From: Nakamurella multipartita DSM 44233 | GTDB taxonomy: Bacteria > Actinomycetota > Actinomycetes > Mycobacteriales > Nakamurellaceae | NCBI RefSeq assembly: GCF_000024365.1 | Contig: NC_013235.1 | Location: 3,596,001-3,660,000, forward strand | Reading direction: 5' to 3' | Length of the DNA: 64,000 nucleotides | Shown here: positions 1-64,000 of the stretch, in pieces | How the letters are laid out: each line of letters opens with the position of its first letter | How positions within the stretch are numbered: position 1 is the stretch's first letter | Notes under the pieces: model-generated | The model's input: the letters and a program-made list of their open reading frames with translations, nothing else | Database searches by the model: none | Told to the model about the DNA's origin: nothing | Position numbers and translations under genes: made by a program

Positions 1-2
1 TC

Positions 3-344
3 GCCTGGTCCGTGTTCTGCGCGGTCACCGAGCGAAAGCCGCAGGTGGACACCAACTCCCGGGCCTGGTATGACGTCGCGGACGATCCCGAGCTGAACTG
101 GGCGGCCAAGCTCGGCCGGTACGCGCTGATGGCCGACCAGTACTTCGAGGCCGACCGGTACCGGGAGTTCTGCGCGACCTCCCTGGCCTCGCTGCCGGAG
201 ATCGTCTACGACTGGATCACCTCGGCCGAGTTCGACGCGCTGCTGGTCGACACCGTGCGGACCACCTATCCCGCGCACGAGCACGAGCGGTTCCTGGCCC
301 ACTTCCGCGGGCTGATCGGGCTGTGGGTGGCCGACCAGCGCTAA
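3..344 (+). CDS. C-terminal part of an unknown protein (5' end outside window)
   Basis: The frame is open from the first bases of the window to a TAA at 342-344, so only the last ~113 residues are visible and the true start lies upstream. A GTG at 12 exists but gives no reason to think translation starts there. The visible piece is acidic and aromatic-rich, predicted mostly helical, without membrane segments or a motif I can name. It ends 3 bp before the stop of the convergent peptidase gene, so both genes share one short intergenic gap. No function can be assigned. Confidence 0.6.
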   Translation, partial: AWSVFCAVTERKPQVDTNSRAWYDVADDPELNWAAKLGRYALMADQYFEADRYREFCATSLASLPEIVYDWITSAEFDALLVDTVRTTYPAHEHERFLAHFRGLIGLWVADQR

Positions 345-347
345 GGC

Positions 348-2015
348 TCAGCAGGTCGCGTCGTCGGCCGGCAGGGTCAGGTTCAGCAGGTAGTCGTTGC
401 CGATCTGGTCGGCACAGTCATTGCCGGTGCCCAGGTAGGCGGTGTGGTTGGTGCCGTCCACGGTCAGCAGCCGGGCGTCCAGGGTCGAGGCCAGGTTCAC
501 CCCGGCCTGGTAGGGCGTGGCCGGGTCGTGGGTGGTGGAGATGACCAGCACCTGGGGCAGGCCGGGCACGCTGGCCACCGGCTGCAGCGGCACCGGAGGG
601 GCGGCCCAGTAGTCGCACGCATCCTTGACCGCGACCGGCGGGTCCCCGCTGGCCAGGAACGGCGCCGCGGCGGCCACCTTCTCGGCGATCTGCTGAGCCT
701 GGGCCGGGTCGACCGTGCGCGAACCGTCGATGCAACCGATCGCCACGAAGGCGTCCTGCAGGTTGTTGTAGTGGCCCTGCGCGTCCCGTCCCAGGTAGGA
801 GTCGGCCGAGGCCATCAGCTCGGTGCCGTCCCCGGCGGCCAGCGCGGTCAACGCCTTGGTCAGGGTCGGCCAGCCGGCCTCGCTGTACAGGGCGCTGAAG
901 GTGCCGGTGGTGGCGTCGCTGAAGGTCAGCACGCGCCCGTCGGCCAGCGGCAGCGGCTTGTCCAGCAGCGGACGGACCAGCGCCTGATACGCGGCGGTGG
1001 CCCCGTCGGCGTCCTGACCCAGGGGGCACTGGCCCTGCTCGACGCACGAGGCCGCGAAGTCGTCGAAGGCCTGCTGGAAGCCCTCGGACTGGCCGACCGC
1101 GGAGGCGGCCGGGTCCTCGTTCGGATCCACCGCGCCGTCCAGGATCATCGCTCGGACGTTCTCCGGGAACTGCCGGGCGTACTCGGTGCCGATCGAGGTG
1201 CCGTAGGACCAGCCGATGTAGGTCAGCTGTCGATCGCCGAGCGCGGCCCGCAGCACGTCCATGTCCTTGGCCACGTTGGCGGTCCCGACACTGCCCAGGA
1301 AGGCGGCCCCGTCGATCCCGTCGGCCGGGCCGGACAGCGCCGCGCACCCCTGGGCGAACTGCTGGGTCAGCGCGTCGGCCGCCTGCACCTCGTCCGGGGT
1401 GCGGGTCCGGACGGTGGTGGCCCGGGTGGCGTCGCGTTCGGCGTCGGTCTGGCAGCGGATCTCCGGCGTGGACGCGCCGACGCCCCGCGGGTCGAAGCCG
1501 ACGAAGTCCAGTTGGGCGTTGATGTCTTTGGCCAGCCCGTAGGACCCGTAGACGCCGGCGATCTCAACCCCGGAGGCCCCGGGCCCACCCGGGTTGACCA
1601 CCACCGAACCGATGCGGTTGGCCTGGTCGGTGGCCGGCTTGCGCAGCACCTTAAGGGTGATGGTCTGGCCGTCGGGGTCGTCGTAGGACAACGGCACCGT
1701 CAGGTCCGCGCACTGCAGCGACGGCGCCCGGTAGAACTTGGTCTCGTCGGAGACGGCCAGCGAGGCGCAGGAACCCCAGTCCAGGTCCTGCTCGTAGAAC
1801 CTCTCCAGCCCGGCGGGCACCACCGCGGTGCCGGTCGCGGTCGAGGGCGCCCCCGACCCGGCCGGTGCTGATCCCGATGCCGATGCGGACGTTCCCGCCG
1901 TCGGCACCCCCGTGCCCAAGCTCGCGGTGCCGGCCACCGAGGTGGAGCAGGCGGCCAGCGCCACACCGACGAGGACAAGGGCGGCGGGCCGGAGCCGACG
2001 TGATCGGGGATTCAC
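348..2015 (-). CDS. Lipoprotein alpha/beta hydrolase, Tap-like tripeptidyl aminopeptidase (peptidase S33)
   Basis: A 555-residue secreted hydrolase of the SlpD/SlpE/Tap type, which in this family removes tripeptides from protein N-termini outside the cell. The start is GTG at 2015. The N-terminus has a basic stretch, a hydrophobic segment and the lipobox LVGVALAAC, so it should be a lipoprotein anchored on the outer face of the membrane. The oxyanion region NPGGPG and the nucleophile elbow GWSYGTSIG are both present. The C-terminal TAP-C-like part carries the acid in THDPATP and the histidine in GTNHTAYL, so the catalytic triad looks complete. Substrate specificity is not evident. Confidence 0.9.
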   Translation of the reverse strand: MNPRSRRLRPAALVLVGVALAACSTSVAGTASLGTGVPTAGTSASASGSAPAGSGAPSTATGTAVVPAGLERFYEQDLDWGSCASLAVSDETKFYRAPSLQCADLTVPLSYDDPDGQTITLKVLRKPATDQANRIGSVVVNPGGPGASGVEIAGVYGSYGLAKDINAQLDFVGFDPRGVGASTPEIRCQTDAERDATRATTVRTRTPDEVQAADALTQQFAQGCAALSGPADGIDGAAFLGSVGTANVAKDMDVLRAALGDRQLTYIGWSYGTSIGTEYARQFPENVRAMILDGAVDPNEDPAASAVGQSEGFQQAFDDFAASCVEQGQCPLGQDADGATAAYQALVRPLLDKPLPLADGRVLTFSDATTGTFSALYSEAGWPTLTKALTALAAGDGTELMASADSYLGRDAQGHYNNLQDAFVAIGCIDGSRTVDPAQAQQIAEKVAAAAPFLASGDPPVAVKDACDYWAAPPVPLQPVASVPGLPQVLVISTTHDPATPYQAGVNLASTLDARLLTVDGTNHTAYLGTGNDCADQIGNDYLLNLTLPADDATC

Positions 2016-2105
2016 CCGACGATCATGCCATCGGGCCCGGTGCGGCCCGGTGAAGCGGGATGCTCCCGGGTTTCACCGCGCGGCAGCGCCGGTGCCGGGC
2101 CGGGG

Positions 2106-2309
2106 TCAGCCCTGCCCGCGCCGCCACTGCGCGTCTTCGGCTTCCTTGCGCTGCTCGCGCTCCCGAATGATGTCCAGGGCCTGGGCCGCCTCCTCGGCGG
2201 TGTCGAACGGGCCGAGAAGATCCTTGGCCTTGCTCTGGCCCTCGGGTTCGACCTGGCCGGTCGTGATGTTGTAGTAGTAGCCCTTGCTCTGGCCGATTTC
2301 GTCACCCAT
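2106..2309 (-). CDS. Small conserved actinobacterial protein (67 aa)
   Basis: A 67-residue soluble protein starting at an ATG at 2309. It begins with a short hydrophilic part containing YYYNITTGQVE, followed by a motif LLGPFDTAEEAAQAL and a charged helical tail. This YYYN-x(n)-GP-(Y/F)-x-T-x-EEA pattern is common in short actinobacterial proteins of unknown role; the GPF...A segment resembles a SPOR-like half repeat. It lies between two minus-strand genes. Function unknown; existence supported by the recognisable pattern. Confidence 0.75.
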   Translation of the reverse strand: MGDEIGQSKGYYYNITTGQVEPEGQSKAKDLLGPFDTAEEAAQALDIIREREQRKEAEDAQWRRGQG

Positions 2310-2377
2310 GGTGATCAGCCTGCCATGTCGGGCCGGGCCGCGCCGGGATGGGCTCGCGTGGCCGGTCCGCGGCCGGA

Positions 2378-3817
2378 TCAGACCGGCTTCACGACGAACC
2401 GGTGGGCCGCGGGATCGGCCGAGACCAACTGCACGGTGATCACCGACCCCTCGGTCAGGCCGTCCGGTGGGCAGTGGGCCCGCACCGGGGGCTCGCGCAG
2501 CAGGACGATCGCCCGGTTCTTCTGCGGTTCCAGCTGCAGCACGGTCGCGGCGAACTGCTCGCCCTCCCGACCGTGCAGCACGAACGCCGACACCGCCCCG
2601 GCGCAGGCCCGGTTCAGATCGGCCGCCTTGCGGTCGGCCGCGGTCATCGTCGCCGGCAGGTCCGGCAGCGCGGTGCGCGCCCAGTCCGGAACCGGCCGAC
2701 CCGCGTGCAGGGCCAGGCACACCTCGGTGGCGTAGCGGTCGGCCAGCCGGCGCAGGGGCGCGGTGACGTGCGCATAGGGGCCGCCGACGCCCCCGTGCTC
2801 GGCCTGGGCCGGGGGCGCCCCGTCGAATGCGGTGTACCCGGCCCCGCGCAGCAGGCGGACCGCGTCCTCCAGGAACGCGGCGTCCCGCGGCCGGTCGCCG
2901 TCCAACCCGGCGATCACCTCGGCGACCGGCATGGACGGCGGCCAGGCAATGCCCAGCACCGCGGTCGCCCGGCGCAGCAACTCGACCTGCTCGGGGGTGG
3001 GCGGCGGCAGGGTCCGCAGCAGTCCGACCCCGCCGTCGAGCATGATCCGGGCCGCGCAGATCCCGGTGAGCAGGCTGATCTCGGCGTTGTGCTGTTCGAT
3101 CGGCAGCACCGCCCGCCGGACCAGGGTCCACCGGCCGTCCGGCCCGCGCACCACCTCGGTATCCGGGATGTCCAGATTGATCGCGCCGCGGGCCCGGCCC
3201 AGCAACCGCCGCAGGGCGCCGATCTGCGGCAGCAGCTCGATGGAGGGGTGCAGCCGGCCGGCGTCGGCGTCGACCTGGGTCGAGGGATAGTCCAACTGGG
3301 CGACCGAGCGCACGGCGCTGCGGCGCACATCGGCCGCGGTCGGCTCGCCGGCGCTGTCCAGCTCGATCGTCCAGACCACCGCCGGCCGGTGCGCTCCGGG
3401 CAGCAGGCTGGCCGCACCCTCGGACAGCTCGGTGGGATGCAGCGGCGTCGACCGGTCCGGGCTGTACAGGGTTGCGCCGCGCCGCCAGGTCTCGGCGGCC
3501 AGCGGGCCCTGCGGTTCGACGAAGCCGGCCACGTCGGCGATCGCGTACCGGACCAGGAAGCCGGTCCCCCGGCGGGACAGGTGCACCGCCTGATCCAGGT
3601 CGCGCGACCCGGGCGGATCCAGCGTCACGAACGGCACGTCCAACGGGTCGGCCAGCGGGGGCGGCTCGGCGGCCGCCTCCTGCGCCTGCGCCACCGCGGC
3701 CGCCGGGTACCCGTCGGGGATCCCCAGCTCGTCGCGGATCGCGTCGAAGTCGATGGCCTTGGGCGGGGCGAGGATCGTCCGGGCCAGCATGCAGGCCAGG
3801 TTAACCGGCTCGGCCAC
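2378..3817 (-). CDS. RNB-domain ribonuclease (RNase II family)
   Basis: About 470-479 residues, depending on whether translation starts at GTG 3817 or ATG 3790; the ATG gives the better defined N-terminus. The RNB catalytic domain covers most of the protein: the acidic metal cluster appears as TLDPPGSRDLDQA near residues 60-75, followed by RYAIADV and later GGPYAHVTAPLRR. The last of the four aspartates known from E. coli RNase II is replaced by Gln here, as I recall for actinobacterial members, so activity is likely but not certain. There is no obvious cold-shock domain, and the C-terminus has only a short OB-like strand region. It lies 14 bp downstream of the glycosyltransferase gene and may be co-transcribed. 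Confidence 0.85.
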   Translation of the reverse strand: MAEPVNLACMLARTILAPPKAIDFDAIRDELGIPDGYPAAAVAQAQEAAAEPPPLADPLDVPFVTLDPPGSRDLDQAVHLSRRGTGFLVRYAIADVAGFVEPQGPLAAETWRRGATLYSPDRSTPLHPTELSEGAASLLPGAHRPAVVWTIELDSAGEPTAADVRRSAVRSVAQLDYPSTQVDADAGRLHPSIELLPQIGALRRLLGRARGAINLDIPDTEVVRGPDGRWTLVRRAVLPIEQHNAEISLLTGICAARIMLDGGVGLLRTLPPPTPEQVELLRRATAVLGIAWPPSMPVAEVIAGLDGDRPRDAAFLEDAVRLLRGAGYTAFDGAPPAQAEHGGVGGPYAHVTAPLRRLADRYATEVCLALHAGRPVPDWARTALPDLPATMTAADRKAADLNRACAGAVSAFVLHGREGEQFAATVLQLEPQKNRAIVLLREPPVRAHCPPDGLTEGSVITVQLVSADPAAHRFVVKPV

Positions 3818-3831
3818 CGCAGACCTGGTCG

Positions 3832-4575
3832 TCAGGCCGGGAAGCCCTCGACCACCGTGTCCGGGGTGGCGCTGAGCTGCCGCAGGTAGCCGGCCAGCCC
3901 GGCCGGGGCCCGGCCGTCCAGGCGCGCGCTGGTCACCACCGGGCCGGCGCCGGTCCGCTCGAACACCCCACCGGCGGCGCTCACCGCCGCGGCCAGCGCG
4001 ACGTCCTCGTCGCCGGTGACGTCGGCGAAACCGCCGACCGCCAGGTACCAGTCGGCCCGCACCCCCAGGTTGGCGCCGTGCACGTGCAGATGCCCGTCGG
4101 AGAGCTGGTGCCGCCGGTACCACCGGGCCGCCACCTCGTCGTCCAGCTCCCCCGGGTCGGGTCGGACGGTGCCCAGCAGCAGCCCGGCGCCCCGTTCGGC
4201 GGCCGCCCGGTGCGTGGCCAGCCAGTGCACCGGCACGACCGAATCCGCGTCCGTGTTGGCGATCCAGCTCCGCTCGGGCCGCACCCCGTCGGCGGCCCAC
4301 TCGGCGAGCGCGCTGCGCACCCCGGCGGCGCGGGCCGCGCCCACCCGGCCGGCGTGGCTGAGCACCGTGCGCACGTCGCGCCAGCCGGCGAGCAGGTCGA
4401 CGGTGTGGTCGGTGCAGCGGTCGGCCACCACCACGATCTTGACGTCCACCGCCGGGGCGACGCGCCGCAGGTGCGCCACCGAGGCAGTCACCGCGGCCAG
4501 GCAGCGGTCGATGCGTCCCGATTCGTTCCGGGCCGGGATGACCACCCCGATCGCCGCCGGACCAAGAAGATTCAC
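3832..4575 (-). CDS. GT2 family glycosyltransferase
   Basis: A 247-residue GT-A-fold glycosyltransferase without membrane segments. It begins at GTG 4575, overlapping the upstream stop by 4 bp. The N-terminus shows the nucleotide-binding pattern GVVIPARNESGRI; VVVADRCTDHT and the metal-binding ANTDADS (DxD type) follow. It would transfer a sugar from a nucleotide-sugar donor to an unknown acceptor. It is the third gene of a coupled cluster with the PIG-L/methyltransferase fusion and the acyl-CoA dehydrogenase, so the three products probably act on one metabolite or glycolipid. Confidence 0.85.
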   Translation of the reverse strand: MNLLGPAAIGVVIPARNESGRIDRCLAAVTASVAHLRRVAPAVDVKIVVVADRCTDHTVDLLAGWRDVRTVLSHAGRVGAARAAGVRSALAEWAADGVRPERSWIANTDADSVVPVHWLATHRAAAERGAGLLLGTVRPDPGELDDEVAARWYRRHQLSDGHLHVHGANLGVRADWYLAVGGFADVTGDEDVALAAAVSAAGGVFERTGAGPVVTSARLDGRAPAGLAGYLRQLSATPDTVVEGFPA

Positions 4576-5966
4576 GCCAGCACGCCGGCCCACCGGGCCA
4601 CCGAGGGCGTCCCCGGGGGCGCCAGCACATCCAGCCGGAAGTCCTCCTCCAGATGGCTGACGATCACATCCAGACCCGATTCGGCGATCAGCGCGGCGTG
4701 CACCTGGTCCCCGGTCAGCGGGTATCCCAACGGCGGGTGGCGCCAGTGGCAGGCCAGCACGACGCCGTCCGGCTCGAGCGAGCCGACCGTGCGCCGGATC
4801 AGCCGGGACAGATCCGTGCGGTCGCAGTAGTAGCCCAGCTCCGACAGCACGATCAGGTCGAACCGCTCCGACGGCCACTGCTCGGGCACGGCGATCCGCC
4901 GCACCTGGACGTGCGGCTGGTCGGCCACCCGCCGGCGGGTGGCCGCAACGGCCGAGTCGGCCAGGTCGGCGGCCAGCAACCTCGCGCAGCGCGGGGCCAG
5001 CAGCTCGGTCAACAGTCCGATCGCACAGCCCGGCTCGAACGCCGAGCGGAATCGGGGCCGGGTCAGCGATGACTCGGTGATGGCCCGCTTGCGCTGCTCG
5101 TACCAGTTGGCGCCCAGGCCCCAGGGGTCGTCCTTGACCTCGTACAGCGCCTCGAAATAGTCGGTGGGCAGGGTTCGCTCGACCGGCAGGAAGATCTCGT
5201 ACGGGCGGCGGAAGTGGGCCAGGAACGCCTCGTGCAGCACCGGCCGGTCGGCCGGGTCCGGGCTCAGCGCGCTGACCTGGCTGCGGTGCTCGGCAATGGC
5301 CGCCCGCTTGGCGGCCAGTTCGTCGTCGGCCAGGGCCAGCACGGCCAGGCGCGAATCGTGCAGGCGGGCGTCGTCCGGACCGGCCCAGTGCCAGGCCCAG
5401 ATCGGGAACTGCAGCACCCGGGCGCCGGTCGCCGCGGCGGCCTGCTCGCCGGCCCGCGCCACCGCCTCGTGGTCCGGGTGCGCGTCGTCCCGCCAGGGGG
5501 TGAGCAGCAGGGTGCCCGGCGCCGCCGGCTCCAGCGCCTCGAGCGCGGCGGCGACCAGGCGCTCGTGCTCGGTGGCCAGGGTGCCGTCGGGCAGGCCCAG
5601 CCGGCGCACCGTCGCGGACGGCGCCAATCGGTGCAGCGCCCGATCCAGTTCGGCGCGGCGCAGGGCCGCGAGCCGCTCCGGCGGATGGGTGGGCGAGCCC
5701 GGATGCGAGCCCTCACCGTCGCTGGCCACGATCACCTGGATCGGCCGCCCCCGGGCCTGCAGGCGGGCCAGCAGGCCGCCGGCGCCGAGGGTTTCGTCGT
5801 CCGGATGGGCGGACAGCACCAGCACCCGGTCGATTCCGTCCAGGTTCAGCGGCGCGGCCCGCTCGTCGATCCGCGACGCCCGCCACCGGTCCTCCGGGGT
5901 GCCGGTGTCGTTGCGATCGAAGACCGGCACGGTCGGGACCGCCGCCGTCCCCGTGGTCACGGCCAT
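4572..5966 (-). CDS. Bifunctional PIG-L family deacetylase / class I SAM-dependent methyltransferase
   Basis: A 464-residue fusion starting at ATG 5966. Residues ~35-250 are a PIG-L/LmbE domain with the zinc motif AHPDDETLGAGG and a second motif HPDHEA, as in enzymes that deacetylate N-acetyl sugars. Residues ~270-464 are a Rossmann methyltransferase with FEPGCAIG as SAM loop and a SELGYYCDRTDL segment similar to NodS-like enzymes. The start overlaps the end of the acyl-CoA dehydrogenase gene by 10 bp and its stop overlaps the glycosyltransferase start. This order of three is conserved in many bacteria by my recollection, but its product is unknown to me. Confidence 0.88.
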   Translation of the reverse strand: MAVTTGTAAVPTVPVFDRNDTGTPEDRWRASRIDERAAPLNLDGIDRVLVLSAHPDDETLGAGGLLARLQARGRPIQVIVASDGEGSHPGSPTHPPERLAALRRAELDRALHRLAPSATVRRLGLPDGTLATEHERLVAAALEALEPAAPGTLLLTPWRDDAHPDHEAVARAGEQAAAATGARVLQFPIWAWHWAGPDDARLHDSRLAVLALADDELAAKRAAIAEHRSQVSALSPDPADRPVLHEAFLAHFRRPYEIFLPVERTLPTDYFEALYEVKDDPWGLGANWYEQRKRAITESSLTRPRFRSAFEPGCAIGLLTELLAPRCARLLAADLADSAVAATRRRVADQPHVQVRRIAVPEQWPSERFDLIVLSELGYYCDRTDLSRLIRRTVGSLEPDGVVLACHWRHPPLGYPLTGDQVHAALIAESGLDVIVSHLEEDFRLDVLAPPGTPSVARWAGVLA

Positions 5967-7030
5967 TCCTTGCGGTCGCGGACGAGCGCGCCGAGCGCCG
6001 CGTCGTCCCGCTCGGCGTGCTGCTGGCGCACGTACAGCTGCAGGTCGGCGACCCGTCGGGCGTGGTCGTCGTCGAACGCCAGCGGCGCCGGGCCGAGCGC
6101 GTGCCCGACCCGGGTGAGCACGGTGTCGACCGTGCCGGCGACCACGGCGCGAACCCGGGCCGCCCACAGGGCGCCGGCCGGGCCGTCGGCCCGCCCGTCG
6201 TCGACGGCCGCCGCGGCCGCGTCGAGCAGGTGCTGACCCGCGGTCAGCGCGGCATCGATCGCGCCCAGGTGCATCAGGCCGATCTGGTCCGGCTCGCGGG
6301 CGCGCACCGCGCGGTGCAGGGCCCGGGCGACGCCGATGGCGCCGCCGAGCCAGCAGGCCGCCACCCCCATCCCGCCCCAGGCGAACCCGGACCGGGTCAG
6401 GTACCAGCCGTCGGCCCCGACCGGCTCGGCCGGGCAGCGGTCCAGGTGCACCGCGGTCGAGCTCACCTGCACCAGCCCGCGGGCGTACCAGCCGGTCGGT
6501 GGATCGACCCGCACGTGCGGGCCGGTCAGATCGATGGCGAACAGGCGGCGGCCGCCGCCGGGCAGGTGCGCGGTGATCAGCGCCCGGTCCAGCCGGTCGG
6601 CCAGCGAGCACCACGGCTTGGTGCCGGACAGGACCCAGCCGTCGCCGGCCGGCTGGGCGTCGACCCGCACCCCGGGACCCTCCGCGGCGAAGACACCCCA
6701 CAGCTGCGCGGCGGCCCGGTCGGCGTCCAGGCTGGTCCGGCCGCCGACCGCCTGGTCTTCGGCCAGGATGGCCAGGGCGTCGGTGTGCGCCTCGGCCACC
6801 CGGGCGGCAGTCAGATCGGCCGCGGCCAGATCCCGCAGCAGGGCCCACCGCCGGGCCGTCCGCCCGCGGCCGGGCACCGCAAGCCGGGGGCCGACCTGCC
6901 GGGCCAGGGCCAGCGCGCGGCCGGCGTCGCCGGCGACCGCGGCGGCCAGCGCGACGAGGTCGCCGGGCGTGGGGTCGTCGGGACGGGCCGCCGCAGCGGC
7001 GGCGGTCTCGGCGAGGGGGGTCGCAGTCAC
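5957..7030 (-). CDS. Acyl-CoA dehydrogenase-like flavoprotein
   Basis: A 357-residue member of the acyl-CoA dehydrogenase fold, from GTG 7030. Recognisable parts are the helical N-terminal half, the beta domain around PAGDGWVLSGTKPWCS, and the C-terminal helical bundle. It is slightly shorter than the usual 380-400 residues and I cannot point to the catalytic glutamate with confidence, so it may be a specialised FAD enzyme and not a fatty-acid oxidation enzyme. It opens the cluster with the PIG-L/methyltransferase fusion and GT2 genes and is translationally coupled to them. Confidence 0.8.
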   Translation of the reverse strand: MTATPLAETAAAAAARPDDPTPGDLVALAAAVAGDAGRALALARQVGPRLAVPGRGRTARRWALLRDLAAADLTAARVAEAHTDALAILAEDQAVGGRTSLDADRAAAQLWGVFAAEGPGVRVDAQPAGDGWVLSGTKPWCSLADRLDRALITAHLPGGGRRLFAIDLTGPHVRVDPPTGWYARGLVQVSSTAVHLDRCPAEPVGADGWYLTRSGFAWGGMGVAACWLGGAIGVARALHRAVRAREPDQIGLMHLGAIDAALTAGQHLLDAAAAAVDDGRADGPAGALWAARVRAVVAGTVDTVLTRVGHALGPAPLAFDDDHARRVADLQLYVRQQHAERDDAALGALVRDRKEWP

Positions 7031-7132
7031 GCCCGGCGAGTGCCCGACGCGGCCGCGCACCAAACGGGGCCGGACGGGCGGCGGGCGGGCGGCGGGCGGG
7101 CGGTGGGCGGCGCTGGGTCGGCGAAGGGCGAG

Positions 7133-7556
7133 GGATGAGTCCGCCATGTAAGCCGGGTTCTGTTCACGGGCGCCTCGCGGCGATCCCGTTCGGCGACCAT
7201 CCATCTCGACGTACCGTTGCCGGCACGCTCCAGCGGTCCACCCGCAGGCTCGGGCGGGCTGCCCTCGAACGCCTGCGCACCCCGTCCGTTCCGGACGTGG
7301 CTTTTCGACCTTGCTCCGGGTGGGGTTTACCGAGCCGCCCCGGTCACCCGGGGCGCTGGTGGTCTCTTACACCACCGTTTCACCCTCACCGGGCACCCGA
7401 GGGTGCCTGGCGGTCTGTTCTCTGTGGCACTATCCCGCGGCTCACGCCGGGTTGCCGTTAGCAACCACCCTGCCCTGTGGAGCCCGGACTTTCCTCGACC
7501 GGTTCACCCCGGTCAGACCGGGGATGGCCGACCGCGGTCGCCCGGCGGACTCATCC
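7133..7556 (-). ncRNA. rnpB: RNase P RNA (bacterial type A)
   Basis: On the minus strand this stretch gives the catalytic RNA of RNase P, which matures tRNA 5' ends. Typical conserved blocks are present: GAGGAAAGTCCGGGCTCC and CAGGGTGGTTGCTAACGG near the 5' side, GGTGAAACGGTGG-like and GTAAACCCC segments in the middle, and AGAACCCGGCTTAC near the 3' side. The two ends pair perfectly over 13 bp (GGATGAGTCCGCC with its complement, 7544-7556 and 7133-7145), which forms helix P1 and sets the ends to within a few bases. Length about 424 nt. Apparent reading frames inside it are spurious. Confidence 0.95.
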
Positions 7557-7622
7557 GCGATGATCGTACGTGAGCGCCGACCCACCCTGGTGCCGCCGCC
7601 GGGCGACCCGCAGGATGAGCTC

Positions 7623-8024
7623 ATGGGTTGGTACCGGGAACGCGTCCTGCCCGGGATTCACAACCGTGTCCTGGACACCGAGGCCATCGGCCGCATCCGG
7701 GATCGGGTCTGCGCCCCGCTGCACGGCCGGGTGGTGGAGATCGGATTCGGGTCCGGTCTGAACGTGCCGCACTACCCACCCGCGGTCACCCGGGTGCACG
7801 CCATCGAACCCTCGGCCCGGGCCCGGGACCCCGACGTGCGGCGCTGGCAGCAGCGGCTCAACCCGCTGAATCGGCGGCTCAGCGGCTGCCGGCTGGACAC
7901 CGGCGTGCCGGCCGTGCTGCGGGACGGCGGGCTGCACGTGGGCGCCGGCCGCGAGTACTACCTGCCGGGTGCGGCCCGCTGGGCCGCGTATCTCTACGAA
8001 GGGACGGCCCGGACACCGCAGTGA
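7623..8024 (+). pseudogene. Class I SAM methyltransferase with an internal in-frame deletion
   Basis: A 133-residue reading frame from ATG 7623 (AGGA 7 bp upstream). The N-terminal half matches small class I methyltransferases: MGWYRERVLPGI and the SAM loop EIGFGSGLNVPHYPP. After AIEPSARA it jumps directly to RDPDVRRWQQRLNPLNRRL and the usual C-terminal end YLYEGTA. In the family, about 75 residues with the rest of the Rossmann core (the TLCTIPD and LRPGG regions) lie between these blocks. The frame stays open across the join, which sits in a GCCCGG tandem repeat. The product probably cannot bind substrate, so I call it a decayed gene although it has no stop codon or frameshift. Confidence 0.7.
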
Positions 8025-8028
8025 GGGG

Positions 8029-9141
8029 TCAGTCCAGGTGCCCGGTTTCGTTGACCGCCCAGACGACGACGCCGCCGTCCTGGTCGACGGTGAAGGCGGA
8101 CATCGAGCCGGTGTCGACCCGGAGCCGGTAGGCCGTCGACGGATCCACCTGCAGTGCGGTGGTCAGGATCATCTTGGCCACCGCCGCGTGGGTGACCAGC
8201 ACGACGGTGTGACCCCGGTAGGTGCGCAGCAGCTCGGTCAGCAGCGACCGCACCCGGTCCCGGACCTGGGTGAACGACTCGCCGCCCGGCGGGGCCGCCG
8301 CCGGATCGCGGCGCCAATCGGCGACGACATCCGGCCAGTCCACCTCGATCTCGGCCATCCGCCGCCCGGTCCACTCGCCGAGTGCCTCGTCGACCAGGCG
8401 ATCGTCGAGAACCACCGGGACCCGCGCCCGACCGGCGACGACCGCCGCGGTGTCCCGGCACCGCAGCAGCGGCGAGGTCAGCACCACCGCGGGCGCCAAC
8501 GGGGCCACCCGGTCGGCGGCGGCGGTGGCCTGCCGCCCCCCGCGGTCGGTCAACGGGACGTCCTCCCGGCCGGTGAACCGGCCCTGGGCCCCGAAGGTGG
8601 TCTCGCCGTGCCGGATCACCAGGAACCGGGTGGGGTGCCCGTCGCGCGGGTGGGGCAACGCCGCCGCCGGATCCGGTTCGGCCGGGGTGTCGGTGGTGGC
8701 GACCGTCCAGACCCGGCCCTCGGCGGCCGCGTCCATCGCCTCGTTGGCCAGCCGGTCGGCGTGGGCGTTGCGGGCCCGGGGCAGCCAGTCGAAGGTGACC
8801 CGCTCGAACTGCGCGACCAGGCCCGCGGCCCGGCTGGCCAGCGGCTTGATGTCCGGGTGCTTGACCTTCCACCGGCCGGACATCTGCTCGACGACCAGCT
8901 TGGAATCCATCTGCACGGCCACGGTGACGGCGCCCAGCTCCAGCGCGGCCTCCAGACCGGCGATCAGCCCGCCGTACTCGGCGACGTTGTTGGTGGCCCG
9001 GCCGATGGACGCGGCCCGTTCGGCCAGCACCGCACCCTGGTCGTCGAACACGACGGCGCCGTACCCGGCCGGCCCGGGGTTGCCGCGGGAACCACCGTCG
9101 GCCTGGACCACCACATGGTTCGCTTGCTGCGGCGCGCTCAC
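8029..9141 (-). CDS. Bifunctional RNase H / acid phosphatase
   Basis: A 370-residue two-domain enzyme beginning at GTG 9141, which overlaps the upstream stop by 4 bp. Residues ~8-135 are a type I RNase H domain with the acidic residues in QADGGSRGNPG, NNVAEYGG, QMDSKLVV and AHADRLANEA. Residues ~165-370 are a histidine-phosphatase domain with LVIRHGETTFGAQGRFTG and THAAVAKM. The same fusion is known in mycobacteria (Rv2228c type), where the phosphatase half is linked to cobalamin-type phosphate ester cleavage. It acts in the cytoplasm on RNA/DNA hybrids and small phosphate esters. Confidence 0.92.
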   Translation of the reverse strand: MSAPQQANHVVVQADGGSRGNPGPAGYGAVVFDDQGAVLAERAASIGRATNNVAEYGGLIAGLEAALELGAVTVAVQMDSKLVVEQMSGRWKVKHPDIKPLASRAAGLVAQFERVTFDWLPRARNAHADRLANEAMDAAAEGRVWTVATTDTPAEPDPAAALPHPRDGHPTRFLVIRHGETTFGAQGRFTGREDVPLTDRGGRQATAAADRVAPLAPAVVLTSPLLRCRDTAAVVAGRARVPVVLDDRLVDEALGEWTGRRMAEIEVDWPDVVADWRRDPAAAPPGGESFTQVRDRVRSLLTELLRTYRGHTVVLVTHAAVAKMILTTALQVDPSTAYRLRVDTGSMSAFTVDQDGGVVVWAVNETGHLD

Positions 9142-9866
9142 GATCGAATGAGGATGGCGCCACATTCGGTACAGCGGACGACCTGGTCGACCCCGGCCGC
9201 CCAGATGTCGTTCAGCGCGCTGCGGTCCAGGTCCATCCGGCAGGCCTCGCACCGCGGACCGTTGAGCGCGGCCGCCGCGGTCCGCCCACGGGCCCGGATC
9301 TGCTCGTACAGCGCGAGCAGGTCGGCCGGCATCCCGTCGGTCAGGCCGGCCCGTTCCGCGGTGACCCGGGCGATCTCGTCGTCGATGTCGGCGAAGGCGT
9401 CGTCCCGGCGCTGCTCGGCCGCCTGCAGGTCGGCCCGCGCGGTGGCCAGCTCGGCGTCGACCTGGGTGACCTGCGCGTCGGCGGTCTCCCGCCGTTCCAT
9501 CAGCTCCAGCGCTTCGTCCTCCAGGGTCGACTGGCGACGGGCCAGCGAGACCAGCTCGTGCTGCATGTTTTCCAGGTCCCGCGCCGGCGCCACGCCGGCG
9601 GCCAGCCGGTCGCTGTCGCGCTTGGCCCGGGCCCGCACGGCGTCGATCTCCTGGTCGAGCTTGCGCGATTCGCGGTCCAGATCGCCGATCTCGGCCTGCC
9701 CGCGGACCAGGGCGCCGCGCAGCCGCTCGACGGTCGCGGTGCCGTCGGCGATCTGGGCCAACTCGGGCAGGGTGCGACGGCGATGCTCGGCGGCGGCCAC
9801 GGCCTGATCGATGCGCGCGAGGTCCAGCAACCGTCGCTGGATGAACGGATCGGCTTTGGCAGGCAC
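9138..9866 (-). CDS. Coiled-coil protein with C4-type zinc ribbon
   Basis: A 242-residue protein from a GTG at 9866. Residues ~10-190 are a long antiparallel coiled coil rich in Ala, Glu and Arg. The C-terminus carries a zinc ribbon built from CEACRMDL and CTECGAIL. This architecture is the CT398/DUF164-like family, usually encoded next to the RNase H/phosphatase and Nif3-like genes in actinomycetes, as here. Proposed roles involve nucleic-acid or export-complex binding, but none is established for this version. Overlaps the RNase H gene by 4 bp, so co-translated. Confidence 0.88.
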   Translation of the reverse strand: MPAKADPFIQRRLLDLARIDQAVAAAEHRRRTLPELAQIADGTATVERLRGALVRGQAEIGDLDRESRKLDQEIDAVRARAKRDSDRLAAGVAPARDLENMQHELVSLARRQSTLEDEALELMERRETADAQVTQVDAELATARADLQAAEQRRDDAFADIDDEIARVTAERAGLTDGMPADLLALYEQIRARGRTAAAALNGPRCEACRMDLDRSALNDIWAAGVDQVVRCTECGAILIRS

Positions 9867-9909
9867 CGGCTACATCACCCCGTCGGACATTTCGGCTCGG
9901 CTGGCGACG

Positions 9910-10770
9910 CTACCCGACGGCGCCGGTCTCGGCGTGCACGGTCCAGGGATCGGTCCTGGTCGTGGACACCGTCACGGTGAGCTCGGGATGGGCGGCGCGC
10001 AGCAGGTCGGCGGCCACCGGCAACCAGGGCCACTCGCCGGCCCAGTGGGCGACGTCGACGACCGCCGGGTTCCCGGGGACGTCGACGAATTCGGCGACCA
10101 CGTGATGACGCAGGTCGGAGGTCAGGTACACGTCCGCGCCGGCGTCGGCGGCCGCGCTCAGGTAGGAATCGCCGGCCCCGCCGCACACCGCGACGGTGCG
10201 GATGGGCCGGTCGGGTCGGCCGGCGGCCCGGACGCCGCCCACCGTCGCCGGCAGCCGCCGCGCCGCGTGCGCGGCGAACTCGGTCAGCGTCATCGGTTGC
10301 GGCAGCACCCCGACCCGCCCGCTGCCGGTCACCCCGTGCTGTTCCGATCCCCGGTCCGATCCCTGTTCCGGTCCCCCGTCATGGGGCACCAGCGGCCGCG
10401 TCCCGCCCAGCCCGAGCACGGCGGCCAGCGCGTCGTTGACCCCGCCGACCGCGGTGTCGGCGTTGGTGTGCGCGGCCACGTGGGCCACCCCGGCCCGGAT
10501 CATCCGATGCACCAGGGCGCCCTTGGCCGAGTCGGCGGCCACCGACTGCAGCGGCCGGAACAACAGCGGGTGGTGGGTCAGCAGCAGTTGGGCGCCGGCG
10601 TCGATCGTCTCCTGCACGGTGGCCGGGTCGACGTCGACGGCCAGCCGGATGCCGGTCACCGGCTCGTCGGGATCGCCGCAGGTCAGCCCGATCCCCGTGT
10701 CCCAGTGCTCGGCCAGCGCGGCCGGGTAGGCCGTTTCCAGGGTGTGCAGGACATCACGCAGCCGGGTCAC
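9910..10770 (-). CDS. Nif3-like dinuclear metal centre protein
   Basis: A 286-residue NIF3/GTP cyclohydrolase I type 2 family protein from GTG 10770. The metal-binding residues are visible in LLTHHPLLF and AHTNADTAVGGVND near the N-terminus and in SDLRHHVVAEF and VAHWAGEWPWL near the C-terminus. The linker around residues 125-155 is low in complexity (GGPEQGSDRGSEQHG) and replaces the PII-like insert seen in longer members. Biochemical role in actinomycetes is unsettled. It heads the minus-strand cluster with the zinc-ribbon and RNase H genes and is divergent from the phosphatase gene at 10832. Confidence 0.88.
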   Translation of the reverse strand: MTRLRDVLHTLETAYPAALAEHWDTGIGLTCGDPDEPVTGIRLAVDVDPATVQETIDAGAQLLLTHHPLLFRPLQSVAADSAKGALVHRMIRAGVAHVAAHTNADTAVGGVNDALAAVLGLGGTRPLVPHDGGPEQGSDRGSEQHGVTGSGRVGVLPQPMTLTEFAAHAARRLPATVGGVRAAGRPDRPIRTVAVCGGAGDSYLSAAADAGADVYLTSDLRHHVVAEFVDVPGNPAVVDVAHWAGEWPWLPVAADLLRAAHPELTVTVSTTRTDPWTVHAETGAVG

Positions 10771-10831
10771 GCCCGCAGTGTCTCAGGCCCGGCCGTCCCG
10801 TGCGGTCGGCGACCTGAGGAACAATGGCCCG

Positions 10832-11347
10832 GTGACATCGGAGCTTCGGATCGCCGCCGACCCCCGGCTGCACGTCTGCGTGGTCTGCACCGGCAACATC
10901 TGCCGCTCCCCCATCGGCGAGCAGGTGCTGCGGCGCGCCCTGCAGGAGGCCGGGCTCGACGACCAGGTCCGGGTGAGCAGCGCCGGCACCGGCGACTGGC
11001 ACGTGGGCGCCGGCGCGCACCGCGGTTCGGTCCGGGTGCTGGCCGAGGCCGGCTATCCGACCGAGCACACCGCACGGCAGTTGACCCGGGCCGATCTGGC
11101 CGAGATCGACCTGGTGCTGGCGGCCGATCGGGATCACCGCGCCCTGGTCAAGCGGATGCTGAGCGAGCCGGAGCGGGACAAGGTCCGGCTGCTGCGGGAT
11201 TTCGACCCGGACGCCGACGGCGACGAGGTCCCCGACCCGTACTACGGCCCGCACCAGGGGTTCGTCGAGGTGTTGACGATGACGCAGGCGGCGGTGCCCG
11301 GCGTTATCGCCGAGATCCGGCGGCTGCTGGCCGAGCAGGACCGATGA
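10832..11347 (+). CDS. Low-molecular-weight protein-tyrosine phosphatase
   Basis: A 171-residue cytoplasmic phosphatase from GTG 10832, with GAGGA upstream. The P-loop CTGNICRS provides the nucleophile Cys19 and Arg25, and the general acid is Asp135 in the PDPYYG motif. Length and motif order are standard for the family that dephosphorylates tyrosine or arginine residues on proteins. The two tyrosines after the acid are the usual substrate-recognition or regulatory tyrosines. The SURF1 gene follows after 13 bp on the same strand. Confidence 0.93.
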   Translation: MTSELRIAADPRLHVCVVCTGNICRSPIGEQVLRRALQEAGLDDQVRVSSAGTGDWHVGAGAHRGSVRVLAEAGYPTEHTARQLTRADLAEIDLVLAADRDHRALVKRMLSEPERDKVRLLRDFDPDADGDEVPDPYYGPHQGFVEVLTMTQAAVPGVIAEIRRLLAEQDR

Positions 11348-11360
11348 ACCAGCGGTCACG

Positions 11361-12398
11361 ATGACCGGCCCGCGGACGGCTCCGGCCCCCGAGCGGCCCG
11401 GCGGCCTGCGGCGGCTGGCGTTCCTGCTGCGGCCCGGCTGGATCGCGGTCATCCTGGCCGGTCTGGCCTTCGCCGGGGCCTGCTTCTTCCTGCTCGCGCC
11501 CTGGCAGTTCAATCGCAACGCCGAGCGCACCGCCCAGAACGCGGCCATCACCGCCGCCCTGACCTCGCCGGCGGTGCCGGTGCTGGACCTGATGTCCACC
11601 ACCGGCCAGCCGCCGGAGTCCGCGACCTGGCACGTGGTCACCGCGACCGGCACCTTCGACCCGGCCCGGCAGGTCCTGGTCCGGCTGCGCCAGAACGCCG
11701 CCGGCCACCCCATTTCTGAGGTGGTGCTGCCGTTCCGGCTGACCACCGGGCAGACCCTGCTGGTCGACCGCGGTTCGATCACCTTCATCGAGCTGAGCCA
11801 GGGAGTGACCGTCCCCGACGTGCCCACGGGCCAGGTCACCATCAGCGGCCGCGTCCAGGACGACCAGCTCGACCCGTCCCAGCGGCCGCCGACCACCGAG
11901 AACGGTCAGGTGCAGGTCACCGAGATCAGCGCGGCCATGATCGGTCAGGCGTTCGGCACCCAGCCGGGCGAGGCGTTCCTGGGCGGCTTCGTCCAGCTGA
12001 CCGAGCAGAGCCCGGGCGTGCTCACCCCGATCGAGGTGCCGCAGACCGACGCCGGACCGTTCCTGTCCTACGCCCTGCAGTGGGAGGCCTTCGGGGTCAT
12101 CGCCCTGATCGGGCTGGGGGTGTTCGTGGTCCGCGAGATCCGCGACCCCCGCGCCGACGACGACGAACCGGACCCGCGGGTCCGCGCAGCGGCCACCGCA
12201 CCCACCGCCGCCCCGACCTCCGCCTCGACCACCGCCTCGACCACCGCCTCGACCTCGGTCCCGGCCTCGGCTCCAGCCGCTGGACCGAGCAAGGCCCCGG
12301 CGGCCGCCGAGCCGGTGGTGGCCGGGCGCGAATCGCGGCGCCGCTCCCGCGACGGGTTCGACCGCAGCCAACTCTGGGACGACGAGGGCACCCCCTGA
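11361..12398 (+). CDS. SURF1 family cytochrome oxidase assembly protein
   Basis: A 345-residue membrane protein with the SURF1 topology: one transmembrane helix near residues 25-48 (RPGWIAVILAG...), a large extracytoplasmic loop with the VDRGSI signature, and a second helix near residues 235-255. SURF1 proteins help insert haem into cytochrome c oxidase. The C-terminal ~80 residues after the second helix form a low-complexity Ala/Thr/Ser tail encoded partly by a 12-bp repeat (about 12225-12257); this is unlike typical members and probably disordered. The start is the ATG 13 bp after the phosphatase stop. Confidence 0.85.
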   Translation: MTGPRTAPAPERPGGLRRLAFLLRPGWIAVILAGLAFAGACFFLLAPWQFNRNAERTAQNAAITAALTSPAVPVLDLMSTTGQPPESATWHVVTATGTFDPARQVLVRLRQNAAGHPISEVVLPFRLTTGQTLLVDRGSITFIELSQGVTVPDVPTGQVTISGRVQDDQLDPSQRPPTTENGQVQVTEISAAMIGQAFGTQPGEAFLGGFVQLTEQSPGVLTPIEVPQTDAGPFLSYALQWEAFGVIALIGLGVFVVREIRDPRADDDEPDPRVRAAATAPTAAPTSASTTASTTASTSVPASAPAAGPSKAPAAAEPVVAGRESRRRSRDGFDRSQLWDDEGTP

Positions 12399-12442
12399 CG
12401 CCGGCCGAGGCCGCGGAGCGGGCCGCCGCGGCGCAGGACGCC

Positions 12443-13513
12443 GTGCTCACCGGGAACGTGCGGCGGCTCTGGGCGCTGCCCGGGACCGCGCTGGGCGTCA
12501 ACTCCCGCCCCGCGCGGCTGCGCCACCGCACCTTCCTGGCCTGGAACTACTGGTGGCAGGCGCACCTGCTGGACTGCCTCATCGACGCCGAGCTCCGGGC
12601 CCCGGACGATCGCCGCCGAGCCCTGATCCGGCGGGTCATCCGGTCGGTCCGGGTCCGCAACGCGGGCCGGTGGACCAACGCCTACTACGACGACATGGCC
12701 TGGCTGGGGCTGGCCCTGCACCGGGCCGACCAGATGCTCGGCCTCGGCCGGCCGCCGGTGGTGCGGCTGCTGACCGGCCGGCTGCTCGATGCCTGGTCGG
12801 CCGAGCTGGGCGGCGGCATCCCGTGGCGGCGCGGCGACGAGTTCAAGAACGCCCCGGCCAACGCACCGGCCGCGATCCTGTTGGCCCGCACCGGTTTCCT
12901 GGACCGGGCGGTGTCCACGGCCGGCTGGATCGACACCGTGCTGCGCGACCCGGAGACCAATCTGATCCGGGACGGCGCCCGACCCGACGGCGCCGGCGGC
13001 ATCCGGATCGAGACGCCGATCTACACCTACAACCAGGGCGCGGTCCTGGGGGCCGAGGTGGAGCTGGCCGCCCGGTCCGTGGCCGGGGCGCGGCACGCGG
13101 AACGGGTAGCCCGCACCGTGGACGCCGTCGCCGACCGGCTCTCGGTCGGCGGCGTGCTGACCGGGCACGCGGGCGGCGATTCCGGCCTGTTCACCGGCAT
13201 TCTGGCCCGCTACCTGGCCCGGGTGGCCACCGATCTGCCCGGTGACGACGCCCGGGCGGCGCGGGTCCGGACCCGCGCCGCCGACCTGGTGCGCACCTCG
13301 GCCGAGGCGGCCTGGGTGCACGCGAGCACGGCCGGCGGACGCCTGACGTTCGGCCCGGACTGGACCCGCCCGGCTCAGCCCCCGGGGGTGGCGGCCGGCG
13401 GACCGGAACGCGACCTGTCGGTGCAGCTGTCCGGCTGGATGCTGCTGGAGGCCGCCGCCGCGCTTGACCGGGTCGCCCACAGGCCCAGCACCGGCAGCAG
13501 CAACGGCAGGTAG
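12443..13513 (+). CDS. GH76-like glycoside hydrolase (alpha-1,6-mannanase fold)
   Basis: About 356 residues from GTG 12443. The frame is open further upstream and the residues TPAEAAERAAAAQDA before it look coded. They could be reached by a CTG at 12395 that overlaps the SURF1 stop, so the start is uncertain. The fold is an (alpha/alpha) barrel like GH76 endo-alpha-1,6-mannanases, with the paired acids in TNAYYDDMAWLG and conserved WWQAHLLDCLID, GGGIPWRRGDEFKNAPANAPA and YTYNQGAVLGA. There is no signal peptide, so it may act inside the cell or be exported otherwise. Its last ~45 codons overlap a minus-strand membrane protein gene. Confidence 0.82.
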   Translation: MLTGNVRRLWALPGTALGVNSRPARLRHRTFLAWNYWWQAHLLDCLIDAELRAPDDRRRALIRRVIRSVRVRNAGRWTNAYYDDMAWLGLALHRADQMLGLGRPPVVRLLTGRLLDAWSAELGGGIPWRRGDEFKNAPANAPAAILLARTGFLDRAVSTAGWIDTVLRDPETNLIRDGARPDGAGGIRIETPIYTYNQGAVLGAEVELAARSVAGARHAERVARTVDAVADRLSVGGVLTGHAGGDSGLFTGILARYLARVATDLPGDDARAARVRTRAADLVRTSAEAAWVHASTAGGRLTFGPDWTRPAQPPGVAAGGPERDLSVQLSGWMLLEAAAALDRVAHRPSTGSSNGR

Positions 13514-13842
13514 CCGTACCCGACGCCGAAGCCGGACCAGACCGCCGCCCGGCCGAAGCCGCCGACCGCGATCTCGGCCAACGACACCGCGACCACGCCG
13601 ACCAGCTCGACCAGGCAGCACCAGCGACTCACCCGCAGGCTGCGGTCGGTCCCCCGGCGCAAACCGGCCGCCGCCAGCAGGTACACCACCCCGGCGACCC
13701 CGCTCAGCGCGACCGCGGCCGCGGTCCGGCCGTCCACGACGGCCCCGGTCAACGCCTGGTAGCCGCTGCGGGCCAGCGCGGCGATGGCCAGCACCGTGTA
13801 GGCCACCCCCAACCCGACGACCAACGCCCCCGCCCTAGCCAC
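13375..13842 (-). CDS. Small integral membrane protein
   Basis: A 155-residue protein from GTG 13842 with four hydrophobic helices in the first ~115 residues (e.g. LGVAYTVLAIAALA and LPLLLPVLGLW). The remaining ~38 residues are hydrophilic and are encoded antisense to the conserved C-terminus of the GH76-like gene, so they look like run-on translation after loss of a stop codon. It is the last of three minus-strand genes that start with the PepSY-like gene and overlaps its upstream neighbour by 8 bp. Function unknown. Confidence 0.65.
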   Translation of the reverse strand: MARAGALVVGLGVAYTVLAIAALARSGYQALTGAVVDGRTAAAVALSGVAGVVYLLAAAGLRRGTDRSLRVSRWCCLVELVGVVAVSLAEIAVGGFGRAAVWSGFGVGYGYLPLLLPVLGLWATRSSAAAASSSIQPDSCTDRSRSGPPAATPGG

Positions 13843-14200
13843 CGCTGCGCCAGGTCGCGACCAGCCGCCACTGCACGACCAACCCCGCGATCGCCGCGAC
13901 CGCCAGCCGGATGTCCTGACCGGTGCGCACCCGGTCCCCGGTGCTCATCGCCCCGCAGACCGGCAACAACACGACGGCGACCGCCGCGTAGGCCAGGAAC
14001 AGGCCGGGCTCGGCCGGTCCCCGCCCGGTCACGATGGCCAACCCGGCCAGGCCGGCCTGCACCAGCAGCAGGAGCTGCAACATCCAGGCCGCCGCCTGCA
14101 GCCACCGCGGCCGGGGCACCCGGCGGGCCACGACCACCACCGCCAGGACGGCGATGACCAGGCTGTCGATCGCGATCGCCAGGACCAGCGGCGCCGTCAC
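13835..14200 (-). CDS. Small integral membrane protein
   Basis: A 121-residue protein from GTG 14200, overlapping the stop of the PepSY-like gene by 4 bp. It has about four transmembrane segments (for example LVLAIAIDSLVIAVLAVVVV and FLAYAAVAVVLLPVCGAM) and no soluble domain. It sits between a PepSY-TM protein and another small membrane protein in an operon behind an iron-box-like operator, so a part in iron or haem handling is possible, but nothing in its sequence shows this. Confidence 0.7.
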   Translation of the reverse strand: MTAPLVLAIAIDSLVIAVLAVVVVARRVPRPRWLQAAAWMLQLLLLVQAGLAGLAIVTGRGPAEPGLFLAYAAVAVVLLPVCGAMSTGDRVRTGQDIRLAVAAIAGLVVQWRLVATWRSGG

Positions 14201-15540
14201 GCTCGCGCCCTGCGGTTGCGGCGGGTCCGACGCCGGACCAGCCAGGTGGACACCCCGGTGACGGCCAGGGCCAGCGGGGCCAGGCCCAGGACCAGCCAGA
14301 TCGACCGCCACCAGCCGTTGACCACGAACCCGGCGTGCACCGGGAAGTTCCACATCTGCCACAGATGCTGGGACAGCGGCTCGTCCGGGCCGCCGCTGGT
14401 CAGGGTCGCCTGCGCGGTCCGCCGGTCGACGGCGACGCTGAGATCGCCCGGGAAGTCGGTCAGCTCGTAGGGGTCGATGCCGTCGGCCAGCCACACCGTG
14501 TACGTCGCCGTCGGGTCGTCCGCGTCCGGCAGCACCACGGCGGCCAGGCCGGCCGCGGGGACGAGGGCGAGCGCGGCGTTCGCGGCGGCGTCGACCCCGA
14601 CGTCGGCCCCCTCGCCCTCGGCCGAGACCACCTCGGGCGCCTCGACCGGGGTACCGGGGGTCAGCGCATTCCACACGGTCTCCACCGGGGTCAGCTCGAA
14701 GCCGGCCCCGGTCAGCCCCCAGATCAGCAGCAGCGGCAGCGAGATCATGCCGATCACCTTGTGCAGGTCGGTGTCCCGGGCGAACCGGCCCTTGCCCCGC
14801 CGCACGGTCAACGACGCCTTGAGCCGGCTCGGTCGGGGCCACCACAGCCACAGCCCGGAGACGGCCAGGAACAGCAGCACCAGGCCGAGCAGGCCCAGGA
14901 TCAGCGCCCCGACGGTGATCGGCGCCCCCTCGTAGCCCAGCCAGCCGGTGCCCGGCACCTCGGCGGTCAGCGCCTCGACGTACCCGGGCTCATTCTCGCA
15001 GGTCAGCAGGCACTCGTGCAGGTTGGCGGTCCAGGCCAGCCAGGTCGGCTCGGGCGCCACCTCCCCCAGCAGGGCGCCGGTGGCCGGGTCGACGGTGAAC
15101 GACCGCTCGAAGTCGGTGACCCGCAGCACGCCGTTCTCGGCGATGACCGCGGTGGGCGCGAAGTCCGGGTGCGCGGCGGCGACCGTGGCCTGCGCCTGGC
15201 CCAGGGTCACCGTCGCCGGTCCGCCGGCAGCGGCGTAGGCCTCGGAATTGAGCCATCGCTGGATCTCCGGCGCGTAGACCAGGATCGCGCCCGAGGTGGT
15301 GATGAGGACGAGCACCAGACCCAGGATCAGCGAGAGCCAGCGGTGGGTGACGATCAACGTGCGGCGCACCGGCCGGCGGCGGCGCCGAGCCTTGGGCCGC
15401 GGTGCCGGCCGGCTGGCGGGCGGCCGCGCCGCGGACACGGGTGCGGTGGCGGGAACGGGAGCGGGAGTGGCCGGCGGGGGCTCGTCCGGCTGGTCGTCGG
15501 AACCGGCCCCGTGGGCACCGGTCAATGATCCTGCAGTCAT
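14197..15540 (-). CDS. PepSY-associated transmembrane protein, probably iron regulated
   Basis: A 447-residue protein from ATG 15540. It has a Pro/Ala-rich cytoplasmic N-terminus, a basic stretch, then the PepSY-TM pattern: a first helix after THRWLSLILGLVLVLITTSGAI, PepSY segments outside, a helix near residues 225-250 ending in WLWWPRP, a central helix after DLHKVIGMISLPLLL, and a last helix near residue 420. Proteins of this type are often found with siderophore or metal uptake genes and are thought to reduce or process ferric complexes. A near-perfect DtxR/IdeR-type box lies just upstream. Two small membrane-protein genes follow with overlaps. Confidence 0.85.
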   Translation of the reverse strand: MTAGSLTGAHGAGSDDQPDEPPPATPAPVPATAPVSAARPPASRPAPRPKARRRRRPVRRTLIVTHRWLSLILGLVLVLITTSGAILVYAPEIQRWLNSEAYAAAGGPATVTLGQAQATVAAAHPDFAPTAVIAENGVLRVTDFERSFTVDPATGALLGEVAPEPTWLAWTANLHECLLTCENEPGYVEALTAEVPGTGWLGYEGAPITVGALILGLLGLVLLFLAVSGLWLWWPRPSRLKASLTVRRGKGRFARDTDLHKVIGMISLPLLLIWGLTGAGFELTPVETVWNALTPGTPVEAPEVVSAEGEGADVGVDAAANAALALVPAAGLAAVVLPDADDPTATYTVWLADGIDPYELTDFPGDLSVAVDRRTAQATLTSGGPDEPLSQHLWQMWNFPVHAGFVVNGWWRSIWLVLGLAPLALAVTGVSTWLVRRRTRRNRRARA

Positions 15541-15551
15541 GCGCGTATGGT

Positions 15552-15570
15552 CTAGGTAAGCCTTACCTAT
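15552..15570. promoter_or_regulatory. DtxR/IdeR-type iron box
   Basis: The 17-bp perfect palindrome TAGGTAAGCCTTACCTA (15553-15569) matches 17 of 19 positions of the IdeR/DtxR consensus TWAGGTWAGSCTWACCTWA. It lies 12 bp upstream of the ATG of the PepSY-like gene, where bound repressor would block transcription when iron is sufficient. Seen directly; binding is inferred. Confidence 0.85.
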
Positions 15571-15652
15571 GTCAATTCATGATCGACATACGACTGACGT
15601 GCCGTTGATCACGCAAAACAGCAGGAAACTGACATCGTGTCCGCCTTGTGAT

Positions 15653-15671
15653 GCAGGTTAGGCTCAGCTAT
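15653..15671. promoter_or_regulatory. Weaker second iron-box-like site
   Basis: The stretch GCAGGTTAGGCTCAGCTAT agrees with the IdeR consensus at 14 of 19 positions, with a well kept left half. It sits 43 bp before the GTG of the plus-strand gene at 15714, so both divergent genes could respond to iron. Weak match; could be chance. Confidence 0.4.
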
Positions 15672-15713
15672 ATCGCCTTGGTTCGGCGCCCCGAGCCGGT
15701 CTAGATTGAGCCG

Positions 15714-17030
15714 GTGACCCCCGCGCGTCCGCCGACCCGCCCCTTCCTCGGGGCTCTCGGATTCGCCGCCGGCGTCGGCGCCGCCGCCGGGGCCGCATTG
15801 GCCGCCCCCGGCGGCCTCAGGCGCGCGGTGGCCGGAGCGGGAATCGGGGCGGTCGCGCTCGCCACGACCGAGACGGTCTCCCGGCACCGGCAACGACCCG
15901 GCGAGCTCCCGCCGCTGTTCCAGCGCATCGCGGTCAGTGCGGCGCTGGTCGCACCGCTGGGCTGGGCCGCCGAGCGGTGCGGCGCCGGGCCGCGCACGAT
16001 CGCGACGGCCACCGGCGGACTGGGCGGACTGCTCGGCGTCCGGCCGCAGAAGATCGCCTTCGGCCCGGCGCTCGGCCTGGCCGCCGGTGCGCTGCTCGGC
16101 CGCACCCGGATGTCCGGCGCCGGGGTCGCGGCGGCCACCATGCTCGTCTACCGGGTGTCGTCGGCCCTGCTGTTCCGCGACGCCCAGGTCCGTCTGCTGG
16201 CCGAGCGGGTCCCGGCCGCCGAACTCCCGTTCGTAGTCCCGCGGGCGGCCCGATCCACCTATGTCGGCACGAGCTACCTGAAGGACCTGGCCGAGCAGCT
16301 GGGCGCCCGCTACGACCCGGACGTCGCCGACATCGGCATCGTGCCGTCGCTGGACGAGCTGGCCGGACCGGACTTCGACCCGGCCGCGGCCGACCCGCTG
16401 GTCCGCGAGTTCTACGAACACACCACCCGGTTCCGGCTGGACATCGACCCGCAGTGGCGGACCTGGATCCGCCCGGGCTACCTGCTCTATCGCAGCGTGG
16501 TCGCCCGGCCCCTGGGCCAGGCGAACGTCCCGATGAACCAGCGGGACATCGAACGCGGCGTGCGCAGCCGGATCGACACGATCACCCAGGCCGGCCGCGG
16601 CGGCGACCCGGAGACGATCCGCTGCTGGATCCGGTCCTACGCCGACACCGACGACCCCATTTACGTCGGCATCTACACCACCTACCGGGACGCCGACCGC
16701 GGGTACGTGAGCGTCGGCTTCCCGGTACCGCAGGGCAGCTTCACCGCCACCCTGCTGCCCCGGGCCCGGCCGGGTGGCGGGCTGATCCTGACCAGCAGCA
16801 GCGACCTGCCGCACCCCGGTCACTACCTGGCCGTCATCGAACCGGACGGCGGCGCGGACCCGGCCGGGAGCGAGCTGACCGTGCTGGCCGTGCCCGGCTT
16901 CGGCGAGCGGCTGGACGTGCACGTGCGTGACGGGCAGCTGCGCGCCGAGCACGCATTCACGCTGTTCGGCCGGCCGTTCCTGGTGCTGCACTACCGGATG
17001 CACCGCAAACCGGCCGCCGGCGCGGAGTAG
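15714..17030 (+). CDS. Conserved protein of unknown function with hydrophobic N-terminal half
   Basis: A 438-residue protein from GTG 15714. The first ~150 residues are rich in Gly and Ala with several possible membrane segments ([37 protein letters not shown]). Residues ~160-438 are soluble-looking, with [20 protein letters not shown] and [21 protein letters not shown] as the most characteristic pieces. I do not recognise the family. It is divergent from the iron-box PepSY operon and has a weaker iron-box-like sequence upstream, so it may belong to the iron response. Confidence 0.7.
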
Positions 17031-17040
17031 CGTGCCGACG

Positions 17041-17928
17041 ATGCGTGTCGGTGTCGTCATCCTGCCCCAGTTCAGCTGGCCCGAGGCCCGCGCCCGATGG
17101 GCGTCGTTGCAGGAGCGGGGCTTTGCCCACGGCTGGACCTACGACCACCTGTCCTGGCGGGATCTGAAGGACGAGCCCTGGTTCGGCACCCTGCCCACCC
17201 TGGTCGCCGCGGCGACCGCGACCAGCACGCTGCGGTTGGGCACCTGGGTGATGTCGCCGAACTACCGGCACCCGGTCACCACGGCCAAGGACCTGATGAC
17301 CCTGGACGACGTGTCCGGCGGGCGGCTCATCGCGGCGGTCGGCGCGGGCGGCACCTGCTGGGACGCCACCGTGCTCGGCCAGCCGCCGCTGACGCCCCGG
17401 CAGCGGGTCGCCCGGCTGGCGGAGTTCGTCACGCTGACCGACCTGCTGCTCACCCAGGCCGACACCACCTGGGACGGCGAGTATTTTCACGCGGCGCAGG
17501 CCAAGATGATCCCGGCCGGCAGCCGATCCCGGATCGAGCTGGTGGTGGCCGGCAACGGCCCGAAGACGATCGGCCTGGCCGCCCGCACCGGCGACGGCTG
17601 GGCGACCACCGGTCCCGAATCGTCGGATCTGGCCCAGGATCAGTGGTGGGCCCGGGTGGCCGGACTGGCCCGGACGTTCGAGGACGCCGCCGCCGCGGCC
17701 GGCCGCGACCCGGCTGCCCTGCGCCGGTACCTGAACCTGGATTCGGCCCCGGAGCTGTCAATCGGCAGCCTGGACGCGTTCACCGACGCTGCCGGCCGGG
17801 CGGCCGAGCTGGGCTTCACCGACGTCGTCGTGCACTGGCCGCGGCCGGACGGCGTCTACGCCGGCGACGACGCGGTGCTGGATCGGATCGCGGCGTCATT
17901 GACCGGCGGGACGTGGACGGGCCGCTGA
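17041..17928 (+). CDS. LLM-class flavin-dependent oxidoreductase
   Basis: A 295-residue bacterial luciferase-like monooxygenase family protein. ATG 17041 is preferred; a GTG at 17032 is also in frame. Family pieces are VGVVILPQFSWPEA at the N-terminus, LRLGTWVMSPNYRHP, LDDVSGGRLIAAVGAGG and VAGNGPKTIGLAARTGDGW. In actinomycetes such proteins commonly use F420 or FMN to oxidise or reduce small molecules. No partner gene identifies the substrate. Confidence 0.87.
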   Translation: MRVGVVILPQFSWPEARARWASLQERGFAHGWTYDHLSWRDLKDEPWFGTLPTLVAAATATSTLRLGTWVMSPNYRHPVTTAKDLMTLDDVSGGRLIAAVGAGGTCWDATVLGQPPLTPRQRVARLAEFVTLTDLLLTQADTTWDGEYFHAAQAKMIPAGSRSRIELVVAGNGPKTIGLAARTGDGWATTGPESSDLAQDQWWARVAGLARTFEDAAAAAGRDPAALRRYLNLDSAPELSIGSLDAFTDAAGRAAELGFTDVVVHWPRPDGVYAGDDAVLDRIAASLTGGTWTGR

Positions 17929-17965
17929 GTCCTGGCCTCGCCCGATCCGCGAGAGGAGGCAAACC

Positions 17966-18001
17966 CTCGACATGTGCGTGTGTCACACATACAGTCGGGT
18001 C
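17966..18001 (+). promoter_or_regulatory. Candidate promoter giving a leaderless mRNA
   Basis: A -35-like CTCGAC (17966-17971) and a -10-like TACAGT (17990-17995) are separated by 18 bp, and the ATG at 18002 begins 7 nt after the -10 box. Transcription would then start at or next to the initiation codon. A strong AGGAGG at 17954-17959 lies in front of another in-frame ATG at 17972, so conventional initiation is the alternative. Confidence 0.4.
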
Positions 18002-18403
18002 ATGACCACGACCACAGAGCTGAAACTGCAGATCGGTTCCTGGGACGAAAACCCCTACCGGGAGTTCGACGACGGCCGAAAGTTCACCCGCGCCGAGGTG
18101 GCCCTGGCCGATGCGGACGCCGGCCTGCAGGCCTCCTACGAGGGGTTGATGTTCTACGCGGCCGACGGCACCAGCAGCTACGTCACGCTGATGCAGATCA
18201 CCGGCACCCTGGACGGTCGGTCGGGCAGCTTCGTGCTCACCGGCTCGGGCAACTACGACGGCACCACCGCCGCCGGCGAGTCCCGGATCGTCCCCGGCTC
18301 CGGCACCGGCGAGCTGGCCGGGATCAGCGGGTCGGCCAGCAGCAGCTCCACCCACGAGGACTACCCGGTCATGCCGTTGACCCTGCAGTACGACCTCGGT
18401 TGA
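18002..18403 (+). CDS. DUF3224 family protein
   Basis: A 133-residue small beta-barrel protein. I chose ATG 18002 because family members begin with a short Thr-rich stretch followed by the SWDENPY motif; an ATG at 17972 would add ten residues. Visible family features are SWDENPYREFDD, FYAADGTSSYV, GSFVLTGSG and a C-terminal GELAGISGSA. Members are thought to adopt an allene-oxide-cyclase-like barrel; their function is unknown. The MarR-type regulator gene overlaps its stop by 4 bp (TTGA), suggesting control of or by this protein. Confidence 0.88.
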   Translation: MTTTTELKLQIGSWDENPYREFDDGRKFTRAEVALADADAGLQASYEGLMFYAADGTSSYVTLMQITGTLDGRSGSFVLTGSGNYDGTTAAGESRIVPGSGTGELAGISGSASSSSTHEDYPVMPLTLQYDLG

Positions 18404-18993
18404 CCCAGCTGGACCGGACCGCCAACGTGCTGGGCGCGTTGGCGGCCACCGTCACCGACCAGGCGACCGCCGCGATGCTGGCCGCCGCCGACCTGCCGGC
18501 CACCGGCTCGTCGTCGGCGCTGGCCACGTTGTCGGCGATCGCGGAATTCCTGGACGCCCCGACGGTCGATCAGGTCCGCCGGGTCATGGGCCTGACCCCC
18601 TCCGGCGCGGTGCGGCTGATCGACCGGCTGGAGTCCGAGGGGTTGGTCGTCCGCGGTCCCGGCACCGACGGCCGGACCCGGGCGATCACGCTGACCGACC
18701 GGGGCGCCGCCGCCGCGGCCGCGCTGGCCCGGGCTCGCCGGCAGGTGCTGACCACGATGCTCGACGGGCTGGCCCCGGACGAGCTGGACACCCTGGGCGA
18801 ACTGCTCGGCCGGATGATGGGCAACGCCGTGCGGGCCAAGACGGGCGGCGCCTGGATCTGCCGGCTGTGCGATCTGACCGCGTGCGAGCGGGCCGACGGC
18901 CGCTGCCCGGCGGCGACGGCCGCGCTGGCGCACTACGGGGTCCGGGCCGCCGACGCGGGCATCGCCCCGGCCCCGGGACCCGACCAGCCGTGA
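18400..18993 (+). CDS. MarR family transcriptional regulator with C-terminal cysteine motif
   Basis: A 197-residue protein starting at TTG 18400, coupled to the preceding gene. Residues ~30-140 form a winged helix: VDQVRRVMGLTPSGAVRLIDRLESEGLVVR is the recognition-helix region and RTRAITLTDRG the wing. The C-terminus has WICRLCDLTACERADGRCP, four cysteines spaced like a metal or redox site, which suggests sensing of oxidants or metal. It lies between the DUF3224 gene and the zinc-ribbon gene with overlaps on both sides, so the three are probably one operon. Confidence 0.88.
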   Translation: MTQLDRTANVLGALAATVTDQATAAMLAAADLPATGSSSALATLSAIAEFLDAPTVDQVRRVMGLTPSGAVRLIDRLESEGLVVRGPGTDGRTRAITLTDRGAAAAAALARARRQVLTTMLDGLAPDELDTLGELLGRMMGNAVRAKTGGAWICRLCDLTACERADGRCPAATAALAHYGVRAADAGIAPAPGPDQP

Positions 18994-19325
18994 CTCACCT
19001 ACCGATGTGGACGTGCCCGCACTGCGGCCGCACCTTCGCGAACCGGAACCAGACCCACCGGTGCGCCGCCCTGGGCGATCTGGACGCCCATTTCGCCGGC
19101 TGCGACCCCGCGGTGCGGGCCACGCGCCGGCACGCCCTGGACGGCCACCTGGTCCTGGCCGAACGGATCGACAGTCCCCGCTTCACCCGGATCCACACGT
19201 TCTCGCCCCACAACGTGCTGCACGCGTTCCGGCTCACCGGCCCCGAGCAGGTCGACGACGAGTTCGCCGGCTGGCTGCGGCGGGCCTACGCGGCCGGCGA
19301 GCAGCGCCACCGGGGACCCGGCTGA
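18990..19325 (+). pseudogene. Zinc-ribbon DUF5655-like protein with internal in-frame deletion
   Basis: A 111-residue frame from GTG 18990 (4-bp overlap with the MarR gene). It begins with a zinc-binding head MWTCPHCGRTFANRNQTHRC and ends with DGHLVLAERIDSPRFTRI and FAGWLRRAYAAGEQ, both typical of DUF5655-like proteins. In the relatives I know, about 35-45 residues lie between the DPAVRAT and RRHALDGH segments; here they are joined directly. The protein should therefore lack part of its core sheet. No stop or frameshift is present, so it may still be translated. Confidence 0.6.
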
Positions 19326-19326
19326 A

Positions 19327-19872
19327 TCAGCGCGGCTGGATGCCGCGCCGCGCCGCGCTCGTCACCGGCGGGTCGAGCCGGCCGGCGAAGACCAGCACCG
19401 CGCCGGCCAGGATCAGCACCCCGGCGATCGCGGTCAGCCAGGGTCCGAATCCGGCGCTGGCCTCCCCCGCGTCGAACACCGAGGCATCCCCCGGGTGGAG
19501 GCCGCGCCACCCGCCGAACCCGAGGCACACCAGTCCGCACACCGTGAGCACCGCCGCGGTGATCCGGTGCGGACGCCGCCCCGGCGGCTGGTAGACCATG
19601 ATCACGAACCCGGCGACGGCCGCGATTACCCCGAAGATCAAGCCGACCAGCCCGGGCCGGTAGGTGCCGGATCCGTTGAGCACGTCGTTGAGGTTGGTGC
19701 CGGCGATCTGGCTGCTCCCGGTGATGCCGCCCCAGCCGGTGATCGATGTCGTGCCGCCGTCCTCGGTGTCGGTGGAGATCCAGGGCAGGAAGGTGGCCAC
19801 GAAGGCCAGCAACCCGCCGACCAGGGCCAGCGCCCCCACGAGGACCCGCCGGCCGGGTTCCGCCTCGGTCAC
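19327..19872 (-). CDS. Four-helix membrane protein of unknown function
   Basis: A 181-residue protein from GTG 19872. Four hydrophobic segments are seen: VLVGALALVGGLLAFVATFLPW, GLVGLIFGVIAAVAGFVIMVY, ITAAVLTVCGLVCLGFGGW and WLTAIAGVLILAGAVLVFAG. The loop between helices 1 and 2 is Gly/Thr/Ser-rich and predicted outside. This layout is common in small actinobacterial membrane proteins of unknown role. It is convergent with the zinc-ribbon gene, with a 1-bp gap between stops. Confidence 0.75.
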   Translation of the reverse strand: MTEAEPGRRVLVGALALVGGLLAFVATFLPWISTDTEDGGTTSITGWGGITGSSQIAGTNLNDVLNGSGTYRPGLVGLIFGVIAAVAGFVIMVYQPPGRRPHRITAAVLTVCGLVCLGFGGWRGLHPGDASVFDAGEASAGFGPWLTAIAGVLILAGAVLVFAGRLDPPVTSAARRGIQPR

Positions 19873-19981
19873 CGCTTCGCTCCGATCGGTTGGGGTTCGC
19901 CACCCGGACCGGGATGGTCGATCGCACGCACCCCCGCACGGTAATCGCCCGGCCGGGCCGCCCACCTATCCTGACAGTGAG

Positions 19982-20208
19982 GATGTAGGGGTGGATCGCC
20001 GTCGAGCTTCGGCTTGACTCGTGCCCTGACTGACCGTGGTGTCCTGAACGGGATGTGTCGGCCGGGGTTCGGCGGCGATCTCGGCACCTGCCGGACGGGC
20101 GTCGTGACCTTATAGGAGCCTGGCCAGAGGCCCCGTCACTGTCTTGTCCGCCCGCCCGACCGGCGCGTGCCGCCCTTCCCGGTTCAGCGACAGGACGGCA
20201 GGTCAACG
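19982..20208 (+). ncRNA. Candidate bridge RNA region of the IS110 element
   Basis: IS110-group elements encode a structured bridge RNA in the non-coding left end. This 227-bp region is non-coding and holds a clear hairpin with a UUCG loop (GTCGAGC / GCTTGAC, 20001-20018) followed by further G+C-rich inverted segments around 20040-20110 that could form the internal loops. The call rests on position and the first hairpin; the guide loops were not resolved. Confidence 0.45.
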
Positions 20209-21303
20209 ATGACAGCAGTACAAGCGGAGCGACAAGCAGACTCATCGGCGGTCGAGGTGGTCGGCGGTGTGGACACCCATAAGGACACCCACACCGCGGC
20301 AGCGGTGGACACCGCGGGGCGGGTGTTGGGGTCGGCCCAGTTCCCCACCGACGCCGCCGGCTACCGGGCGTTGCTACGGTGGCTGCGCGGGTTCGGGACG
20401 CTGCTGCTGGTCGGTGTCGAGGGCACCGGTGTCTACGGGGCCGGCCTGGCCCGATTGCTGGCCGCCCAGGGCGTGGCCATGGTCGAGGTCGACCGGCCCG
20501 ACCGCAAGGCCCGCCGGTGGCAGGGCAAATCCGATCCCGTCGATGCCGAGGCTGCGGCCCGGGCCGCGTTGGCCCGGGTGCGCACCGGGCTGCCCAAGCA
20601 TCGAGACGGTCGTGTCGAGGCGCTGCGGGCATTGCGGGTGGCGCGCCGTTCGGCCGTCGGGCAACGCGCTGACGTGCAGCGACAGATCAAGGCGCTGATC
20701 GTCACCGCACCGGAATCGCTGCGCGCCCAGCTGCGGGCGTTGCCCGACCGAGAACTGATCAAGGTCTGCGCCGACCAGCGGCCGGACCGTGCCGGTGCCG
20801 GCGATCCGGGCACGGCCACCAAGATCGCGCTGCGCTCTCTTGCTCGGCGCCACCGGGCGCTCAGCGTCGAGATCGCCGATCTCGACGAGCTGCTCGGTCC
20901 GCTCGTGGCCCAGATCAACCCCGGGCTGCTCGCACTCAAAGGCATCGGTCCCGACGTGGCCGGGCAGATGCTCGTCACGGCCGGCGAGAATGCCGACCGC
21001 CTCACCAACGAGGCCGCCTTCGCGATGCTGTGCGGCGTGGCGCCCTTGCCTGCTTCGTCGGGCAGGACGACCCGGCACCGGCTCAACCGCGGCGGAGACC
21101 GAGCCGCCAATAGCGCACTCTGGCGCATCGTCATCACCCGCATGGGCACCGATGATCGAACCAAGAACTACATCGCCCGACGCACCGCCCAGGGGCTGAC
21201 CAAGCCCGAGATCATCCGCTGCCTCAAGCGATATGTCGCCCGAGAAGTCTTCCTCGCGCTTACGTCCGCGTCCGCAGAAAAACGACCCGCCAAAGCAGCT
21301 TGA
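20209..21303 (+). CDS. IS110-family transposase (DEDD recombinase)
   Basis: A 364-residue recombinase from ATG 20209. The N-terminal RuvC-like domain shows the first acid in GGVDTHKDTHTAAAVD, the glutamate in GVEGTGVYG, and paired aspartates in GKSDPVDAEAAARAAL. The C-terminal transposase domain has LLALKGIGPDVAGQML and the conserved PASSGRTTRHRLNRGGDRAANSAL block with the candidate catalytic serine. Length is normal and the frame is intact, so the element may be active. The N-terminal-domain-first order with a long left non-coding part fits the IS110 group and not IS1111. Confidence 0.95.
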   Translation: MTAVQAERQADSSAVEVVGGVDTHKDTHTAAAVDTAGRVLGSAQFPTDAAGYRALLRWLRGFGTLLLVGVEGTGVYGAGLARLLAAQGVAMVEVDRPDRKARRWQGKSDPVDAEAAARAALARVRTGLPKHRDGRVEALRALRVARRSAVGQRADVQRQIKALIVTAPESLRAQLRALPDRELIKVCADQRPDRAGAGDPGTATKIALRSLARRHRALSVEIADLDELLGPLVAQINPGLLALKGIGPDVAGQMLVTAGENADRLTNEAAFAMLCGVAPLPASSGRTTRHRLNRGGDRAANSALWRIVITRMGTDDRTKNYIARRTAQGLTKPEIIRCLKRYVAREVFLALTSASAEKRPAKAA

Positions 21304-21323
21304 CAACCATAGGAGCATCCCGC

Positions 21324-22007
21324 GTGAGCAACGCGCCGCCGGCCGGCCGCCCGGTCCTGGCCTTCACGCTGCCCGGGGTCGCCTACGACGACGACATCGC
21401 CGTCCAGGCGTTCGCCCGGCACCTGACCGCGGCCGTCGAGGCCGGCGGCGGGAACGGCCGGCGGATCGTGGCCGGCATGCGGGCCTTCCTGGAGGGCAAA
21501 CCGGACCTGCTGCCCGACCCGCCCTGGTCGGTGCCGCCGGCGACCGGCGAGCGGGCGGTCGAACACCTCGCGGTCGCTGCCGGGTGCCCGCCGGACCTGG
21601 TGGTCCGGGCGCGAACCGCTGCCCGGCAGGACCTGGCCCGTACGGCCTGGCTGCTGGACCCGGCCGACGGCCTGAGCGATCTGCTGGACGCGGCGGCCGG
21701 CCGGGCCCGGGTCGTGGCCGTCGCCGACCCGGCCGACCCGGCGGCCGTGCCGATCCTGGACGCGCTCGAGCTCACCGGGCGGGTGGCGCTCGTCGCACCG
21801 GCGGACCTGGACGCGCTGTCGGCGGGCTCGATGGTGCTGATCGACGCGACCTGGGCACCGCATCTGGCCCGGGCGCAGGCGAACGGGCAGCGCACCGTGC
21901 TGATCGACCGGTTCGGCGCCGGCGACGGCCGGCCGGACCGGCGCACCAAGGACCTGCGCGGTGCCGTCCCCGACATCGCCGCCTGGCTGGAAGGAACCGC
22001 CGCATGA
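21324..22007 (+). CDS. Uncharacterised protein, possibly HAD-like without catalytic Asp
   Basis: A 227-residue soluble protein from GTG 21324, with AGGAG 9 bp upstream that is supplied by the IS110 right end. It has an alpha/beta composition; the segment VAVADPADPAAVPILDALELTGRVALVAPADL looks like the late part of a Rossmannoid fold. I cannot place it in a family. It overlaps the phosphoesterase gene by 4 bp, so the two are co-translated. The insertion sequence immediately upstream may have changed its expression. Confidence 0.65.
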   Translation: MSNAPPAGRPVLAFTLPGVAYDDDIAVQAFARHLTAAVEAGGGNGRRIVAGMRAFLEGKPDLLPDPPWSVPPATGERAVEHLAVAAGCPPDLVVRARTAARQDLARTAWLLDPADGLSDLLDAAAGRARVVAVADPADPAAVPILDALELTGRVALVAPADLDALSAGSMVLIDATWAPHLARAQANGQRTVLIDRFGAGDGRPDRRTKDLRGAVPDIAAWLEGTAA

Positions 22008-22882
22008 GCTGGACGACCCCGGACGGGTCGGCGCCGCTGCGTCCGACGCACGTGCTGGCCCACCTGTCCGATTCCCACCTGACCTCGGCGGGCGTGCGCT
22101 ACAACCAGGTCCTGGACGCCGATGCCGCCCTGGACCGCGCGGTGGCCGTGCTGCGCAGCGCGGTGGCCGACGGGCGGCCGCTGGACGCGGTCATCCTGTC
22201 CGGCGACCTCACCGACACCGGCGACCCGGACGCCTACCGGCGACTGCGGGCGGCCGTCGAGCCGTTGGGCGTCCCGGTGCTGTACGCGACGGGCAACCAC
22301 GACGTACGCACCGAGTTCCACCGCAGCCTGCTCGGCCGCGGCGACGAGGGCCCCGTCCTGCAATCGGTGCAGGTGGGCGGGCTGCGGATGCTCGCGCTGG
22401 ACTCGACCATTCCCGGCGCCGGCCACGGGCGGCTGACCGCCGAGCACCTGGCCGAGCTGACCGCGGCCCTGGCCGATCCGGCGCCGGAGGGCACCATCGT
22501 CGTGCTGCACCACGCGCCGCTGCCGCCGCCGTCGCCGCTGCTGAGCTACTTCGCGTTGGAGGCGGCGTCCCGCATCGCCCTGCGGGACGCGATCGCCGGC
22601 ACCGATGTACGCCTCGTGCTGGCCGGTCATCACCATCTGGCCCAGTCGGGCACGCTCGGCGCGATCCCGGTCGCGGTGGCCGGCTCGACCGCGATCCGCA
22701 CCGATCCGCTGGCGCCCAACGGGCACGAGCGGACCTGGGCCAGCGGTTCGTTCAACCTGGTCCAGGTCTACCCGGACACGATCACGGTCTCGGTCATCCC
22801 GGTCGACGGGGCCGCGCCAGTGTTCGACCTGGACGCGGCGGGCTGCCAGGCGGTGATCGACGCCCATCCGACCCGGCCGTGA
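22004..22882 (+). CDS. Metallophosphoesterase, CpdA-like phosphodiesterase
   Basis: A 292-residue calcineurin-like phosphoesterase from ATG 22004. All metal motifs are present in order: DSH (residue ~23), GDLTDTGDP, GNHD, HHAPLPPP and GHHH. This arrangement is that of class III cyclic nucleotide phosphodiesterases and related glycerophosphodiesterases, which hydrolyse phosphodiester bonds in small molecules using two metal ions. No signal peptide. Coupled to the upstream gene through ATGA. Confidence 0.9.
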   Translation: MSWTTPDGSAPLRPTHVLAHLSDSHLTSAGVRYNQVLDADAALDRAVAVLRSAVADGRPLDAVILSGDLTDTGDPDAYRRLRAAVEPLGVPVLYATGNHDVRTEFHRSLLGRGDEGPVLQSVQVGGLRMLALDSTIPGAGHGRLTAEHLAELTAALADPAPEGTIVVLHHAPLPPPSPLLSYFALEAASRIALRDAIAGTDVRLVLAGHHHLAQSGTLGAIPVAVAGSTAIRTDPLAPNGHERTWASGSFNLVQVYPDTITVSVIPVDGAAPVFDLDAAGCQAVIDAHPTRP

Positions 22883-22885
22883 GGT

Positions 22886-23317
22886 TCAACGGGCCGGGTG
22901 CACCGTCTCCCGGCCGGTCACCGAGTAGCAGGCGATCCGGATCCAGTACGTGCGCTCCACCAGGTCGGCCCAGGGCCAGACGCCGATCCGGTTGAGGCGG
23001 CGGATCTCACCGACGTCCTCGACGGTGCTCGCGGTGCCGCGCACCAGCACGCTCCAGCCCGATCGCCGGTCGACGTCGTACCCGTCGACCTCGAACGCCA
23101 CCCGCAGCTCCGAGTCACCGGCCAGCAGCTTGGACCCGGGTGCCGTCCGGAACACGATCGACTCCCCGTCCACGCCGTGATTGACCGGCAGGATCACCGG
23201 GTCGCCGTCGCTGACGAACGCCAGCCGGCCGACCCGCGCGCTGCGCAACCGGTCGTAACACTCGTCGCGGCTCAACACACCCATGCCCGAATGGTCCAGC
23301 GGCAGGCTCGTCGTCAT
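22886..23317 (-). CDS. Pyridoxamine 5'-phosphate oxidase-like (PNPOx-fold) protein
   Basis: A 143-residue split-barrel protein from ATG 23317. The pattern GVLSRDECYDRLRSARVGRLAFVSDGDPVILPVNHGVDGESIVFRTAPGSK is typical of actinobacterial proteins of this fold that bind FMN, F420 or haem; the later SGWSVLVRG element completes the barrel. True vitamin B6 oxidase activity is unlikely because these short members usually lack its substrate residues. Convergent with the phosphoesterase gene, 3 bp apart. Confidence 0.88.
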   Translation of the reverse strand: MTTSLPLDHSGMGVLSRDECYDRLRSARVGRLAFVSDGDPVILPVNHGVDGESIVFRTAPGSKLLAGDSELRVAFEVDGYDVDRRSGWSVLVRGTASTVEDVGEIRRLNRIGVWPWADLVERTYWIRIACYSVTGRETVHPAR

Positions 23318-23401
23318 ACCCGCGAGCCTGCCGCGGTCCGGGCGACCCGAGTAGAGCCCTTCGTCCCGACAACCCTCAACCTCACGTTGAGCTTGAGGTC
23401 G

Positions 23402-24095
23402 TCAGGTCAGGACGAGGCCCGGCCACGCGAGCACGATCCAGCACCCGGCGAGCAGGCACGGCCCGAACGGGATGGCCGATTGCAGGGACAACCGCCGGGT
23501 CGCCAGGCCGGCCAGCGAGACGACCGCGCCCAGCCCGAACGCGATCATCACCCACCACAGCACGGCGCCGACCGAGACGAATCCGGTCAGCAGCGCGAGC
23601 GAAAGGCACCAGCTTGACATCGCCCCACCCCATCGCCCGCGGCGCCAGGGCCGCCGCCGCCGCGAAGATCCCGGTCACGACCACGGCCGCGACCAGCGCC
23701 GTCAGCAGCGCCGCCGGCAGGCCGCCGGGCGGCGGCGCCAGCAGTCCGGTCAGCAGCACCAGCGCCGCGGTGACCGGGAGCGCGGGCAGCGTCAGTGCGT
23801 CCGGCAGCCGGTGGGCGGCGATGTCCACCGCCCCCAGGATCACCATCAGCAGACCGGCCCAGACGACGAGCACGACGATGACCGTCGGCCAGGCCAAGGC
23901 CACGCCGGCGGCGGTGACCAGCCCGGCCGCCACCTCGAGCAGCGGCGGCCGCACGGCGACACCGCGCCGCAACCGGCCGAGCAGCACCCGACCGGCCCCG
24001 CCGGCCAGGGCGCCGACCAGCGCCCCCAGGGCGACCGCGAGCAGCATGCCGAGCACGGTCTCACGTTTCCGCGGGAACGTCGGGGAGTTGTCCAC
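23402..24095 (-). pseudogene. Type IV prepilin peptidase, frameshifted
   Basis: A membrane aspartic peptidase of the A24 family that would process type IV pilin-like leaders. The first frame runs from GTG 24095 (a better start may be ATG 24047) through ILGAVDIAAHRLPDAL, where the first catalytic Asp sits, to GWGDVKL with the second. Directly after GDVKLV the hydrophobic continuation (LSLALLTGFVSVGAVLWW, to stop at 23402) is found in the neighbouring frame. The total of 694 bp is 231 codons plus one base; one extra C near 23609-23613 (minus-strand GTGCCTTTCG) explains it. A sequencing error would give the same picture. Confidence 0.75.
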
Positions 24096-24160
24096 ACTCG
24101 CCCTGACGGCCCGGGTCGATCGCCGGCTGGACGGGCAGCGGGGTCAGACGGGCAGCAGGG

Positions 24161-25000
24161 TCAGACGGGCAGCGGCAGGTCGGTGCCGGAGCCGGCCTTG
24201 AGGCCGGCCCGCATCGCATGCACCGGCGCGGGCACCCCGGTGATCAGCTCGAACTGGCGGAACGCCTGGTGCAGCAACATGTCCAGACCGGTGACGGTGA
24301 TCCGGCCGGGCACGCCACCGGCGGCCAGCGGGGTCGGCCACGGGTGGTAGATGACATCGAACAGCACGGGCACCGCGCGCAGCGCGGACGCGAGGTGGTC
24401 GGCCCCGCCGGCCGGCACGGTGGACACGACCAGGTCGACCCCGGCGGCCGCCTCGGCGACGACGTCGGTGTCCCAGCCGATGACCCGCAGCGGGATGCCC
24501 AGGGTGGCGGCGACCTCGACGGCCCCCGCGGTGGACGACGGTCGGCGGCCGGCAATGGCCACGGTCGCGGTGCCCAACTCGGACAGCGCGGCCAGCACCG
24601 CGGCCGCCGTTCCCCCGCCGCCCAGGACCAGCGCGGAGCGGATCGGCGGCGCGCCGGCCGCGCGCAACGCCCCGACCAGGCCGTCCACGTCGGTGTTGTC
24701 GGCGAACCAGCCGCCGTCGCGGCGGACCAGGGTGTTGGCCACGCCGAGCGCCTGCACCCGCGGTGAGCACTCGTCGGCGACGGCCGCGGCGGCCGACTTG
24801 CCCGGCATGGTGACCGAGAAGCCGGCCCACTCCGGACCGCGGGATCGCACCAGGTCCGGCAGCGCCTGCGCGTCACATTCGATCGGTTCGTACTGCCACT
24901 GGGTGAGTCCGGCCGCGGCGTAGCCGGCGCGGTGCAGGGCGGGCGAGAGGGAGTGGGTCACCGGCGAGCCGACAACGGCCGCCCGATGGGCAGAACTCAC
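24161..25000 (-). CDS. aroE: Shikimate dehydrogenase
   Basis: A 279-residue enzyme that reduces 3-dehydroshikimate to shikimate with NADPH in aromatic amino acid synthesis. Start GTG 25000 overlaps the mltG stop by 4 bp. The substrate site shows SLSPALH, the catalytic lysine in SVTMPGK and the aspartate in NTDVDGL; the nucleotide loop is VLGGGGTA followed by AGRRPS. Length is normal. The ruvX-mltG-aroE order is the usual one in actinobacteria. Confidence 0.95.
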   Translation of the reverse strand: MSSAHRAAVVGSPVTHSLSPALHRAGYAAAGLTQWQYEPIECDAQALPDLVRSRGPEWAGFSVTMPGKSAAAAVADECSPRVQALGVANTLVRRDGGWFADNTDVDGLVGALRAAGAPPIRSALVLGGGGTAAAVLAALSELGTATVAIAGRRPSSTAGAVEVAATLGIPLRVIGWDTDVVAEAAAGVDLVVSTVPAGGADHLASALRAVPVLFDVIYHPWPTPLAAGGVPGRITVTGLDMLLHQAFRQFELITGVPAPVHAMRAGLKAGSGTDLPLPV

Positions 25001-26301
25001 CCGAAGACTCCATTCGCTCGCGCCTGGGCCACGCAGGCGTCGTGCTGCTCGACCGTGATGGAGAAGCAGGACGCGCCGGTGTTGTCGATCTTGACGAAGA
25101 ACAGCCAGGAGCCGGCGGCCGGGTCGAGGGTTGCGGCGATGGCGTTCGGACCCGGCGAGGAGATCGGGGTGGGCGGCAGACCGGCGGCGTAATAGGTGTT
25201 CCACGGGCTGGGATTGGCCCGGTCGTCCGCGCTGGTGGCGATGGAGGCCCGGTCCAGTGCGTAGTTGACGGTGGAGTCCATCTCCAGCTTCATCCCGGTG
25301 GCCAGCCGGTTGTCGATCACCCGGGCCACCTTGGGCATGTCCGCGGTGATGCCCTCCCGCTCCACGATCGAGGCGATGGTCGCGGCCTGGTACGGGGTCA
25401 TGCCCAGCTGGGCGGCGTCGGCGATGATGTCGGTGCCGTTCCACATCGCGGCGGACGCGCTGACCACCGCCTTGAGCGCCTGCTCGGGGGTGGAGCCGGG
25501 CGGGATGTCGAAATCACCCGGCAGGATGGTGCCCTCGAGGCGTTTGCGCGGGTCCGGAGCGGCGCGCACGGCGTCGGCGGCCCATTCCACGACGCCCAGG
25601 GTGGCCGGGTCGGCGGTCGTGGCGACCTGCCAGAGCTCGTCGGCGGTGAAGCAGTCCTGCTGTCCGTTGAGCGGCACACAGGCCGCGGCGGCGATGTCGG
25701 AGATGTAGCCGGGCACGGTCGCCGCGGGCTGGTTGGGATCGGTGGAGACGGTGGTGACGTCGGCCAGCTGCCGGCCGGGGATCAGCCGCAGGTGCCCGAC
25801 GTGGTTCTCCTTGGCCACCAGGGCATCGGCCGCGGCCTGGGCCGAGGAGTTCAGCCGCACCTTGTAGTAGCCCGGCTTGAGGGCCTGCACGTCGCCGTCA
25901 CGGGCGGCCTGTTGGACGAACGCCTCGGTGCTGGCCACCACGCCGGCCTGCTGGAGCGTCGCGGCGATGTCGTTGATCCCGTCGCCGCCCTGGATCCGGA
26001 CGACCACCTCGGCGTCGCCGGTGCCGGCGTGGTCGGGCACCTGATCGGTGCCGGACCGCCACACGACGAACCCGGCGATCAGACCGGCCACGATCACCAG
26101 CAGCACGACGATGGCGAACACCAGCCAGGTACGGTGCCGGCGCCGGGCGCTGATGGCCCGTTCCTCCGGCGAGGGCTCCGGCTCGGCCACGACGGTCTCG
26201 TCGACGGGATCGGGATTGGCGGCCAGCGCGGCCTTGAGCTCGTCGACGTCCACGTCGCCGGTCTCCCCCGGCTCGCGGCCGAAGATCAGATGGTCGTTCA
26301 C
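24997..26301 (-). CDS. mltG: Endolytic murein transglycosylase MltG
   Basis: A 434-residue bitopic membrane protein from GTG 26301. A cytoplasmic acidic N-terminus (~40 residues) is followed by a transmembrane helix TWLVFAIVVLLVIVAGLIAGFVV and an external YceG-like domain. A LysM-like part lies around residues 95-170 and the catalytic part has ASIVEREG with the conserved glutamate and a C-terminal PTPISSPGPNAIAA motif. It cuts nascent glycan strands and helps end peptidoglycan chain growth. Coupled by 4-bp overlaps on both sides. Confidence 0.94.
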   Translation of the reverse strand: MNDHLIFGREPGETGDVDVDELKAALAANPDPVDETVVAEPEPSPEERAISARRRHRTWLVFAIVVLLVIVAGLIAGFVVWRSGTDQVPDHAGTGDAEVVVRIQGGDGINDIAATLQQAGVVASTEAFVQQAARDGDVQALKPGYYKVRLNSSAQAAADALVAKENHVGHLRLIPGRQLADVTTVSTDPNQPAATVPGYISDIAAAACVPLNGQQDCFTADELWQVATTADPATLGVVEWAADAVRAAPDPRKRLEGTILPGDFDIPPGSTPEQALKAVVSASAAMWNGTDIIADAAQLGMTPYQAATIASIVEREGITADMPKVARVIDNRLATGMKLEMDSTVNYALDRASIATSADDRANPSPWNTYYAAGLPPTPISSPGPNAIAATLDPAAGSWLFFVKIDNTGASCFSITVEQHDACVAQARANGVFG

Positions 26302-26807
26302 GATCGTCGTCCCGCCGCCAGCAGATCCAACCGGTTCTGCAGGATCCGGGTGGCGGCGACCTGATCGACCACGGCGCGCCTGGCCTTTCCCTTGATTCCG
26401 GCCTGGGCGAGCACCCGGTCCGCGGTGACGGTGGTCAGCCGCTCGTCGACGTAGACGACCGGTACCGGGGCGATCAATGCCGCCAGTGCCTGTCCGTAGG
26501 CCCGCGCTGCCGTCACCGCCGAGCCCTCCATGCCGCGCAGGGTGGTGGGCAGACCCACCACCACTTCCACTACGTCGTGTTCGACGACCAGGTCACGCAG
26601 TGCCGACAGATCCGCAGTCGGTTCGGCCCGGTCACCCGACTTCCCCGATGACGGGGCCGCCGACCGCTGCAGGGTCGTCACCGGAGTCGCCAGAATTCCT
26701 GCGGGATCGCTGCGTGCGACCCCCACGCGAACGGTACCCACGTCGACCCCCAGACGCACGCCTTTCGCGGGTGCGTCACCGGACGGATTCTGCTGTGTTC
26801 CAGTCAT
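26298..26807 (-). CDS. ruvX: Putative pre-16S rRNA nuclease / Holliday junction resolvase-like RuvX (YqgF)
   Basis: A 169-residue RNase H-fold protein from ATG 26807. It has RLGVDVGTVRVGVARSD at the N-terminus, VEVVVGLPTTLRG in the middle and YVDERLTTVTAD and KARRAVVDQVAA near the end, which are the standard YqgF motifs with the acidic residues. It is implicated in 16S rRNA 5' maturation. A ~30-residue loop around SSGKSGDRAEPTAD is longer than in E. coli. First gene of the ruvX-mltG-aroE run, ~104 bp downstream of alaS. Confidence 0.93.
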   Translation of the reverse strand: MTGTQQNPSGDAPAKGVRLGVDVGTVRVGVARSDPAGILATPVTTLQRSAAPSSGKSGDRAEPTADLSALRDLVVEHDVVEVVVGLPTTLRGMEGSAVTAARAYGQALAALIAPVPVVYVDERLTTVTADRVLAQAGIKGKARRAVVDQVAATRILQNRLDLLAAGRRS

Positions 26808-26911
26808 ATGGATGCGTGGGTATCGATTCGGATCGGGTGCCGGGCGGCACGGGAACGGACCGAGAGCAGGACGTATCGGACTCGATCCGGTTGTCCGTCG
26901 ACCGGGCCAGA

Positions 26912-29587
26912 TCAGCCGGCCGCCGTGAGCAGGGCGGCGCGCAGGGCGTCGATCGCCTCCGGGATCCGGTCCGGACGGGTCCCGGCCCCCTGGGCCAGGT
27001 CCTTCTTGCCGCCGCCCCGTCCCTCGATCAGCGGCAGCACCGCCTTCGCCAGCTCGCCGGCAGCCAACCCGCGGGCGATGCCGCCCTGGTTCACGGCGAC
27101 CGCGAACGGCACCGACGCGTGGGCCGGCGCGAACAGGGCGACCACCCCGGGCCGGTCCCCGAGCCGGCCGCGGACGTCGGAGGCCAGCGTGCGCAGGTCA
27201 CCGGCCGCGGTGCCCTCCGGCGCGGTGGCCGCCACCAGCGCCACCCCGGCCACGTCGATCGCGCCGCCAGCCAGCGTGCCGGCGACGTTGCCCAGCGCGG
27301 CCGCGCGCAGCCCGGCCAGCTCCTTCTCCGCGGACTTGAGCTTGTCCAGCAGGGTCTCGATGCGCCCGGGCAGCTCGGCCGGCTGCACCTTCAGGGTGCT
27401 GGCCAGCTGGCTGACCAGGGTGCGCTCGGCGACCAGCCGGTGGAAGGCCTCGATGCCGACCGCGGCCTCGACCCGGCGCAGGCCGGATCCGACCGAGGAT
27501 TCGGCGGTGATGGCGACGGGACCGATCTGCGAGGAGTGCTCGACGTGCGTGCCGCCGCACAGCTCGACCGACCACGGCCCGCCGATCTCCACGATCCGCA
27601 CGGTGTCGTCGTAGGTCTCGCCGAACAGCGCGATGGCGCCCATCGCCTGGGCCTCCTGCATCGAGCCGTAGAGCACGCGCACTGGCAGGTCCTGACGAAC
27701 GGCCCGATTGGCGACCTCTTCCAGTTCGCTGCGGGTGGCCGCCGACAACGCCTGGTCCCAGGCGAAGTCCAGGCGCAGGTAGCCGGGCTTGTTGTAGGAC
27801 CCGGACTGCAGCGCCTCCGGCCCGAGCACCTGCCGCAGCGCGGCGTGCACGACGTGGGTGCCCGAGTGCGCCTGCCGGGCACCGAGCCGCCATTCCGGGT
27901 CGACCTTGGCCAGCACCTGCGCACCGGTGGTGAACTCGCCGTCGGTGATCCGGACCCGGTGCACGACCAGCTTGCGGTCCACCTTCTGCACGTCCAGCAC
28001 CTCGGCGGCGCCGTGCGCCCCGACGATGGTGCCCGCGTCGGAGTCCTGCCCGCCGGATTCGGCGTACAGCGGGGTGCGGTCGAGCACGAGCTCGATCTCC
28101 TCACCCTCGTGCGCCGCCGGCACCGGCACCCCGTCGCGCAGCAGGCCGCGGATGCGCGCCTCGGTCTGCAGCTCGCTGTAGCCGGTGAACTCGGTCGCGC
28201 CCTGGTCCAGCAGCCGCCGGTACTCGGACAGGTCGGCGAAGCCGCCCTTGCGGGCCTTGGCGTCGGCCCGGGCCCGGTCCTTCTGCTCCTTCATCAGCCG
28301 CTCGAACCCGGCGACGTCGACGGTCAGGCCGGCCTCGGCGGCCATCTCCAGGGTCAGGTCGATCGGGAAACCCTGGGTGTCGTGCAGGGTGAAGGCGGTG
28401 GCCCCGGGCAGCGTGGTGACGTGCTGGGTGGCCAGGTCGGCCGCGGCCACGTCGAACAGCTTGGAGCCGGATGCGATGGTGCGCAGGAACGCCTTCTCCT
28501 CCGTCGCGGCGACCTTCTCGATCCGCTCGTAGTCGGTGGCCAGCTCCGGGTAGGACGGGCTCATCAGGTCGCGCACGATGCTCATCAGCGTCGGCATGAC
28601 CGGCTCGGTGACGCCGAGCAGCCGGGCCGAGCGCACCGCCCGGCGCAGCAGCCGGCGCAGCACGTAACCGCGGCCCTCGTTGCCGGGGGTGACCCCGTCG
28701 CCGATCAGCATCATGCCGCTGCGGGAATGGTCGGCGATGACCCGGAAGCGGACGTCGGCCTGGTGGTCGCCGCCGCCGTACTTCTTGCCGGACAGCTGCT
28801 CCATCGAGGCGATGATCGGGCGCAGCAGATCGGTCTCGTAGACGTTGTCGACGCCCTGCAGCAGGAACGCCAGCCGCTCGACGCCCAGCCCGGTGTCGAT
28901 GTTCTGCTGGGGCAGCGGGCCCAGGATCGGGAAGTCCCCCTTACCGGACCCGTCGGACTCGCCCCGCATGTCCTGCATGAAGACCAGATTCCAGACCTCC
29001 AGGTACCGGTCCTCGTCGGCGACCGGACCGCCCTCGATGCCGTACTCCGGGCCGCGGTCGTAGTAGATCTCCGAGCACGGGCCGCACGGGCCGGGCACGC
29101 CCATCGACCAGAAGTTGTCGGCCATGCCACGCCGCTGGATGCGCTCGGCCGGCAGGCCGGCGATCTCCTGCCAGAGCCGCTCGGCCTCGTCGTCGGACTC
29201 GTACACGGTGACCCACAGCCGGTCCGGGTCCAGGCCGTAGCCGCCGTCGGCCAGCGAGGAGGTCAGCAGGGTCCAGGCGTGCTCGATGGCGCCGGCCTTG
29301 AAGTAGTCGCCGAAGGAGAAGTTGCCGGCCATCTGGAAGAAGGTGTTGTGCCGGGTGGTGACGCCGACGTTGTCGATGTCACCGGTGCGCACGCACTTCT
29401 GCACGCTGGTCGCCCGCGGGAACGGCGGGGTGCTCTGGCCCAGGAAGTAAGGCTTGAACGGGGCCATCCCGGCGATGGTGAACAGCACGGTGGCGTCCTG
29501 GCTGATCAGCGACGCCGAGGGCACGACGGTGTGGCCGGCGCGCTCGAAGTGGTCCAGGAAACGGCGCCGGATCTCGTGGGTCTGCAC
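26912..29587 (-). CDS. alaS: Alanyl-tRNA synthetase
   Basis: An 891-residue enzyme that charges tRNA-Ala, from GTG 29587. The class II catalytic core is at the N-terminus ([52 protein letters not shown]). The editing domain carries the [16 protein letters not shown] and [10 protein letters not shown] zinc motifs, and the C-terminal region ends with the Gly-rich [13 protein letters not shown] of the DHHA1 domain. Length and order are normal. Confidence 0.97.
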
Positions 29588-29671
29588 TCTGTGGTTCCTC
29601 GCTCGGGCAGGTGGGTCAGGCGCGCGGGTGGCGCAGGGTCGGGCGGTGGTGCTGGGGCTCGGGTTCCCGGG

Positions 29672-30094
29672 TCAGGCGCGGTGCCCGACGCGTCGCGCGG
29701 CGGACCGGGACGATCCGGCCGGGTCCGGGTCGACGGTGTGGGCGCGGGTCGGGGTGGGCCGGGTCGGCGGGAGGCCGCCGGGGATCCGCGGCTCGACCGG
29801 CTCGGGGGCCGGGCCCAACGCCTCCGGCGGAACCATCACCACCGCACCGGTGGAGTTGTCCACCAGGGGCCGGTAGCTGGCCCGGCGGTTGATCGCCCCC
29901 TGCCGGACGTCGGAGGCGAAGGCGCCGACGGCGTTGCCCAGCTCGGCGATGGCGTCGGCCAGGTCCGCGGCGATCGCCGAGGGGGTGAGCTTGGCCTTCA
30001 TCGCTGCGGCGGCGGCTTCCTTGGCCCGTCGGGTGCGGCGGGTCGCCGCCACTCCGAGGGCGACACCGGCGCCGAAGACATAGACGCGTTTCAT
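29672..30094 (-). CDS. DUF6167-like small protein
   Basis: A 140-residue protein from ATG 30094. It begins with a short hydrophobic segment VYVFGAGVALGVAA followed by a basic patch TRRTRRAKEAAAAA and a helical region up to FASDVRQGAINRR; the second half is Pro-rich and likely disordered. Proteins like this are typically encoded immediately upstream of alaS in actinomycetes, as here. It probably sits at the membrane by its N-terminus. Function unknown. Confidence 0.8.
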   Translation of the reverse strand: MKRVYVFGAGVALGVAATRRTRRAKEAAAAAMKAKLTPSAIAADLADAIAELGNAVGAFASDVRQGAINRRASYRPLVDNSTGAVVMVPPEALGPAPEPVEPRIPGGLPPTRPTPTRAHTVDPDPAGSSRSAARRVGHRA

Positions 30095-30329
30095 CGCGGC
30101 CGTCTCCCCTCCTGGTCAGGGCGTGCTCCGCCCGGGCGGGCACGGGCGGCTCGTGGCACCACCGCTGGGAAGGTTACCCGCCACCTCGGACACCGAGCGG
30201 GCACGGCGCTGCCATCGGCGGACCCGGTCCGGCCGCGACGGAGCTGAACCCCTGCGCCGGCCGCCGCGTTGTCCTCCTAGTCGCCGACCCCGGCGACCTG
30301 CTGCCTCCGGGGAAAGAGATGATCACGCC

Positions 30330-30839
30330 ATGATCAATGAGGTCAACGGACTGCCCGCCCACATCCTGCTGGTGCATGCGGTGGTGGTGCTGATCCCGAT
30401 CGCGGCGCTGCTCACCGTGCTGGCCGCGATCTGGCCGGCGGCACGCCGCCGGCTCGGCATCATCACTCCCCTGGTCGCGCTCGTCGCGCTCATCCTGGTG
30501 CCGGTCACCACCGAGGCCGGCGAGTGGCTGGGCGACCGCGTCTACCCGACCGAACTGATCCGCGAGCACATGGCGCTGGGCGACACGGTGCTCTGGTTCG
30601 CCGGCGGTCTGTTCGTCGCCGCACTGCTGGCCTGGGGCGTGCCGACGCTGATCGTCCGGCGCACCAAGAAGGCGCCGGCGCCGTGGATCGGGGTGGTCGT
30701 CGCGGTGGTGGCGGTGGTGCTGGCCGGAGCCGCCGTGTTCCAGGTGTTCCGGGTCGGCGAGTCCGGCTCCAAGGCGGTCTGGACGGGCTCGTTCTGCCCG
30801 GTCCCGGTGAATGCCGACGGAACCTGCCCGACCACCTGA
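30330..30839 (+). CDS. DUF2231-like integral membrane protein
   Basis: A 169-residue protein from ATG 30330 with four transmembrane helices. The first follows GLPAHILLVHAVVVLIPIAALLTVLAAIW, which contains the conserved His of DUF2231; a second His is in REHMALGD. The C-terminal ~30 residues contain one cysteine each side (FCPVPVNADGTC) and would face outside. Similar proteins are found with haem or electron-transport genes. Divergent from the DUF6167-like gene. Confidence 0.8.
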   Translation: MINEVNGLPAHILLVHAVVVLIPIAALLTVLAAIWPAARRRLGIITPLVALVALILVPVTTEAGEWLGDRVYPTELIREHMALGDTVLWFAGGLFVAALLAWGVPTLIVRRTKKAPAPWIGVVVAVVAVVLAGAAVFQVFRVGESGSKAVWTGSFCPVPVNADGTCPTT

Positions 30840-30953
30840 GCGGCGCCCGGACGCGCGGGCGCGATCACCGGCCGCTGTCGGGCCCCGTGGGTATCGTCTG
30901 CGCTGGACCTGGGGTCATCGGCGGCCCGGGCCGGGTGAGGGAGCGAGCTACGG

Positions 30954-31808
30954 ATGAGCGGGACCCGAAAGCGTGAGGTCGTCGTCGGCGTCGACGGCTC
31001 GGACACCTCGACGGCGGCGGCGGTGTGGGCGGCCGGCGAGGCCCACGCCCGCGGCGCGACCCTGGTCGTTCTGTATTCCTACGAGCTCTACGCCTACGGG
31101 TCCAAGGACGCCGCCCTGCCCGGGTCCATCCCGTACGAGGAGGCGCAGATCGCGGCCGCCGAACTCGTCGACGGGGTGGTCACCGCCGTGCACCACGCCC
31201 GGCCGGCCGCCACGGTGCAGCCGCGGATCCTGCACGAATCGGCCGGCACGGCGCTGCTGGAGGCCAGCGGTGAAGCGCTGTTGACCGTGGTGTCCTCGCA
31301 CGGCCACTCCCCGCGGGCCGAGGAACTGATCGGTTCGTTCGCCGTGCACACCGCCGAGCACGGGCACGGCCCGGTGGCGGTGGTGCGCGGCGCCGTCCCG
31401 GATCCGGCCGGCGCGACCGGACCGATCGTGGTCGGCACCGACGGGTCGGAGGTCTCCGAGGAGGCCGTCACCTACGCGGTCGAGGCGGCGGCCGCGCACG
31501 GAGTACCGCTGCACGTCGTGCACTGCGCGCGGGGCTCGGACGAGGACCGCGAGCAGGCCGACCTGGAGGCCGCGCTGGCCGGCCGGAGCCAAGCGGTCGC
31601 CGGCGTCTCGGTGGTGCCGGTGGTGATCCCGGGCAAACCGCAGGAGGCCCTGCGGGCCTACTGCGCCGAGCACGGCGCGTCCCAGCTCGTGGTCGGCACC
31701 CGCGGGGTCAGCGGCTTCGCCGGCATCGTGCTCGGTTCGGTGAGCCGGTCGCTGCTCGCCCACGCCGAGCTGCCGGTGGTGGTCGTCCGTCCGCAGGACG
31801 CGTCATGA
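30954..31808 (+). CDS. Universal stress protein, two tandem UspA domains
   Basis: A 284-residue cytoplasmic protein from ATG 30954. Domain 1 covers residues ~1-140 starting with EVVVGVDGSDTSTAAAVWA, and domain 2 residues ~150-284 starting with IVVGTDGSEVSEEAVTYA. The ATP-binding pattern G-x2-G-x9-G-S is kept in domain 2 (TRGVSGFAGIVLGSVSRSLL) but not clearly in domain 1. Such proteins are associated with survival under hypoxia or stasis in actinomycetes. The stop overlaps the next ATG by 4 bp. Confidence 0.93.
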   Translation: MSGTRKREVVVGVDGSDTSTAAAVWAAGEAHARGATLVVLYSYELYAYGSKDAALPGSIPYEEAQIAAAELVDGVVTAVHHARPAATVQPRILHESAGTALLEASGEALLTVVSSHGHSPRAEELIGSFAVHTAEHGHGPVAVVRGAVPDPAGATGPIVVGTDGSEVSEEAVTYAVEAAAAHGVPLHVVHCARGSDEDREQADLEAALAGRSQAVAGVSVVPVVIPGKPQEALRAYCAEHGASQLVVGTRGVSGFAGIVLGSVSRSLLAHAELPVVVVRPQDAS

Positions 31809-33154
31809 CGTTGCGCGAGCGGGTCGCCGAGCTGATGCCGCGGGCCCAGGCCGACCTGGCCCAGATGGTCACCTTCCGGTCCGTGCACGACGCCGCCCAG
31901 TTCCCGGTGTCCGGGTGCGACGACATGGTCGACTGGCTGATCGGCGCGTTCACCGAGGCCGGCCTGTCCGACGTCGCCGCGCACGTCACCGCGGACGGTT
32001 CCAAGGCGGTGACCGGCGTCCGGCCGGGACCCCCCGGTGCGCCGACGGTGCTGCTGTACTTCCATCACGACGTGCAGCCGCCCTTGGGCGAGGACGCCTG
32101 GCACAGCTCACCGTGGCAGCTGGTCGAGCGGGACGGCCGGTGGTTCGGTCGCGGCACCGCCGACGACAAGGGCAGCATCGCCGTCGTGCTGACCGCCCTG
32201 CGCGCGCTGGGTTCCGCGGACGGCGCGCAGCTGCCGGTCACGGTCAAGATCGTCGGCGAGGGCTCGGAGGAGCAGGGCACCGCCGGCCTGGAGGACTTCG
32301 TGCCCAAACATCCCGACCTGCTGCGGGCCGATGCGATCCTGGTCCTGGACAGCGGCAACATCGCGGTCGGGCGGCCCACCCTGACCACCTCGCTACGCGG
32401 GGTGGCCGACCTGGTGGTCACCGTCCGGACCGCCCAGACGGTGCTGCACTCGGGCATGTTCGGCGGACCGGCGCCGGACGCGTTGGCCGCCCTGGTCGCG
32501 ATGCTGGCCACCCTGCGCGACGCCGCCGGCAACACCACCATCGACGGGCTGGACGCCGACGGGCACTGGGCCGGCGCGGACTACCCGCCCGATCGGTTCC
32601 GCACCGACGCGCAGGTGCTGGACGGGGTCGATCTGCTCGGCGACGGGTCGGTCTCCGACATGCTGTGGGCCCGGCCGACGGTCACCATCCTGGGCATCGA
32701 CTGCCCGCCGGTGGTCGGCTCGTCGGCGGCGATCCAGCCGCAGGCGCGGGCGCGACTGAACCTGCGGGTGCCGCCGGGCATGGATCCGGCGGCCGCCCGG
32801 GACAAGCTGATCGCGCACCTGACGGCCGCCACCCCCTGGCACGCCCAAGTCACGTTCGAGCCGGGCGGCCTGGGCGCGCCGTTCGCCGGCAGCCTGGGCG
32901 GGCCGGCCTTCGACGCGATGGGCCGGGCGATGCACGCGGCCTACGGTCGCGACCTGGAGACGCAGGGTCAGGGCGGGTCGATCCCGCTGTGCCCGGTCTT
33001 CCAGGAGACCTTCCCGGACGCGGAGATCATGCTGCTCGGGGTGTGCGAGCCCGAATGCCGGATCCACGCCCCCAATGAGAGTGTCGACCCGTCCGAGGTG
33101 CAGAACATGGCCCTGGTGCTGGCCACCTTCCTGGGCGAGTACGCAGCGGGTTGA
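31805..33154 (+). CDS. M20 family metallopeptidase (dipeptidase)
   Basis: A 449-residue zinc peptidase of the ArgE/DapE/CPG2 type. Metal and catalytic residues are found in LLYFHHDVQPP (His88), GRGTADDKGS (Asp120-121) and GEGSEEQGT (Glu155-156). The lid domain lies around residues 200-320 and the late histidine region is near SIPLCPVFQE. It would cleave dipeptides or acylated amino acids in the cytoplasm. Co-translated with the universal stress protein. Confidence 0.92.
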   Translation: MTLRERVAELMPRAQADLAQMVTFRSVHDAAQFPVSGCDDMVDWLIGAFTEAGLSDVAAHVTADGSKAVTGVRPGPPGAPTVLLYFHHDVQPPLGEDAWHSSPWQLVERDGRWFGRGTADDKGSIAVVLTALRALGSADGAQLPVTVKIVGEGSEEQGTAGLEDFVPKHPDLLRADAILVLDSGNIAVGRPTLTTSLRGVADLVVTVRTAQTVLHSGMFGGPAPDALAALVAMLATLRDAAGNTTIDGLDADGHWAGADYPPDRFRTDAQVLDGVDLLGDGSVSDMLWARPTVTILGIDCPPVVGSSAAIQPQARARLNLRVPPGMDPAAARDKLIAHLTAATPWHAQVTFEPGGLGAPFAGSLGGPAFDAMGRAMHAAYGRDLETQGQGGSIPLCPVFQETFPDAEIMLLGVCEPECRIHAPNESVDPSEVQNMALVLATFLGEYAAG

Positions 33155-33165
33155 GCGGCTGGATC

Positions 33166-33179
33166 GTGATCCCGGTCAC
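33166..33179. promoter_or_regulatory. CRP/GlxR-like operator
   Basis: The inverted repeat GTGATCCCGGTCAC keeps both half-sites of the CRP-type consensus TGTGA-N6-TCACA, including the trailing A. It lies about 90 bp upstream of the glucosidase start. CRP-family control of sugar genes by this motif (GlxR, Crp) is well known in actinobacteria; binding here is inferred. Confidence 0.5.
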
Positions 33180-33266
33180 ACTGATCTGAATCGATCAACC
33201 TGACCGTGGGGGCGGCGTCCATCCCCGTATTACCCGCCCACCACCGCCCGTAGAAAGGTGCCGTCG

Positions 33267-34967
33267 ATGACGATCGAGGAAACCGTGGCCTTCAGCGACA
33301 TCACGGCCGACCTGGAGTCGACCCCCGGCCAGGACTGGCGCCGCACCGCGGTCGTCTACCAGATCTACCCGCGCTCGTTCGCCGACTCCAACGGTGACGG
33401 GATCGGCGACCTGCCCGGGATCAACCATCGCCTGCCGGCCCTGGCCGAGCTGGGCGTGGACGCCATCTGGCTGTCCCCCTTCTACAAGTCCCCGCAGGCC
33501 GACGCCGGGTACGACGTGGCCGACTACCGCGACGTCGACCCCGTTTTCGGCACCCTGGCGGACTTCGACGCGATGCTCGAGCGGGCCCACGGGCTGGGTC
33601 TGAAGGTGATCGTCGACCTGGTGCCCAACCATTCCTCCGACGAGCACGTCTGGTTCCAGCAGGCCCTGGCCGCGGCCCCCGGCTCCCCCGAGCGGGACCG
33701 CTACGTCTTCCGCGAGGGACGCGGCGAGCACGGCGAGCTGCCGCCGAACAACTGGGAATCCTGCTTCCGCGGGCCGGCCTGGACCCGGACCACCAACCCC
33801 GACGGCACCCCCGGCCAGTGGTACCTGCACCTGTTCGACACCAAGCAGCCCGACTGGAACTGGGAGAACCCGCAGGTTCGGGCCGAGTTCCTGGACGTGT
33901 TGCGGTTCTGGCTGGACCGCGGCGTGGACGGCTTCCGGGTGGACGTGGCCCACGCGCTGATCAAGGCCCCGGGCCTGCCCGACATGAAGGCCTCCGACGA
34001 GGTCGTCGAGGACAGTGAGGGCTACTTCCACACCGGCCCCATGTGGGACCAGGACCGGGTGCACGAGGTCTACCGGGAGTGGCGGGCCCTGCTGGACACC
34101 TACTCCCCCGACCGGATCCTGTGCGCCGAGGCGTGGGTGCCCTCGCTGTCCCGGCTGGCCCGCTACGTCCGCGAGGACGAGATGCACCAGGCGTTCAACT
34201 TCGACTACCTGGAGAGCGAGTGGGACGCCACCCACCTGCGCTCGGTGATCGATTCCTCGGTCGCCGCCAACGACGAGGTCGGCGCGCCCACCACCTGGGT
34301 GCTGTCCAACCACGATGTGGTCCGCCATGTCTCGCGGCTGGGCCTGCCGGCCGGTCCGCGGCCCAACGGCATCCGGGCCCAGGATCAGCAACCCGACTAC
34401 CAGCTCGGCCTGCGCCGGGCCCGGGCGTCGACCCTGTTGATGCTGGCCCTGCCCGGTTCGGCCTATATCTACCAGGGCGAGGAGCTCGGGCTGCCCGACC
34501 ACACCGAGCTCGACGACGACCTGCGTCAGGACCCGACCTGGTGGCGCTCCGGTTACACCGAGGCCGGCCGCGACGGCTGCCGCGTGCCGCTGCCCTGGGA
34601 GGCCGGCGAGCCCGGCCTGGGCTTCGGACCGGGCGGCGCGACCTGGCTGCCGCAGCCCGCGTCCTACGCGGAGCTGGCTCGTGACAAGCAGGAGGACGTC
34701 GAGGGTTCGACCCTGGAGATGTACCGCACCGCGCTGGCGTTCCGGCGCGCGTTCGCGCTCGCCGTCGGCGACCTGGAGTGGGTCGACGCCGAGCCGGGCG
34801 TCGTGCGGTTCGTCAACGGTGAACTGACCATCGCCGCCAACACCGGGACCGAAGCGGTTCCGATGCCGGTCGGCGAGCTGCTGATGGCCTCCGGCGAGCT
34901 GACCGATCACTCGGTGCTCCCGCCCGACACCACGGTCTGGTTGCTCACCGAGGTCTTCAGCGAGTAG
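33267..34967 (+). CDS. GH13 alpha-glucosidase / oligo-1,6-glucosidase type
   Basis: A 566-residue alpha-amylase-family enzyme. ATG 33267 is preferred because AGAAAGG lies 9 bp upstream; GTG 33258 overlaps that site. The barrel motifs are VYQIYPRSFADSNGDGIGDL, DLVPNHSSDEH, DGFRVDVAHAL (nucleophile Asp226), LCAEAW (acid Glu288) and LSNHD (Asp350). No signal peptide, so it hydrolyses imported maltose-type sugars in the cytoplasm. A CRP-like site lies upstream and a long palindrome follows the stop. Confidence 0.93.
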   Translation: MTIEETVAFSDITADLESTPGQDWRRTAVVYQIYPRSFADSNGDGIGDLPGINHRLPALAELGVDAIWLSPFYKSPQADAGYDVADYRDVDPVFGTLADFDAMLERAHGLGLKVIVDLVPNHSSDEHVWFQQALAAAPGSPERDRYVFREGRGEHGELPPNNWESCFRGPAWTRTTNPDGTPGQWYLHLFDTKQPDWNWENPQVRAEFLDVLRFWLDRGVDGFRVDVAHALIKAPGLPDMKASDEVVEDSEGYFHTGPMWDQDRVHEVYREWRALLDTYSPDRILCAEAWVPSLSRLARYVREDEMHQAFNFDYLESEWDATHLRSVIDSSVAANDEVGAPTTWVLSNHDVVRHVSRLGLPAGPRPNGIRAQDQQPDYQLGLRRARASTLLMLALPGSAYIYQGEELGLPDHTELDDDLRQDPTWWRSGYTEAGRDGCRVPLPWEAGEPGLGFGPGGATWLPQPASYAELARDKQEDVEGSTLEMYRTALAFRRAFALAVGDLEWVDAEPGVVRFVNGELTIAANTGTEAVPMPVGELLMASGELTDHSVLPPDTTVWLLTEVFSE

Positions 34968-34976
34968 GTGCCCCGG

Positions 34977-35002
34977 GCCGGTCCGGCAGCTGCCGGACCG
35001 GC
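34977..35002. repeat. Perfect 26-bp palindrome downstream of the glucosidase gene
   Basis: The sequence is a perfect inverted repeat with no loop, arms GCCGGTCCGGCAG and its complement. It lies 9 bp after the glucosidase stop and 40-65 bp before the next gene. It has no T-tract, so it is either a terminator of the GC-rich type or an operator for the dehydrogenase gene downstream. Confidence 0.6.
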
Positions 35003-35041
35003 ATCCGGCGACTGTCGGACCCGTCGCGCATGATGGGCGAC

Positions 35042-36093
35042 ATGAAGGCAGCAGTCCTGTACGGCCCCCGCGACATCCGCGTCGACGAGGTGCCCGCGCC
35101 GCGCATCCTGACCCCGACCGACGCCCTGGTCCGGATCACCACGAGCTGCATCTGTGGCTCCGACCTGTGGCACTACCGCGGGGCGACCAGCAAACGCGGC
35201 CGGATCGGGCACGAGCTCGTCGGCGTGGTCGAGGACGTCGGTGACCAGGTGGCCACCGTGCGGGCCGGCGATCTGGTCATCGCGCCGTTCGTGTGCTCCT
35301 GCGGGGTGTGCGGACCCTGCCGGTCCGGTTGGCCGACCTCGTGCGTCCGGTCCGCCGGGTGGGCCGGGACCGACCGCGACGGGCACCCGGTCGACGGCGG
35401 CCAGGGCGAGTTCGCCCGGGTCCCGCTCGCCGACGGCACCCTGGTCACCGCACCGGTCGCCCCGGACGACCCGCGGATCCCCGCCCTGCTCTCGCTGTCC
35501 GACGTGATGGGCACCGGCCACCACGCGGCCCACTCCGCCGGGGCCGCCCCGGGCCGGACGATCGCGGTGATCGGCGACGGTGCGGTCGGTCTGTGCGCCG
35601 TGCTGGCCGCATCCCGGCTCGGCGCGGAACGCGTCATCCTGCTGTCCACCCATCAGGACCGCAGCGAACTCGGCACGGCCTTCGGCGCCACCGACGTGGT
35701 CGCCGCCCGCGGGGCGGACGCGGTCGCCGCCGTCCGCGAGCTGACCGACGGCGCGGGGGTGGACGGCGCCGCGGAATGTGTGGGCACCGCCGGGTCCTGG
35801 GACACGGCACTGGATCTGGTCCGGCCCGGCCCGGGGGCACGGTCGGCTGGGTCGGTGTCCCGCACGAGGTCAAGGAGGGTCTGCCGATCTGGAAGATGTT
35901 CGGCGGCAACATCTCCGTCCGTGGCGGCATCGCACCGGCCCGCGCCTACCTGCCCGAGCTGCTGCCCGAGGTGCTCGCCGGCACCCTGGATCCGGGACCC
36001 GTGTTCACCGCCACGGTCACGCTGGACGAGATCGCCGACGGGTACCGGGCGATGGACGAGCGGCGCGCGATCAAGGTGCTGGTCCAACCGTGA
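35042..36093 (+). pseudogene. Zinc-dependent alcohol dehydrogenase, frameshifted by a 5-bp duplication
   Basis: Medium-chain dehydrogenase starting at ATG 35042 (ATGs at 35030 and 35033 also in frame). The N-terminal part has the catalytic-zinc Cys in CICGSDLWHYRG, GHELVG, a partial structural-zinc loop CSCGVCGPC, and the NAD loop GDGAVG. The first frame continues to LVRPG near 35830, then the expected GGTVGWVGVPHEVKEG and the remaining ~85 residues to stop 36093 are in another frame. At the break, CGGCC occurs twice in tandem (about 35822-35832); removing one copy restores a single ~349-residue enzyme. Closest in type to threonine/alcohol dehydrogenases acting on small alcohols. Confidence 0.75.
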
Positions 36094-36206
36094 CCGGCCG
36101 CCGATTCCGCAACCGGTCCGGGAAATCCACGCTCCGACGTCTCTGACCGCCGGTCCGCGCCTCTGTGCAGGTAGGCCCGCATCACCCAACCCGAAGGCGG
36201 CACATC

Positions 36207-37526
36207 ATGGAATTCAGCATTCCGGCCCTGCCCGACCCTGATCCCAGCACGGTCCCGCTGGGCGGCACCCCGGTACAGACCACCGGCCGCTTCATCGTTG
36301 TGTTCGCCCGAGGCACCGACGCCAAGGCGACCCTGGCCCGGACCGCCGGCGTCGGCACCGTGGCCGATTCGCGCGACTTCACCGCCCAGGCCGTCGATTT
36401 CAGTCAGACCGAGGGGTCGGACGCGGTCTGGTTCGACACCCTGGGCGTCGCCGTCGTCACGGCCGAACCGGCTCAACTCGGGGCGCTGCGGACCGCCGAG
36501 GCCGGTGAGGACGCGATCATCTCGGTCTCGCCGGAGCTGATTCACCACATCCTGGACGGCGACTACCTGCAGGGTTACCGGGACGGGGTCAGTGACCTGG
36601 CCGGGCGGCTCGGCGCGGTCGAGCGGCCGGCAGGCTCCGGAGTGTCCGCGGCCGCCGCCAATCCCTCGTTCGCCGACAACGCCCAATTCACCTGGGGCCT
36701 GCAGGCGACCGGAGTGTCGACCTCACCCCAGTCCGGCGCCGGCATCAAGGTCGCCGTCCTGGACACCGGGTTCGACGTGGGCCATCCCGACTTCGTCGGC
36801 CGTTCGGTGACCACCCAGTCCTTCGTTGCCGGGGAGACCGTCCAGGACGGGCACGGCCACGGCACCCACTGCATCGGTACCTCCTGCGGGTCGAAGGCGC
36901 CGGAGACCGGACCGAGGTACGGCGTCGCCTACGGCGCGTCGATCTACGCCGGAAAGGTGCTGGGCGACAGCGGCTCCGGCTCCGACGGGGGCATCATCGC
37001 CGGCATCAACTGGGCCGTGGAGAACGGCTGCCACGTGATCTCCATGTCCCTGGGGGCGGACGTGGCCTCGGTGCACCCGCCCTACACGGTGGTGGGCCAG
37101 CGCGCTCTGGACGCCGGTTCGCTGATCGTCGCTGCGGCCGGCAACAACGCCGACCGCCGGGTCGGCAACTTCGGCTTCGTGGGCACCCCGGCCAACAGCC
37201 CGTTCATCATGGCCGTCGGCGCCCTGGACCAGAAGCTGGACATGGCCTACTTCTCGGCCCGCACCCTGGCCGGCACCCGCGGCGGGCAGGTCGACATCGC
37301 TGGGCCCGGCTACCAGGTCTACTCGTCGTGGCTGATGCCGACCCGGTACAAGACGATCAGTGGCACCAGCATGGCCACTCCGCACGTGGCCGGCGTCGCC
37401 GCGCTCTGGGCCGAGCTCACCGGCTACCGCGGCCGCGATCTGTGGGCCACCCTGGCCCAGGACTCGCAGCGCCTGCTGCAGCCGTCGGTGGACGTCGGCG
37501 GCGGATTGGTCCTCGCCCCGCAATGA
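36207..37526 (+). CDS. S8 family subtilisin-like serine peptidase
   Basis: A 439-residue subtilase from ATG 36207 (GAAGG 9 bp upstream). There is no recognisable signal peptide. Residues ~25-115 resemble a propeptide-like alpha/beta domain. The catalytic domain carries Asp186 in AVLDTGFDVGHPDF, His221 in GHGHGTHCIGT, the oxyanion Asn in AAGNNAD and Ser388 in SGTSMATPH. A small reading frame follows with a 4-bp overlap; its product looks like a subtilase inhibitor or chaperone. Without a leader the enzyme may act inside the cell or be exported by an unusual route. Confidence 0.92.
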   Translation: MEFSIPALPDPDPSTVPLGGTPVQTTGRFIVVFARGTDAKATLARTAGVGTVADSRDFTAQAVDFSQTEGSDAVWFDTLGVAVVTAEPAQLGALRTAEAGEDAIISVSPELIHHILDGDYLQGYRDGVSDLAGRLGAVERPAGSGVSAAAANPSFADNAQFTWGLQATGVSTSPQSGAGIKVAVLDTGFDVGHPDFVGRSVTTQSFVAGETVQDGHGHGTHCIGTSCGSKAPETGPRYGVAYGASIYAGKVLGDSGSGSDGGIIAGINWAVENGCHVISMSLGADVASVHPPYTVVGQRALDAGSLIVAAAGNNADRRVGNFGFVGTPANSPFIMAVGALDQKLDMAYFSARTLAGTRGGQVDIAGPGYQVYSSWLMPTRYKTISGTSMATPHVAGVAALWAELTGYRGRDLWATLAQDSQRLLQPSVDVGGGLVLAPQ

Positions 37527-37810
37527 CCGGCGCTTTTCGCTGGGTCGGCACCTACAGTGAAGTCATGACTCGGGTCACGGTGACCGTCGACGACGCCCAT
37601 CGGCGGTCGATCAGCACGCTTGCCCGTTCGCTGGCCGACAAGGGCATGCAGGTGGACCGGGTGATGGAAACCATGGGGTGCATCACCGGGTCCATCCCGT
37701 CCGGCACCGCCACCGCCGTCGCCACTACCCTGCGCAACGTCCCCGGCGTGCTCTCGGTCGACCCGGACGTTGCCTACCGAGTGGCCCCCCCGGATTCGGA
37801 CGTGCAGTAG
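37523..37810 (+). CDS. Small propeptide/I9-inhibitor-like partner of the subtilase
   Basis: A 95-residue protein from ATG 37523, coupled to the subtilase stop; an alternative ATG at 37565 would give 81 residues and a cleaner domain start (TRVTVTVDD). The pattern of short strands and two helices (VTVTVDDAHRRSISTLARSLADKGM, GCITGSIPSG, LRNVPGVLSVDPDVAYRV) is that of the ferredoxin-like subtilisin propeptide or I9 inhibitor fold. Its last residues, after the VDPDV strand, could enter the protease active site as in known propeptides. I infer a stand-alone inhibitor or folding chaperone. Confidence 0.7.
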   Translation: MTGAFRWVGTYSEVMTRVTVTVDDAHRRSISTLARSLADKGMQVDRVMETMGCITGSIPSGTATAVATTLRNVPGVLSVDPDVAYRVAPPDSDVQ

Positions 37811-37827
37811 GTCGAGGCGGGTCCACC

Positions 37828-37953
37828 CGGGCTGATCAACTCGGCGAAAATGGGTCCATTTATACGGTTTCGCGCCGAGTTCATCAGCCCGCTTGCCCGA
37901 CCGCGCCGAGTTCATCAGCCCGCTTGCCCGACCGCGCCGAGTTGATCAGCCCG
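37828..37953. repeat. Inverted repeat flanking a 31-bp tandem repeat
   Basis: Two perfect 19-bp arms (37828-37846 and 37935-37953) face each other. The right part is a tandem array with a 31-bp period: full copies at 37871-37901 and 37902-37932 and a partial third copy from 37933, each starting CGCGCCGAGTT. The core word (CGCCGAGTTGATCAGCCC type) thus occurs four times, once inverted. It lies between convergent genes, so it may act as a terminator, but the form looks like a small dispersed REP-like element. Not a CRISPR: there are no unique spacers. Confidence 0.75.
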
Positions 37954-38067
37954 TCAGGTGCGCCAGCGCCCGGGCAACCAGGCCCGGTTAGCGGCCGGCC
38001 GTGGCCACGACTCGGACCGGACAGCTTGCCCTCGTGCGCGACCGTGGTCGGTCACGACGGCGCACTC

Positions 38068-38664
38068 CTAGAGCTTCCGGTTCACCCGCTGCCCGTCGTC
38101 CCGCACGATGTAGGCGGGATACACGCCCACGACCGTGCACCGGGCCGGGACGTCTTTGACGATCACCGCATTCGCCCCCACGGTGGCCCCTTCCCCGATG
38201 GTGACCGCGCCGAAGATTCGGGCGCCGGGTCCCACCCGGACATGGTCGAGCAGGACGGGCCGGTCCGTCTTGTTGCTGTATCCGATCGTGACCTGCTGAT
38301 TGACCCAGCAGTACGCTCCGATCCGCTCCCCGTTGATCCTCGATCCTTCGCCGTGCTGGATGAACAGGCCCGGCCCGATCTCTTTGGCGCTCAGCCGCAG
38401 CGTCGGCAGCGGGGAGTAGATCACCCGCAGCAGGTAGGACCAGGGTTTCACCCGGTAGTAAAAGAGGTTCCGGAACTCCCGATGCTCGATCAGCAGGGTG
38501 TGCAGGCCCAGCAAGGTCGACCCGTGCAGCTCGTGCTCCCGCATCCACACGCCCAGGTCGACGTCGATGGCCGCCCGGCTGGGCGTCAAGGCGTAGGTCA
38601 ACAGATGCAGGGACGAGGCCGGCAACGAGACGTGGCGCCCGACCCACTTCAGCAGCCGCTTCAC
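38068..38664 (-). CDS. Left-handed beta-helix acyltransferase (serine acetyltransferase-like)
   Basis: A 198-residue protein starting at GTG 38664, with GGGAGG directly upstream; an upstream extension to 38781 is open but has no support. After a helical N-terminus (FRNLFYYRVKPWSYLL) it has hexapeptide repeats: IGPGLFIQHGEGSRI, IGAYCWVNQQVTIG, VRVGPGARIFGAVTIGEGATVGANAVIVKDVPA. Such enzymes acetylate serine, sugars or antibiotics with acetyl-CoA. The N-terminus is unlike classical CysE, so a surface-polysaccharide acetyltransferase is equally possible. Confidence 0.85.
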   Translation of the reverse strand: MKRLLKWVGRHVSLPASSLHLLTYALTPSRAAIDVDLGVWMREHELHGSTLLGLHTLLIEHREFRNLFYYRVKPWSYLLRVIYSPLPTLRLSAKEIGPGLFIQHGEGSRINGERIGAYCWVNQQVTIGYSNKTDRPVLLDHVRVGPGARIFGAVTIGEGATVGANAVIVKDVPARCTVVGVYPAYIVRDDGQRVNRKL

Positions 38665-38792
38665 GGAGCCTCCCCTCGTCGCCGCATCGGTGACTCGGCT
38701 CGTGACCACGCTCACGGCTGACGCCCCATCAACCCTGGTCGTGTCCTGCCCGAGGTCGCAACTGCCGTGGGACGAAATCACCCTATCCGGTG

Positions 38793-38817
38793 CCCGCCCC
38801 GCGGGAGGCGGGGCGGG
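38793..38817 (-). terminator. GC-rich hairpin downstream of the secreted-protein gene
   Basis: A 10-bp perfect stem (CCCGCCCCGC with its complement) and 5-nt loop, 50 bp beyond the stop of the minus-strand gene at 38867. No T-run follows, as is usual for actinobacterial terminators. Confidence 0.45.
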
Positions 38818-38866
38818 GTGGACCCGGCAGGGAGGACCGCGGCCCCTTGGGCCAGGTCCGTAGCGA

Positions 38867-39343
38867 TCAGTACTCGGTCAGGTCGTTGCCCATGTAGCAG
38901 AAGGACTCGGCCTGGTGGTCGGAGTAGGTGTAGTACTGCTCGTAGGTGTCGATGTACTCACCGCTGAAGTCGAAGTCGTAGCCGTTCCACTGGGCGTACT
39001 GCACGTAGACCATGTAGTAGCCGGGGTCGAACGTCAGGTCCGAGATGTTGTACGAGGCGTAGTAGTCGGCCTCGACCCAGTAGCCGTCGGTCACCCACTG
39101 CTCGGTGTAAAAGTCCCAGACCCAGATCTTGGCGAAGCTGCCCGAGTCGGCGTCCGAGGTGCTGGTGAACACCAGCGATTCGCCCCCGCATTCCACAGTG
39201 GTGCCGAACACGGTGCTACCGGCGACGGTATCGGCGTTCGCGGCGCCGACCGAACCGACGATCGCGAAGCCGAGAAACATCGCGGCGGTGGCCACGACGA
39301 GTCCGGCGAGGCGGCGGATCAGGGTGCGGGCGATGGTGGCCAT
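38867..39343 (-). CDS. Secreted Tyr/Asp-rich protein of unknown function
   Basis: A 158-residue protein from ATG 39343 with a clear signal peptide: basic LIRRLAG, hydrophobic LVVATAAMFLGFAIVG, cleavage likely after AANA near residue 37. The mature part is acidic and very rich in Tyr, Asp and Trp (WVWDFYTEQW, YWVEADYYASYN, YDFDFSGEYIDTYEQYYTY), suggesting an extracellular beta-sandwich; two cysteines (in VECGGE and SFCYMG) could form a disulphide. No family recognised. It stands alone, with a hairpin downstream. Confidence 0.8.
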   Translation of the reverse strand: MATIARTLIRRLAGLVVATAAMFLGFAIVGSVGAANADTVAGSTVFGTTVECGGESLVFTSTSDADSGSFAKIWVWDFYTEQWVTDGYWVEADYYASYNISDLTFDPGYYMVYVQYAQWNGYDFDFSGEYIDTYEQYYTYSDHQAESFCYMGNDLTEY

Positions 39344-39461
39344 GGTGTCCTCCTGGGGGCTGGATCCTGGTTGTTCGACCTGCTGAACAAAGGATCGGCC
39401 GCCCCGCTGAAGGCTCACCGAAGAACGACTGAAGGCCCCACCGCCCGCGCCACCGGCATCG

Positions 39462-40427
39462 TTAGGGCTGCAGCACCAGCTTGCCGGTGGTCCGGCGGGC
39501 GGCCAGATCCTCCTGCGCCCGGGCGGCCTGCGCCAGCGGGTACGTCCCGCCGATGCGCACCCGCAGGCTGCCGTCGGCCACCCACCCGAACAGCTCGGCG
39601 GACCGGGCCAGCAGCTCCTCCCGGTCGGCGACGAAGTGATCGACGTTGGGCCGGGTGAGCTTGAGCGATCCGCCGCGGTTGAGCCGCTGGATGTCGAACG
39701 GCGGCACCTGCCCGCTCGCGCCGCCGAAGAGCACCATGGTGCCGCGCGGTCGCAGCGCCTCCAGCGACCCGTCGAAGGTGGCTGCCCCGACGCCGTCGTA
39801 GACCACGTCCGCGCCCTTGCCCGCGGCGAACTCACGCACCCGGGCCGGGAAGTCGTCGTAGCCGACCAGCACCTCGTCGGCACCGGCCGCGCGGGACAGC
39901 TCGGCCTTGTCCGCGGTCGACACCGTGGTGATCACCCGCGCCCCCTTGGCCTTGGCGATCTGGGTGAGCAGCAGGCCCACGCCACCGGCGCCGGCGTGGA
40001 TCAGCACCGCATCGCCGGCCTGGATCCGGTAGACGTCCGTGGCCAGCGCGTGCGCGGTCAGGCCTTGCAGGCAGACGGCGGCCGCCTGCTCGTCGGAGAC
40101 ACCATCGGGCACCGGGATGAACCGGCCCGCCGGCCCGACCGTCACCTCGGCGTAGGACCCCGGCACCATCAGCCAGGCCACCCGGTCACCGATCGAGACC
40201 CCGTCCACGCCGTCGCCGACGGCGATGACCCGGCCGGCACCCTCCCGGCCGGGCACGAACGGCAGGTCCATCGGGTAGACGCCCTCCCGGTGATAGATGT
40301 CGATGAAGTTCACCCCGGCCGCCGCCACCTGCACCGCGAGCTGACCGGGACCTGCCTCGGGCACCGGAATCTCGCGGTAGTCGAGCACCTCCGGCCCGCC
40401 GGTGGTGGTGATCTGGATCGCGTGCAT
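39462..40427 (-). CDS. NADPH:quinone reductase (zeta-crystallin-like)
   Basis: A 321-residue zinc-free medium-chain dehydrogenase. ATG 40427 is preferred because GAGGG sits 5-9 bp before it; an ATG at 40442 would place that site inside the gene. Motifs are AAGVNFIDIYHREGVYP, PGREGAGRVIAVGDGV, and the NADPH loop HAGAGGVGLLLTQIAKAKGA. It reduces quinones by one-electron steps in the cytoplasm. Twenty-one bp downstream of rarA on the same strand. Confidence 0.92.
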   Translation of the reverse strand: MHAIQITTTGGPEVLDYREIPVPEAGPGQLAVQVAAAGVNFIDIYHREGVYPMDLPFVPGREGAGRVIAVGDGVDGVSIGDRVAWLMVPGSYAEVTVGPAGRFIPVPDGVSDEQAAAVCLQGLTAHALATDVYRIQAGDAVLIHAGAGGVGLLLTQIAKAKGARVITTVSTADKAELSRAAGADEVLVGYDDFPARVREFAAGKGADVVYDGVGAATFDGSLEALRPRGTMVLFGGASGQVPPFDIQRLNRGGSLKLTRPNVDHFVADREELLARSAELFGWVADGSLRVRIGGTYPLAQAARAQEDLAARRTTGKLVLQP

Positions 40428-40448
40428 CAGGCCCTCGCCCATGTCTGC

Positions 40449-41933
40449 TCAGCCTTTCCCCCGGTCCCCGGGACCGGATGTGGTGGTCGGGTCGGTCGTG
40501 TCGTCATTGGCTTGCCCGCGGATGGTGCGGCGCAGCTTGGGTACCCGCTCGGCGAGCACCCGCTCGGCCCCGAACCCGGTGGGGCGGTAGTAGTCCCGGC
40601 CGACCAGCTCGTCCGGCGGATACTGCTGGGCGACCACGGCACCGGGTCGCCCGTGCGGGTAGACGTAGCGCTGGGCGTGGCCCAGTCGCTGCGCACCCGG
40701 GTAGTGCCCGTCGCGCAGGGCCGGCGGCACCGATCCGGCCCGGCCCTCGCGCACGTCGGCCATGGCCGCGTCGATCGCAGTGATCACCGCGTTGGATTTG
40801 GGCGCGGTGGACAGGTGAATGGTGACCTGGGCCAGCGCGATGCGCGCCTCGGGCAGGCCGACCAGCTGCACCACCTGGGCGGCGGCGACGGCGGCCGGCA
40901 GCGCGGTCGGGTCGGCCATCCCCACGTCCTCGGACGCGTGGACCATCAGTCGCCGGGCGATGAACCGCGGGTCCTCCCCCGCCTCGATCATCCGGGCCAG
41001 GTAGTGCAGCGCCGCGTCGACGTCGCTACCGCGGATCGACTTGATAAAGGCACTGGTCACGTCGTAGTGCTGGTCGCCCGACCGGTCGTAGCGGACGGCG
41101 GCCCGGTTGACCGCCCGTTCCACCGCATCGAGGTCGATCTCCAGCACGCCGGCCGGATCGTCATCGGAGTCGGGTGCGTCGAGCTCCCGCACGGATTCGG
41201 CCGAGGCCTCCAGTGCGGTCAGCGCGCGCCGGGCGTCGCCACCGGCCAGGGCAACCAGGTGCGCCCGGGCCGGCTCGGCCAGGGTGAATGCGCCGGCCAG
41301 GCCCCGCTCGTCGGCCACCGCGCGGTCGATCAGCTCGCTGATGTCGGTGTCGGTCAGCGGCTGCAGTTGCAGGATCAGCGACCGCGACAGCAACGGGGAC
41401 ACGACCGAGAAGAACGGGTTCTCGGTGGTCGCGGCGACCAGCACGATGGTGCGGTCCTCGACGGCGCCCAGCAGCGAGTCCTGCTGGGTCCGGGAGAAGC
41501 GGTGCACCTCGTCGATGAACAGCACGGTCTGCTCGCCGGTGCGGCGCAGCCGGGTGGTGGCCTCGGCGATGACCGCCCGCACCTCCTTGACCCCGGCCGA
41601 CACCGCCGACAGTTGCGCGAAGAAGCGGCCGGTGCTGCCGGCGACCAGGGTGGCCAGGGTGGTCTTGCCGGTGCCGGGCGGACCGTAGAGCAGCATCGAG
41701 GACGGCGCGCCACCCTGAACCAGCCGACGCAGTGGGGCACCCGGTCCGAGCAGGTGCTGCTGGCCGACCACCTCGTCCAACGTCCGCGGCCGCATCCGGG
41801 CGGCCAACGGTGCGTGCGGGTCGACGGGTCGGTCCGGACGAGCGGCGCCGGGCAGGTCGTGGTCACCGGATCCGGAGACCGAGCCGGCCTGCTCGCCACC
41901 GACGGCGAACAGGCCGGGCTCGTTCACACTCAC
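40449..41933 (-). CDS. rarA: Replication-associated recombination ATPase RarA (MgsA)
   Basis: A 494-residue AAA+ protein from GTG 41933. After a ~45-residue variable N-terminus it has [22 protein letters not shown], Walker [10 protein letters not shown], Walker [11 protein letters not shown], sensor [10 protein letters not shown] and the C-terminal oligomerisation part with [29 protein letters not shown] and [20 protein letters not shown]. It acts at stalled replication forks with SSB and clamp loader proteins. Typical length. Confidence 0.95.
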
Positions 41934-41980
41934 GTCATGCGACGCTACCGTCCGGGCCGGCGGCGCACGACCGCCGGTCC

Positions 41981-43006
41981 TCAGACGGTGGCGTTGACCT
42001 CGGCCGGGGTGTTGGACGCGGCCACCAGCTTGTGCACCAGGCGCATCTTGTCCAGCACGGTCGGCGGCAGCACGAACGGGTAGAGGTCCTTGTGCCCCAT
42101 CGACCGGTTCAGCATGTTCAGCGACCAGGCCAGCGGCAGCCACAGCGCGATCATCCGGTCGAAGCCGACGTCGCCGGCCAGCGGCTGGGTGGCCGCGGCG
42201 CCGGCCGGGGCGAACCCGAAGGCGGCCGCGGTGTCGATGGTGTCCCGGATGTGCAGGTAGTGGGCGAAGGTCTCGGCCCAGTCCTCGGCCGGGTGCATGG
42301 TGGCGTAGGAGGAGACGTAGTTGTCCTCCCAACCCTCGGGCGCACCCTGCGAGTAGTGCCGGTCCAGCGCCTCCTGGTAGTCCAGGTCGGGATCGCCGAA
42401 CAGCTTCTCGAACTCCTGCCGGGCCGGGCCCGTCTCGGCGAGCACGAAGAAGAAGTAGTGCCCGGTCTCGTGCCGGAAATGCCCCAGCAGGGTCCGGTAC
42501 GGCTCGTCCATCGAGATGCGCAGCTGCTCGCGGTGCACGTCGTCACCCTCGGCCAGGTCCAGGGTGATGACCCCGGAGTCGTGACCGGTGATGACGTTCT
42601 CGTGCTCGCTGGAGAGCAGGTCGAAGGTCAGACCCTTCTCCGGGTCGGCGGTGCGGTCGTTGATCGGCAGGCTGAGCTCGACCAGCTCCACCACCAGACG
42701 ACGCTTGGCCGCCTCGGCCTCGGCGAAGGCCGGCAGCGCCGGGTCACCATCGGCGGGGCGGGTGCGGGTCAGCGAGCAGGATCGGCACAGCGGCTCGCCG
42801 TCGACCGGCACCAGCCAGTTGCAGGCGGCCACGTGCAGGTTCGCGCACATCTTGCGCGCGGGCTCCAGGACGGTGGTGCCGCCTTCGCCCAGGACGGCGA
42901 AGTCCCGCGCGGCCAGATCGAAGCCAATGGCATTGCCGCAGTTCAGGCACACCGAGTTCTCGAAGGCCAGCTGCTGACCGCAGTGAGGGCAGACGAAGTC
43001 GCGCAT
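41981..43006 (-). CDS. Zinc-ribbon putative zinc metallopeptidase
   Basis: A 341-residue protein from ATG 43006. The N-terminus is a zinc ribbon ([10 protein letters not shown] and VCLNCGN), followed by a second pair of cysteines (CRSCS). The catalytic motif HETGH is in [12 protein letters not shown] near residue 180 and a downstream [12 protein letters not shown] gives the third ligand. This matches the family annotated as putative zinc-binding metallopeptidases, cytosolic and of unknown substrate. No signal peptide or membrane helix. Confidence 0.88.
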
Positions 43007-43148
43007 GAGGTAGTTCTCCAGGTCTTGTCCGGATCGCGTGTCCCGTCGCCGATGAGGGGAAGACGCCGTGGCGGGCAGCCTCACTGTAGTGGGCTGCGTA
43101 CGATGCCAATTCCCACGCGCCGAACAAGGTAAACCGACCGAACGGGAC

Positions 43149-43973
43149 TCAACCCACCCTGGTGCCGACCTGCCGGAGGACCTCTTCCAGGAACTCCGCC
43201 GCGCCATCCTCGTCGTGCCGGCCGATCACGGCCGCCGCGACGGCCCGCGCCTCGGGGCGGGCGTTGCCCATGGCCACCGGCGCCCCGATCCGGGCCAGCC
43301 AGATCGCGTCGTTGCCGCCGTCACCCGCCCCGGCGGCCCGGGCCGGGTCCACGCCCAACCGGTCGAAGACGTACTCGATGGCCGACCACTTGCTGGCGTC
43401 GGGCGCCGAGAGCTCCCAGAATTCGTTCATCGAGCGCATCGCCCGGGGCACCAGCCGGCCGACCGCGGGGGCCGCGTCGTCCAGTTCCTGACGCGTCCCG
43501 AAGATCATCGTCTTGAGCACCGTGCCCGGCTCGATGTCTTCGGGGGTGGCCAGCACGACGGTGGCCTCGTTGATCTCCTCCATCGCCCGGGCCAGCGGTT
43601 GCGAGGTGGCGAAGACCTGGTCGATGGTCCACCAGGTCAGCGGCTGACCGGTGACGTGGTGCAGTTCGACCATCGCCGTCATGTCCGCGTCGGGCACCGG
43701 GCGCACCCACAGGTCCTGCGCGGTCAGCGGGTCGGTGATCAGCCCGCCGTTGCAGCTGATCTGCGGCGAGCGCAGGCCGGCGTCGCGGGCGATGTCCAGC
43801 ACCTGGGACCGGGTCCGACCGGTGGCCAGCACCACCGGCACGCCGGCCTCGTCCAGCGCTCGCATGGCCGCCGACGTCCGGGCCGAGATCCGGTGGTCGC
43901 TCCCGGCGATCGTGCCGTCGACGTCCAGCAGCACCGCGGCGGTGGCGGACAGGTCCAGGTCGATGCGATGCAT
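43149..43973 (-). CDS. HAD-superfamily hydrolase (Cof/SPP-like)
   Basis: A 274-residue phosphatase from ATG 43973, with GAGAGGG 4 bp upstream. Motif I is LLDVDGTIAGSD, motif II ATGRTR, the C2-type cap lies between, and motif IV is GAGDGGNDAIWL. Such enzymes hydrolyse sugar phosphates or similar small esters. Immediately upstream of the ribosome site is a (GGTGC)9 repeat; the frame reads through it, so a longer repeat-bearing form of the protein is conceivable. Confidence 0.88.
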   Translation of the reverse strand: MHRIDLDLSATAAVLLDVDGTIAGSDHRISARTSAAMRALDEAGVPVVLATGRTRSQVLDIARDAGLRSPQISCNGGLITDPLTAQDLWVRPVPDADMTAMVELHHVTGQPLTWWTIDQVFATSQPLARAMEEINEATVVLATPEDIEPGTVLKTMIFGTRQELDDAAPAVGRLVPRAMRSMNEFWELSAPDASKWSAIEYVFDRLGVDPARAAGAGDGGNDAIWLARIGAPVAMGNARPEARAVAAAVIGRHDEDGAAEFLEEVLRQVGTRVG

Positions 43974-43984
43974 GAATCCCTCTC

Positions 43985-44030
43985 GGTGCGGTGCGGTGCG
44001 GTGCGGTGCGGTGCGGTGCGGTGCGGTGCG
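43985..44030. repeat. Pentanucleotide simple repeat (GGTGC)9
   Basis: Nine perfect tandem copies of GGTGC plus one base, just upstream of the ribosome binding site of the HAD gene (minus strand). A change of copy number would shift promoter or leader spacing. The unit is not a multiple of three, so it would also switch the reading frame of any upstream start. Confidence 0.9.
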
Positions 44031-44060
44031 CGGGGCCGGTCGGCGCCGTGACGCGAAAGA

Positions 44061-44111
44061 GGCGTGACCCGGGAGGCGCGGTGTCGTCGACGACACCGCC
44101 CGGGTCACGCC
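44061..44111 (-). terminator. Long interrupted hairpin after the transporter-like gene
   Basis: Arms GGCGTGACCCGGG + CGGTGTCGTC pair with GACGACACCG + CCCGGGTCACGCC over 23 bp, with a 5-nt bulge (44074-44078) and no loop. It lies 23-73 bp beyond the stop of the minus-strand gene at 44134 and separates the catabolic locus from the HAD gene. Confidence 0.65.
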
Positions 44112-44133
44112 CCTGCGCGGGCGAACTGACAGA

Positions 44134-45066
44134 TCAGCTCAGGACGGCGGCCAGCCCCAGCACGATCGTGGTGGCCGGCCAGATGGCGGCGGCCGGCGGA
44201 TCAATGTGGGTGTTGCCGTGGTCATGCAGCAGCCGGGCGAAGAACTCGGCGAACCACGCCGACATCATGCCGAAGAGCGCACCGATGATCAGCGCGACGA
44301 CGGTGTTGCCACCGACGATCGGCAGGAACGCGAACGCCCCGACGCCGCCGATGATCGTGATGTGGTGGGTCACCGGGAAGCTCAGGCCCAGGCTCAGGAA
44401 CAGCAGGGACACCGCGGACAGGCCGAACACGAAGTACTGCACGGCCGGGATGCCCGGGTACAGCTCGTTGAGCTTGAGCGTCACACCGGCCGCGAACAGA
44501 CCGGCGCCCAGACCGAGAACGGTGTTCGGAACGAACTTCTCGTGGTAACGAACCCACGCGGTCTCGTCCTTGGGGGCGAATCGTCCCCACCCGGCACCCT
44601 CGGGCAGGTTGCCGAAGATGCTGGCCCGCCCGATGAACAGCCGCACGATCAAGGCCGAGATCACCACGGTGACCGCCACGGTGTCGGTGTGGGTGCCGAA
44701 CCACGGAATCTTGGCGATGCCCAGCTGGACGAGATAACCGCCCATGCCGAAAAGTGCACCGACGATGAGGACGTCGGGCTTCTCGATCGAGATCAGCGGC
44801 ACGGCAATGTCCTTGCCCCCCACCTTGTCGGAGCGTCGGGCGGCGTACGCGGCCGCCGCGACGCCGCCGGCGAAGGCGACGTGGGGTCCGAAGACCGGGC
44901 CGAACGCCACGGTGCCCAGGAAGTCACCGGTGCCCCCGGCCAGCAGGATGCCCACCCCGGACACGACCATCAGGCCGGTGAAGATGAAAGCGTGGAGCGC
45001 GCCGATCGCGGCGGCGAAGAAGCCACCGCCGGCGGCCAGGAGCAGGGACAGTAGTTCGAAGTTCAT
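44134..45066 (-). CDS. Polytopic membrane protein, candidate transporter of the polyol locus
   Basis: A 310-residue very hydrophobic protein from ATG 45066 with about 8 membrane segments. Two stretches resemble each other: LIVGALFGMGGYLVQLGIAKIPWFGTHTD near residues 97-125 and LIIGALFGMMSAWFAEFFARLLHDHGNTHID near residues 260-290. This hints at an internal duplication, as in many carriers. I do not recognise the family. It is the only transporter-like gene in the visible locus, is divergent from the GlpK-like kinase and has an operator of the shared motif about 80 bp upstream, so uptake of the locus substrate is a reasonable inference. Confidence 0.75.
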   Translation of the reverse strand: MNFELLSLLLAAGGGFFAAAIGALHAFIFTGLMVVSGVGILLAGGTGDFLGTVAFGPVFGPHVAFAGGVAAAAYAARRSDKVGGKDIAVPLISIEKPDVLIVGALFGMGGYLVQLGIAKIPWFGTHTDTVAVTVVISALIVRLFIGRASIFGNLPEGAGWGRFAPKDETAWVRYHEKFVPNTVLGLGAGLFAAGVTLKLNELYPGIPAVQYFVFGLSAVSLLFLSLGLSFPVTHHITIIGGVGAFAFLPIVGGNTVVALIIGALFGMMSAWFAEFFARLLHDHGNTHIDPPAAAIWPATTIVLGLAAVLS

Positions 45067-45145
45067 CGGTGGCCTTCCGTACGCGATACCTCGATGTAGG
45101 GGACGGAGCGAGACCCAGGTCACTGTGGATCAGGCGCTTCGGGAA

Positions 45146-45175
45146 CAGTACAGGTACATACAAGTCTGTACAAGA
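45146..45175 (-). promoter_or_regulatory. Shared operator, site A (three tandem half-sites)
   Basis: On the minus strand three 10-bp units follow each other: TCTTGTACAG, ACTTGTATGT, ACCTGTACTG. The last two form the 20-bp motif seen at six more places in this locus. Position fits control of the membrane-protein gene starting at 45066. Confidence 0.75.
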
Positions 45176-45441
45176 TCTGCCAGCAGCGGATCCGGCCGAG
45201 TCGTTTCGGTGATGTCGACCGCCCACCTCACCTCGCCGCCGGCCGCCGCACCAGGGCCGGACCACCTGGTCGAACGCCACCTCGTCGGGACCTTCTCCGG
45301 ACTCCCGAGAATGGCGGCCGCGCACCAGGCCGTCAAGCCCGGCGCAACCCCGCTGCAACCCTGCGCACCTGATCTTGGCTCGCCAAATCCATTCACCTGG
45401 AACGGATTCCAGCGGGTCGGCGACGACCGGGTCGATCTGGA
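45176..45441. other. Intergenic stretch between operators A and B
   Basis: About 266 bp between divergent genes. Short open frames exist (for example 45130-45396 minus) but show no protein family, no ribosome site and no membrane or signal pattern. I see no gene here; it presumably holds the two promoters. Confidence 0.6.
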
Positions 45442-45461
45442 CTGTACAAGTCCGTACAGGT
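45442..45461 (-). promoter_or_regulatory. Shared operator, site B
   Basis: Minus-strand ACCTGTACGGACTTGTACAG, two direct half-sites 10 bp apart; it also reads as the inverted repeat CTGTAC-N6-GTACAG. It lies 115 bp before the GlpK-like kinase start. Confidence 0.75.
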
Positions 45462-45575
45462 CTTGACCAGATCGGATGACCGGATTGCGTTGAGCCCACT
45501 CACCCCCCGCGGACCGTCAGCCAGCGGGAATTCCCTTCTGGCTCGGCCACTGTCGCTCGACTGAGAGGTTTCTAC

Positions 45576-47081
45576 GTGAGCAGGTACATCCTGGGCATTG
45601 ACGAGGGCACCACCGGTGCCCGCGCCTTCGTGATCAACGAGGAATGCGAGGTGCTCGGCCTGGCTGCGGCCGAGCTGACCCAGCACTACCCACGGCCGGG
45701 CTGGATCGAGCACGATCCGACCGAGATCCTCACCGTCCAGCTGGAGGTCATCCGGGCCGCGCTGCGGCAGGCCAAGCTCCAGCCGTCGGACCTGTCCGCG
45801 GTCGGCCTGACCAACCAGCGCGAGACCGGCATCGTCTGGGAGAAGGACACCGGCCGGCCGATCCACAACGCGATCGTCTGGGCCTCGCGGCAGACCGTCG
45901 AAGTCGTCGAGCGGTGGGTCGAGCAGGGCCACGGCGAGATGATCCAGGAGCGCACCGGCCTGATCCCGGACGCCTACTACACCGCCTCCAAGATCCGCTT
46001 CATCCTCGACGCCGTGCCCGGCGCCCAGGAGCGGGCCGAGAACGGCGAGCTGCTGGCCGGCACCGTGGACACCTGGCTGATCTGGAACCTGACCGGGCGG
46101 CAGTCGTTCGTCACCGACTACTCCAACGCCTCGCGCACCATGATGTTCAACCTGGAGACCCTCAAGTGGGACCAGGACCTGCTGGCGGCCTACAACATCC
46201 CGGTCCAGATGCTGGCCGAGATCGTGCCCTCGGACGCGATCGTCGGCACCATCGGGGCCACCTTCGGCGCCGAGGTGCCGATCGCCGCGAACATGGGTGA
46301 CCAGCAGGCCGGCCTGTTCGGGCAGGCCGCCTTCGCGCCCGGCCAGTCCAAGATGACCTACGGCACCGCGGGCGTGCTGAACATCAACTGCGGCACCACC
46401 CCGCAACGGGTGGCCGGCCTCACCCCGAGCATGGCCTGGGGGGTGCAGGGCACGCACGCGTACGAGATCGAGGGCGTGCTGTTCGCCATGGGCAAGACCA
46501 TGCAGTGGCTGCGCGACGACCTCAAGCTGATCCATGCCGCCCCGGACTCGGAGTGGTACGCCGGGCAGGTCCCCAGCACCAACGGCGTCTACCTGATCCC
46601 GGCCTTCACCGGCCTGTCCGCACCGGACTGGGACCCGTACGCGCGGGCCGCGATCATCGGCATCAGCAACGCCACGACCCGGCTGCACATCATCCGGGCC
46701 GCGGTCGAGTCGATGGTCTTCCAGACCCGGGACGTCGTCGACGCCGCGCTGTCGGGGGGCGGCGGCACGATCTCCATCCCCGAACTGCGGGTCGACGGCG
46801 GCGCGGTGAAGAACAACTTCCTGTGCCAGCTGCAGGCCGACGTGCTGGGCATCCCGGTGCTGCGTCCGGTCATCTCCGAGGCCACCGTCTTCGGCGCCAT
46901 GCTGATGGCCGGCCTGTCCACCGGCATCTACTCCAGCCTGGACGACGTGGCCGGAAAGTGGAAGCTGGACCGGCGTTTCGAGCCGTCGATGAGCCTGGAT
47001 CAGGCCGACTCGATGTACGCCGGCTGGCGCGAGGCGCGTGACCTGACCCGCGGCTGGGCGCAGAAGGTCAACACCGACTGA
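45576..47081 (+). CDS. FGGY carbohydrate kinase, glycerol kinase-like
   Basis: A 501-residue kinase from GTG 45576 (GAGAGG 8 bp upstream). It is close to glycerol kinase: ILGIDEGTTGARAF phosphate loop, LTNQRETGIVWEK with the substrate Arg/Glu pair, the Trp in IVWAS, the Tyr of DAYYTASK, and GDQQAG with the catalytic Asp. The ATP loop is VDGGAVKNNFL. It phosphorylates glycerol or a longer polyol at a terminal OH. The substrate loop differs in places from E. coli GlpK, so specificity is open. It is preceded by operator B. Confidence 0.9.
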   Translation: MSRYILGIDEGTTGARAFVINEECEVLGLAAAELTQHYPRPGWIEHDPTEILTVQLEVIRAALRQAKLQPSDLSAVGLTNQRETGIVWEKDTGRPIHNAIVWASRQTVEVVERWVEQGHGEMIQERTGLIPDAYYTASKIRFILDAVPGAQERAENGELLAGTVDTWLIWNLTGRQSFVTDYSNASRTMMFNLETLKWDQDLLAAYNIPVQMLAEIVPSDAIVGTIGATFGAEVPIAANMGDQQAGLFGQAAFAPGQSKMTYGTAGVLNINCGTTPQRVAGLTPSMAWGVQGTHAYEIEGVLFAMGKTMQWLRDDLKLIHAAPDSEWYAGQVPSTNGVYLIPAFTGLSAPDWDPYARAAIIGISNATTRLHIIRAAVESMVFQTRDVVDAALSGGGGTISIPELRVDGGAVKNNFLCQLQADVLGIPVLRPVISEATVFGAMLMAGLSTGIYSSLDDVAGKWKLDRRFEPSMSLDQADSMYAGWREARDLTRGWAQKVNTD

Positions 47082-47102
47082 CGCTCCCGTCGAGATCGCC
47101 GA

Positions 47103-47130
47103 GGCCGGGCCCGCTGATGCGGGCCCGGCC
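47103..47130 (+). terminator. Rho-independent-like terminator of the kinase gene
   Basis: Perfect 12-bp stem (GGCCGGGCCCGC with its complement), TGAT loop, followed by TTGTGCTTT, 22 bp after the kinase stop. Confidence 0.8.
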
Positions 47131-47199
47131 TTGTGCTTTCGGATCAGCGCGCCGGGCGCCGCCGATCACCTCGTCCGTCAGCGCCATCGGTGCGCCGAT

Positions 47200-47240
47200 G
47201 CCGAACCGCCCCGGGAGCGATGGTCCCGGGGCGGTTCGGC
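47200..47240 (-). terminator. Strong hairpin between convergent genes
   Basis: Perfect 17-bp stem (GCCGAACCGCCCCGGGA with its complement) and 7-nt loop, 10 bp beyond the stop of the minus-strand dehydrogenase gene. It can serve both directions. Confidence 0.75.
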
Positions 47241-47249
47241 GATGACGGC

Positions 47250-48902
47250 TCAGCCGGCGGTCGCGACCTCCGGCACCCGCCGCTGCACCCCGCCGAGCAA
47301 CCGGGTGCGCACGTAGTCGCGGTGCCGGCGCACCTGCTCGTGGACGTCCGCGTCCGCCCAACCCAGCAACGGTGCGGCCACCGCGGCCACCTCGCGGTCC
47401 ACGTCCAGGCCCAGGGCCGGCGACAGGCCCACCATGGTGCGCCGGTGCAGGATGTCGGCCAGTTGCACGGCGCCCTCGGCCCGCACGGCCAGGGTGATCT
47501 CGGCGACCACCACGGCCCCCTCCCCCGACCCGATGACCCGGGCCTGGGCCGGGTCCCCGGCGATCAGCTCCAGCAGGTCCTGGCAACGGGCGCCGTAGAC
47601 CGACACCAGCCGATCGGCGATCGGCCCGGCGAACGGCAGCCGGCTGCGCACCTGCCGGCTCCGGGCCGGCCAGTCGGCGGCCCCGCCGGGCAGCGTCTCC
47701 CGGCCGGTGCGCGAGGCCGGCAACGAGCGACCGATCAACTTGGCGGCCAGGTCGACGGTCTCCCGGCCCAGGCTCAGGTGCGGGGTGAGCTTGCCACCGA
47801 CCACGCTGATCAGGTTGGGCACCGTGTCGTGGGTGAGGATCAGGTGGCTGCGCGGGATGTTGCCGCTCTTGACCCCCGGCCGGTACGGCAGCGGCCGCAC
47901 CCCCGCGTAGCTGAACAGCACCGAGTCCGCGGTGAGCCCGGCCTCCGGGATCAACGTGTTGGTTTCCTTGATCAGGTAGTCGATCTCGTCCTCGGTGCCG
48001 GACACGGTGTCCAGATCGCCGTCGAACCGGTCGTCGGTGGTGCCGATCAGGTACCGGCCGTTCCACGGGATAACGAGCACGGCCCGGTTGTCCGAGCGCG
48101 CCTCGTAGTAGATGGCCACGTCCGGAGCACCGGGGAACGGGTCGACGATGATGTGCGTGCCCTTGGTGCCACCGATCATCCGGTCCAGACCCAGCCCGGC
48201 ATCGGCATCGTCGACCCAGGGGCCGGCCGCGTTGATCACGACCTTGGCCCGGACGTCGTGGTCGAGGCCGGTCAGCTCGTCGTGCACGGCGAGGCCGACC
48301 GCGGCCCCGTCCCGCACGGTGATCGACGCGGTGGCGTAGGTCAGCACCCGGGCGCCCGCGGCGGCCGCGGACAGCAGCGTCTCCAGCACCAGTCGCTCGG
48401 CGAACACGACCTGCCCGTCGTAATAGCGCAGGCCGGCGGACAACCCGTCGGGGTTGAGCGAGCCCAGCTCGACGGCGACGGCCTTACGACCCAGGCGGCG
48501 GTGCCGCGGGACGGACTTGCGCAGCGACAGCGCGTCGTACAGGACCATGCCGGCCCGGAACATCCAGCCGGGCTTGTGATTGTGCTGGTACACCGGCACC
48601 ACGAACGGCAACGGAGTGACCAGGTGAGGGGCGATGTGCAGCAACCGTTCCCGGTCGTGCAGCGACTCGCGGACCAGGGCCAGCTCGCCGTGCTCGAGAT
48701 AGCGCAGGCCGCCGTGGATGAGCCGGCTGGACCACGACGAGGTGCCCGATCCCACGTCGGCCTTGTCCGCGACGAATACCGACAGCCCCCGACTCGCGGC
48801 GTCCCGGGCGATCGCGGCACCGTTGATGCCGGCGCCGATCACCGCCAGGTCGAACTCGGTGGTGGCCAGGTCGGCCGCCGACGCCCGGACGAAATTCTGC
48901 AT
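47250..48902 (-). CDS. FAD-dependent glycerol-3-phosphate dehydrogenase family (GlpD/EryB-like)
   Basis: A 550-residue flavoenzyme from ATG 48902. The FAD loop VIGAGINGAAIARDAASRG opens the protein; SSWSSRLIHGGLRYLE and KGTHIIVDPFPGAPD are family signatures, and the C-terminal helical domain follows (DWPARSRQ to the end). It passes electrons from a polyol phosphate to the quinone pool at the membrane. In erythritol operons the homologue EryB oxidises erythritol phosphate, so glycerol-3-phosphate is only one possible substrate. Divergent from the isomerase gene, with operator C between. Confidence 0.9.
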   Translation of the reverse strand: MQNFVRASAADLATTEFDLAVIGAGINGAAIARDAASRGLSVFVADKADVGSGTSSWSSRLIHGGLRYLEHGELALVRESLHDRERLLHIAPHLVTPLPFVVPVYQHNHKPGWMFRAGMVLYDALSLRKSVPRHRRLGRKAVAVELGSLNPDGLSAGLRYYDGQVVFAERLVLETLLSAAAAGARVLTYATASITVRDGAAVGLAVHDELTGLDHDVRAKVVINAAGPWVDDADAGLGLDRMIGGTKGTHIIVDPFPGAPDVAIYYEARSDNRAVLVIPWNGRYLIGTTDDRFDGDLDTVSGTEDEIDYLIKETNTLIPEAGLTADSVLFSYAGVRPLPYRPGVKSGNIPRSHLILTHDTVPNLISVVGGKLTPHLSLGRETVDLAAKLIGRSLPASRTGRETLPGGAADWPARSRQVRSRLPFAGPIADRLVSVYGARCQDLLELIAGDPAQARVIGSGEGAVVVAEITLAVRAEGAVQLADILHRRTMVGLSPALGLDVDREVAAVAAPLLGWADADVHEQVRRHRDYVRTRLLGGVQRRVPEVATAG

Positions 48903-48987
48903 CTGTCAGGCCTTTCCGCCGCTGCACGCGGCCGTGTCGGCCAGCCGGGGTCCGTCGCGGGCGACGCCAACCGGAGGCCAGGGGCTT

Positions 48988-49007
48988 GCTTGTATGTACA
49001 GGATTGA
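48988..49007 (+). promoter_or_regulatory. Shared operator, site C (weaker)
   Basis: GCTTGTATGTACAGGATTGA keeps the first half-site well and the second poorly. On the other strand the same region also gives two 10-bp units (ATCTTGTTCA, ATCCTGTACA). It lies between the divergent dehydrogenase and isomerase genes. Confidence 0.55.
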
Positions 49008-49059
49008 ACAAGATAGGAGGACTGCTTGTCGAGCCCCCACCAGAAAGGGACACCCTCCC

Positions 49060-49836
49060 GTGCTGCCCCCCACCCTGATCGGATGCAGTTCCAAGAGCTA
49101 TTTCTCGGCGGCCCAGGCCCGGGCCTGGGGCCCGGAGGTGATGGCCGGAGTGGCCGACGACGCCGCCGGCACCAGCGGGTTGTTCTGCTGCCCGTCGTTC
49201 CCGCTGATCCCCACGCTGCTGGATTCCCTGGGCGCGGCCGGCGGTCTGGTCGGCGCCCAGGACGTCTCGGTGTACGGCCCGGGGTCCTACACCGGCGAGG
49301 TGAGCGCGGCCGTGCTGGCCGAACTGGGCTGCCGGTTCGTGATGGCCGGGCACCCCGAGCGGCGGCGGATCTTCGGTGAGGACGACCAGACGGTTCATCG
49401 CAAGGTGCTGGCCACCGCCGAGGCCGGGATGGCCCCGATCATCGTGGTCGGCGAGGACGTGGAGGGGGCCAGTGCCGCCGACGCGCTCAACGCGCAGTTC
49501 GACCGCTGGCTGGACGGCTTCCCGGCCGGCGCGGAGCTCCTGGTCGCCTACGAGCCGGCCTGGGCCATCGGTCGCCCGCAGCCCGCCCCGCCCGCGCATG
49601 TGGCCGAAACGATCGCCACCGTGCGCGACCTGATCGCGCAGCGGGACACCGCCGCCCGGGTCGTCTACGGCGGCAGTGCCCAGCCCGGCACGTACCGCGC
49701 GATCGCGGCTGCGGCCGGCGAGGATGTCACGGGCGTCCCGGACGGTCTGTTCATGGCCCGATTCGGCCTCGACGTGGCCAACTTCCTGTCGATCGTGCGC
49801 GAGGTACGCGAGGTCGCCGGCCAAATTGGTCGGTAG
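49060..49836 (+). CDS. Triosephosphate isomerase-like isomerase
   Basis: A 258-residue TIM barrel from GTG 49060. Catalytic residues are Lys12 (in IGCSSKSYFS), His98 in AGHPERR and Glu165 in AYEPAWAIG; loop 8 is YGGSAQPGTY. Classical TIM has GNWKMN and GHSERR; both are altered here. That is the kind of change seen in TIM homologues acting on tetrulose phosphates (EryH, LerI). I infer isomerisation of a ketose/aldose phosphate of the locus and not general glycolysis. A GTG start, 11 bp after AAAGG. Confidence 0.88.
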   Translation: MLPPTLIGCSSKSYFSAAQARAWGPEVMAGVADDAAGTSGLFCCPSFPLIPTLLDSLGAAGGLVGAQDVSVYGPGSYTGEVSAAVLAELGCRFVMAGHPERRRIFGEDDQTVHRKVLATAEAGMAPIIVVGEDVEGASAADALNAQFDRWLDGFPAGAELLVAYEPAWAIGRPQPAPPAHVAETIATVRDLIAQRDTAARVVYGGSAQPGTYRAIAAAAGEDVTGVPDGLFMARFGLDVANFLSIVREVREVAGQIGR

Positions 49837-49841
49837 GTTGA

Positions 49842-49861
49842 CTATACAAGTCCGTACATGT
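49842..49861 (-). promoter_or_regulatory. Shared operator, site D
   Basis: Minus-strand ACATGTACGGACTTGTATAG, differing from site B at only three positions. It lies 126 bp before the aldolase start, directly after the isomerase stop. Confidence 0.75.
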
Positions 49862-49987
49862 CGGTTACCATCAGACGACCACCGATGACCACCCTGTGCA
49901 TCATCGGCACACTCAGAATAAACAGCTCGACGTTTCCGTGTCCAGCCGGGACGGGCCGCCCGGTCCGCCCCCGACCAAAGGATCGAC

Positions 49988-50848
49988 ATGACCATTGCCA
50001 AGACCGTTGACCTCGTGAGGGCCGCCCGTCAGGCCGGTTACGCGGTCCCCGCGGTCAACATCGTCGACGACCTGTCCATGCGGGCGATCATCGCCGCGGC
50101 CGAGCAGGCGCAGTCGCCGATCATCATCCAGACCTCGGTCAAGACGGTGAAAAGCATGGGCGCCGAGATCATCTCCGGCATCTTCCAGCACGCCGCGAGC
50201 AACGTCTCGGTCCCGGTCGCGCTGCACCTGGATCACTGCCCGGACCGCGCGGTGATCACCCAGGTGATCCGGCACGGCTGGTCCTCGGTGCTGTTCGACG
50301 CCTCCGACCGCCCGCTGCAGCAGGCCTGGGACGAGACCCGCGAGGTCGTCGCCGAGTGCCACGCGGCCGGCGTCGGGGTGGAGAGCGAGATCGAAAACAT
50401 CGTCGGCGTCGAGGACGGGGTGGGCTCGGACGAGGCCACGCACTCCTACAGCAACGCCAAGCTCGTCGAGGTCGCGCAGGACACCGGCACCGACCTGCTC
50501 GCGCCGGCCCTGGGCACGGCGCACGGCCTGTACAAGGCCTCCCCGGTGCTGCAGTACGACCGGGTCGCGGAACTGGGCCGGCTGACCGACAAGCCGGTCG
50601 TCCTGCACGGCGGGACCGGCCTGTCCCCCGAGGACTTCCAGCGCTTCATCGACAACGGCGTGGCCAAGATCAACATCTCGACCACGGTCAAGCTCGCCTA
50701 CATGCACGCGGCGCGCGATCACATCGCCAAGGCCGAGCAGACCGGCAAGTGGGAGCCGGTCAAGATGTTCGACGACATCAACGCGGCCGTCCAGGCCACC
50801 GTCATCGAGCACATCGGCGAGTTCGGCAGCAAGGGAGCCGCGGCATGA
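49988..50848 (+). CDS. Class II (zinc) aldolase, GatY/KbaY/FbaA family
   Basis: A 286-residue aldolase from ATG 49988. Zinc and substrate residues are His80, Asp82 and His83 in ALHLDHCPD, Glu132/Glu134 in VESEIENIVG, His179 in LGTAHGLYK and His207 in VLHGGTGL. The DHAP-binding tail KINISTTVK is kept. Length suits the tagatose/fructose-bisphosphate aldolase group. It probably splits a ketose phosphate into DHAP plus an aldehyde. The phosphatase gene begins within its stop codon. Confidence 0.92.
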   Translation: MTIAKTVDLVRAARQAGYAVPAVNIVDDLSMRAIIAAAEQAQSPIIIQTSVKTVKSMGAEIISGIFQHAASNVSVPVALHLDHCPDRAVITQVIRHGWSSVLFDASDRPLQQAWDETREVVAECHAAGVGVESEIENIVGVEDGVGSDEATHSYSNAKLVEVAQDTGTDLLAPALGTAHGLYKASPVLQYDRVAELGRLTDKPVVLHGGTGLSPEDFQRFIDNGVAKINISTTVKLAYMHAARDHIAKAEQTGKWEPVKMFDDINAAVQATVIEHIGEFGSKGAAA

Positions 50849-51633
50849 CCCCGGCCCTGATCCTGGACTGTGACGGCGTTCTGGCCGACACCGAGCGCGA
50901 CGGTCACCTGGTCGCGTTCAACCAGACCTTCCGCGAACTCGGCCTGCCCTTCCAGTGGTCGCAGGAGGAGTACGCCGAGCTGCTCAAGATCGGCGGCGGC
51001 AAGGAGCGGATGCTGGGCTACCTGCGCCAGCACCCGGAGCTGGACTTCGGCACCCCCGAGGAGGTGGCGGCCAAGGTCGCCGCCGCGCACAAGCGCAAGA
51101 GCGAGGTCTACGTCGAGCTGGTCGAGCAGGGCGCGCTGCCCGGGCGCCCCGGCGTCAAGCGGCTGATCGAGTCCGCGCTGGACGCCGGCTGGGTGGTGGC
51201 CGTCGCCTCCACCTCGGCCACCAAGAGCGTCGAGGCCGTGCTCACCTCGGTCGTCGGGCCGCAGACCCGGGCCCGGATGGCCGGCGTGTGGGCCGGCGAC
51301 ATCGTGCCGGCCAAGAAGCCGGCCCCGGACATCTACCTGCTCACCCTGCGGGAGTTGGGCCTGTCGGCCGACGATGCCGTGGTCATCGAGGACTCCGAGT
51401 CGGGCGCGAAGGCGGCCGCGGCGGCCGGCCTGCGGCACGTGGTGACGGTCAGTTCCTTCACCGCCCAGGACCCGTTCCCGGCGGCCGGCATCGTTGTCTC
51501 CGACCTGGGTGAGCCCGGCGCGCCGGGTGCCTACCGGGCCGGCCTGGACGTGCGCCACGACGGCGTCATCGATGTCGCCTCGCTGGAACGCCTGCTGGCG
51601 CAGACCACCGCGCCGGCCCCGGCGACGGTCTGA
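50845..51633 (+). CDS. HAD-IA phosphatase, CbbY-like
   Basis: A 262-residue HAD enzyme, coupled to the aldolase by ATGA. Motif I ALILDCDGVLADTERDGH has Asp8 and Asp10; motif II is VASTS, motif III the Lys in PAKKPAPDIY, and motif IV VIEDSESG. The C1 cap contains GGGKERMLGYL. The sequence is nearest to CbbY, which dephosphorylates xylulose-1,5-bisphosphate. It may remove a dead-end bisphosphate or release the free sugar or aldehyde made by the neighbouring enzymes. Confidence 0.9.
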   Translation: MTPALILDCDGVLADTERDGHLVAFNQTFRELGLPFQWSQEEYAELLKIGGGKERMLGYLRQHPELDFGTPEEVAAKVAAAHKRKSEVYVELVEQGALPGRPGVKRLIESALDAGWVVAVASTSATKSVEAVLTSVVGPQTRARMAGVWAGDIVPAKKPAPDIYLLTLRELGLSADDAVVIEDSESGAKAAAAAGLRHVVTVSSFTAQDPFPAAGIVVSDLGEPGAPGAYRAGLDVRHDGVIDVASLERLLAQTTAPAPATV

Positions 51634-51634
51634 G

Positions 51635-52393
51635 CTACAGCTCGTACTGGAATTCCAGTCTGATCTTGTCCCCACGGAACAGGATTCGGGAGTACTCGAA
51701 CTCCTGTCCCGTGGGGTCCGAGATCTCCTGGCGCAGCAACAACAACGGCGTCGTCCGCCGGATGCGCAGCAGCTTGGCCTCGTCGGCCGACGGCAGGGTC
51801 GACTCCAGGCTTTCGTTCACCCGGCTCATTCGCAACCCGTGCTCGTTCTCCAGGACGACGCACAACTGGCGATTGACCAGATCGTCGGCATCCAGATCCT
51901 GGGCCAGCGCCTTGGGCACGAAAGACGTATGCAGGCTGATCGGCTCGTCCTCCACCAACCGGACCCGACTGAGCCGGTACACCAGGCTGCCCGGTGAGAT
52001 CCGCAGGTGCTCGGCCACTCTCACGTCGGCCGGGATGACCTCGCTGGAGAGCACCTTGGTGGTGGTCTCGTATCCCATGCGCTCGAGCTGTTCCCGGATG
52101 CCCATGTAGGCCGGCGACCGGGTGCCGATCTTGCGGTGAGCCACGAAGGTGCCCTTGCCCTGCACCCGGAACAGCAGTTCCTCGTTCACCAGTTGCGCGA
52201 GCACCTGGCGGGCGGTCATCCGGCTGATCCCGTACATCCGGTTGAGTTCGTTCTCGGAGGGGATCTTCTGATCCGGCTTCCATTCACCGCGCTCGATCCT
52301 TTCGCGCAGCACGTTGGCCAATTGGATGTACAGGGGCGTCGATCCGCTGCGGTCCAACGAACCGACCGGCTCGGCGACAGGTGAGACGGTCAT
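51635..52393 (-). CDS. GntR family regulator, HutC subfamily
   Basis: A 252-residue repressor from ATG 52393 (GAAGG 9 bp upstream). The winged helix spans residues ~15-85 (PLYIQLANVLRERIERGEWKPDQKIPSENELNRMYGISRMTARQVLAQL) and the UTRA effector domain residues ~105-245. It is divergent from the E1 gene with operator E in the gap of 355 bp. It is a natural candidate to bind the shared motif, with a pathway sugar phosphate as effector. Its stop is 1 bp from the convergent phosphatase stop. Confidence 0.93.
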   Translation of the reverse strand: MTVSPVAEPVGSLDRSGSTPLYIQLANVLRERIERGEWKPDQKIPSENELNRMYGISRMTARQVLAQLVNEELLFRVQGKGTFVAHRKIGTRSPAYMGIREQLERMGYETTTKVLSSEVIPADVRVAEHLRISPGSLVYRLSRVRLVEDEPISLHTSFVPKALAQDLDADDLVNRQLCVVLENEHGLRMSRVNESLESTLPSADEAKLLRIRRTTPLLLLRQEISDPTGQEFEYSRILFRGDKIRLEFQYEL

Positions 52394-52748
52394 GACCGGA
52401 CAACCTTCGAGTGAGTCACCGTGTTCCCCCTTTGAGCGCGGAGCCGTGCGCGGCAGTCGGCGGAGCAGCACAGCGTGTCGATAGACGCGCTGATTGTACG
52501 TCTTTACCTGCGTCTAAGGCGCGCGTCACGTTCGGTGGCCCGGATAGGCACCACGGGCCGGCGCCGGGACCGAACGCAAACTGCATCTTGCCAGCCAAGC
52601 TATACATGTATAGGGTTGTATAGCAACACCGTGGCCAGTCCGGCCGCTCCGTCAGGTCAGGATCTCGACGAGGAGAGGGTGCGTTGATCGTCGCCCCACA
52701 CGCATCTCGGAGATCCATTCCCACCCGACCAACCGAAGGATTCTCCTG
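52394..52748. other. Divergent promoter region between the GntR and E1 genes
   Basis: A 355-bp gap without a coding gene. It contains operator E near its middle and is locally richer in A+T than the surrounding DNA. No RNA gene or riboswitch was recognised. Confidence 0.6.
52604..52623 (+). promoter_or_regulatory. Shared operator, site E
   Basis: ACATGTATAGGGTTGTATAG; it overlaps the perfect palindrome TATACATGTATA. It lies 126 bp before the E1 start and 211 bp before the GntR start. Confidence 0.75.
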
Positions 52749-54923
52749 ATGCCCAAGACGACTGAACTCAAGCCTCTCGCCCCCTGGGTGGAGCTGTCCT
52801 CCACCCAGGCCGACTGGGACGCCCTGGACCCGGCCGTCCTGGACACCATGCTGGCTCAGCTGCACCTGATCCGCGCCTTCGAGGAGGAGGTGCTGGTCCT
52901 GGCCGGCCAGAAACTGATCAACGGGCCGGCCCACTCCTCGATCGGCCAGGAGGGCGGAGCGGTCGGTTCGGTGCTGCCGCTGGGCGCCGGCGACCAGGTC
53001 AACGGCTCGCACCGCGGGCACCACCAGTTCCTGGCCAAGGCGCTGGGCTTCGTCGCCCCCGATGGCCTGAACCCGCGTGAGCCGCTCTCGGACAAGGTCC
53101 GAGAGGTCCTGCACCGCAGCATGTCCGAGATTGCCGGGCTGTCCGACGGCTACTGCCGCGGGCGCGGCGGCTCCATGCACCTGCAGTGGATCGAGGCCGG
53201 CGGGATGGGCACCAACGCCATCGTCGGTGGCGCGGTGCCGTTCGCCGCGGGCTTCGCCTTCGCCGACAAGCACGCCGACACCACCAACGTCTCGGTCACC
53301 TACTTCGGCGACGGCGCGGTCAACATCGGCTCCGTGCTGGAGACCATGAACCTGGCCGCCGCGTGGAAGCTGCCGGTCTGCTTCTTCATCGAGAACAACC
53401 AGTACGCCGTGTCCACCACCGTGCAGGAGGCCACCGGCGACGATCGCCTCTCGGCCCGCGGGCTGGGCTTCGGCATCCCCAGCTGGAAGGTCGACGGGAT
53501 GGACACCGTCGCGGTCTACCTGGCGATGCAGCAGGCCCTGGAGGTCATGCGGCACGGCAACGGGCCGACCGTGATCGAGGTCGACACCTACCGTTACTTC
53601 CACCAGAACGGTCCGTTCCCGGGCAGCGCGTTCGGCTACCGCAGCAAGGACGAGGAGCAGAGCTGGCGCGACCGGGACCCGATCGCCAAGCTCGAGGGTC
53701 ACCTGCTGCGCCGCGGCCTGTACACCGAGGCCGAGCTGACCGGGGTGCGCAAGTCCATCAAGGCGGCCCTGGGCGAGATCGGCGCCCAGCTGGTCGAGCA
53801 GGACCCGAACGGCAAGCCCGGCCAGCAGCGGATCCGGCCCGAGCTGTGGCCGGACCCGGCCTTCCTGGACGTCGGCATCCGGGGCGACCTGTCCAGCCTC
53901 AAGGAGCTCACGGTCCGGGAGAACGACAGCTTCGCCGCCGACGAGCTGGAGGATCGCAAGTTCGTCGACGTCATCGCCGAGGTCATGCAGATCCGGATGG
54001 ACGAGAACCAGCGGGTCGTCGTGATGGGCGAGGACGTGCACCGGCTCAACGGCGGTTCCCGGGGCGCCACCAAGGGCCTGCGGGAGAAGTTCGACGACCG
54101 GGTGCTGGGCACCCCCATCTCCGAGGCCGCCTTCACCGGCCTGGGTGGCGGGCTGGCCCTGGACGGGCGCTTCTACCCGGTGGTCGAGCTGATGTACGCC
54201 GACTTCATCTGGGTGGCCGCCGACCAGATCTTCAACCAGATCGGCAAGGCCCGGCACATGTTCGGCGGCGACCACGACATGCCGCTGCTGATGCGCATCA
54301 AGATCGGTACCGGCACCGGTTACGGCTCGCAGCACTCGATGGATCCGGCCGGCATCATGGCCACCTCGGTGGGCTGGCGGATCATCGCCCCGTCCTCGCC
54401 GATGGACTACGTCGGTCTGATCAACGCCGCGATGCACCTCAAGGACCCGGTCGTGGTTCTGGAGCACGACGCCGACCTGTACAAGATCACCGGCCCGGCG
54501 CCGAAGAAGGACTGGAACTACATCCTGCCCCCCGGCCAGGCGGCCGTCCGCCGCGAGGGCAAGGACGTCACCGTCCTGACCTACCTGTCGATGGTGACCA
54601 AGTCGCTGCAGGCGGCCGAGAAGTCCGGCGTCGACGCCGAGGTCATCGACCTGCGGTGGCTGGACCGGGCCAGCCTGGACTGGGACGCGATCGAGCGGAG
54701 CATCAAGAAGACCAACAAGGTGCTCATCGTCGAGCAGGGTTCGCTGGGCACCTCCTACGGCGGGTGGCTGGCCGACGAGCTCCAGAACCGTTTCTTCGAC
54801 TGGCTGGACGCGCCGGTGGGCCGGGTCACCGGCAGCGAGTCCTCGCCGAGCATCTCCAAGGTGCTCGAGGCGGCCGCCCTGGCCGGGGTCGACGACATCG
54901 TCGACGCGCTCAAGAACATCTGA
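52749..54923 (+). CDS. Fused alpha/beta E1 of a 2-oxoacid or acetoin-type dehydrogenase
   Basis: A 724-residue thiamine-diphosphate enzyme from ATG 52749. Residues ~30-345 are the E1 alpha part, with the TPP motif GDGAVNIG (187-194) to ENNQYAVS; residues ~390-724 are the E1 beta part (VVVMGEDVHRL, EAAFTGLGGGLAL, C-terminal transketolase-like domain). In most bacteria these are two genes. It would decarboxylate a 2-oxoacid, or cleave an acetoin-like hydroxyketone, and pass the acyl group to E2. A linker of ~45 residues joins the halves. The partner E2 gene follows after 48 bp; no E3 gene is in view. Confidence 0.92.
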   Translation: MPKTTELKPLAPWVELSSTQADWDALDPAVLDTMLAQLHLIRAFEEEVLVLAGQKLINGPAHSSIGQEGGAVGSVLPLGAGDQVNGSHRGHHQFLAKALGFVAPDGLNPREPLSDKVREVLHRSMSEIAGLSDGYCRGRGGSMHLQWIEAGGMGTNAIVGGAVPFAAGFAFADKHADTTNVSVTYFGDGAVNIGSVLETMNLAAAWKLPVCFFIENNQYAVSTTVQEATGDDRLSARGLGFGIPSWKVDGMDTVAVYLAMQQALEVMRHGNGPTVIEVDTYRYFHQNGPFPGSAFGYRSKDEEQSWRDRDPIAKLEGHLLRRGLYTEAELTGVRKSIKAALGEIGAQLVEQDPNGKPGQQRIRPELWPDPAFLDVGIRGDLSSLKELTVRENDSFAADELEDRKFVDVIAEVMQIRMDENQRVVVMGEDVHRLNGGSRGATKGLREKFDDRVLGTPISEAAFTGLGGGLALDGRFYPVVELMYADFIWVAADQIFNQIGKARHMFGGDHDMPLLMRIKIGTGTGYGSQHSMDPAGIMATSVGWRIIAPSSPMDYVGLINAAMHLKDPVVVLEHDADLYKITGPAPKKDWNYILPPGQAAVRREGKDVTVLTYLSMVTKSLQAAEKSGVDAEVIDLRWLDRASLDWDAIERSIKKTNKVLIVEQGSLGTSYGGWLADELQNRFFDWLDAPVGRVTGSESSPSISKVLEAAALAGVDDIVDALKNI

Positions 54924-54971
54924 CCTGCTCGTTGATGACCAGCTTGATGAACCAGTAAGGACGACTGACTC

Positions 54972-56300
54972 ATGGCAACACTGTTCCGGATGCCCGGCGT
55001 CTCGGCCGACGCCGACGAAGCGGTGCTGGAGGCCTGGACCGTCCAGCAGGGCGCGACCATCTCCAGCGGGCAGACGATCGCCTCCGTGGAGACCGAAAAG
55101 GCCGTCGTGGACGTGGAATCCGACATCGACGCGGTCGTGCACGCGCTGCTCGTGCCGGGTGGGGCGACGGTGCCGGTCGGCGACCCGATCGCCGTCCTGC
55201 TCGAGATCGACGAGGACCCGGCCGAGGGCGAGAAGCTGCTGGCCCAACTCGGCCTGGGTGGCGATCAGGCCGCCGAGACGGCCACCGCGATCGCCTCCGC
55301 CCCCGAGGAGGCCCAGGCTCCGCCGGCTCCGGCTCCGGATGCCCCGGCTCCGTCGGCGACCGTCGTCGCCGCGCCGGCCGCCAGCAGCAACGGCGGCCGG
55401 GTGTTCGCCAGCCCGATCGCCCGAAAGTTGGCCCGCGAGAAGGGTATCGACTTCGCGACGCTGACCGGCACCGGGCCCGGAGGCCGGATCGTGCGCGACG
55501 ACGTGCTCGCCGCCGCATCGGCCGGCACCGCGCCGGTGACCGCCGCCGCCCCGCCGGCGGCCTCAGCGGCCGCCGCCCCGCAGCCCGCCGCCCAGCCGGT
55601 CGCCCCGGTGGTCCGGCCGGGATGGGAGGCGACCCCGCACTCCAAGCTGCGCAAGCTGGTGGCCTCGCGGCTGCAGGCCTCCAAGCAGCAGGCGCCGCAC
55701 TTCTACCTGCGCACCTCGCTGCGGGTCGATGCCCTGCTCGCGCTGCGGGCCCAGCTCAATGCCGCGGGCAGCGACCGCATCTCGGTGAACGACTTCATCG
55801 TCAAGGCCGCGGCCAAGGCGCTGATCGACGTGCCCGAGATGAACGTGGTGTGGTCGGAGGAGGCGGTCCTGCACGCACCGCAGGCCGACGTGGCGGTGGC
55901 CGTGGCCAGCGACCGCGGCCTGGTCACCCCGGTGATCAGCGGCGTCGAAGGATTGTCCCTGTCGGCGCTGTCGCGCCGGATCAAGGACGCGGTGGCCCGG
56001 GCCAACGACGGCAAGCTGCAGCAGTCCGAGCTCGAAGGGGGCACGCTGACCATCTCCAACCTGGCCATGTTCGGCGTGGAGGAGTTCGACGCGATCATCA
56101 ACCCGCCGCAGGCCGGCATCCTGGCCGTGGGAGCCGCCGTCAAGCAGCCGGTGGTCGGCGACGACGGCGAGATCGCGGTGGCCGGCGTGGTCAAGGTGGT
56201 GCTCTCGGTCGATCACCGTCCGGTGGACGGGGTGGTCGGGGCCAAGTGGCTGGCCCGGTTCAAGGAGCTGATCGAGAACCCGCTGCAGATCATCGTCTGA
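54972..56300 (+). CDS. E2 dihydrolipoamide acyltransferase
   Basis: A 442-residue E2 from ATG 54972. One lipoyl domain (lysine 43 in VETEKAVVDVES), a Pro/Ala-rich linker, a peripheral subunit-binding domain near residues 145-180 (FASPIARKLAREKGID), a second linker, and the catalytic domain from ~215 ending with the active-site DHRPVDG. It moves the acyl group from E1 to CoA. It is coupled in order with the E1 gene, and must borrow E3 from elsewhere in the genome. Confidence 0.93.
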   Translation: MATLFRMPGVSADADEAVLEAWTVQQGATISSGQTIASVETEKAVVDVESDIDAVVHALLVPGGATVPVGDPIAVLLEIDEDPAEGEKLLAQLGLGGDQAAETATAIASAPEEAQAPPAPAPDAPAPSATVVAAPAASSNGGRVFASPIARKLAREKGIDFATLTGTGPGGRIVRDDVLAAASAGTAPVTAAAPPAASAAAAPQPAAQPVAPVVRPGWEATPHSKLRKLVASRLQASKQQAPHFYLRTSLRVDALLALRAQLNAAGSDRISVNDFIVKAAAKALIDVPEMNVVWSEEAVLHAPQADVAVAVASDRGLVTPVISGVEGLSLSALSRRIKDAVARANDGKLQQSELEGGTLTISNLAMFGVEEFDAIINPPQAGILAVGAAVKQPVVGDDGEIAVAGVVKVVLSVDHRPVDGVVGAKWLARFKELIENPLQIIV

Positions 56301-56338
56301 TCCGGCATCCGCCCAGCCCATTCAGGAAGGACCTTTTC

Positions 56339-57175
56339 GTGCAGTCCGTCGACTCGTTCGACCTCAACGACATCGATACGGCGATCTTCGATCTGGACGG
56401 AACGATCTACCTGGGTGATGCGCTGTTGCCCGGGGCGGCGCGGCTGGTCGGGTCGTTGCGGGAACGCGGTGTGCGCACCGTGTTCTGCAGCAACAACCCG
56501 ACCAAGTCACCGACCACCTACGCCGACAAGCTCACCGCTCTGGGCATCGGCACCGACGTGGACGATGTGTTCACCAGCCTGAACTCGACGGTTCGCTGGG
56601 TCACCACGACCATGCCGGGAGCGACCGTCTTCCCCATCGGCGAGCAGCCGTTGATCGAGGCACTCACTGCGGCCGGTGTGCCCATCAGCGACGATCCGAC
56701 CCGGATCGATCTGGTGATCAGCTCCTACGACCGCACCTTCGACTATCGCAAGCTGCAGATCGCCTTCGACGCCCTGTGGTTCCACCGCCGGGCCCGGTTG
56801 GTGGCCACCAATCCGGATCGCTTCTGCCCCTTCCCGGGCGGCCGGGGTGAGCCGGACGCGGCCTGCATCACCGCCGCCATCACCGCTGGCACCGGCGTGC
56901 CCTGCGAGGCCGTATTCGGCAAGCCGGAACGAGGACTGTTCGACATCATCGCCCAGGCAACGGGTTTGGTTCCGGAGCGGACGCTGATGTTCGGCGACCG
57001 GCTGTCCACCGACATCAGTTTCGCCCGCCGGCACGGGATGCGCAGCGCCCTGGTGCTCACCGGTGAGACCGACACCGCCATGCTGGCCGCCGCCCCGGAG
57101 GACATCCGGCCGGACGTGGTCCTGCCCCGCATCGACGACCTGCTGGCCGCCCACGACGACCGGAGGTCGGCATGA
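56339..57175 (+). CDS. HAD-IIA phosphatase (NagD/phosphoglycolate phosphatase-like)
   Basis: A 278-residue enzyme from GTG 56339 with AGGAAGG 8 bp upstream. Motif I is AIFDLDGTIYLGD (Asp18, Asp20), motif II FCSNNPTKS, and motif IV MFGDRLSTDI; the C2 cap lies between. Relatives hydrolyse glycerol phosphate, phosphoglycolate or nucleotides. The gene overlaps the glycerol-1-phosphate dehydrogenase gene by 4 bp, so the two enzymes probably act in sequence, for example making and then dephosphorylating a polyol phosphate. Confidence 0.9.
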   Translation: MQSVDSFDLNDIDTAIFDLDGTIYLGDALLPGAARLVGSLRERGVRTVFCSNNPTKSPTTYADKLTALGIGTDVDDVFTSLNSTVRWVTTTMPGATVFPIGEQPLIEALTAAGVPISDDPTRIDLVISSYDRTFDYRKLQIAFDALWFHRRARLVATNPDRFCPFPGGRGEPDAACITAAITAGTGVPCEAVFGKPERGLFDIIAQATGLVPERTLMFGDRLSTDISFARRHGMRSALVLTGETDTAMLAAAPEDIRPDVVLPRIDDLLAAHDDRRSA

Positions 57176-58551
57176 GCACCTCGAGACCCTCGACGACCCC
57201 CCGGACGCCACAGGACTTCGCCACCGCCTGGGCTCTGCCGCTGCGCACCATCGTGTCCGCGCCCGGCGCGCTGGACCGGCTGCCCGGGCTGGTCGGCCAA
57301 CTGCCGGCGACCGGCGACCTGGGCCTTTTGCACGACGGCACGCCCAAGGCGGTCGGCGAGGCCGATCTGCTGACCCGCGTCCAGGACAGTCTGGCCGGCC
57401 GGGCGCTGCGCCCGGTGCAGACTCCCCCGGGCGCCCACGGCACCGTGCTGGACGAGGCGACCGTGCAGTTCACGGTCGACGCGGCCCGCGGCATCACCGG
57501 CCTGGTGTCGGTGGGTTCGGGCACCATCAGCGATCTGGCCAAGGCGGTGGCCGCCGAACTCGACGTGCCGTTGGTGGCCGTGCAGACGGCCGCGTCGGTC
57601 AACGGCTACGCCGATTCGCTCTCGGTGCTGGTCCGCAACGGCGCGAAGCGAACCGTGCCGACCGCCTGGCCGCAGGCCCTGCTGATCGACCACGACGTCC
57701 TGGCCCAGGCGCCGGACGCGCTGACCCGGTCCGGCGTCGGCGATGCGGTCGCGGTCTGGGTCGCGCCGGCCGACTGGTACCTGGCCAACGCCCTCGGGCT
57801 GGACCGGGGATTCGACGAGAGCTCGGTCGCCCCGGTGTCCACGGCGGCCCACGCGCTGGTCGAACTCGACCCGGCCGAGCCGGCGGCGCTGGCCGCGCTG
57901 ATCGACACGCTGACCATCGGCGGGCTGGGGATCGGGTTCACCGGCACCACCGCCGGCCTGTCCGGCTGCGAGCACCTGATCAGCCACCTGCTGGACATGG
58001 CCGCGATGGCCGCCGGGACCGAGCACGACCTGCACGGGGCCCAGGTCGGCGTGGCCACCGTGGTCTCCTGCGCGCTGTGGGAGATCGCCCTGCAGGAAAT
58101 GGATCTGGGCCGCCTGGAGCCGGCCGCGCTGGCGCCGCCGGCCGACCTGGAACAGCGCGTGCTGGCCAGCTGGCGCGACCTGGACCCCAGTGGCCGCGTC
58201 GGGGGCGAATGCTGGACCGCGGTTCAACGCAAGTTCGCCGCCTGGGCCGAGCACGGCGCGGACGTGCGCCGCTTTTTTGACCGCTGGCCGGAGCACGAGG
58301 ACACCCTGCGCCGGTTGGCCGCACCGCCGCGGTTGCCGGCCACCGCCCTGCAGCGGTGGGGTGCCGCCGTCACCTTCTCCGCGCTCACCCCGGCCGTGGA
58401 CGCCGACCGGGCCCGCTGGGCCCTGCGCACCCTGCCCTACATGCGCGACCGGTTCACCCTGGCCGACCTGCTGCTGCTGGCCGGCCGCTGGGACGACGCC
58501 TTGATCGACCGGGTGCTGGCCCGGGCCGCCGAGGTCGGCGGCGGGTTGTAA
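57172..58551 (+). CDS. sn-Glycerol-1-phosphate dehydrogenase family (AraM/EgsA-like)
   Basis: A 459-residue NAD(P)-dependent metal dehydrogenase from ATG 57172. The nucleotide loop is VSVGSGTISDLAK; metal ligands are Asp191 in GVGDAVA, His268 in GCEHLISH and a histidine in TEHDLHGAQVGV (285-288). AraM of Bacillus reduces DHAP to glycerol-1-phosphate and occurs in the arabinose operon. This protein is ~60 residues longer than AraM, mainly at the C-terminus. It may reduce DHAP or a longer ketose phosphate from the aldolase route. Confidence 0.88.
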   Translation: MSTSRPSTTPRTPQDFATAWALPLRTIVSAPGALDRLPGLVGQLPATGDLGLLHDGTPKAVGEADLLTRVQDSLAGRALRPVQTPPGAHGTVLDEATVQFTVDAARGITGLVSVGSGTISDLAKAVAAELDVPLVAVQTAASVNGYADSLSVLVRNGAKRTVPTAWPQALLIDHDVLAQAPDALTRSGVGDAVAVWVAPADWYLANALGLDRGFDESSVAPVSTAAHALVELDPAEPAALAALIDTLTIGGLGIGFTGTTAGLSGCEHLISHLLDMAAMAAGTEHDLHGAQVGVATVVSCALWEIALQEMDLGRLEPAALAPPADLEQRVLASWRDLDPSGRVGGECWTAVQRKFAAWAEHGADVRRFFDRWPEHEDTLRRLAAPPRLPATALQRWGAAVTFSALTPAVDADRARWALRTLPYMRDRFTLADLLLLAGRWDDALIDRVLARAAEVGGGL

Positions 58552-58581
58552 ACAACGACGGCCTGCGAAAATATCTGCCAG

Positions 58582-58601
58582 ACATGTATGTACAAGTATA
58601 G
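58582..58601 (+). promoter_or_regulatory. Shared operator, site F
   Basis: ACATGTATGTACAAGTATAG, followed by a weak third unit AGATGTGACC. It lies 101 bp before the second FGGY kinase start and right after the dehydrogenase stop. Confidence 0.75.
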
Positions 58602-58701
58602 AGATGTGACCTAGACTACGGGCCAGAGTTCTTCACCGCCGTTGTTCACCCCGCCTGCACACTGTCCGTCAGGCACGGCCCAACTCACCCAAAGGACTTT
58701 C

Positions 58702-60261
58702 ATGAGCTCGATCCAGGCATTCGTCGGCATCGACGCCGGCACCACCGGCTGCACCGTGATGATCTTCGACCAGCACGGCAACCGGCTCGGCGAGGGGTAC
58801 CAGGAGTACCCGTGCACCTCCCCGCGAGCGGGCTGGATCGAACAGGACGTCGACGACGTCTGGCGCGGCATCTGCGCGGCCAGCAAGCAGGCGGTGGCCG
58901 CCGCCAACCTGCCGCCCGAGGCGTACAAGTCGGTCGGTTTCTCCAGCCAGCGCGGCACTTTCATCCTGCTCGACGAGGAGAAGAACCCGCTGGCCCCGTC
59001 CCTGGTCTGGAACGACGGCCGCGCGCTGAAGTACCAGGAGATCTTCGCCGAGACCATCTCCGCCGAGGACTACCAGACGCACACCGGTATGCAGCTCTCG
59101 CCGTTGTGGTCGGCCGCCAAGTTCGCCTGGTTGCGGGACAACGAGCCCGAGCTGTTCAACAAGACCCGCTGGTTCGCCAACGGCCAGGAGTACTTCCTGT
59201 TCAAGATGGGCGCCGACGAGTGGGTCACCGACCCGGCCTCGCTGACCCTCAATGGCATGCTCGACATCGAAAAGCTCGACTGGAGCGACCAGATCCTCGA
59301 GCTGTGCGGCGTCACCCGCGACAAGCTGCCGCCCGTCGGCATCCCCACCGGCCAGGCCGGAGTGGTCTCGGCCGCGGCCGCGTTCGCGACCGGCATCCCC
59401 GAGGGCACCCCGCTGTGCCGCGGGGCCGGCGACCAGCAGTGCGCCGCCATGGGTGCCGGGGTCGTCGAGCAGGGCCAGGCCGAGTTCACCGTCGGCACCG
59501 CCGGCGTCATGGTCGCCCACCTGGACAGCCTGGACCGCGTGCAGGGCCGCAACCTGTGGTGGGGCGGGCACGCCGTCCCCGGCGCGTGGGACATCGAGGG
59601 TGGCGCGTTCTCCCTGGGCGCGAACCTGAAGTGGTGGCGCGACAACATGGGCCTGGAGGAGCAGGTCGAGGCGGACAAGACCGGCCGCAGCGTCTACGCC
59701 GTCATGGTCGAGAAGGCCCTGACCTCGCCCCCCGGGGCCAACGGCCTGATGTTCCACTCGTTCCTGGTCTCCCAGGTCACCCCGTACTACGACGCCGCCT
59801 CCCGCGGTGGCTGGATCGGGCTGGGCCTCAACCACACCCGGGCCGACATGCTGCGGGCTCTGCTCGAGGGCTGCGCACACGAGATGCGCATGGTGGTCGA
59901 CGCTTTCAACTCCGACATCAAGGGCGGCATCACCGACCTGCGGCTGACCGGCGGCGGCACCAAGTCCGACGGCTTCGCCCAGATCATGACCGACATCATC
60001 GGCCAGCCGACCAAGGTGACCAAGGAGCGCGAGTGCACCGTGCTCGGCGCCGCCATCCTCGGTGCCTTCGGCTCGGGTTCGTTCTCCTCCATCGATGAGG
60101 CCGTCGGTGCCATGGTCAACGTCGAGTCCGAGTTCACGCCGAACGAGAAGACCCGCGCCCTGTACGACGAGGCCAACAAGGTCTACCGCGGCCTGTACGA
60201 GGCCATCGCCAATGCCGGCCAATACCAGGCCCTCTCGGACTTCTCCACCCGTAACTTCTAG
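58702..60261 (+). CDS. FGGY carbohydrate kinase, second of the locus
   Basis: A 519-residue kinase from ATG 58702 (AAAGGA 7 bp upstream). Typical pieces: AFVGIDAGTTGCTVMIFD, FSSQRGTF, SLVWNDGRA, GAGDQQCAAMGAG with the catalytic Asp, and the ATP loop LTGGGTKSDGFAQI. It differs strongly from glycerol kinase (no QRET), so it acts on another sugar or polyol, perhaps a ketose. It has its own operator F and ends with a hairpin 20 bp after the stop. Confidence 0.9.
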   Translation: MSSIQAFVGIDAGTTGCTVMIFDQHGNRLGEGYQEYPCTSPRAGWIEQDVDDVWRGICAASKQAVAAANLPPEAYKSVGFSSQRGTFILLDEEKNPLAPSLVWNDGRALKYQEIFAETISAEDYQTHTGMQLSPLWSAAKFAWLRDNEPELFNKTRWFANGQEYFLFKMGADEWVTDPASLTLNGMLDIEKLDWSDQILELCGVTRDKLPPVGIPTGQAGVVSAAAAFATGIPEGTPLCRGAGDQQCAAMGAGVVEQGQAEFTVGTAGVMVAHLDSLDRVQGRNLWWGGHAVPGAWDIEGGAFSLGANLKWWRDNMGLEEQVEADKTGRSVYAVMVEKALTSPPGANGLMFHSFLVSQVTPYYDAASRGGWIGLGLNHTRADMLRALLEGCAHEMRMVVDAFNSDIKGGITDLRLTGGGTKSDGFAQIMTDIIGQPTKVTKERECTVLGAAILGAFGSGSFSSIDEAVGAMVNVESEFTPNEKTRALYDEANKVYRGLYEAIANAGQYQALSDFSTRNF

Positions 60262-60280
60262 GCCCGTCACCTTCCGGACC

Positions 60281-60305
60281 CGGGTGCGGCACGCCGCCGC
60301 ACCCG
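60281..60305 (+). terminator. Hairpin terminator after the second kinase gene
   Basis: Perfect 10-bp stem CGGGTGCGGC with its complement and a 5-nt loop, 20 bp after the stop. Confidence 0.6.
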
Positions 60306-60405
60306 CCACCTAGGCCCGCTCCCGGGTCGCCTTCCCGCCGCCGCGACGGAAGGCGCACCCGGGGGCGGGCCTTCGGCGTTCGCCCGGCCCGGCCGCACCG
60401 ACAGC

Positions 60406-60440
60406 AAGGGCCCGATCCGCGCCCGCCGGATCGGGCCCTT
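60406..60440 (-). terminator. Hairpin terminator for the convergent dehydrogenase gene
   Basis: Perfect 14-bp stem AAGGGCCCGATCCG with its complement and a 7-nt loop, 18 bp beyond the minus-strand stop at 60459; the A/T ends suit both directions. Confidence 0.7.
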
Positions 60441-60458
60441 CGTCGAGGCGACCGTGGC

Positions 60459-61493
60459 CTATTCGGGCCGCACCTCCAGCACGACCTTGACCCCGCGACC
60501 GACCAGCTCGATTCCCTTGTCCCATTCGTCCAGCGGCAGCTTGGCCCCGACGATGGCCTCGACGTCCACCTGGCCCTGGGCCATCAGACGCAGCGCGGTC
60601 CGGTAGCTGGAGGCCCGCTTGCCCCGGGAGCCCACCAATTCCAACTCGTGGTTGAGCAGGCGGTCCACGTCCACCGCCGGCGGCGTGCGGAAAAAGGCCA
60701 GCAGCACGATCCGCCCGCCCCGCCGCAGCCACGGCATGACCCCCTCCAGCACACCGGCGCCGCCGCTGCATTCGAACACGGTGTGGGCGCCGTAACCGTC
60801 GGTCAATCCCTTGACATAGTCGGCCACATCGATGGTCTCGGAATCGACGGTGTGGGTGACGCCCATTCGCCGGGCCAGGGCGAGCTGTTCGGTGTGCCGG
60901 GACCGGCCGACCATGACCACCGTGGCCCCGGCCGCCAGCGCGACCTGGGCACAGAGCTGGCCGATCGCCCCCGGCCCGATCACCACCACCACCTCACCGG
61001 CCAGCACCGGGCTCTGCTCGATCACCGCGTGCACCGAGACGGCCAGCGGTTCGGTCAGTGCACCGGCCAGCAGCGAGACATTGTCCGGCAGCTTGTGCAC
61101 GGCCAACGCCGGCATCGCCAGCTGATCGGCCAGACCGCCGTCGGCGGTGGTGCCGATGCCCAGCCGGTAGGGGCAGCGGTTGTATTCCTCACGGCGGCAG
61201 TAGGCGCAGCGCCCGCACAGGTAGGCATCGGTCTCCACCGTCACCCGATCCCCCACCTGCAGGTCGGACTCGACGTCGGGCCCGATTGCGCTGATGGTGC
61301 CGCTGACCTCGTGTCCGAGCACCCGCGGCAGCTTGCCGTGGTCGTGCCCACCCTCGATGGCCAGCCGGTCGGTTCCGCAGATGGCCACCGCGGCCACGTC
61401 GATGAGGATCTGGCCCGCTCCCAGTTCGGGCGCGGGCACCTGCCGCAGCTCGACGTTGCCGGGCCCGGAGTCGAATTTCACCAATCCACGCAT
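60459..61493 (-). CDS. Zinc-dependent polyol/alcohol dehydrogenase
   Basis: A 344-residue medium-chain dehydrogenase from ATG 61493. Catalytic zinc residues are the Cys of AICGTDRLAIEGGH and the GHE in VLGHEVSG. The structural zinc loop is complete (CGRCAYCRREEYNRC), and the NAD loop is VIGPGAIGQLCAQ. It resembles sorbitol/xylitol and threonine dehydrogenases and would oxidise a polyol to a ketose in the cytoplasm. Divergent from the EryA-like kinase, sharing operator G. Confidence 0.92.
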   Translation of the reverse strand: MRGLVKFDSGPGNVELRQVPAPELGAGQILIDVAAVAICGTDRLAIEGGHDHGKLPRVLGHEVSGTISAIGPDVESDLQVGDRVTVETDAYLCGRCAYCRREEYNRCPYRLGIGTTADGGLADQLAMPALAVHKLPDNVSLLAGALTEPLAVSVHAVIEQSPVLAGEVVVVIGPGAIGQLCAQVALAAGATVVMVGRSRHTEQLALARRMGVTHTVDSETIDVADYVKGLTDGYGAHTVFECSGGAGVLEGVMPWLRRGGRIVLLAFFRTPPAVDVDRLLNHELELVGSRGKRASSYRTALRLMAQGQVDVEAIVGAKLPLDEWDKGIELVGRGVKVVLEVRPE

Positions 61494-61530
61494 GCGCCGA
61501 TGCTAACGACCGCACCCCCATGTTGGCTAG

Positions 61531-61550
61531 ACATGTATGCACCTGTACTA
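61531..61550 (+). promoter_or_regulatory. Shared operator, site G
   Basis: ACATGTATGCACCTGTACTA, between the divergent dehydrogenase (start 61493) and EryA-like kinase (start 61668) genes. Confidence 0.75.
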
Positions 61551-61667
61551 AATCGGTTAGACAAGATCGGTCATGTCTATTGCGCTGGGCCGCGATGGCC
61601 GTCACACTTGACGGACCGCTGTTGATGCGCGGAATCCCCGGAACACACCTCACTGCAGAGGAGCAGC

Positions 61668-63227
61668 ATGGACGGCTACATCATCGGGTTGGACGCTGGC
61701 ACATCGGTCGTCAAGGCCGCCATCTTCGACACCAACGGCAACGAGCTCAGCCGCGGCGCGCGCAGTGTGCCGATCACCAACCCGCAGGCGCACCTGGCCG
61801 AAGAGAACATGGACGAGGTCTGGGTCGCCGCCACCGAAGCCATCCAGCACGCGCTGCAGAGCAGTTCGGTCAAGGCCGAGGAGATCATCGCGCTGTCGGC
61901 CACCGGGCAGGGCGACGGCACCTGGCTGATCGGCGAGGACGGCAAGCCCAAGGGCCCCGCGTACCTGTGGACCGACGGCCGGGCCGGCGACATCATCGAC
62001 GGCTGGTACGCCGACGGCACGGTCAGCAAGCAGTTCAACATCTCCGGCACCGGCCCCTACGCCGGCACCACCTCGGCGCTGCTGCGCTGGCGTCAGGACA
62101 ACGAGGGCGAGATCCTCGAGGGCGGCACCAACCTGTGGTGCAAGGACTGGATCGAGTACAACCTCACCGGCGACGCCTCCACCGACGCCTCCGACGCCTC
62201 GCTGGCCGGCATCGACGTCCGCAACCGGCAGTGGTCGGACGAGGTCAACGCGGCCTGGGGCTTCGACGAGCGGACCAAGCGCGCACTGCCCCCGATCAAG
62301 AGCCCGATCGACCAGATCGGCACCGTCACCAAGCACGCCGCCGGGGTCACCGGCCTGGCCGAGGGCACCCGGGTGTTCAAGGGCCAGATGGACATCACCG
62401 CATCGTCTCTCGGAGTCGGCGTGGCCCGCCCCGGTGACTGCATGGCGGTCATCGGGACCGCCGGCATCGTCACCGTCGCCACCGACAACCTGGGTTCGGA
62501 GATCCTGCCGACCGACGTCGGCTGGGTCATCCCGCACAGCCCGGACACCTGGATCCGCGCCCTGGGCATGAACTGCTGCACCCCGAACCTGGACTGGTTC
62601 CTGCGCGAGTTCGGCGATCCGTTCCGTCGCGAGGCCTCGGCCCAGCCGGGCGAGGTCGGTCTGTTCGACTACCTTGACGCCAACATCAAGGACGTGCCGA
62701 TCGGCTGCGGCGGCGTGATCTTCCACGGCTACCTGGCCCCCGGTGGCGAGCGCGCTCCGTTCGTCAAGCCCAGCGCCCGCGGCTCGTTCAACGGGATCAC
62801 CGGCAGCCACGACCGCTGGCACCTGCTGCGCGCGGTCTACGAGGGCGTGGCCTTCGGCATCCGGGACTGCCTGGACGCCATCCCCACCCAGGTCGACACC
62901 GTCCGGATGGCCGGCGGCGGCGCGAACAGCGCCGTCTGGGCGCAGATCTTCGCCGACGTGCTGGGTCGCCGGATCATCATCCCGGCCGGCACCGAGTTCG
63001 GCGCCAAGGGTGCGGCCATCGTCGCCGGCGTCGGCGCCGGCAGCTTCAACAGCTACGCCGAGGGCGCCGACGCGACGGTCAACATCGTCCGCGAGTACGA
63101 GCCGGACCTGCGCCGCACGGCCGTCTACGACGACTTCTTCGGCGTCTACCGGGACATCCGCCAGGCCACCCTGAACTCCTGGGATGCCCTGCAGGGCGCG
63201 GTGCGCAAGTCCGCCGCCCTGGTCTGA
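61668..63227 (+). CDS. FGGY carbohydrate kinase, EryA-like
   Basis: A 519-residue kinase from ATG 61668 with GAGGAGC upstream. It resembles erythritol kinase EryA in several places: IIGLDAGTSVVKAAIFD, ATGQGDGTWLIGEDGKP, LWTDGRAG, CKDWIEYNLTGDASTDASD and GGERAPFVKPSARGSF. The ATP loop is MAGGGANSAVWAQI. A tetritol or pentitol (or its ketose) is the likely substrate; this rests on remembered similarity and not an alignment. Operator G is upstream and a strong hairpin downstream. Confidence 0.9.
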   Translation: MDGYIIGLDAGTSVVKAAIFDTNGNELSRGARSVPITNPQAHLAEENMDEVWVAATEAIQHALQSSSVKAEEIIALSATGQGDGTWLIGEDGKPKGPAYLWTDGRAGDIIDGWYADGTVSKQFNISGTGPYAGTTSALLRWRQDNEGEILEGGTNLWCKDWIEYNLTGDASTDASDASLAGIDVRNRQWSDEVNAAWGFDERTKRALPPIKSPIDQIGTVTKHAAGVTGLAEGTRVFKGQMDITASSLGVGVARPGDCMAVIGTAGIVTVATDNLGSEILPTDVGWVIPHSPDTWIRALGMNCCTPNLDWFLREFGDPFRREASAQPGEVGLFDYLDANIKDVPIGCGGVIFHGYLAPGGERAPFVKPSARGSFNGITGSHDRWHLLRAVYEGVAFGIRDCLDAIPTQVDTVRMAGGGANSAVWAQIFADVLGRRIIIPAGTEFGAKGAAIVAGVGAGSFNSYAEGADATVNIVREYEPDLRRTAVYDDFFGVYRDIRQATLNSWDALQGAVRKSAALV

Positions 63228-63238
63228 TCCACCCACCT

Positions 63239-63285
63239 CGCGAGCCCGCGGTCGCCGAAGCTGTGTTCGGCGCCGCGGGCTCGCG
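63239..63285 (+). terminator. Long hairpin between the kinase and IclR genes
   Basis: Arms of 20-21 nt (CGCGAGCCCGCGG + CGCCGAA with complement) pair perfectly except for one bulged T at 63252; loop of 6 nt. It lies 12 bp after the kinase stop and 12 bp before the stop of the convergent IclR gene. Confidence 0.8.
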
Positions 63286-63296
63286 GCGTCCGGCCG

Positions 63297-64000
63297 TCAG
63301 GCCGCCACCGGGTACCGGGCGCCGATCGCACTGGCCGCCCGGCGCAGTTCGGGTACGACTCGGTGGATTCGTTCGCCGTCGAGCTCATCCGACGGGCCCG
63401 TCAATCCCAGGGCTCCCTGTACGGTCCCCGCGGCGTCCAGGATGGGCGCCGCGACCGCGGTGATGCCCAGCGCGCGTTCACCGGTGGACTCGGCGAAGCT
63501 CTGCTGGCGCACGGTCTCCAGTTCGGCCAGGAACGCGCCGATCGGTGTGGCGGAGCCGTCGGCGTGCTCGATCGTGGCCACCGAGACCAGCGCGTCCTGC
63601 CGGTCCTGCTCGGGTAGGAAGGCCAGGATGGTCTTTCCGGCCGCCCCCAAGTACAGCGGGAAACGCTCGCCGATCGGAAGGGTGTAGCGGAGCGGGTTGG
63701 CCCCCTCGACCCGGGCGACCAGCACGCGGGTGCCGGCGAGCGGGACATACAGCGACGAGGTGAGTCCGCATTCCGCCGACAGGGCCTGCATGATCGGCTG
63801 GGCGATCATGTTCAGCGGGCTGGCTACCAGGTAGGCATGCGCGATCGACAACGCGGCCGGTCCGGCGGTGTAGCCGCTGGCGTAGCGTGTGGCAAAGCCA
63901 TTGTCCACCAGGACGTTCAGCAGGCGTTGCGCGGTGGCGATGTGCAGATCGGCGTGCCGCGCGAGATCGCTGAGCCGCACCGGATGCTGGTAGGTCTGCA
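63297..64000 (-). CDS. IclR family transcriptional regulator (5' end outside window)
   Basis: The visible ~234 residues include most of the helix-turn-helix (VRLSDLARHADLHIATAQRLLNVLVDNGF) and the complete effector-binding domain (LYVPLAGTRVLVARVEG, PLYLGAAGKTILAFLPE, GERALGITAVAAPILDAAG, ALGLTGPSDEL). The frame stays open to the right edge, so the first residues are missing. IclR proteins often control sugar and aromatic catabolism; it may be a second regulator of the polyol locus. Convergent with the EryA-like kinase gene. Confidence 0.92.
   Translation of the reverse strand, partial: QTYQHPVRLSDLARHADLHIATAQRLLNVLVDNGFATRYASGYTAGPAALSIAHAYLVASPLNMIAQPIMQALSAECGLTSSLYVPLAGTRVLVARVEGANPLRYTLPIGERFPLYLGAAGKTILAFLPEQDRQDALVSVATIEHADGSATPIGAFLAELETVRQQSFAESTGERALGITAVAAPILDAAGTVQGALGLTGPSDELDGERIHRVVPELRRAASAIGARYPVAA

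Follow-up and report, generated by a model that had tools for sequence, protein, structure and literature searches.

A predicted channel-type polyol facilitator at a co-regulated polyol locus of Nakamurella multipartita

The polyol locus and its operator

We examined a stretch of 64,000 nucleotides from the Nakamurella multipartita genome (hereafter the window), in which the open reading frame at 44134-45066 encodes a polytopic membrane protein of 310 residues; the limits given in the initial annotation were verified. An alternative GTG start, 57 nt upstream of the ATG, is possible, and the protein of a congener (L002), 72% identical, aligns with the window protein from the ATG. The gene, which we call the facilitator gene after its predicted role, is divergently paired across a 509-bp gap with the polyol kinase that had been described there, an FGGY/GlpK-type enzyme at 45576-47081. 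The genes and operator sites of the locus are as follows.

43149..43974 (-): HAD-IIB phosphatase, 3' of the facilitator gene (ORF listed as 43149-44108; likely ATG at 43974)
44134..45066 (-): predicted polyol facilitator, 310 aa (ORF, read from the ATG at 45066 to the stop at 44134)
45148..45174 (+): facilitator-gene operator with three 10-bp units (ACAGGTACAT ACAAGTCTGT ACAAGATCTG), located 82-108 bp ahead of the ATG
45442..45462 (+): operator preceding the kinase gene, the second in the facilitator-kinase gap (tandem 10-bp units)
45576..47081 (+): GlpK-like FGGY kinase (profile matches)
47250..48902 (-): GlpD-like FAD dehydrogenase (profile matches, below the GlpD equivalog cut-offs)
48718..49836 (+): triose-phosphate-isomerase-like protein (TIM match below cut-offs, in the C-terminal part, ORF residues 119-366)
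49846..49861 (+): operator preceding the aldolase gene (pattern match)
49988..50848 (+): class II ketose-bisphosphate aldolase-like protein (profile matches, below equivalog cut-offs)
51635..52471 (-): GntR/UTRA regulator (profile matches)
58582..58597 (+): operator preceding the FGGY kinase gene at 58642 (pattern match)
from 58642: FGGY kinase, downstream of the preceding operator
60459-61493 (-): Zn-alcohol dehydrogenase
61531..61546 (-): operator between the Zn-alcohol dehydrogenase gene and the next FGGY kinase gene (pattern match)
61668-63227 (+): FGGY kinase

The start codon of the TIM-like ORF probably lies further in than listed. About nine tandem GGTGC copies occupy 43985-44030, between the facilitator and HAD phosphatase genes; the phosphatase ORF as listed would cross these repeats, which makes the ATG at 43974 its probable start. 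A homologue of this phosphatase also adjoins the facilitator gene in two other loci (L053 and L012). Just 3' of the facilitator gene lies a perfect, terminator-like GCGGTGTCGTC/GACGACACCGC palindrome (44067-44108). Also inside the polyol regulon are a gene for a fused E1 alpha-beta 2-oxoacid dehydrogenase (724 aa) and an E2 gene (52749-56300), whose matches all fall below equivalog cut-offs, and a gene at 57172-58551 for a protein distantly related to glycerol-1-phosphate dehydrogenase (111 bits, the cut-off being 413), homologues of which adjoin FGGY kinase genes and the facilitator gene in L004, L006, L007 and L011.

The triple-unit operator noticed earlier before the facilitator gene proved real, and tandem 10-bp units resembling ACAWGTNYRT stand before the facilitator, kinase, aldolase and further kinase genes. 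With at most one mismatch, ACANGTNNRTACANGT matches seven times in the window against 0.05 expected. Exact matches number five in the 6,060,298-bp genome and all fall within the window (45150-61546), two of them in the facilitator-kinase gap, and this genome-wide exact search found no site beside another transporter. Since all five exact sites lie in the polyol locus, the facilitator is taken to be co-regulated with it, probably by the GntR/UTRA protein encoded at 51635-52471 acting at the operator.

The observation that the locus contains no ABC, MFS or PTS gene holds for the proteins scanned between 43 and 63 kb. We also checked the genes to the right of the window, where the initial annotation had suggested looking for an ABC system, and found a TRAP DctM gene about 1.5 kb beyond the window end, at which the IclR gene (63297-63980) also lies. 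The minus-strand segment that contains it (L072:1115-3448, 1.1-3.4 kb right of the window) encodes the TRAP DctM permease, a small ORF and an RraA-like protein. We ruled out this permease as the real transporter of the locus, as it belongs to another operon beside the IclR regulator and has no operator site.

Family spread and gene context

As the initial annotation proposed, the window protein fits no recognised family: it matched nothing in Pfam or NCBIfam at E<=1 and had no relative among PDB sequences at E<=10, two weak profile matches being unrelated. Searching Pfam with 27 family members gave nothing relevant even at E<=10, and neither these 27 in Pfam nor the window protein in NCBIfam matched ABC, MFS or PTS sugar transporter families. 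A likeness of its DPPA motif to HPP/nitrite transporters was dropped, Pfam giving no support. Relatives beyond the genus, about 32-50% identical, occur in Actinomycetota, Bacteroidota (Bacteroidetes MAGs), a Bryobacterales MAG and haloarchaeal plasmids. The spread is patchy, the family being present in 3 of the 101 near genomes and in 16 of the 396 that made up a phylum sample. Copies are split or fragmentary in two actinobacterial genomes (L040, L041-L043; one frameshifted), suggesting decay.

To describe the gene context, genes were called and clustered around 28 family members, with the neighbourhood defined as 8 kb to either side. An FGGY kinase gene occurs in the neighbourhood of 21 of the 28, a DhaK gene in 13, a GlpD-like gene in 11, a PTS EI/HPr/EIIA fusion in 10 and a Dak2 gene in 6, counts that come from loci not all independent, several pairs being close relatives. 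Two further loci place the facilitator gene in a propanediol-type operon, and G3P-responsive antiterminators are recurrent neighbours; no polyol gene lies near it in L005, L052, L061 and L066. The N. multipartita genome (6.06 Mb) has about ten FGGY genes, or roughly 0.03 expected per 16-kb stretch, so an FGGY neighbourhood arising by chance is untenable.

The pattern repeats in Actinomycetota, Bacteroidota and haloarchaea. On a Microbacterium plasmid, which carries the nearest relative outside the genus, the facilitator gene is followed by glpK- and glpD-like genes, and in the haloarchaeon Natribaculum (L014) it begins 38 bp after glpK, with glpABC divergent. On Rhodococcus plasmids and in one genome (L054) it lies within an operon for an alcohol dehydrogenase (ADH), an aldehyde dehydrogenase, a CoA ligase and an acryloyl-CoA reductase, which we read as an operon for 1,3-propanediol breakdown. 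The kinase gene is the immediate neighbour in many loci, an arrangement that would also suit a membrane partner of the kinase or of the GlpD-type dehydrogenase, with no transport role of its own; against such a partner stand the propanediol-type operons, where the family occurs without an FGGY kinase, and the finding of no other transporter gene in the locus.

A family of glycerol transporters has been predicted before, from haloarchaea, with rrnAC0550 as an example (Anderson et al. 2011, PMC3102087): this membrane protein adjoins glycerol kinase in haloarchaea, and its bacterial homologues lie near glycerol or propanediol genes. In Haloquadratum walsbyi, the glpK neighbour HQ1732A has seven predicted transmembrane helices, is co-transcribed with glpK and is expressed on glycerol, and a role in glycerol uptake was suggested (PMC5496347). 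The Natribaculum member of our family occupies exactly this glpK-adjacent position, and our family shows the association described for the 2011 family, adjacency to glpK with bacterial homologues at glycerol or propanediol genes; the identification of the two as one family rests on context and host group. Where the present case differs is that the earlier papers gave no fold and that the facilitator described here serves a probably non-glycerol polyol locus. Among searchable papers (subscription papers being outside scope), we found no functional test or fold assignment of the family.

Internal duplication and predicted fold

Both GALFGM segments that had been noticed are present (residues 103-108 and 262-267), and each is followed by the described Thr-His-Thr/Ile-Asp pattern (THTD at 125-128, THID at 286-289). 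The suspected internal duplication was upheld by a comparison of N-half and C-half profiles, which scored 34.7 (P 3.8e-5; residues 62-129 with 235-286); 100 column-shuffled controls reached no more than 19.1, and the C half in reverse gave 14.4. By this sequence comparison, the GALFGM and THTD/THID segments are parts of a real internal repeat. Among 27 aligned members, 29 positions are invariant, including H62, D128, W171, H234, H235, E274, R278, D289, P290 and P291.

An AlphaFold model of the window protein, built from 27 sequences, has a pLDDT of 93.2 and a pTM of 0.90; a further model, for L010 of the Bacteroidota (pLDDT 87.0, pTM 0.88), is not fully independent of the first, because both were built from largely the same alignment. 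The polytopic character anticipated in the initial annotation stands, with slightly more helices than the roughly eight it counted: the model of the window protein has ten of membrane length, amid which are two short re-entrant helices (48-54 and 222-225). In our reading of this model, with the re-entrant helices marked, repeat 1 would comprise helices 5-21, 23-42, 48-54 (re-entrant), 61-78, 97-118 and 129-144, and repeat 2 helices 178-202, 207-219, 222-225 (re-entrant), 234-247, 255-281 and 290-309. Five helices and one re-entrant helix per repeat is what we take to be the plan of urea transporters (UT).

Structure comparison points in the same direction. A Foldseek search, one of the checks first proposed, matched UT weakly, the best of their E values lying above 0.01 (0.12 for the window protein and 0.023 for L010; TM about 0.3). 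With VIA-align, UT fill all of the top 12 rows for the window protein (Z 8.3-7.5), followed by a TRIC channel (Z 7.0, seen with this model only) and Amt/Rh (Z 6.3-5.9). For the L010 model they fill rows 1-10 (Z 8.1-7.7) and Rh/Amt/Mep proteins nearly all of rows 11-24, the best unrelated fold reaching Z 5.6. Z values near 8 are within reach of unrelated helical proteins, and the UT alignments over both models cover 166-199 residues at 4.1-5.7 A. The aquaporin fold was rejected as a candidate, since it appeared low-ranked in Foldseek only and was absent from the listed VIA-align rows.

UT (PF03253; dvUT 3k3f and UT-B 4ezc) are thus the best structural match of both models and, as two-repeat channels of about 330 residues with re-entrant helices, resemble what is predicted for the facilitator; they differ in showing no sequence match, in genetic context and in that the conserved polar residues of the facilitator are His and Asp. 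Amt/Rh/Mep proteins (PF00909), the structural block ranked after UT at Z about 6, have conserved His residues, like the facilitator, and differ in length (about 400 residues against 310) and in the lack of a sequence match. Profile-profile comparison of the family with UT and Amt alignments gave no signal above shuffled or reversed controls. UT and Amt are themselves taken to share a fold, and they do not find each other by the same comparison, so the absent sequence signal is no argument against a shared fold. From the models, a UT/Amt-like channel fold is likely, not proven.

This resemblance is the one point in favour of regarding the protein as a divergent urea or ammonium channel with polyol neighbours by coincidence. 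We consider this highly improbable: neither PF03253 nor PF00909 matches any of the 27 members at E<=10, the NNPLSG-type repeat motif visible in UT sequences is absent from the family alignment, and polyol genes recur as neighbours. In addition, the N. multipartita genome carries two genuine Amt genes at other sites, and a PF03253 search of it found no gene. The Amt-type sensor proteins among the structural matches raise the possibility of a polyol-sensing receptor, as some Amt proteins are. The invariant residues, however, correspond between the two repeats, as in a pore, and the protein has no extra signalling domain; we judge a non-transport role of either kind, partner or sensor, to be unlikely.

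The main rival is a secondary active polyol:cation symporter, in which buried Asp/His pairs would provide proton coupling and the protein would work by alternating access. The invariant Asp128, Asp289, His62, His234/235 and Glu274 are compatible with it, and its expected gene context is identical to that of a channel. The model, however, resembles channel folds, and MFS and MATE folds appeared at low Foldseek probability only and were absent from the leading VIA-align rows; we therefore hold a symporter to be unlikely, if somewhat less so than a partner or sensor.

Proposed route of uptake and substrate

The reading that we favour, and consider probable from the sequence comparisons and models together, is a polyol facilitator of channel type, with the architecture of urea/ammonium channels and no sequence relation to GlpF, whose substrate is trapped by the kinase. 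The initial suggestion of a new type of polyol permease is thus supported by the shared operator, by the glycerol, dihydroxyacetone or propanediol context in distant lineages and by the channel-like predicted fold; its newness does not stand, the family having been predicted in 2011 (PMC3102087), and 'channel' describes the facilitator better than 'permease'. The idea of the family is already known; the present work contributes its predicted fold, the wider bacterial context, evidence from the operator and the probably non-glycerol locus.

In the proposed mechanism, the small polyol of the locus would enter through the facilitator by energy-independent diffusion. Each half of the duplicated protein would contribute a re-entrant hairpin, and His62 and Asp128 in repeat 1 and His234/His235 and Asp289 in repeat 2, predicted to lie at matching positions where helices 3 and 5 begin, would form the lining of a central pore as pairs and stand in for the water shell of the polyol. 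The divergent GlpK-like kinase would then trap the substrate as its phosphate, which the GlpD-like enzyme would oxidise, and the GntR/UTRA repressor would free both promoters in response to the substrate or its phosphate.

Several features suggest that this substrate is other than glycerol. The genome has two canonical GlpK genes elsewhere, one of them beside a MIP/GlpF gene, and the locus kinase scores 573 bits against a GlpK equivalog cut-off of 590 while passing the subfamily cut-off; equivalog cut-offs are likewise missed by the GlpD-, TPI- and aldolase-like proteins. Moreover, the position equivalent to Phe270 (E. coli numbering), which we take to be the glycerol-contacting Phe of glycerol kinases, is Val in the locus kinase and in that of the congener, and Phe in all glycerol-type kinases compared. 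Together these sequence features hint at a polyol a little larger than glycerol, with a tetritol as one candidate. In the related operons, the predicted cargo of family members is glycerol or dihydroxyacetone in haloarchaea, Bacteroidota and Actinomycetota, and 1,3-propanediol in Rhodococcus.

More broadly, the family may represent polyol channels that arose on a urea/ammonium channel architecture separately from aquaglyceroporins and that now occur in Actinomycetota, Bacteroidota and haloarchaea, with members tuned to glycerol or dihydroxyacetone, to 1,3-propanediol or to larger polyols, a proposal that we regard as evenly balanced. Glycerol is among the main sources of carbon in salterns. 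Most of the haloarchaea surveyed in 2011 were without a recognisable glycerol transporter (Anderson et al., PMC3102087), a gap that such a channel would fill. It would also be a second structural solution for polyol permeation beside GlpF, and a useful importer of glycerol, propanediol or tetritol for engineered strains.

GlpF (MIP, PF00230) resembles the facilitator in that it would likewise work as a facilitator beside glycerol-type kinases. It differs on several counts: PF00230 finds two other genes in the N. multipartita genome and recognises neither the facilitator nor the 27 members, no NPA boxes were seen in the facilitator, and the best structural matches are others. At one locus (L059), both channel types occur together, with a MIP gene and a facilitator-family gene sharing one operon with DhaK and GlpK.
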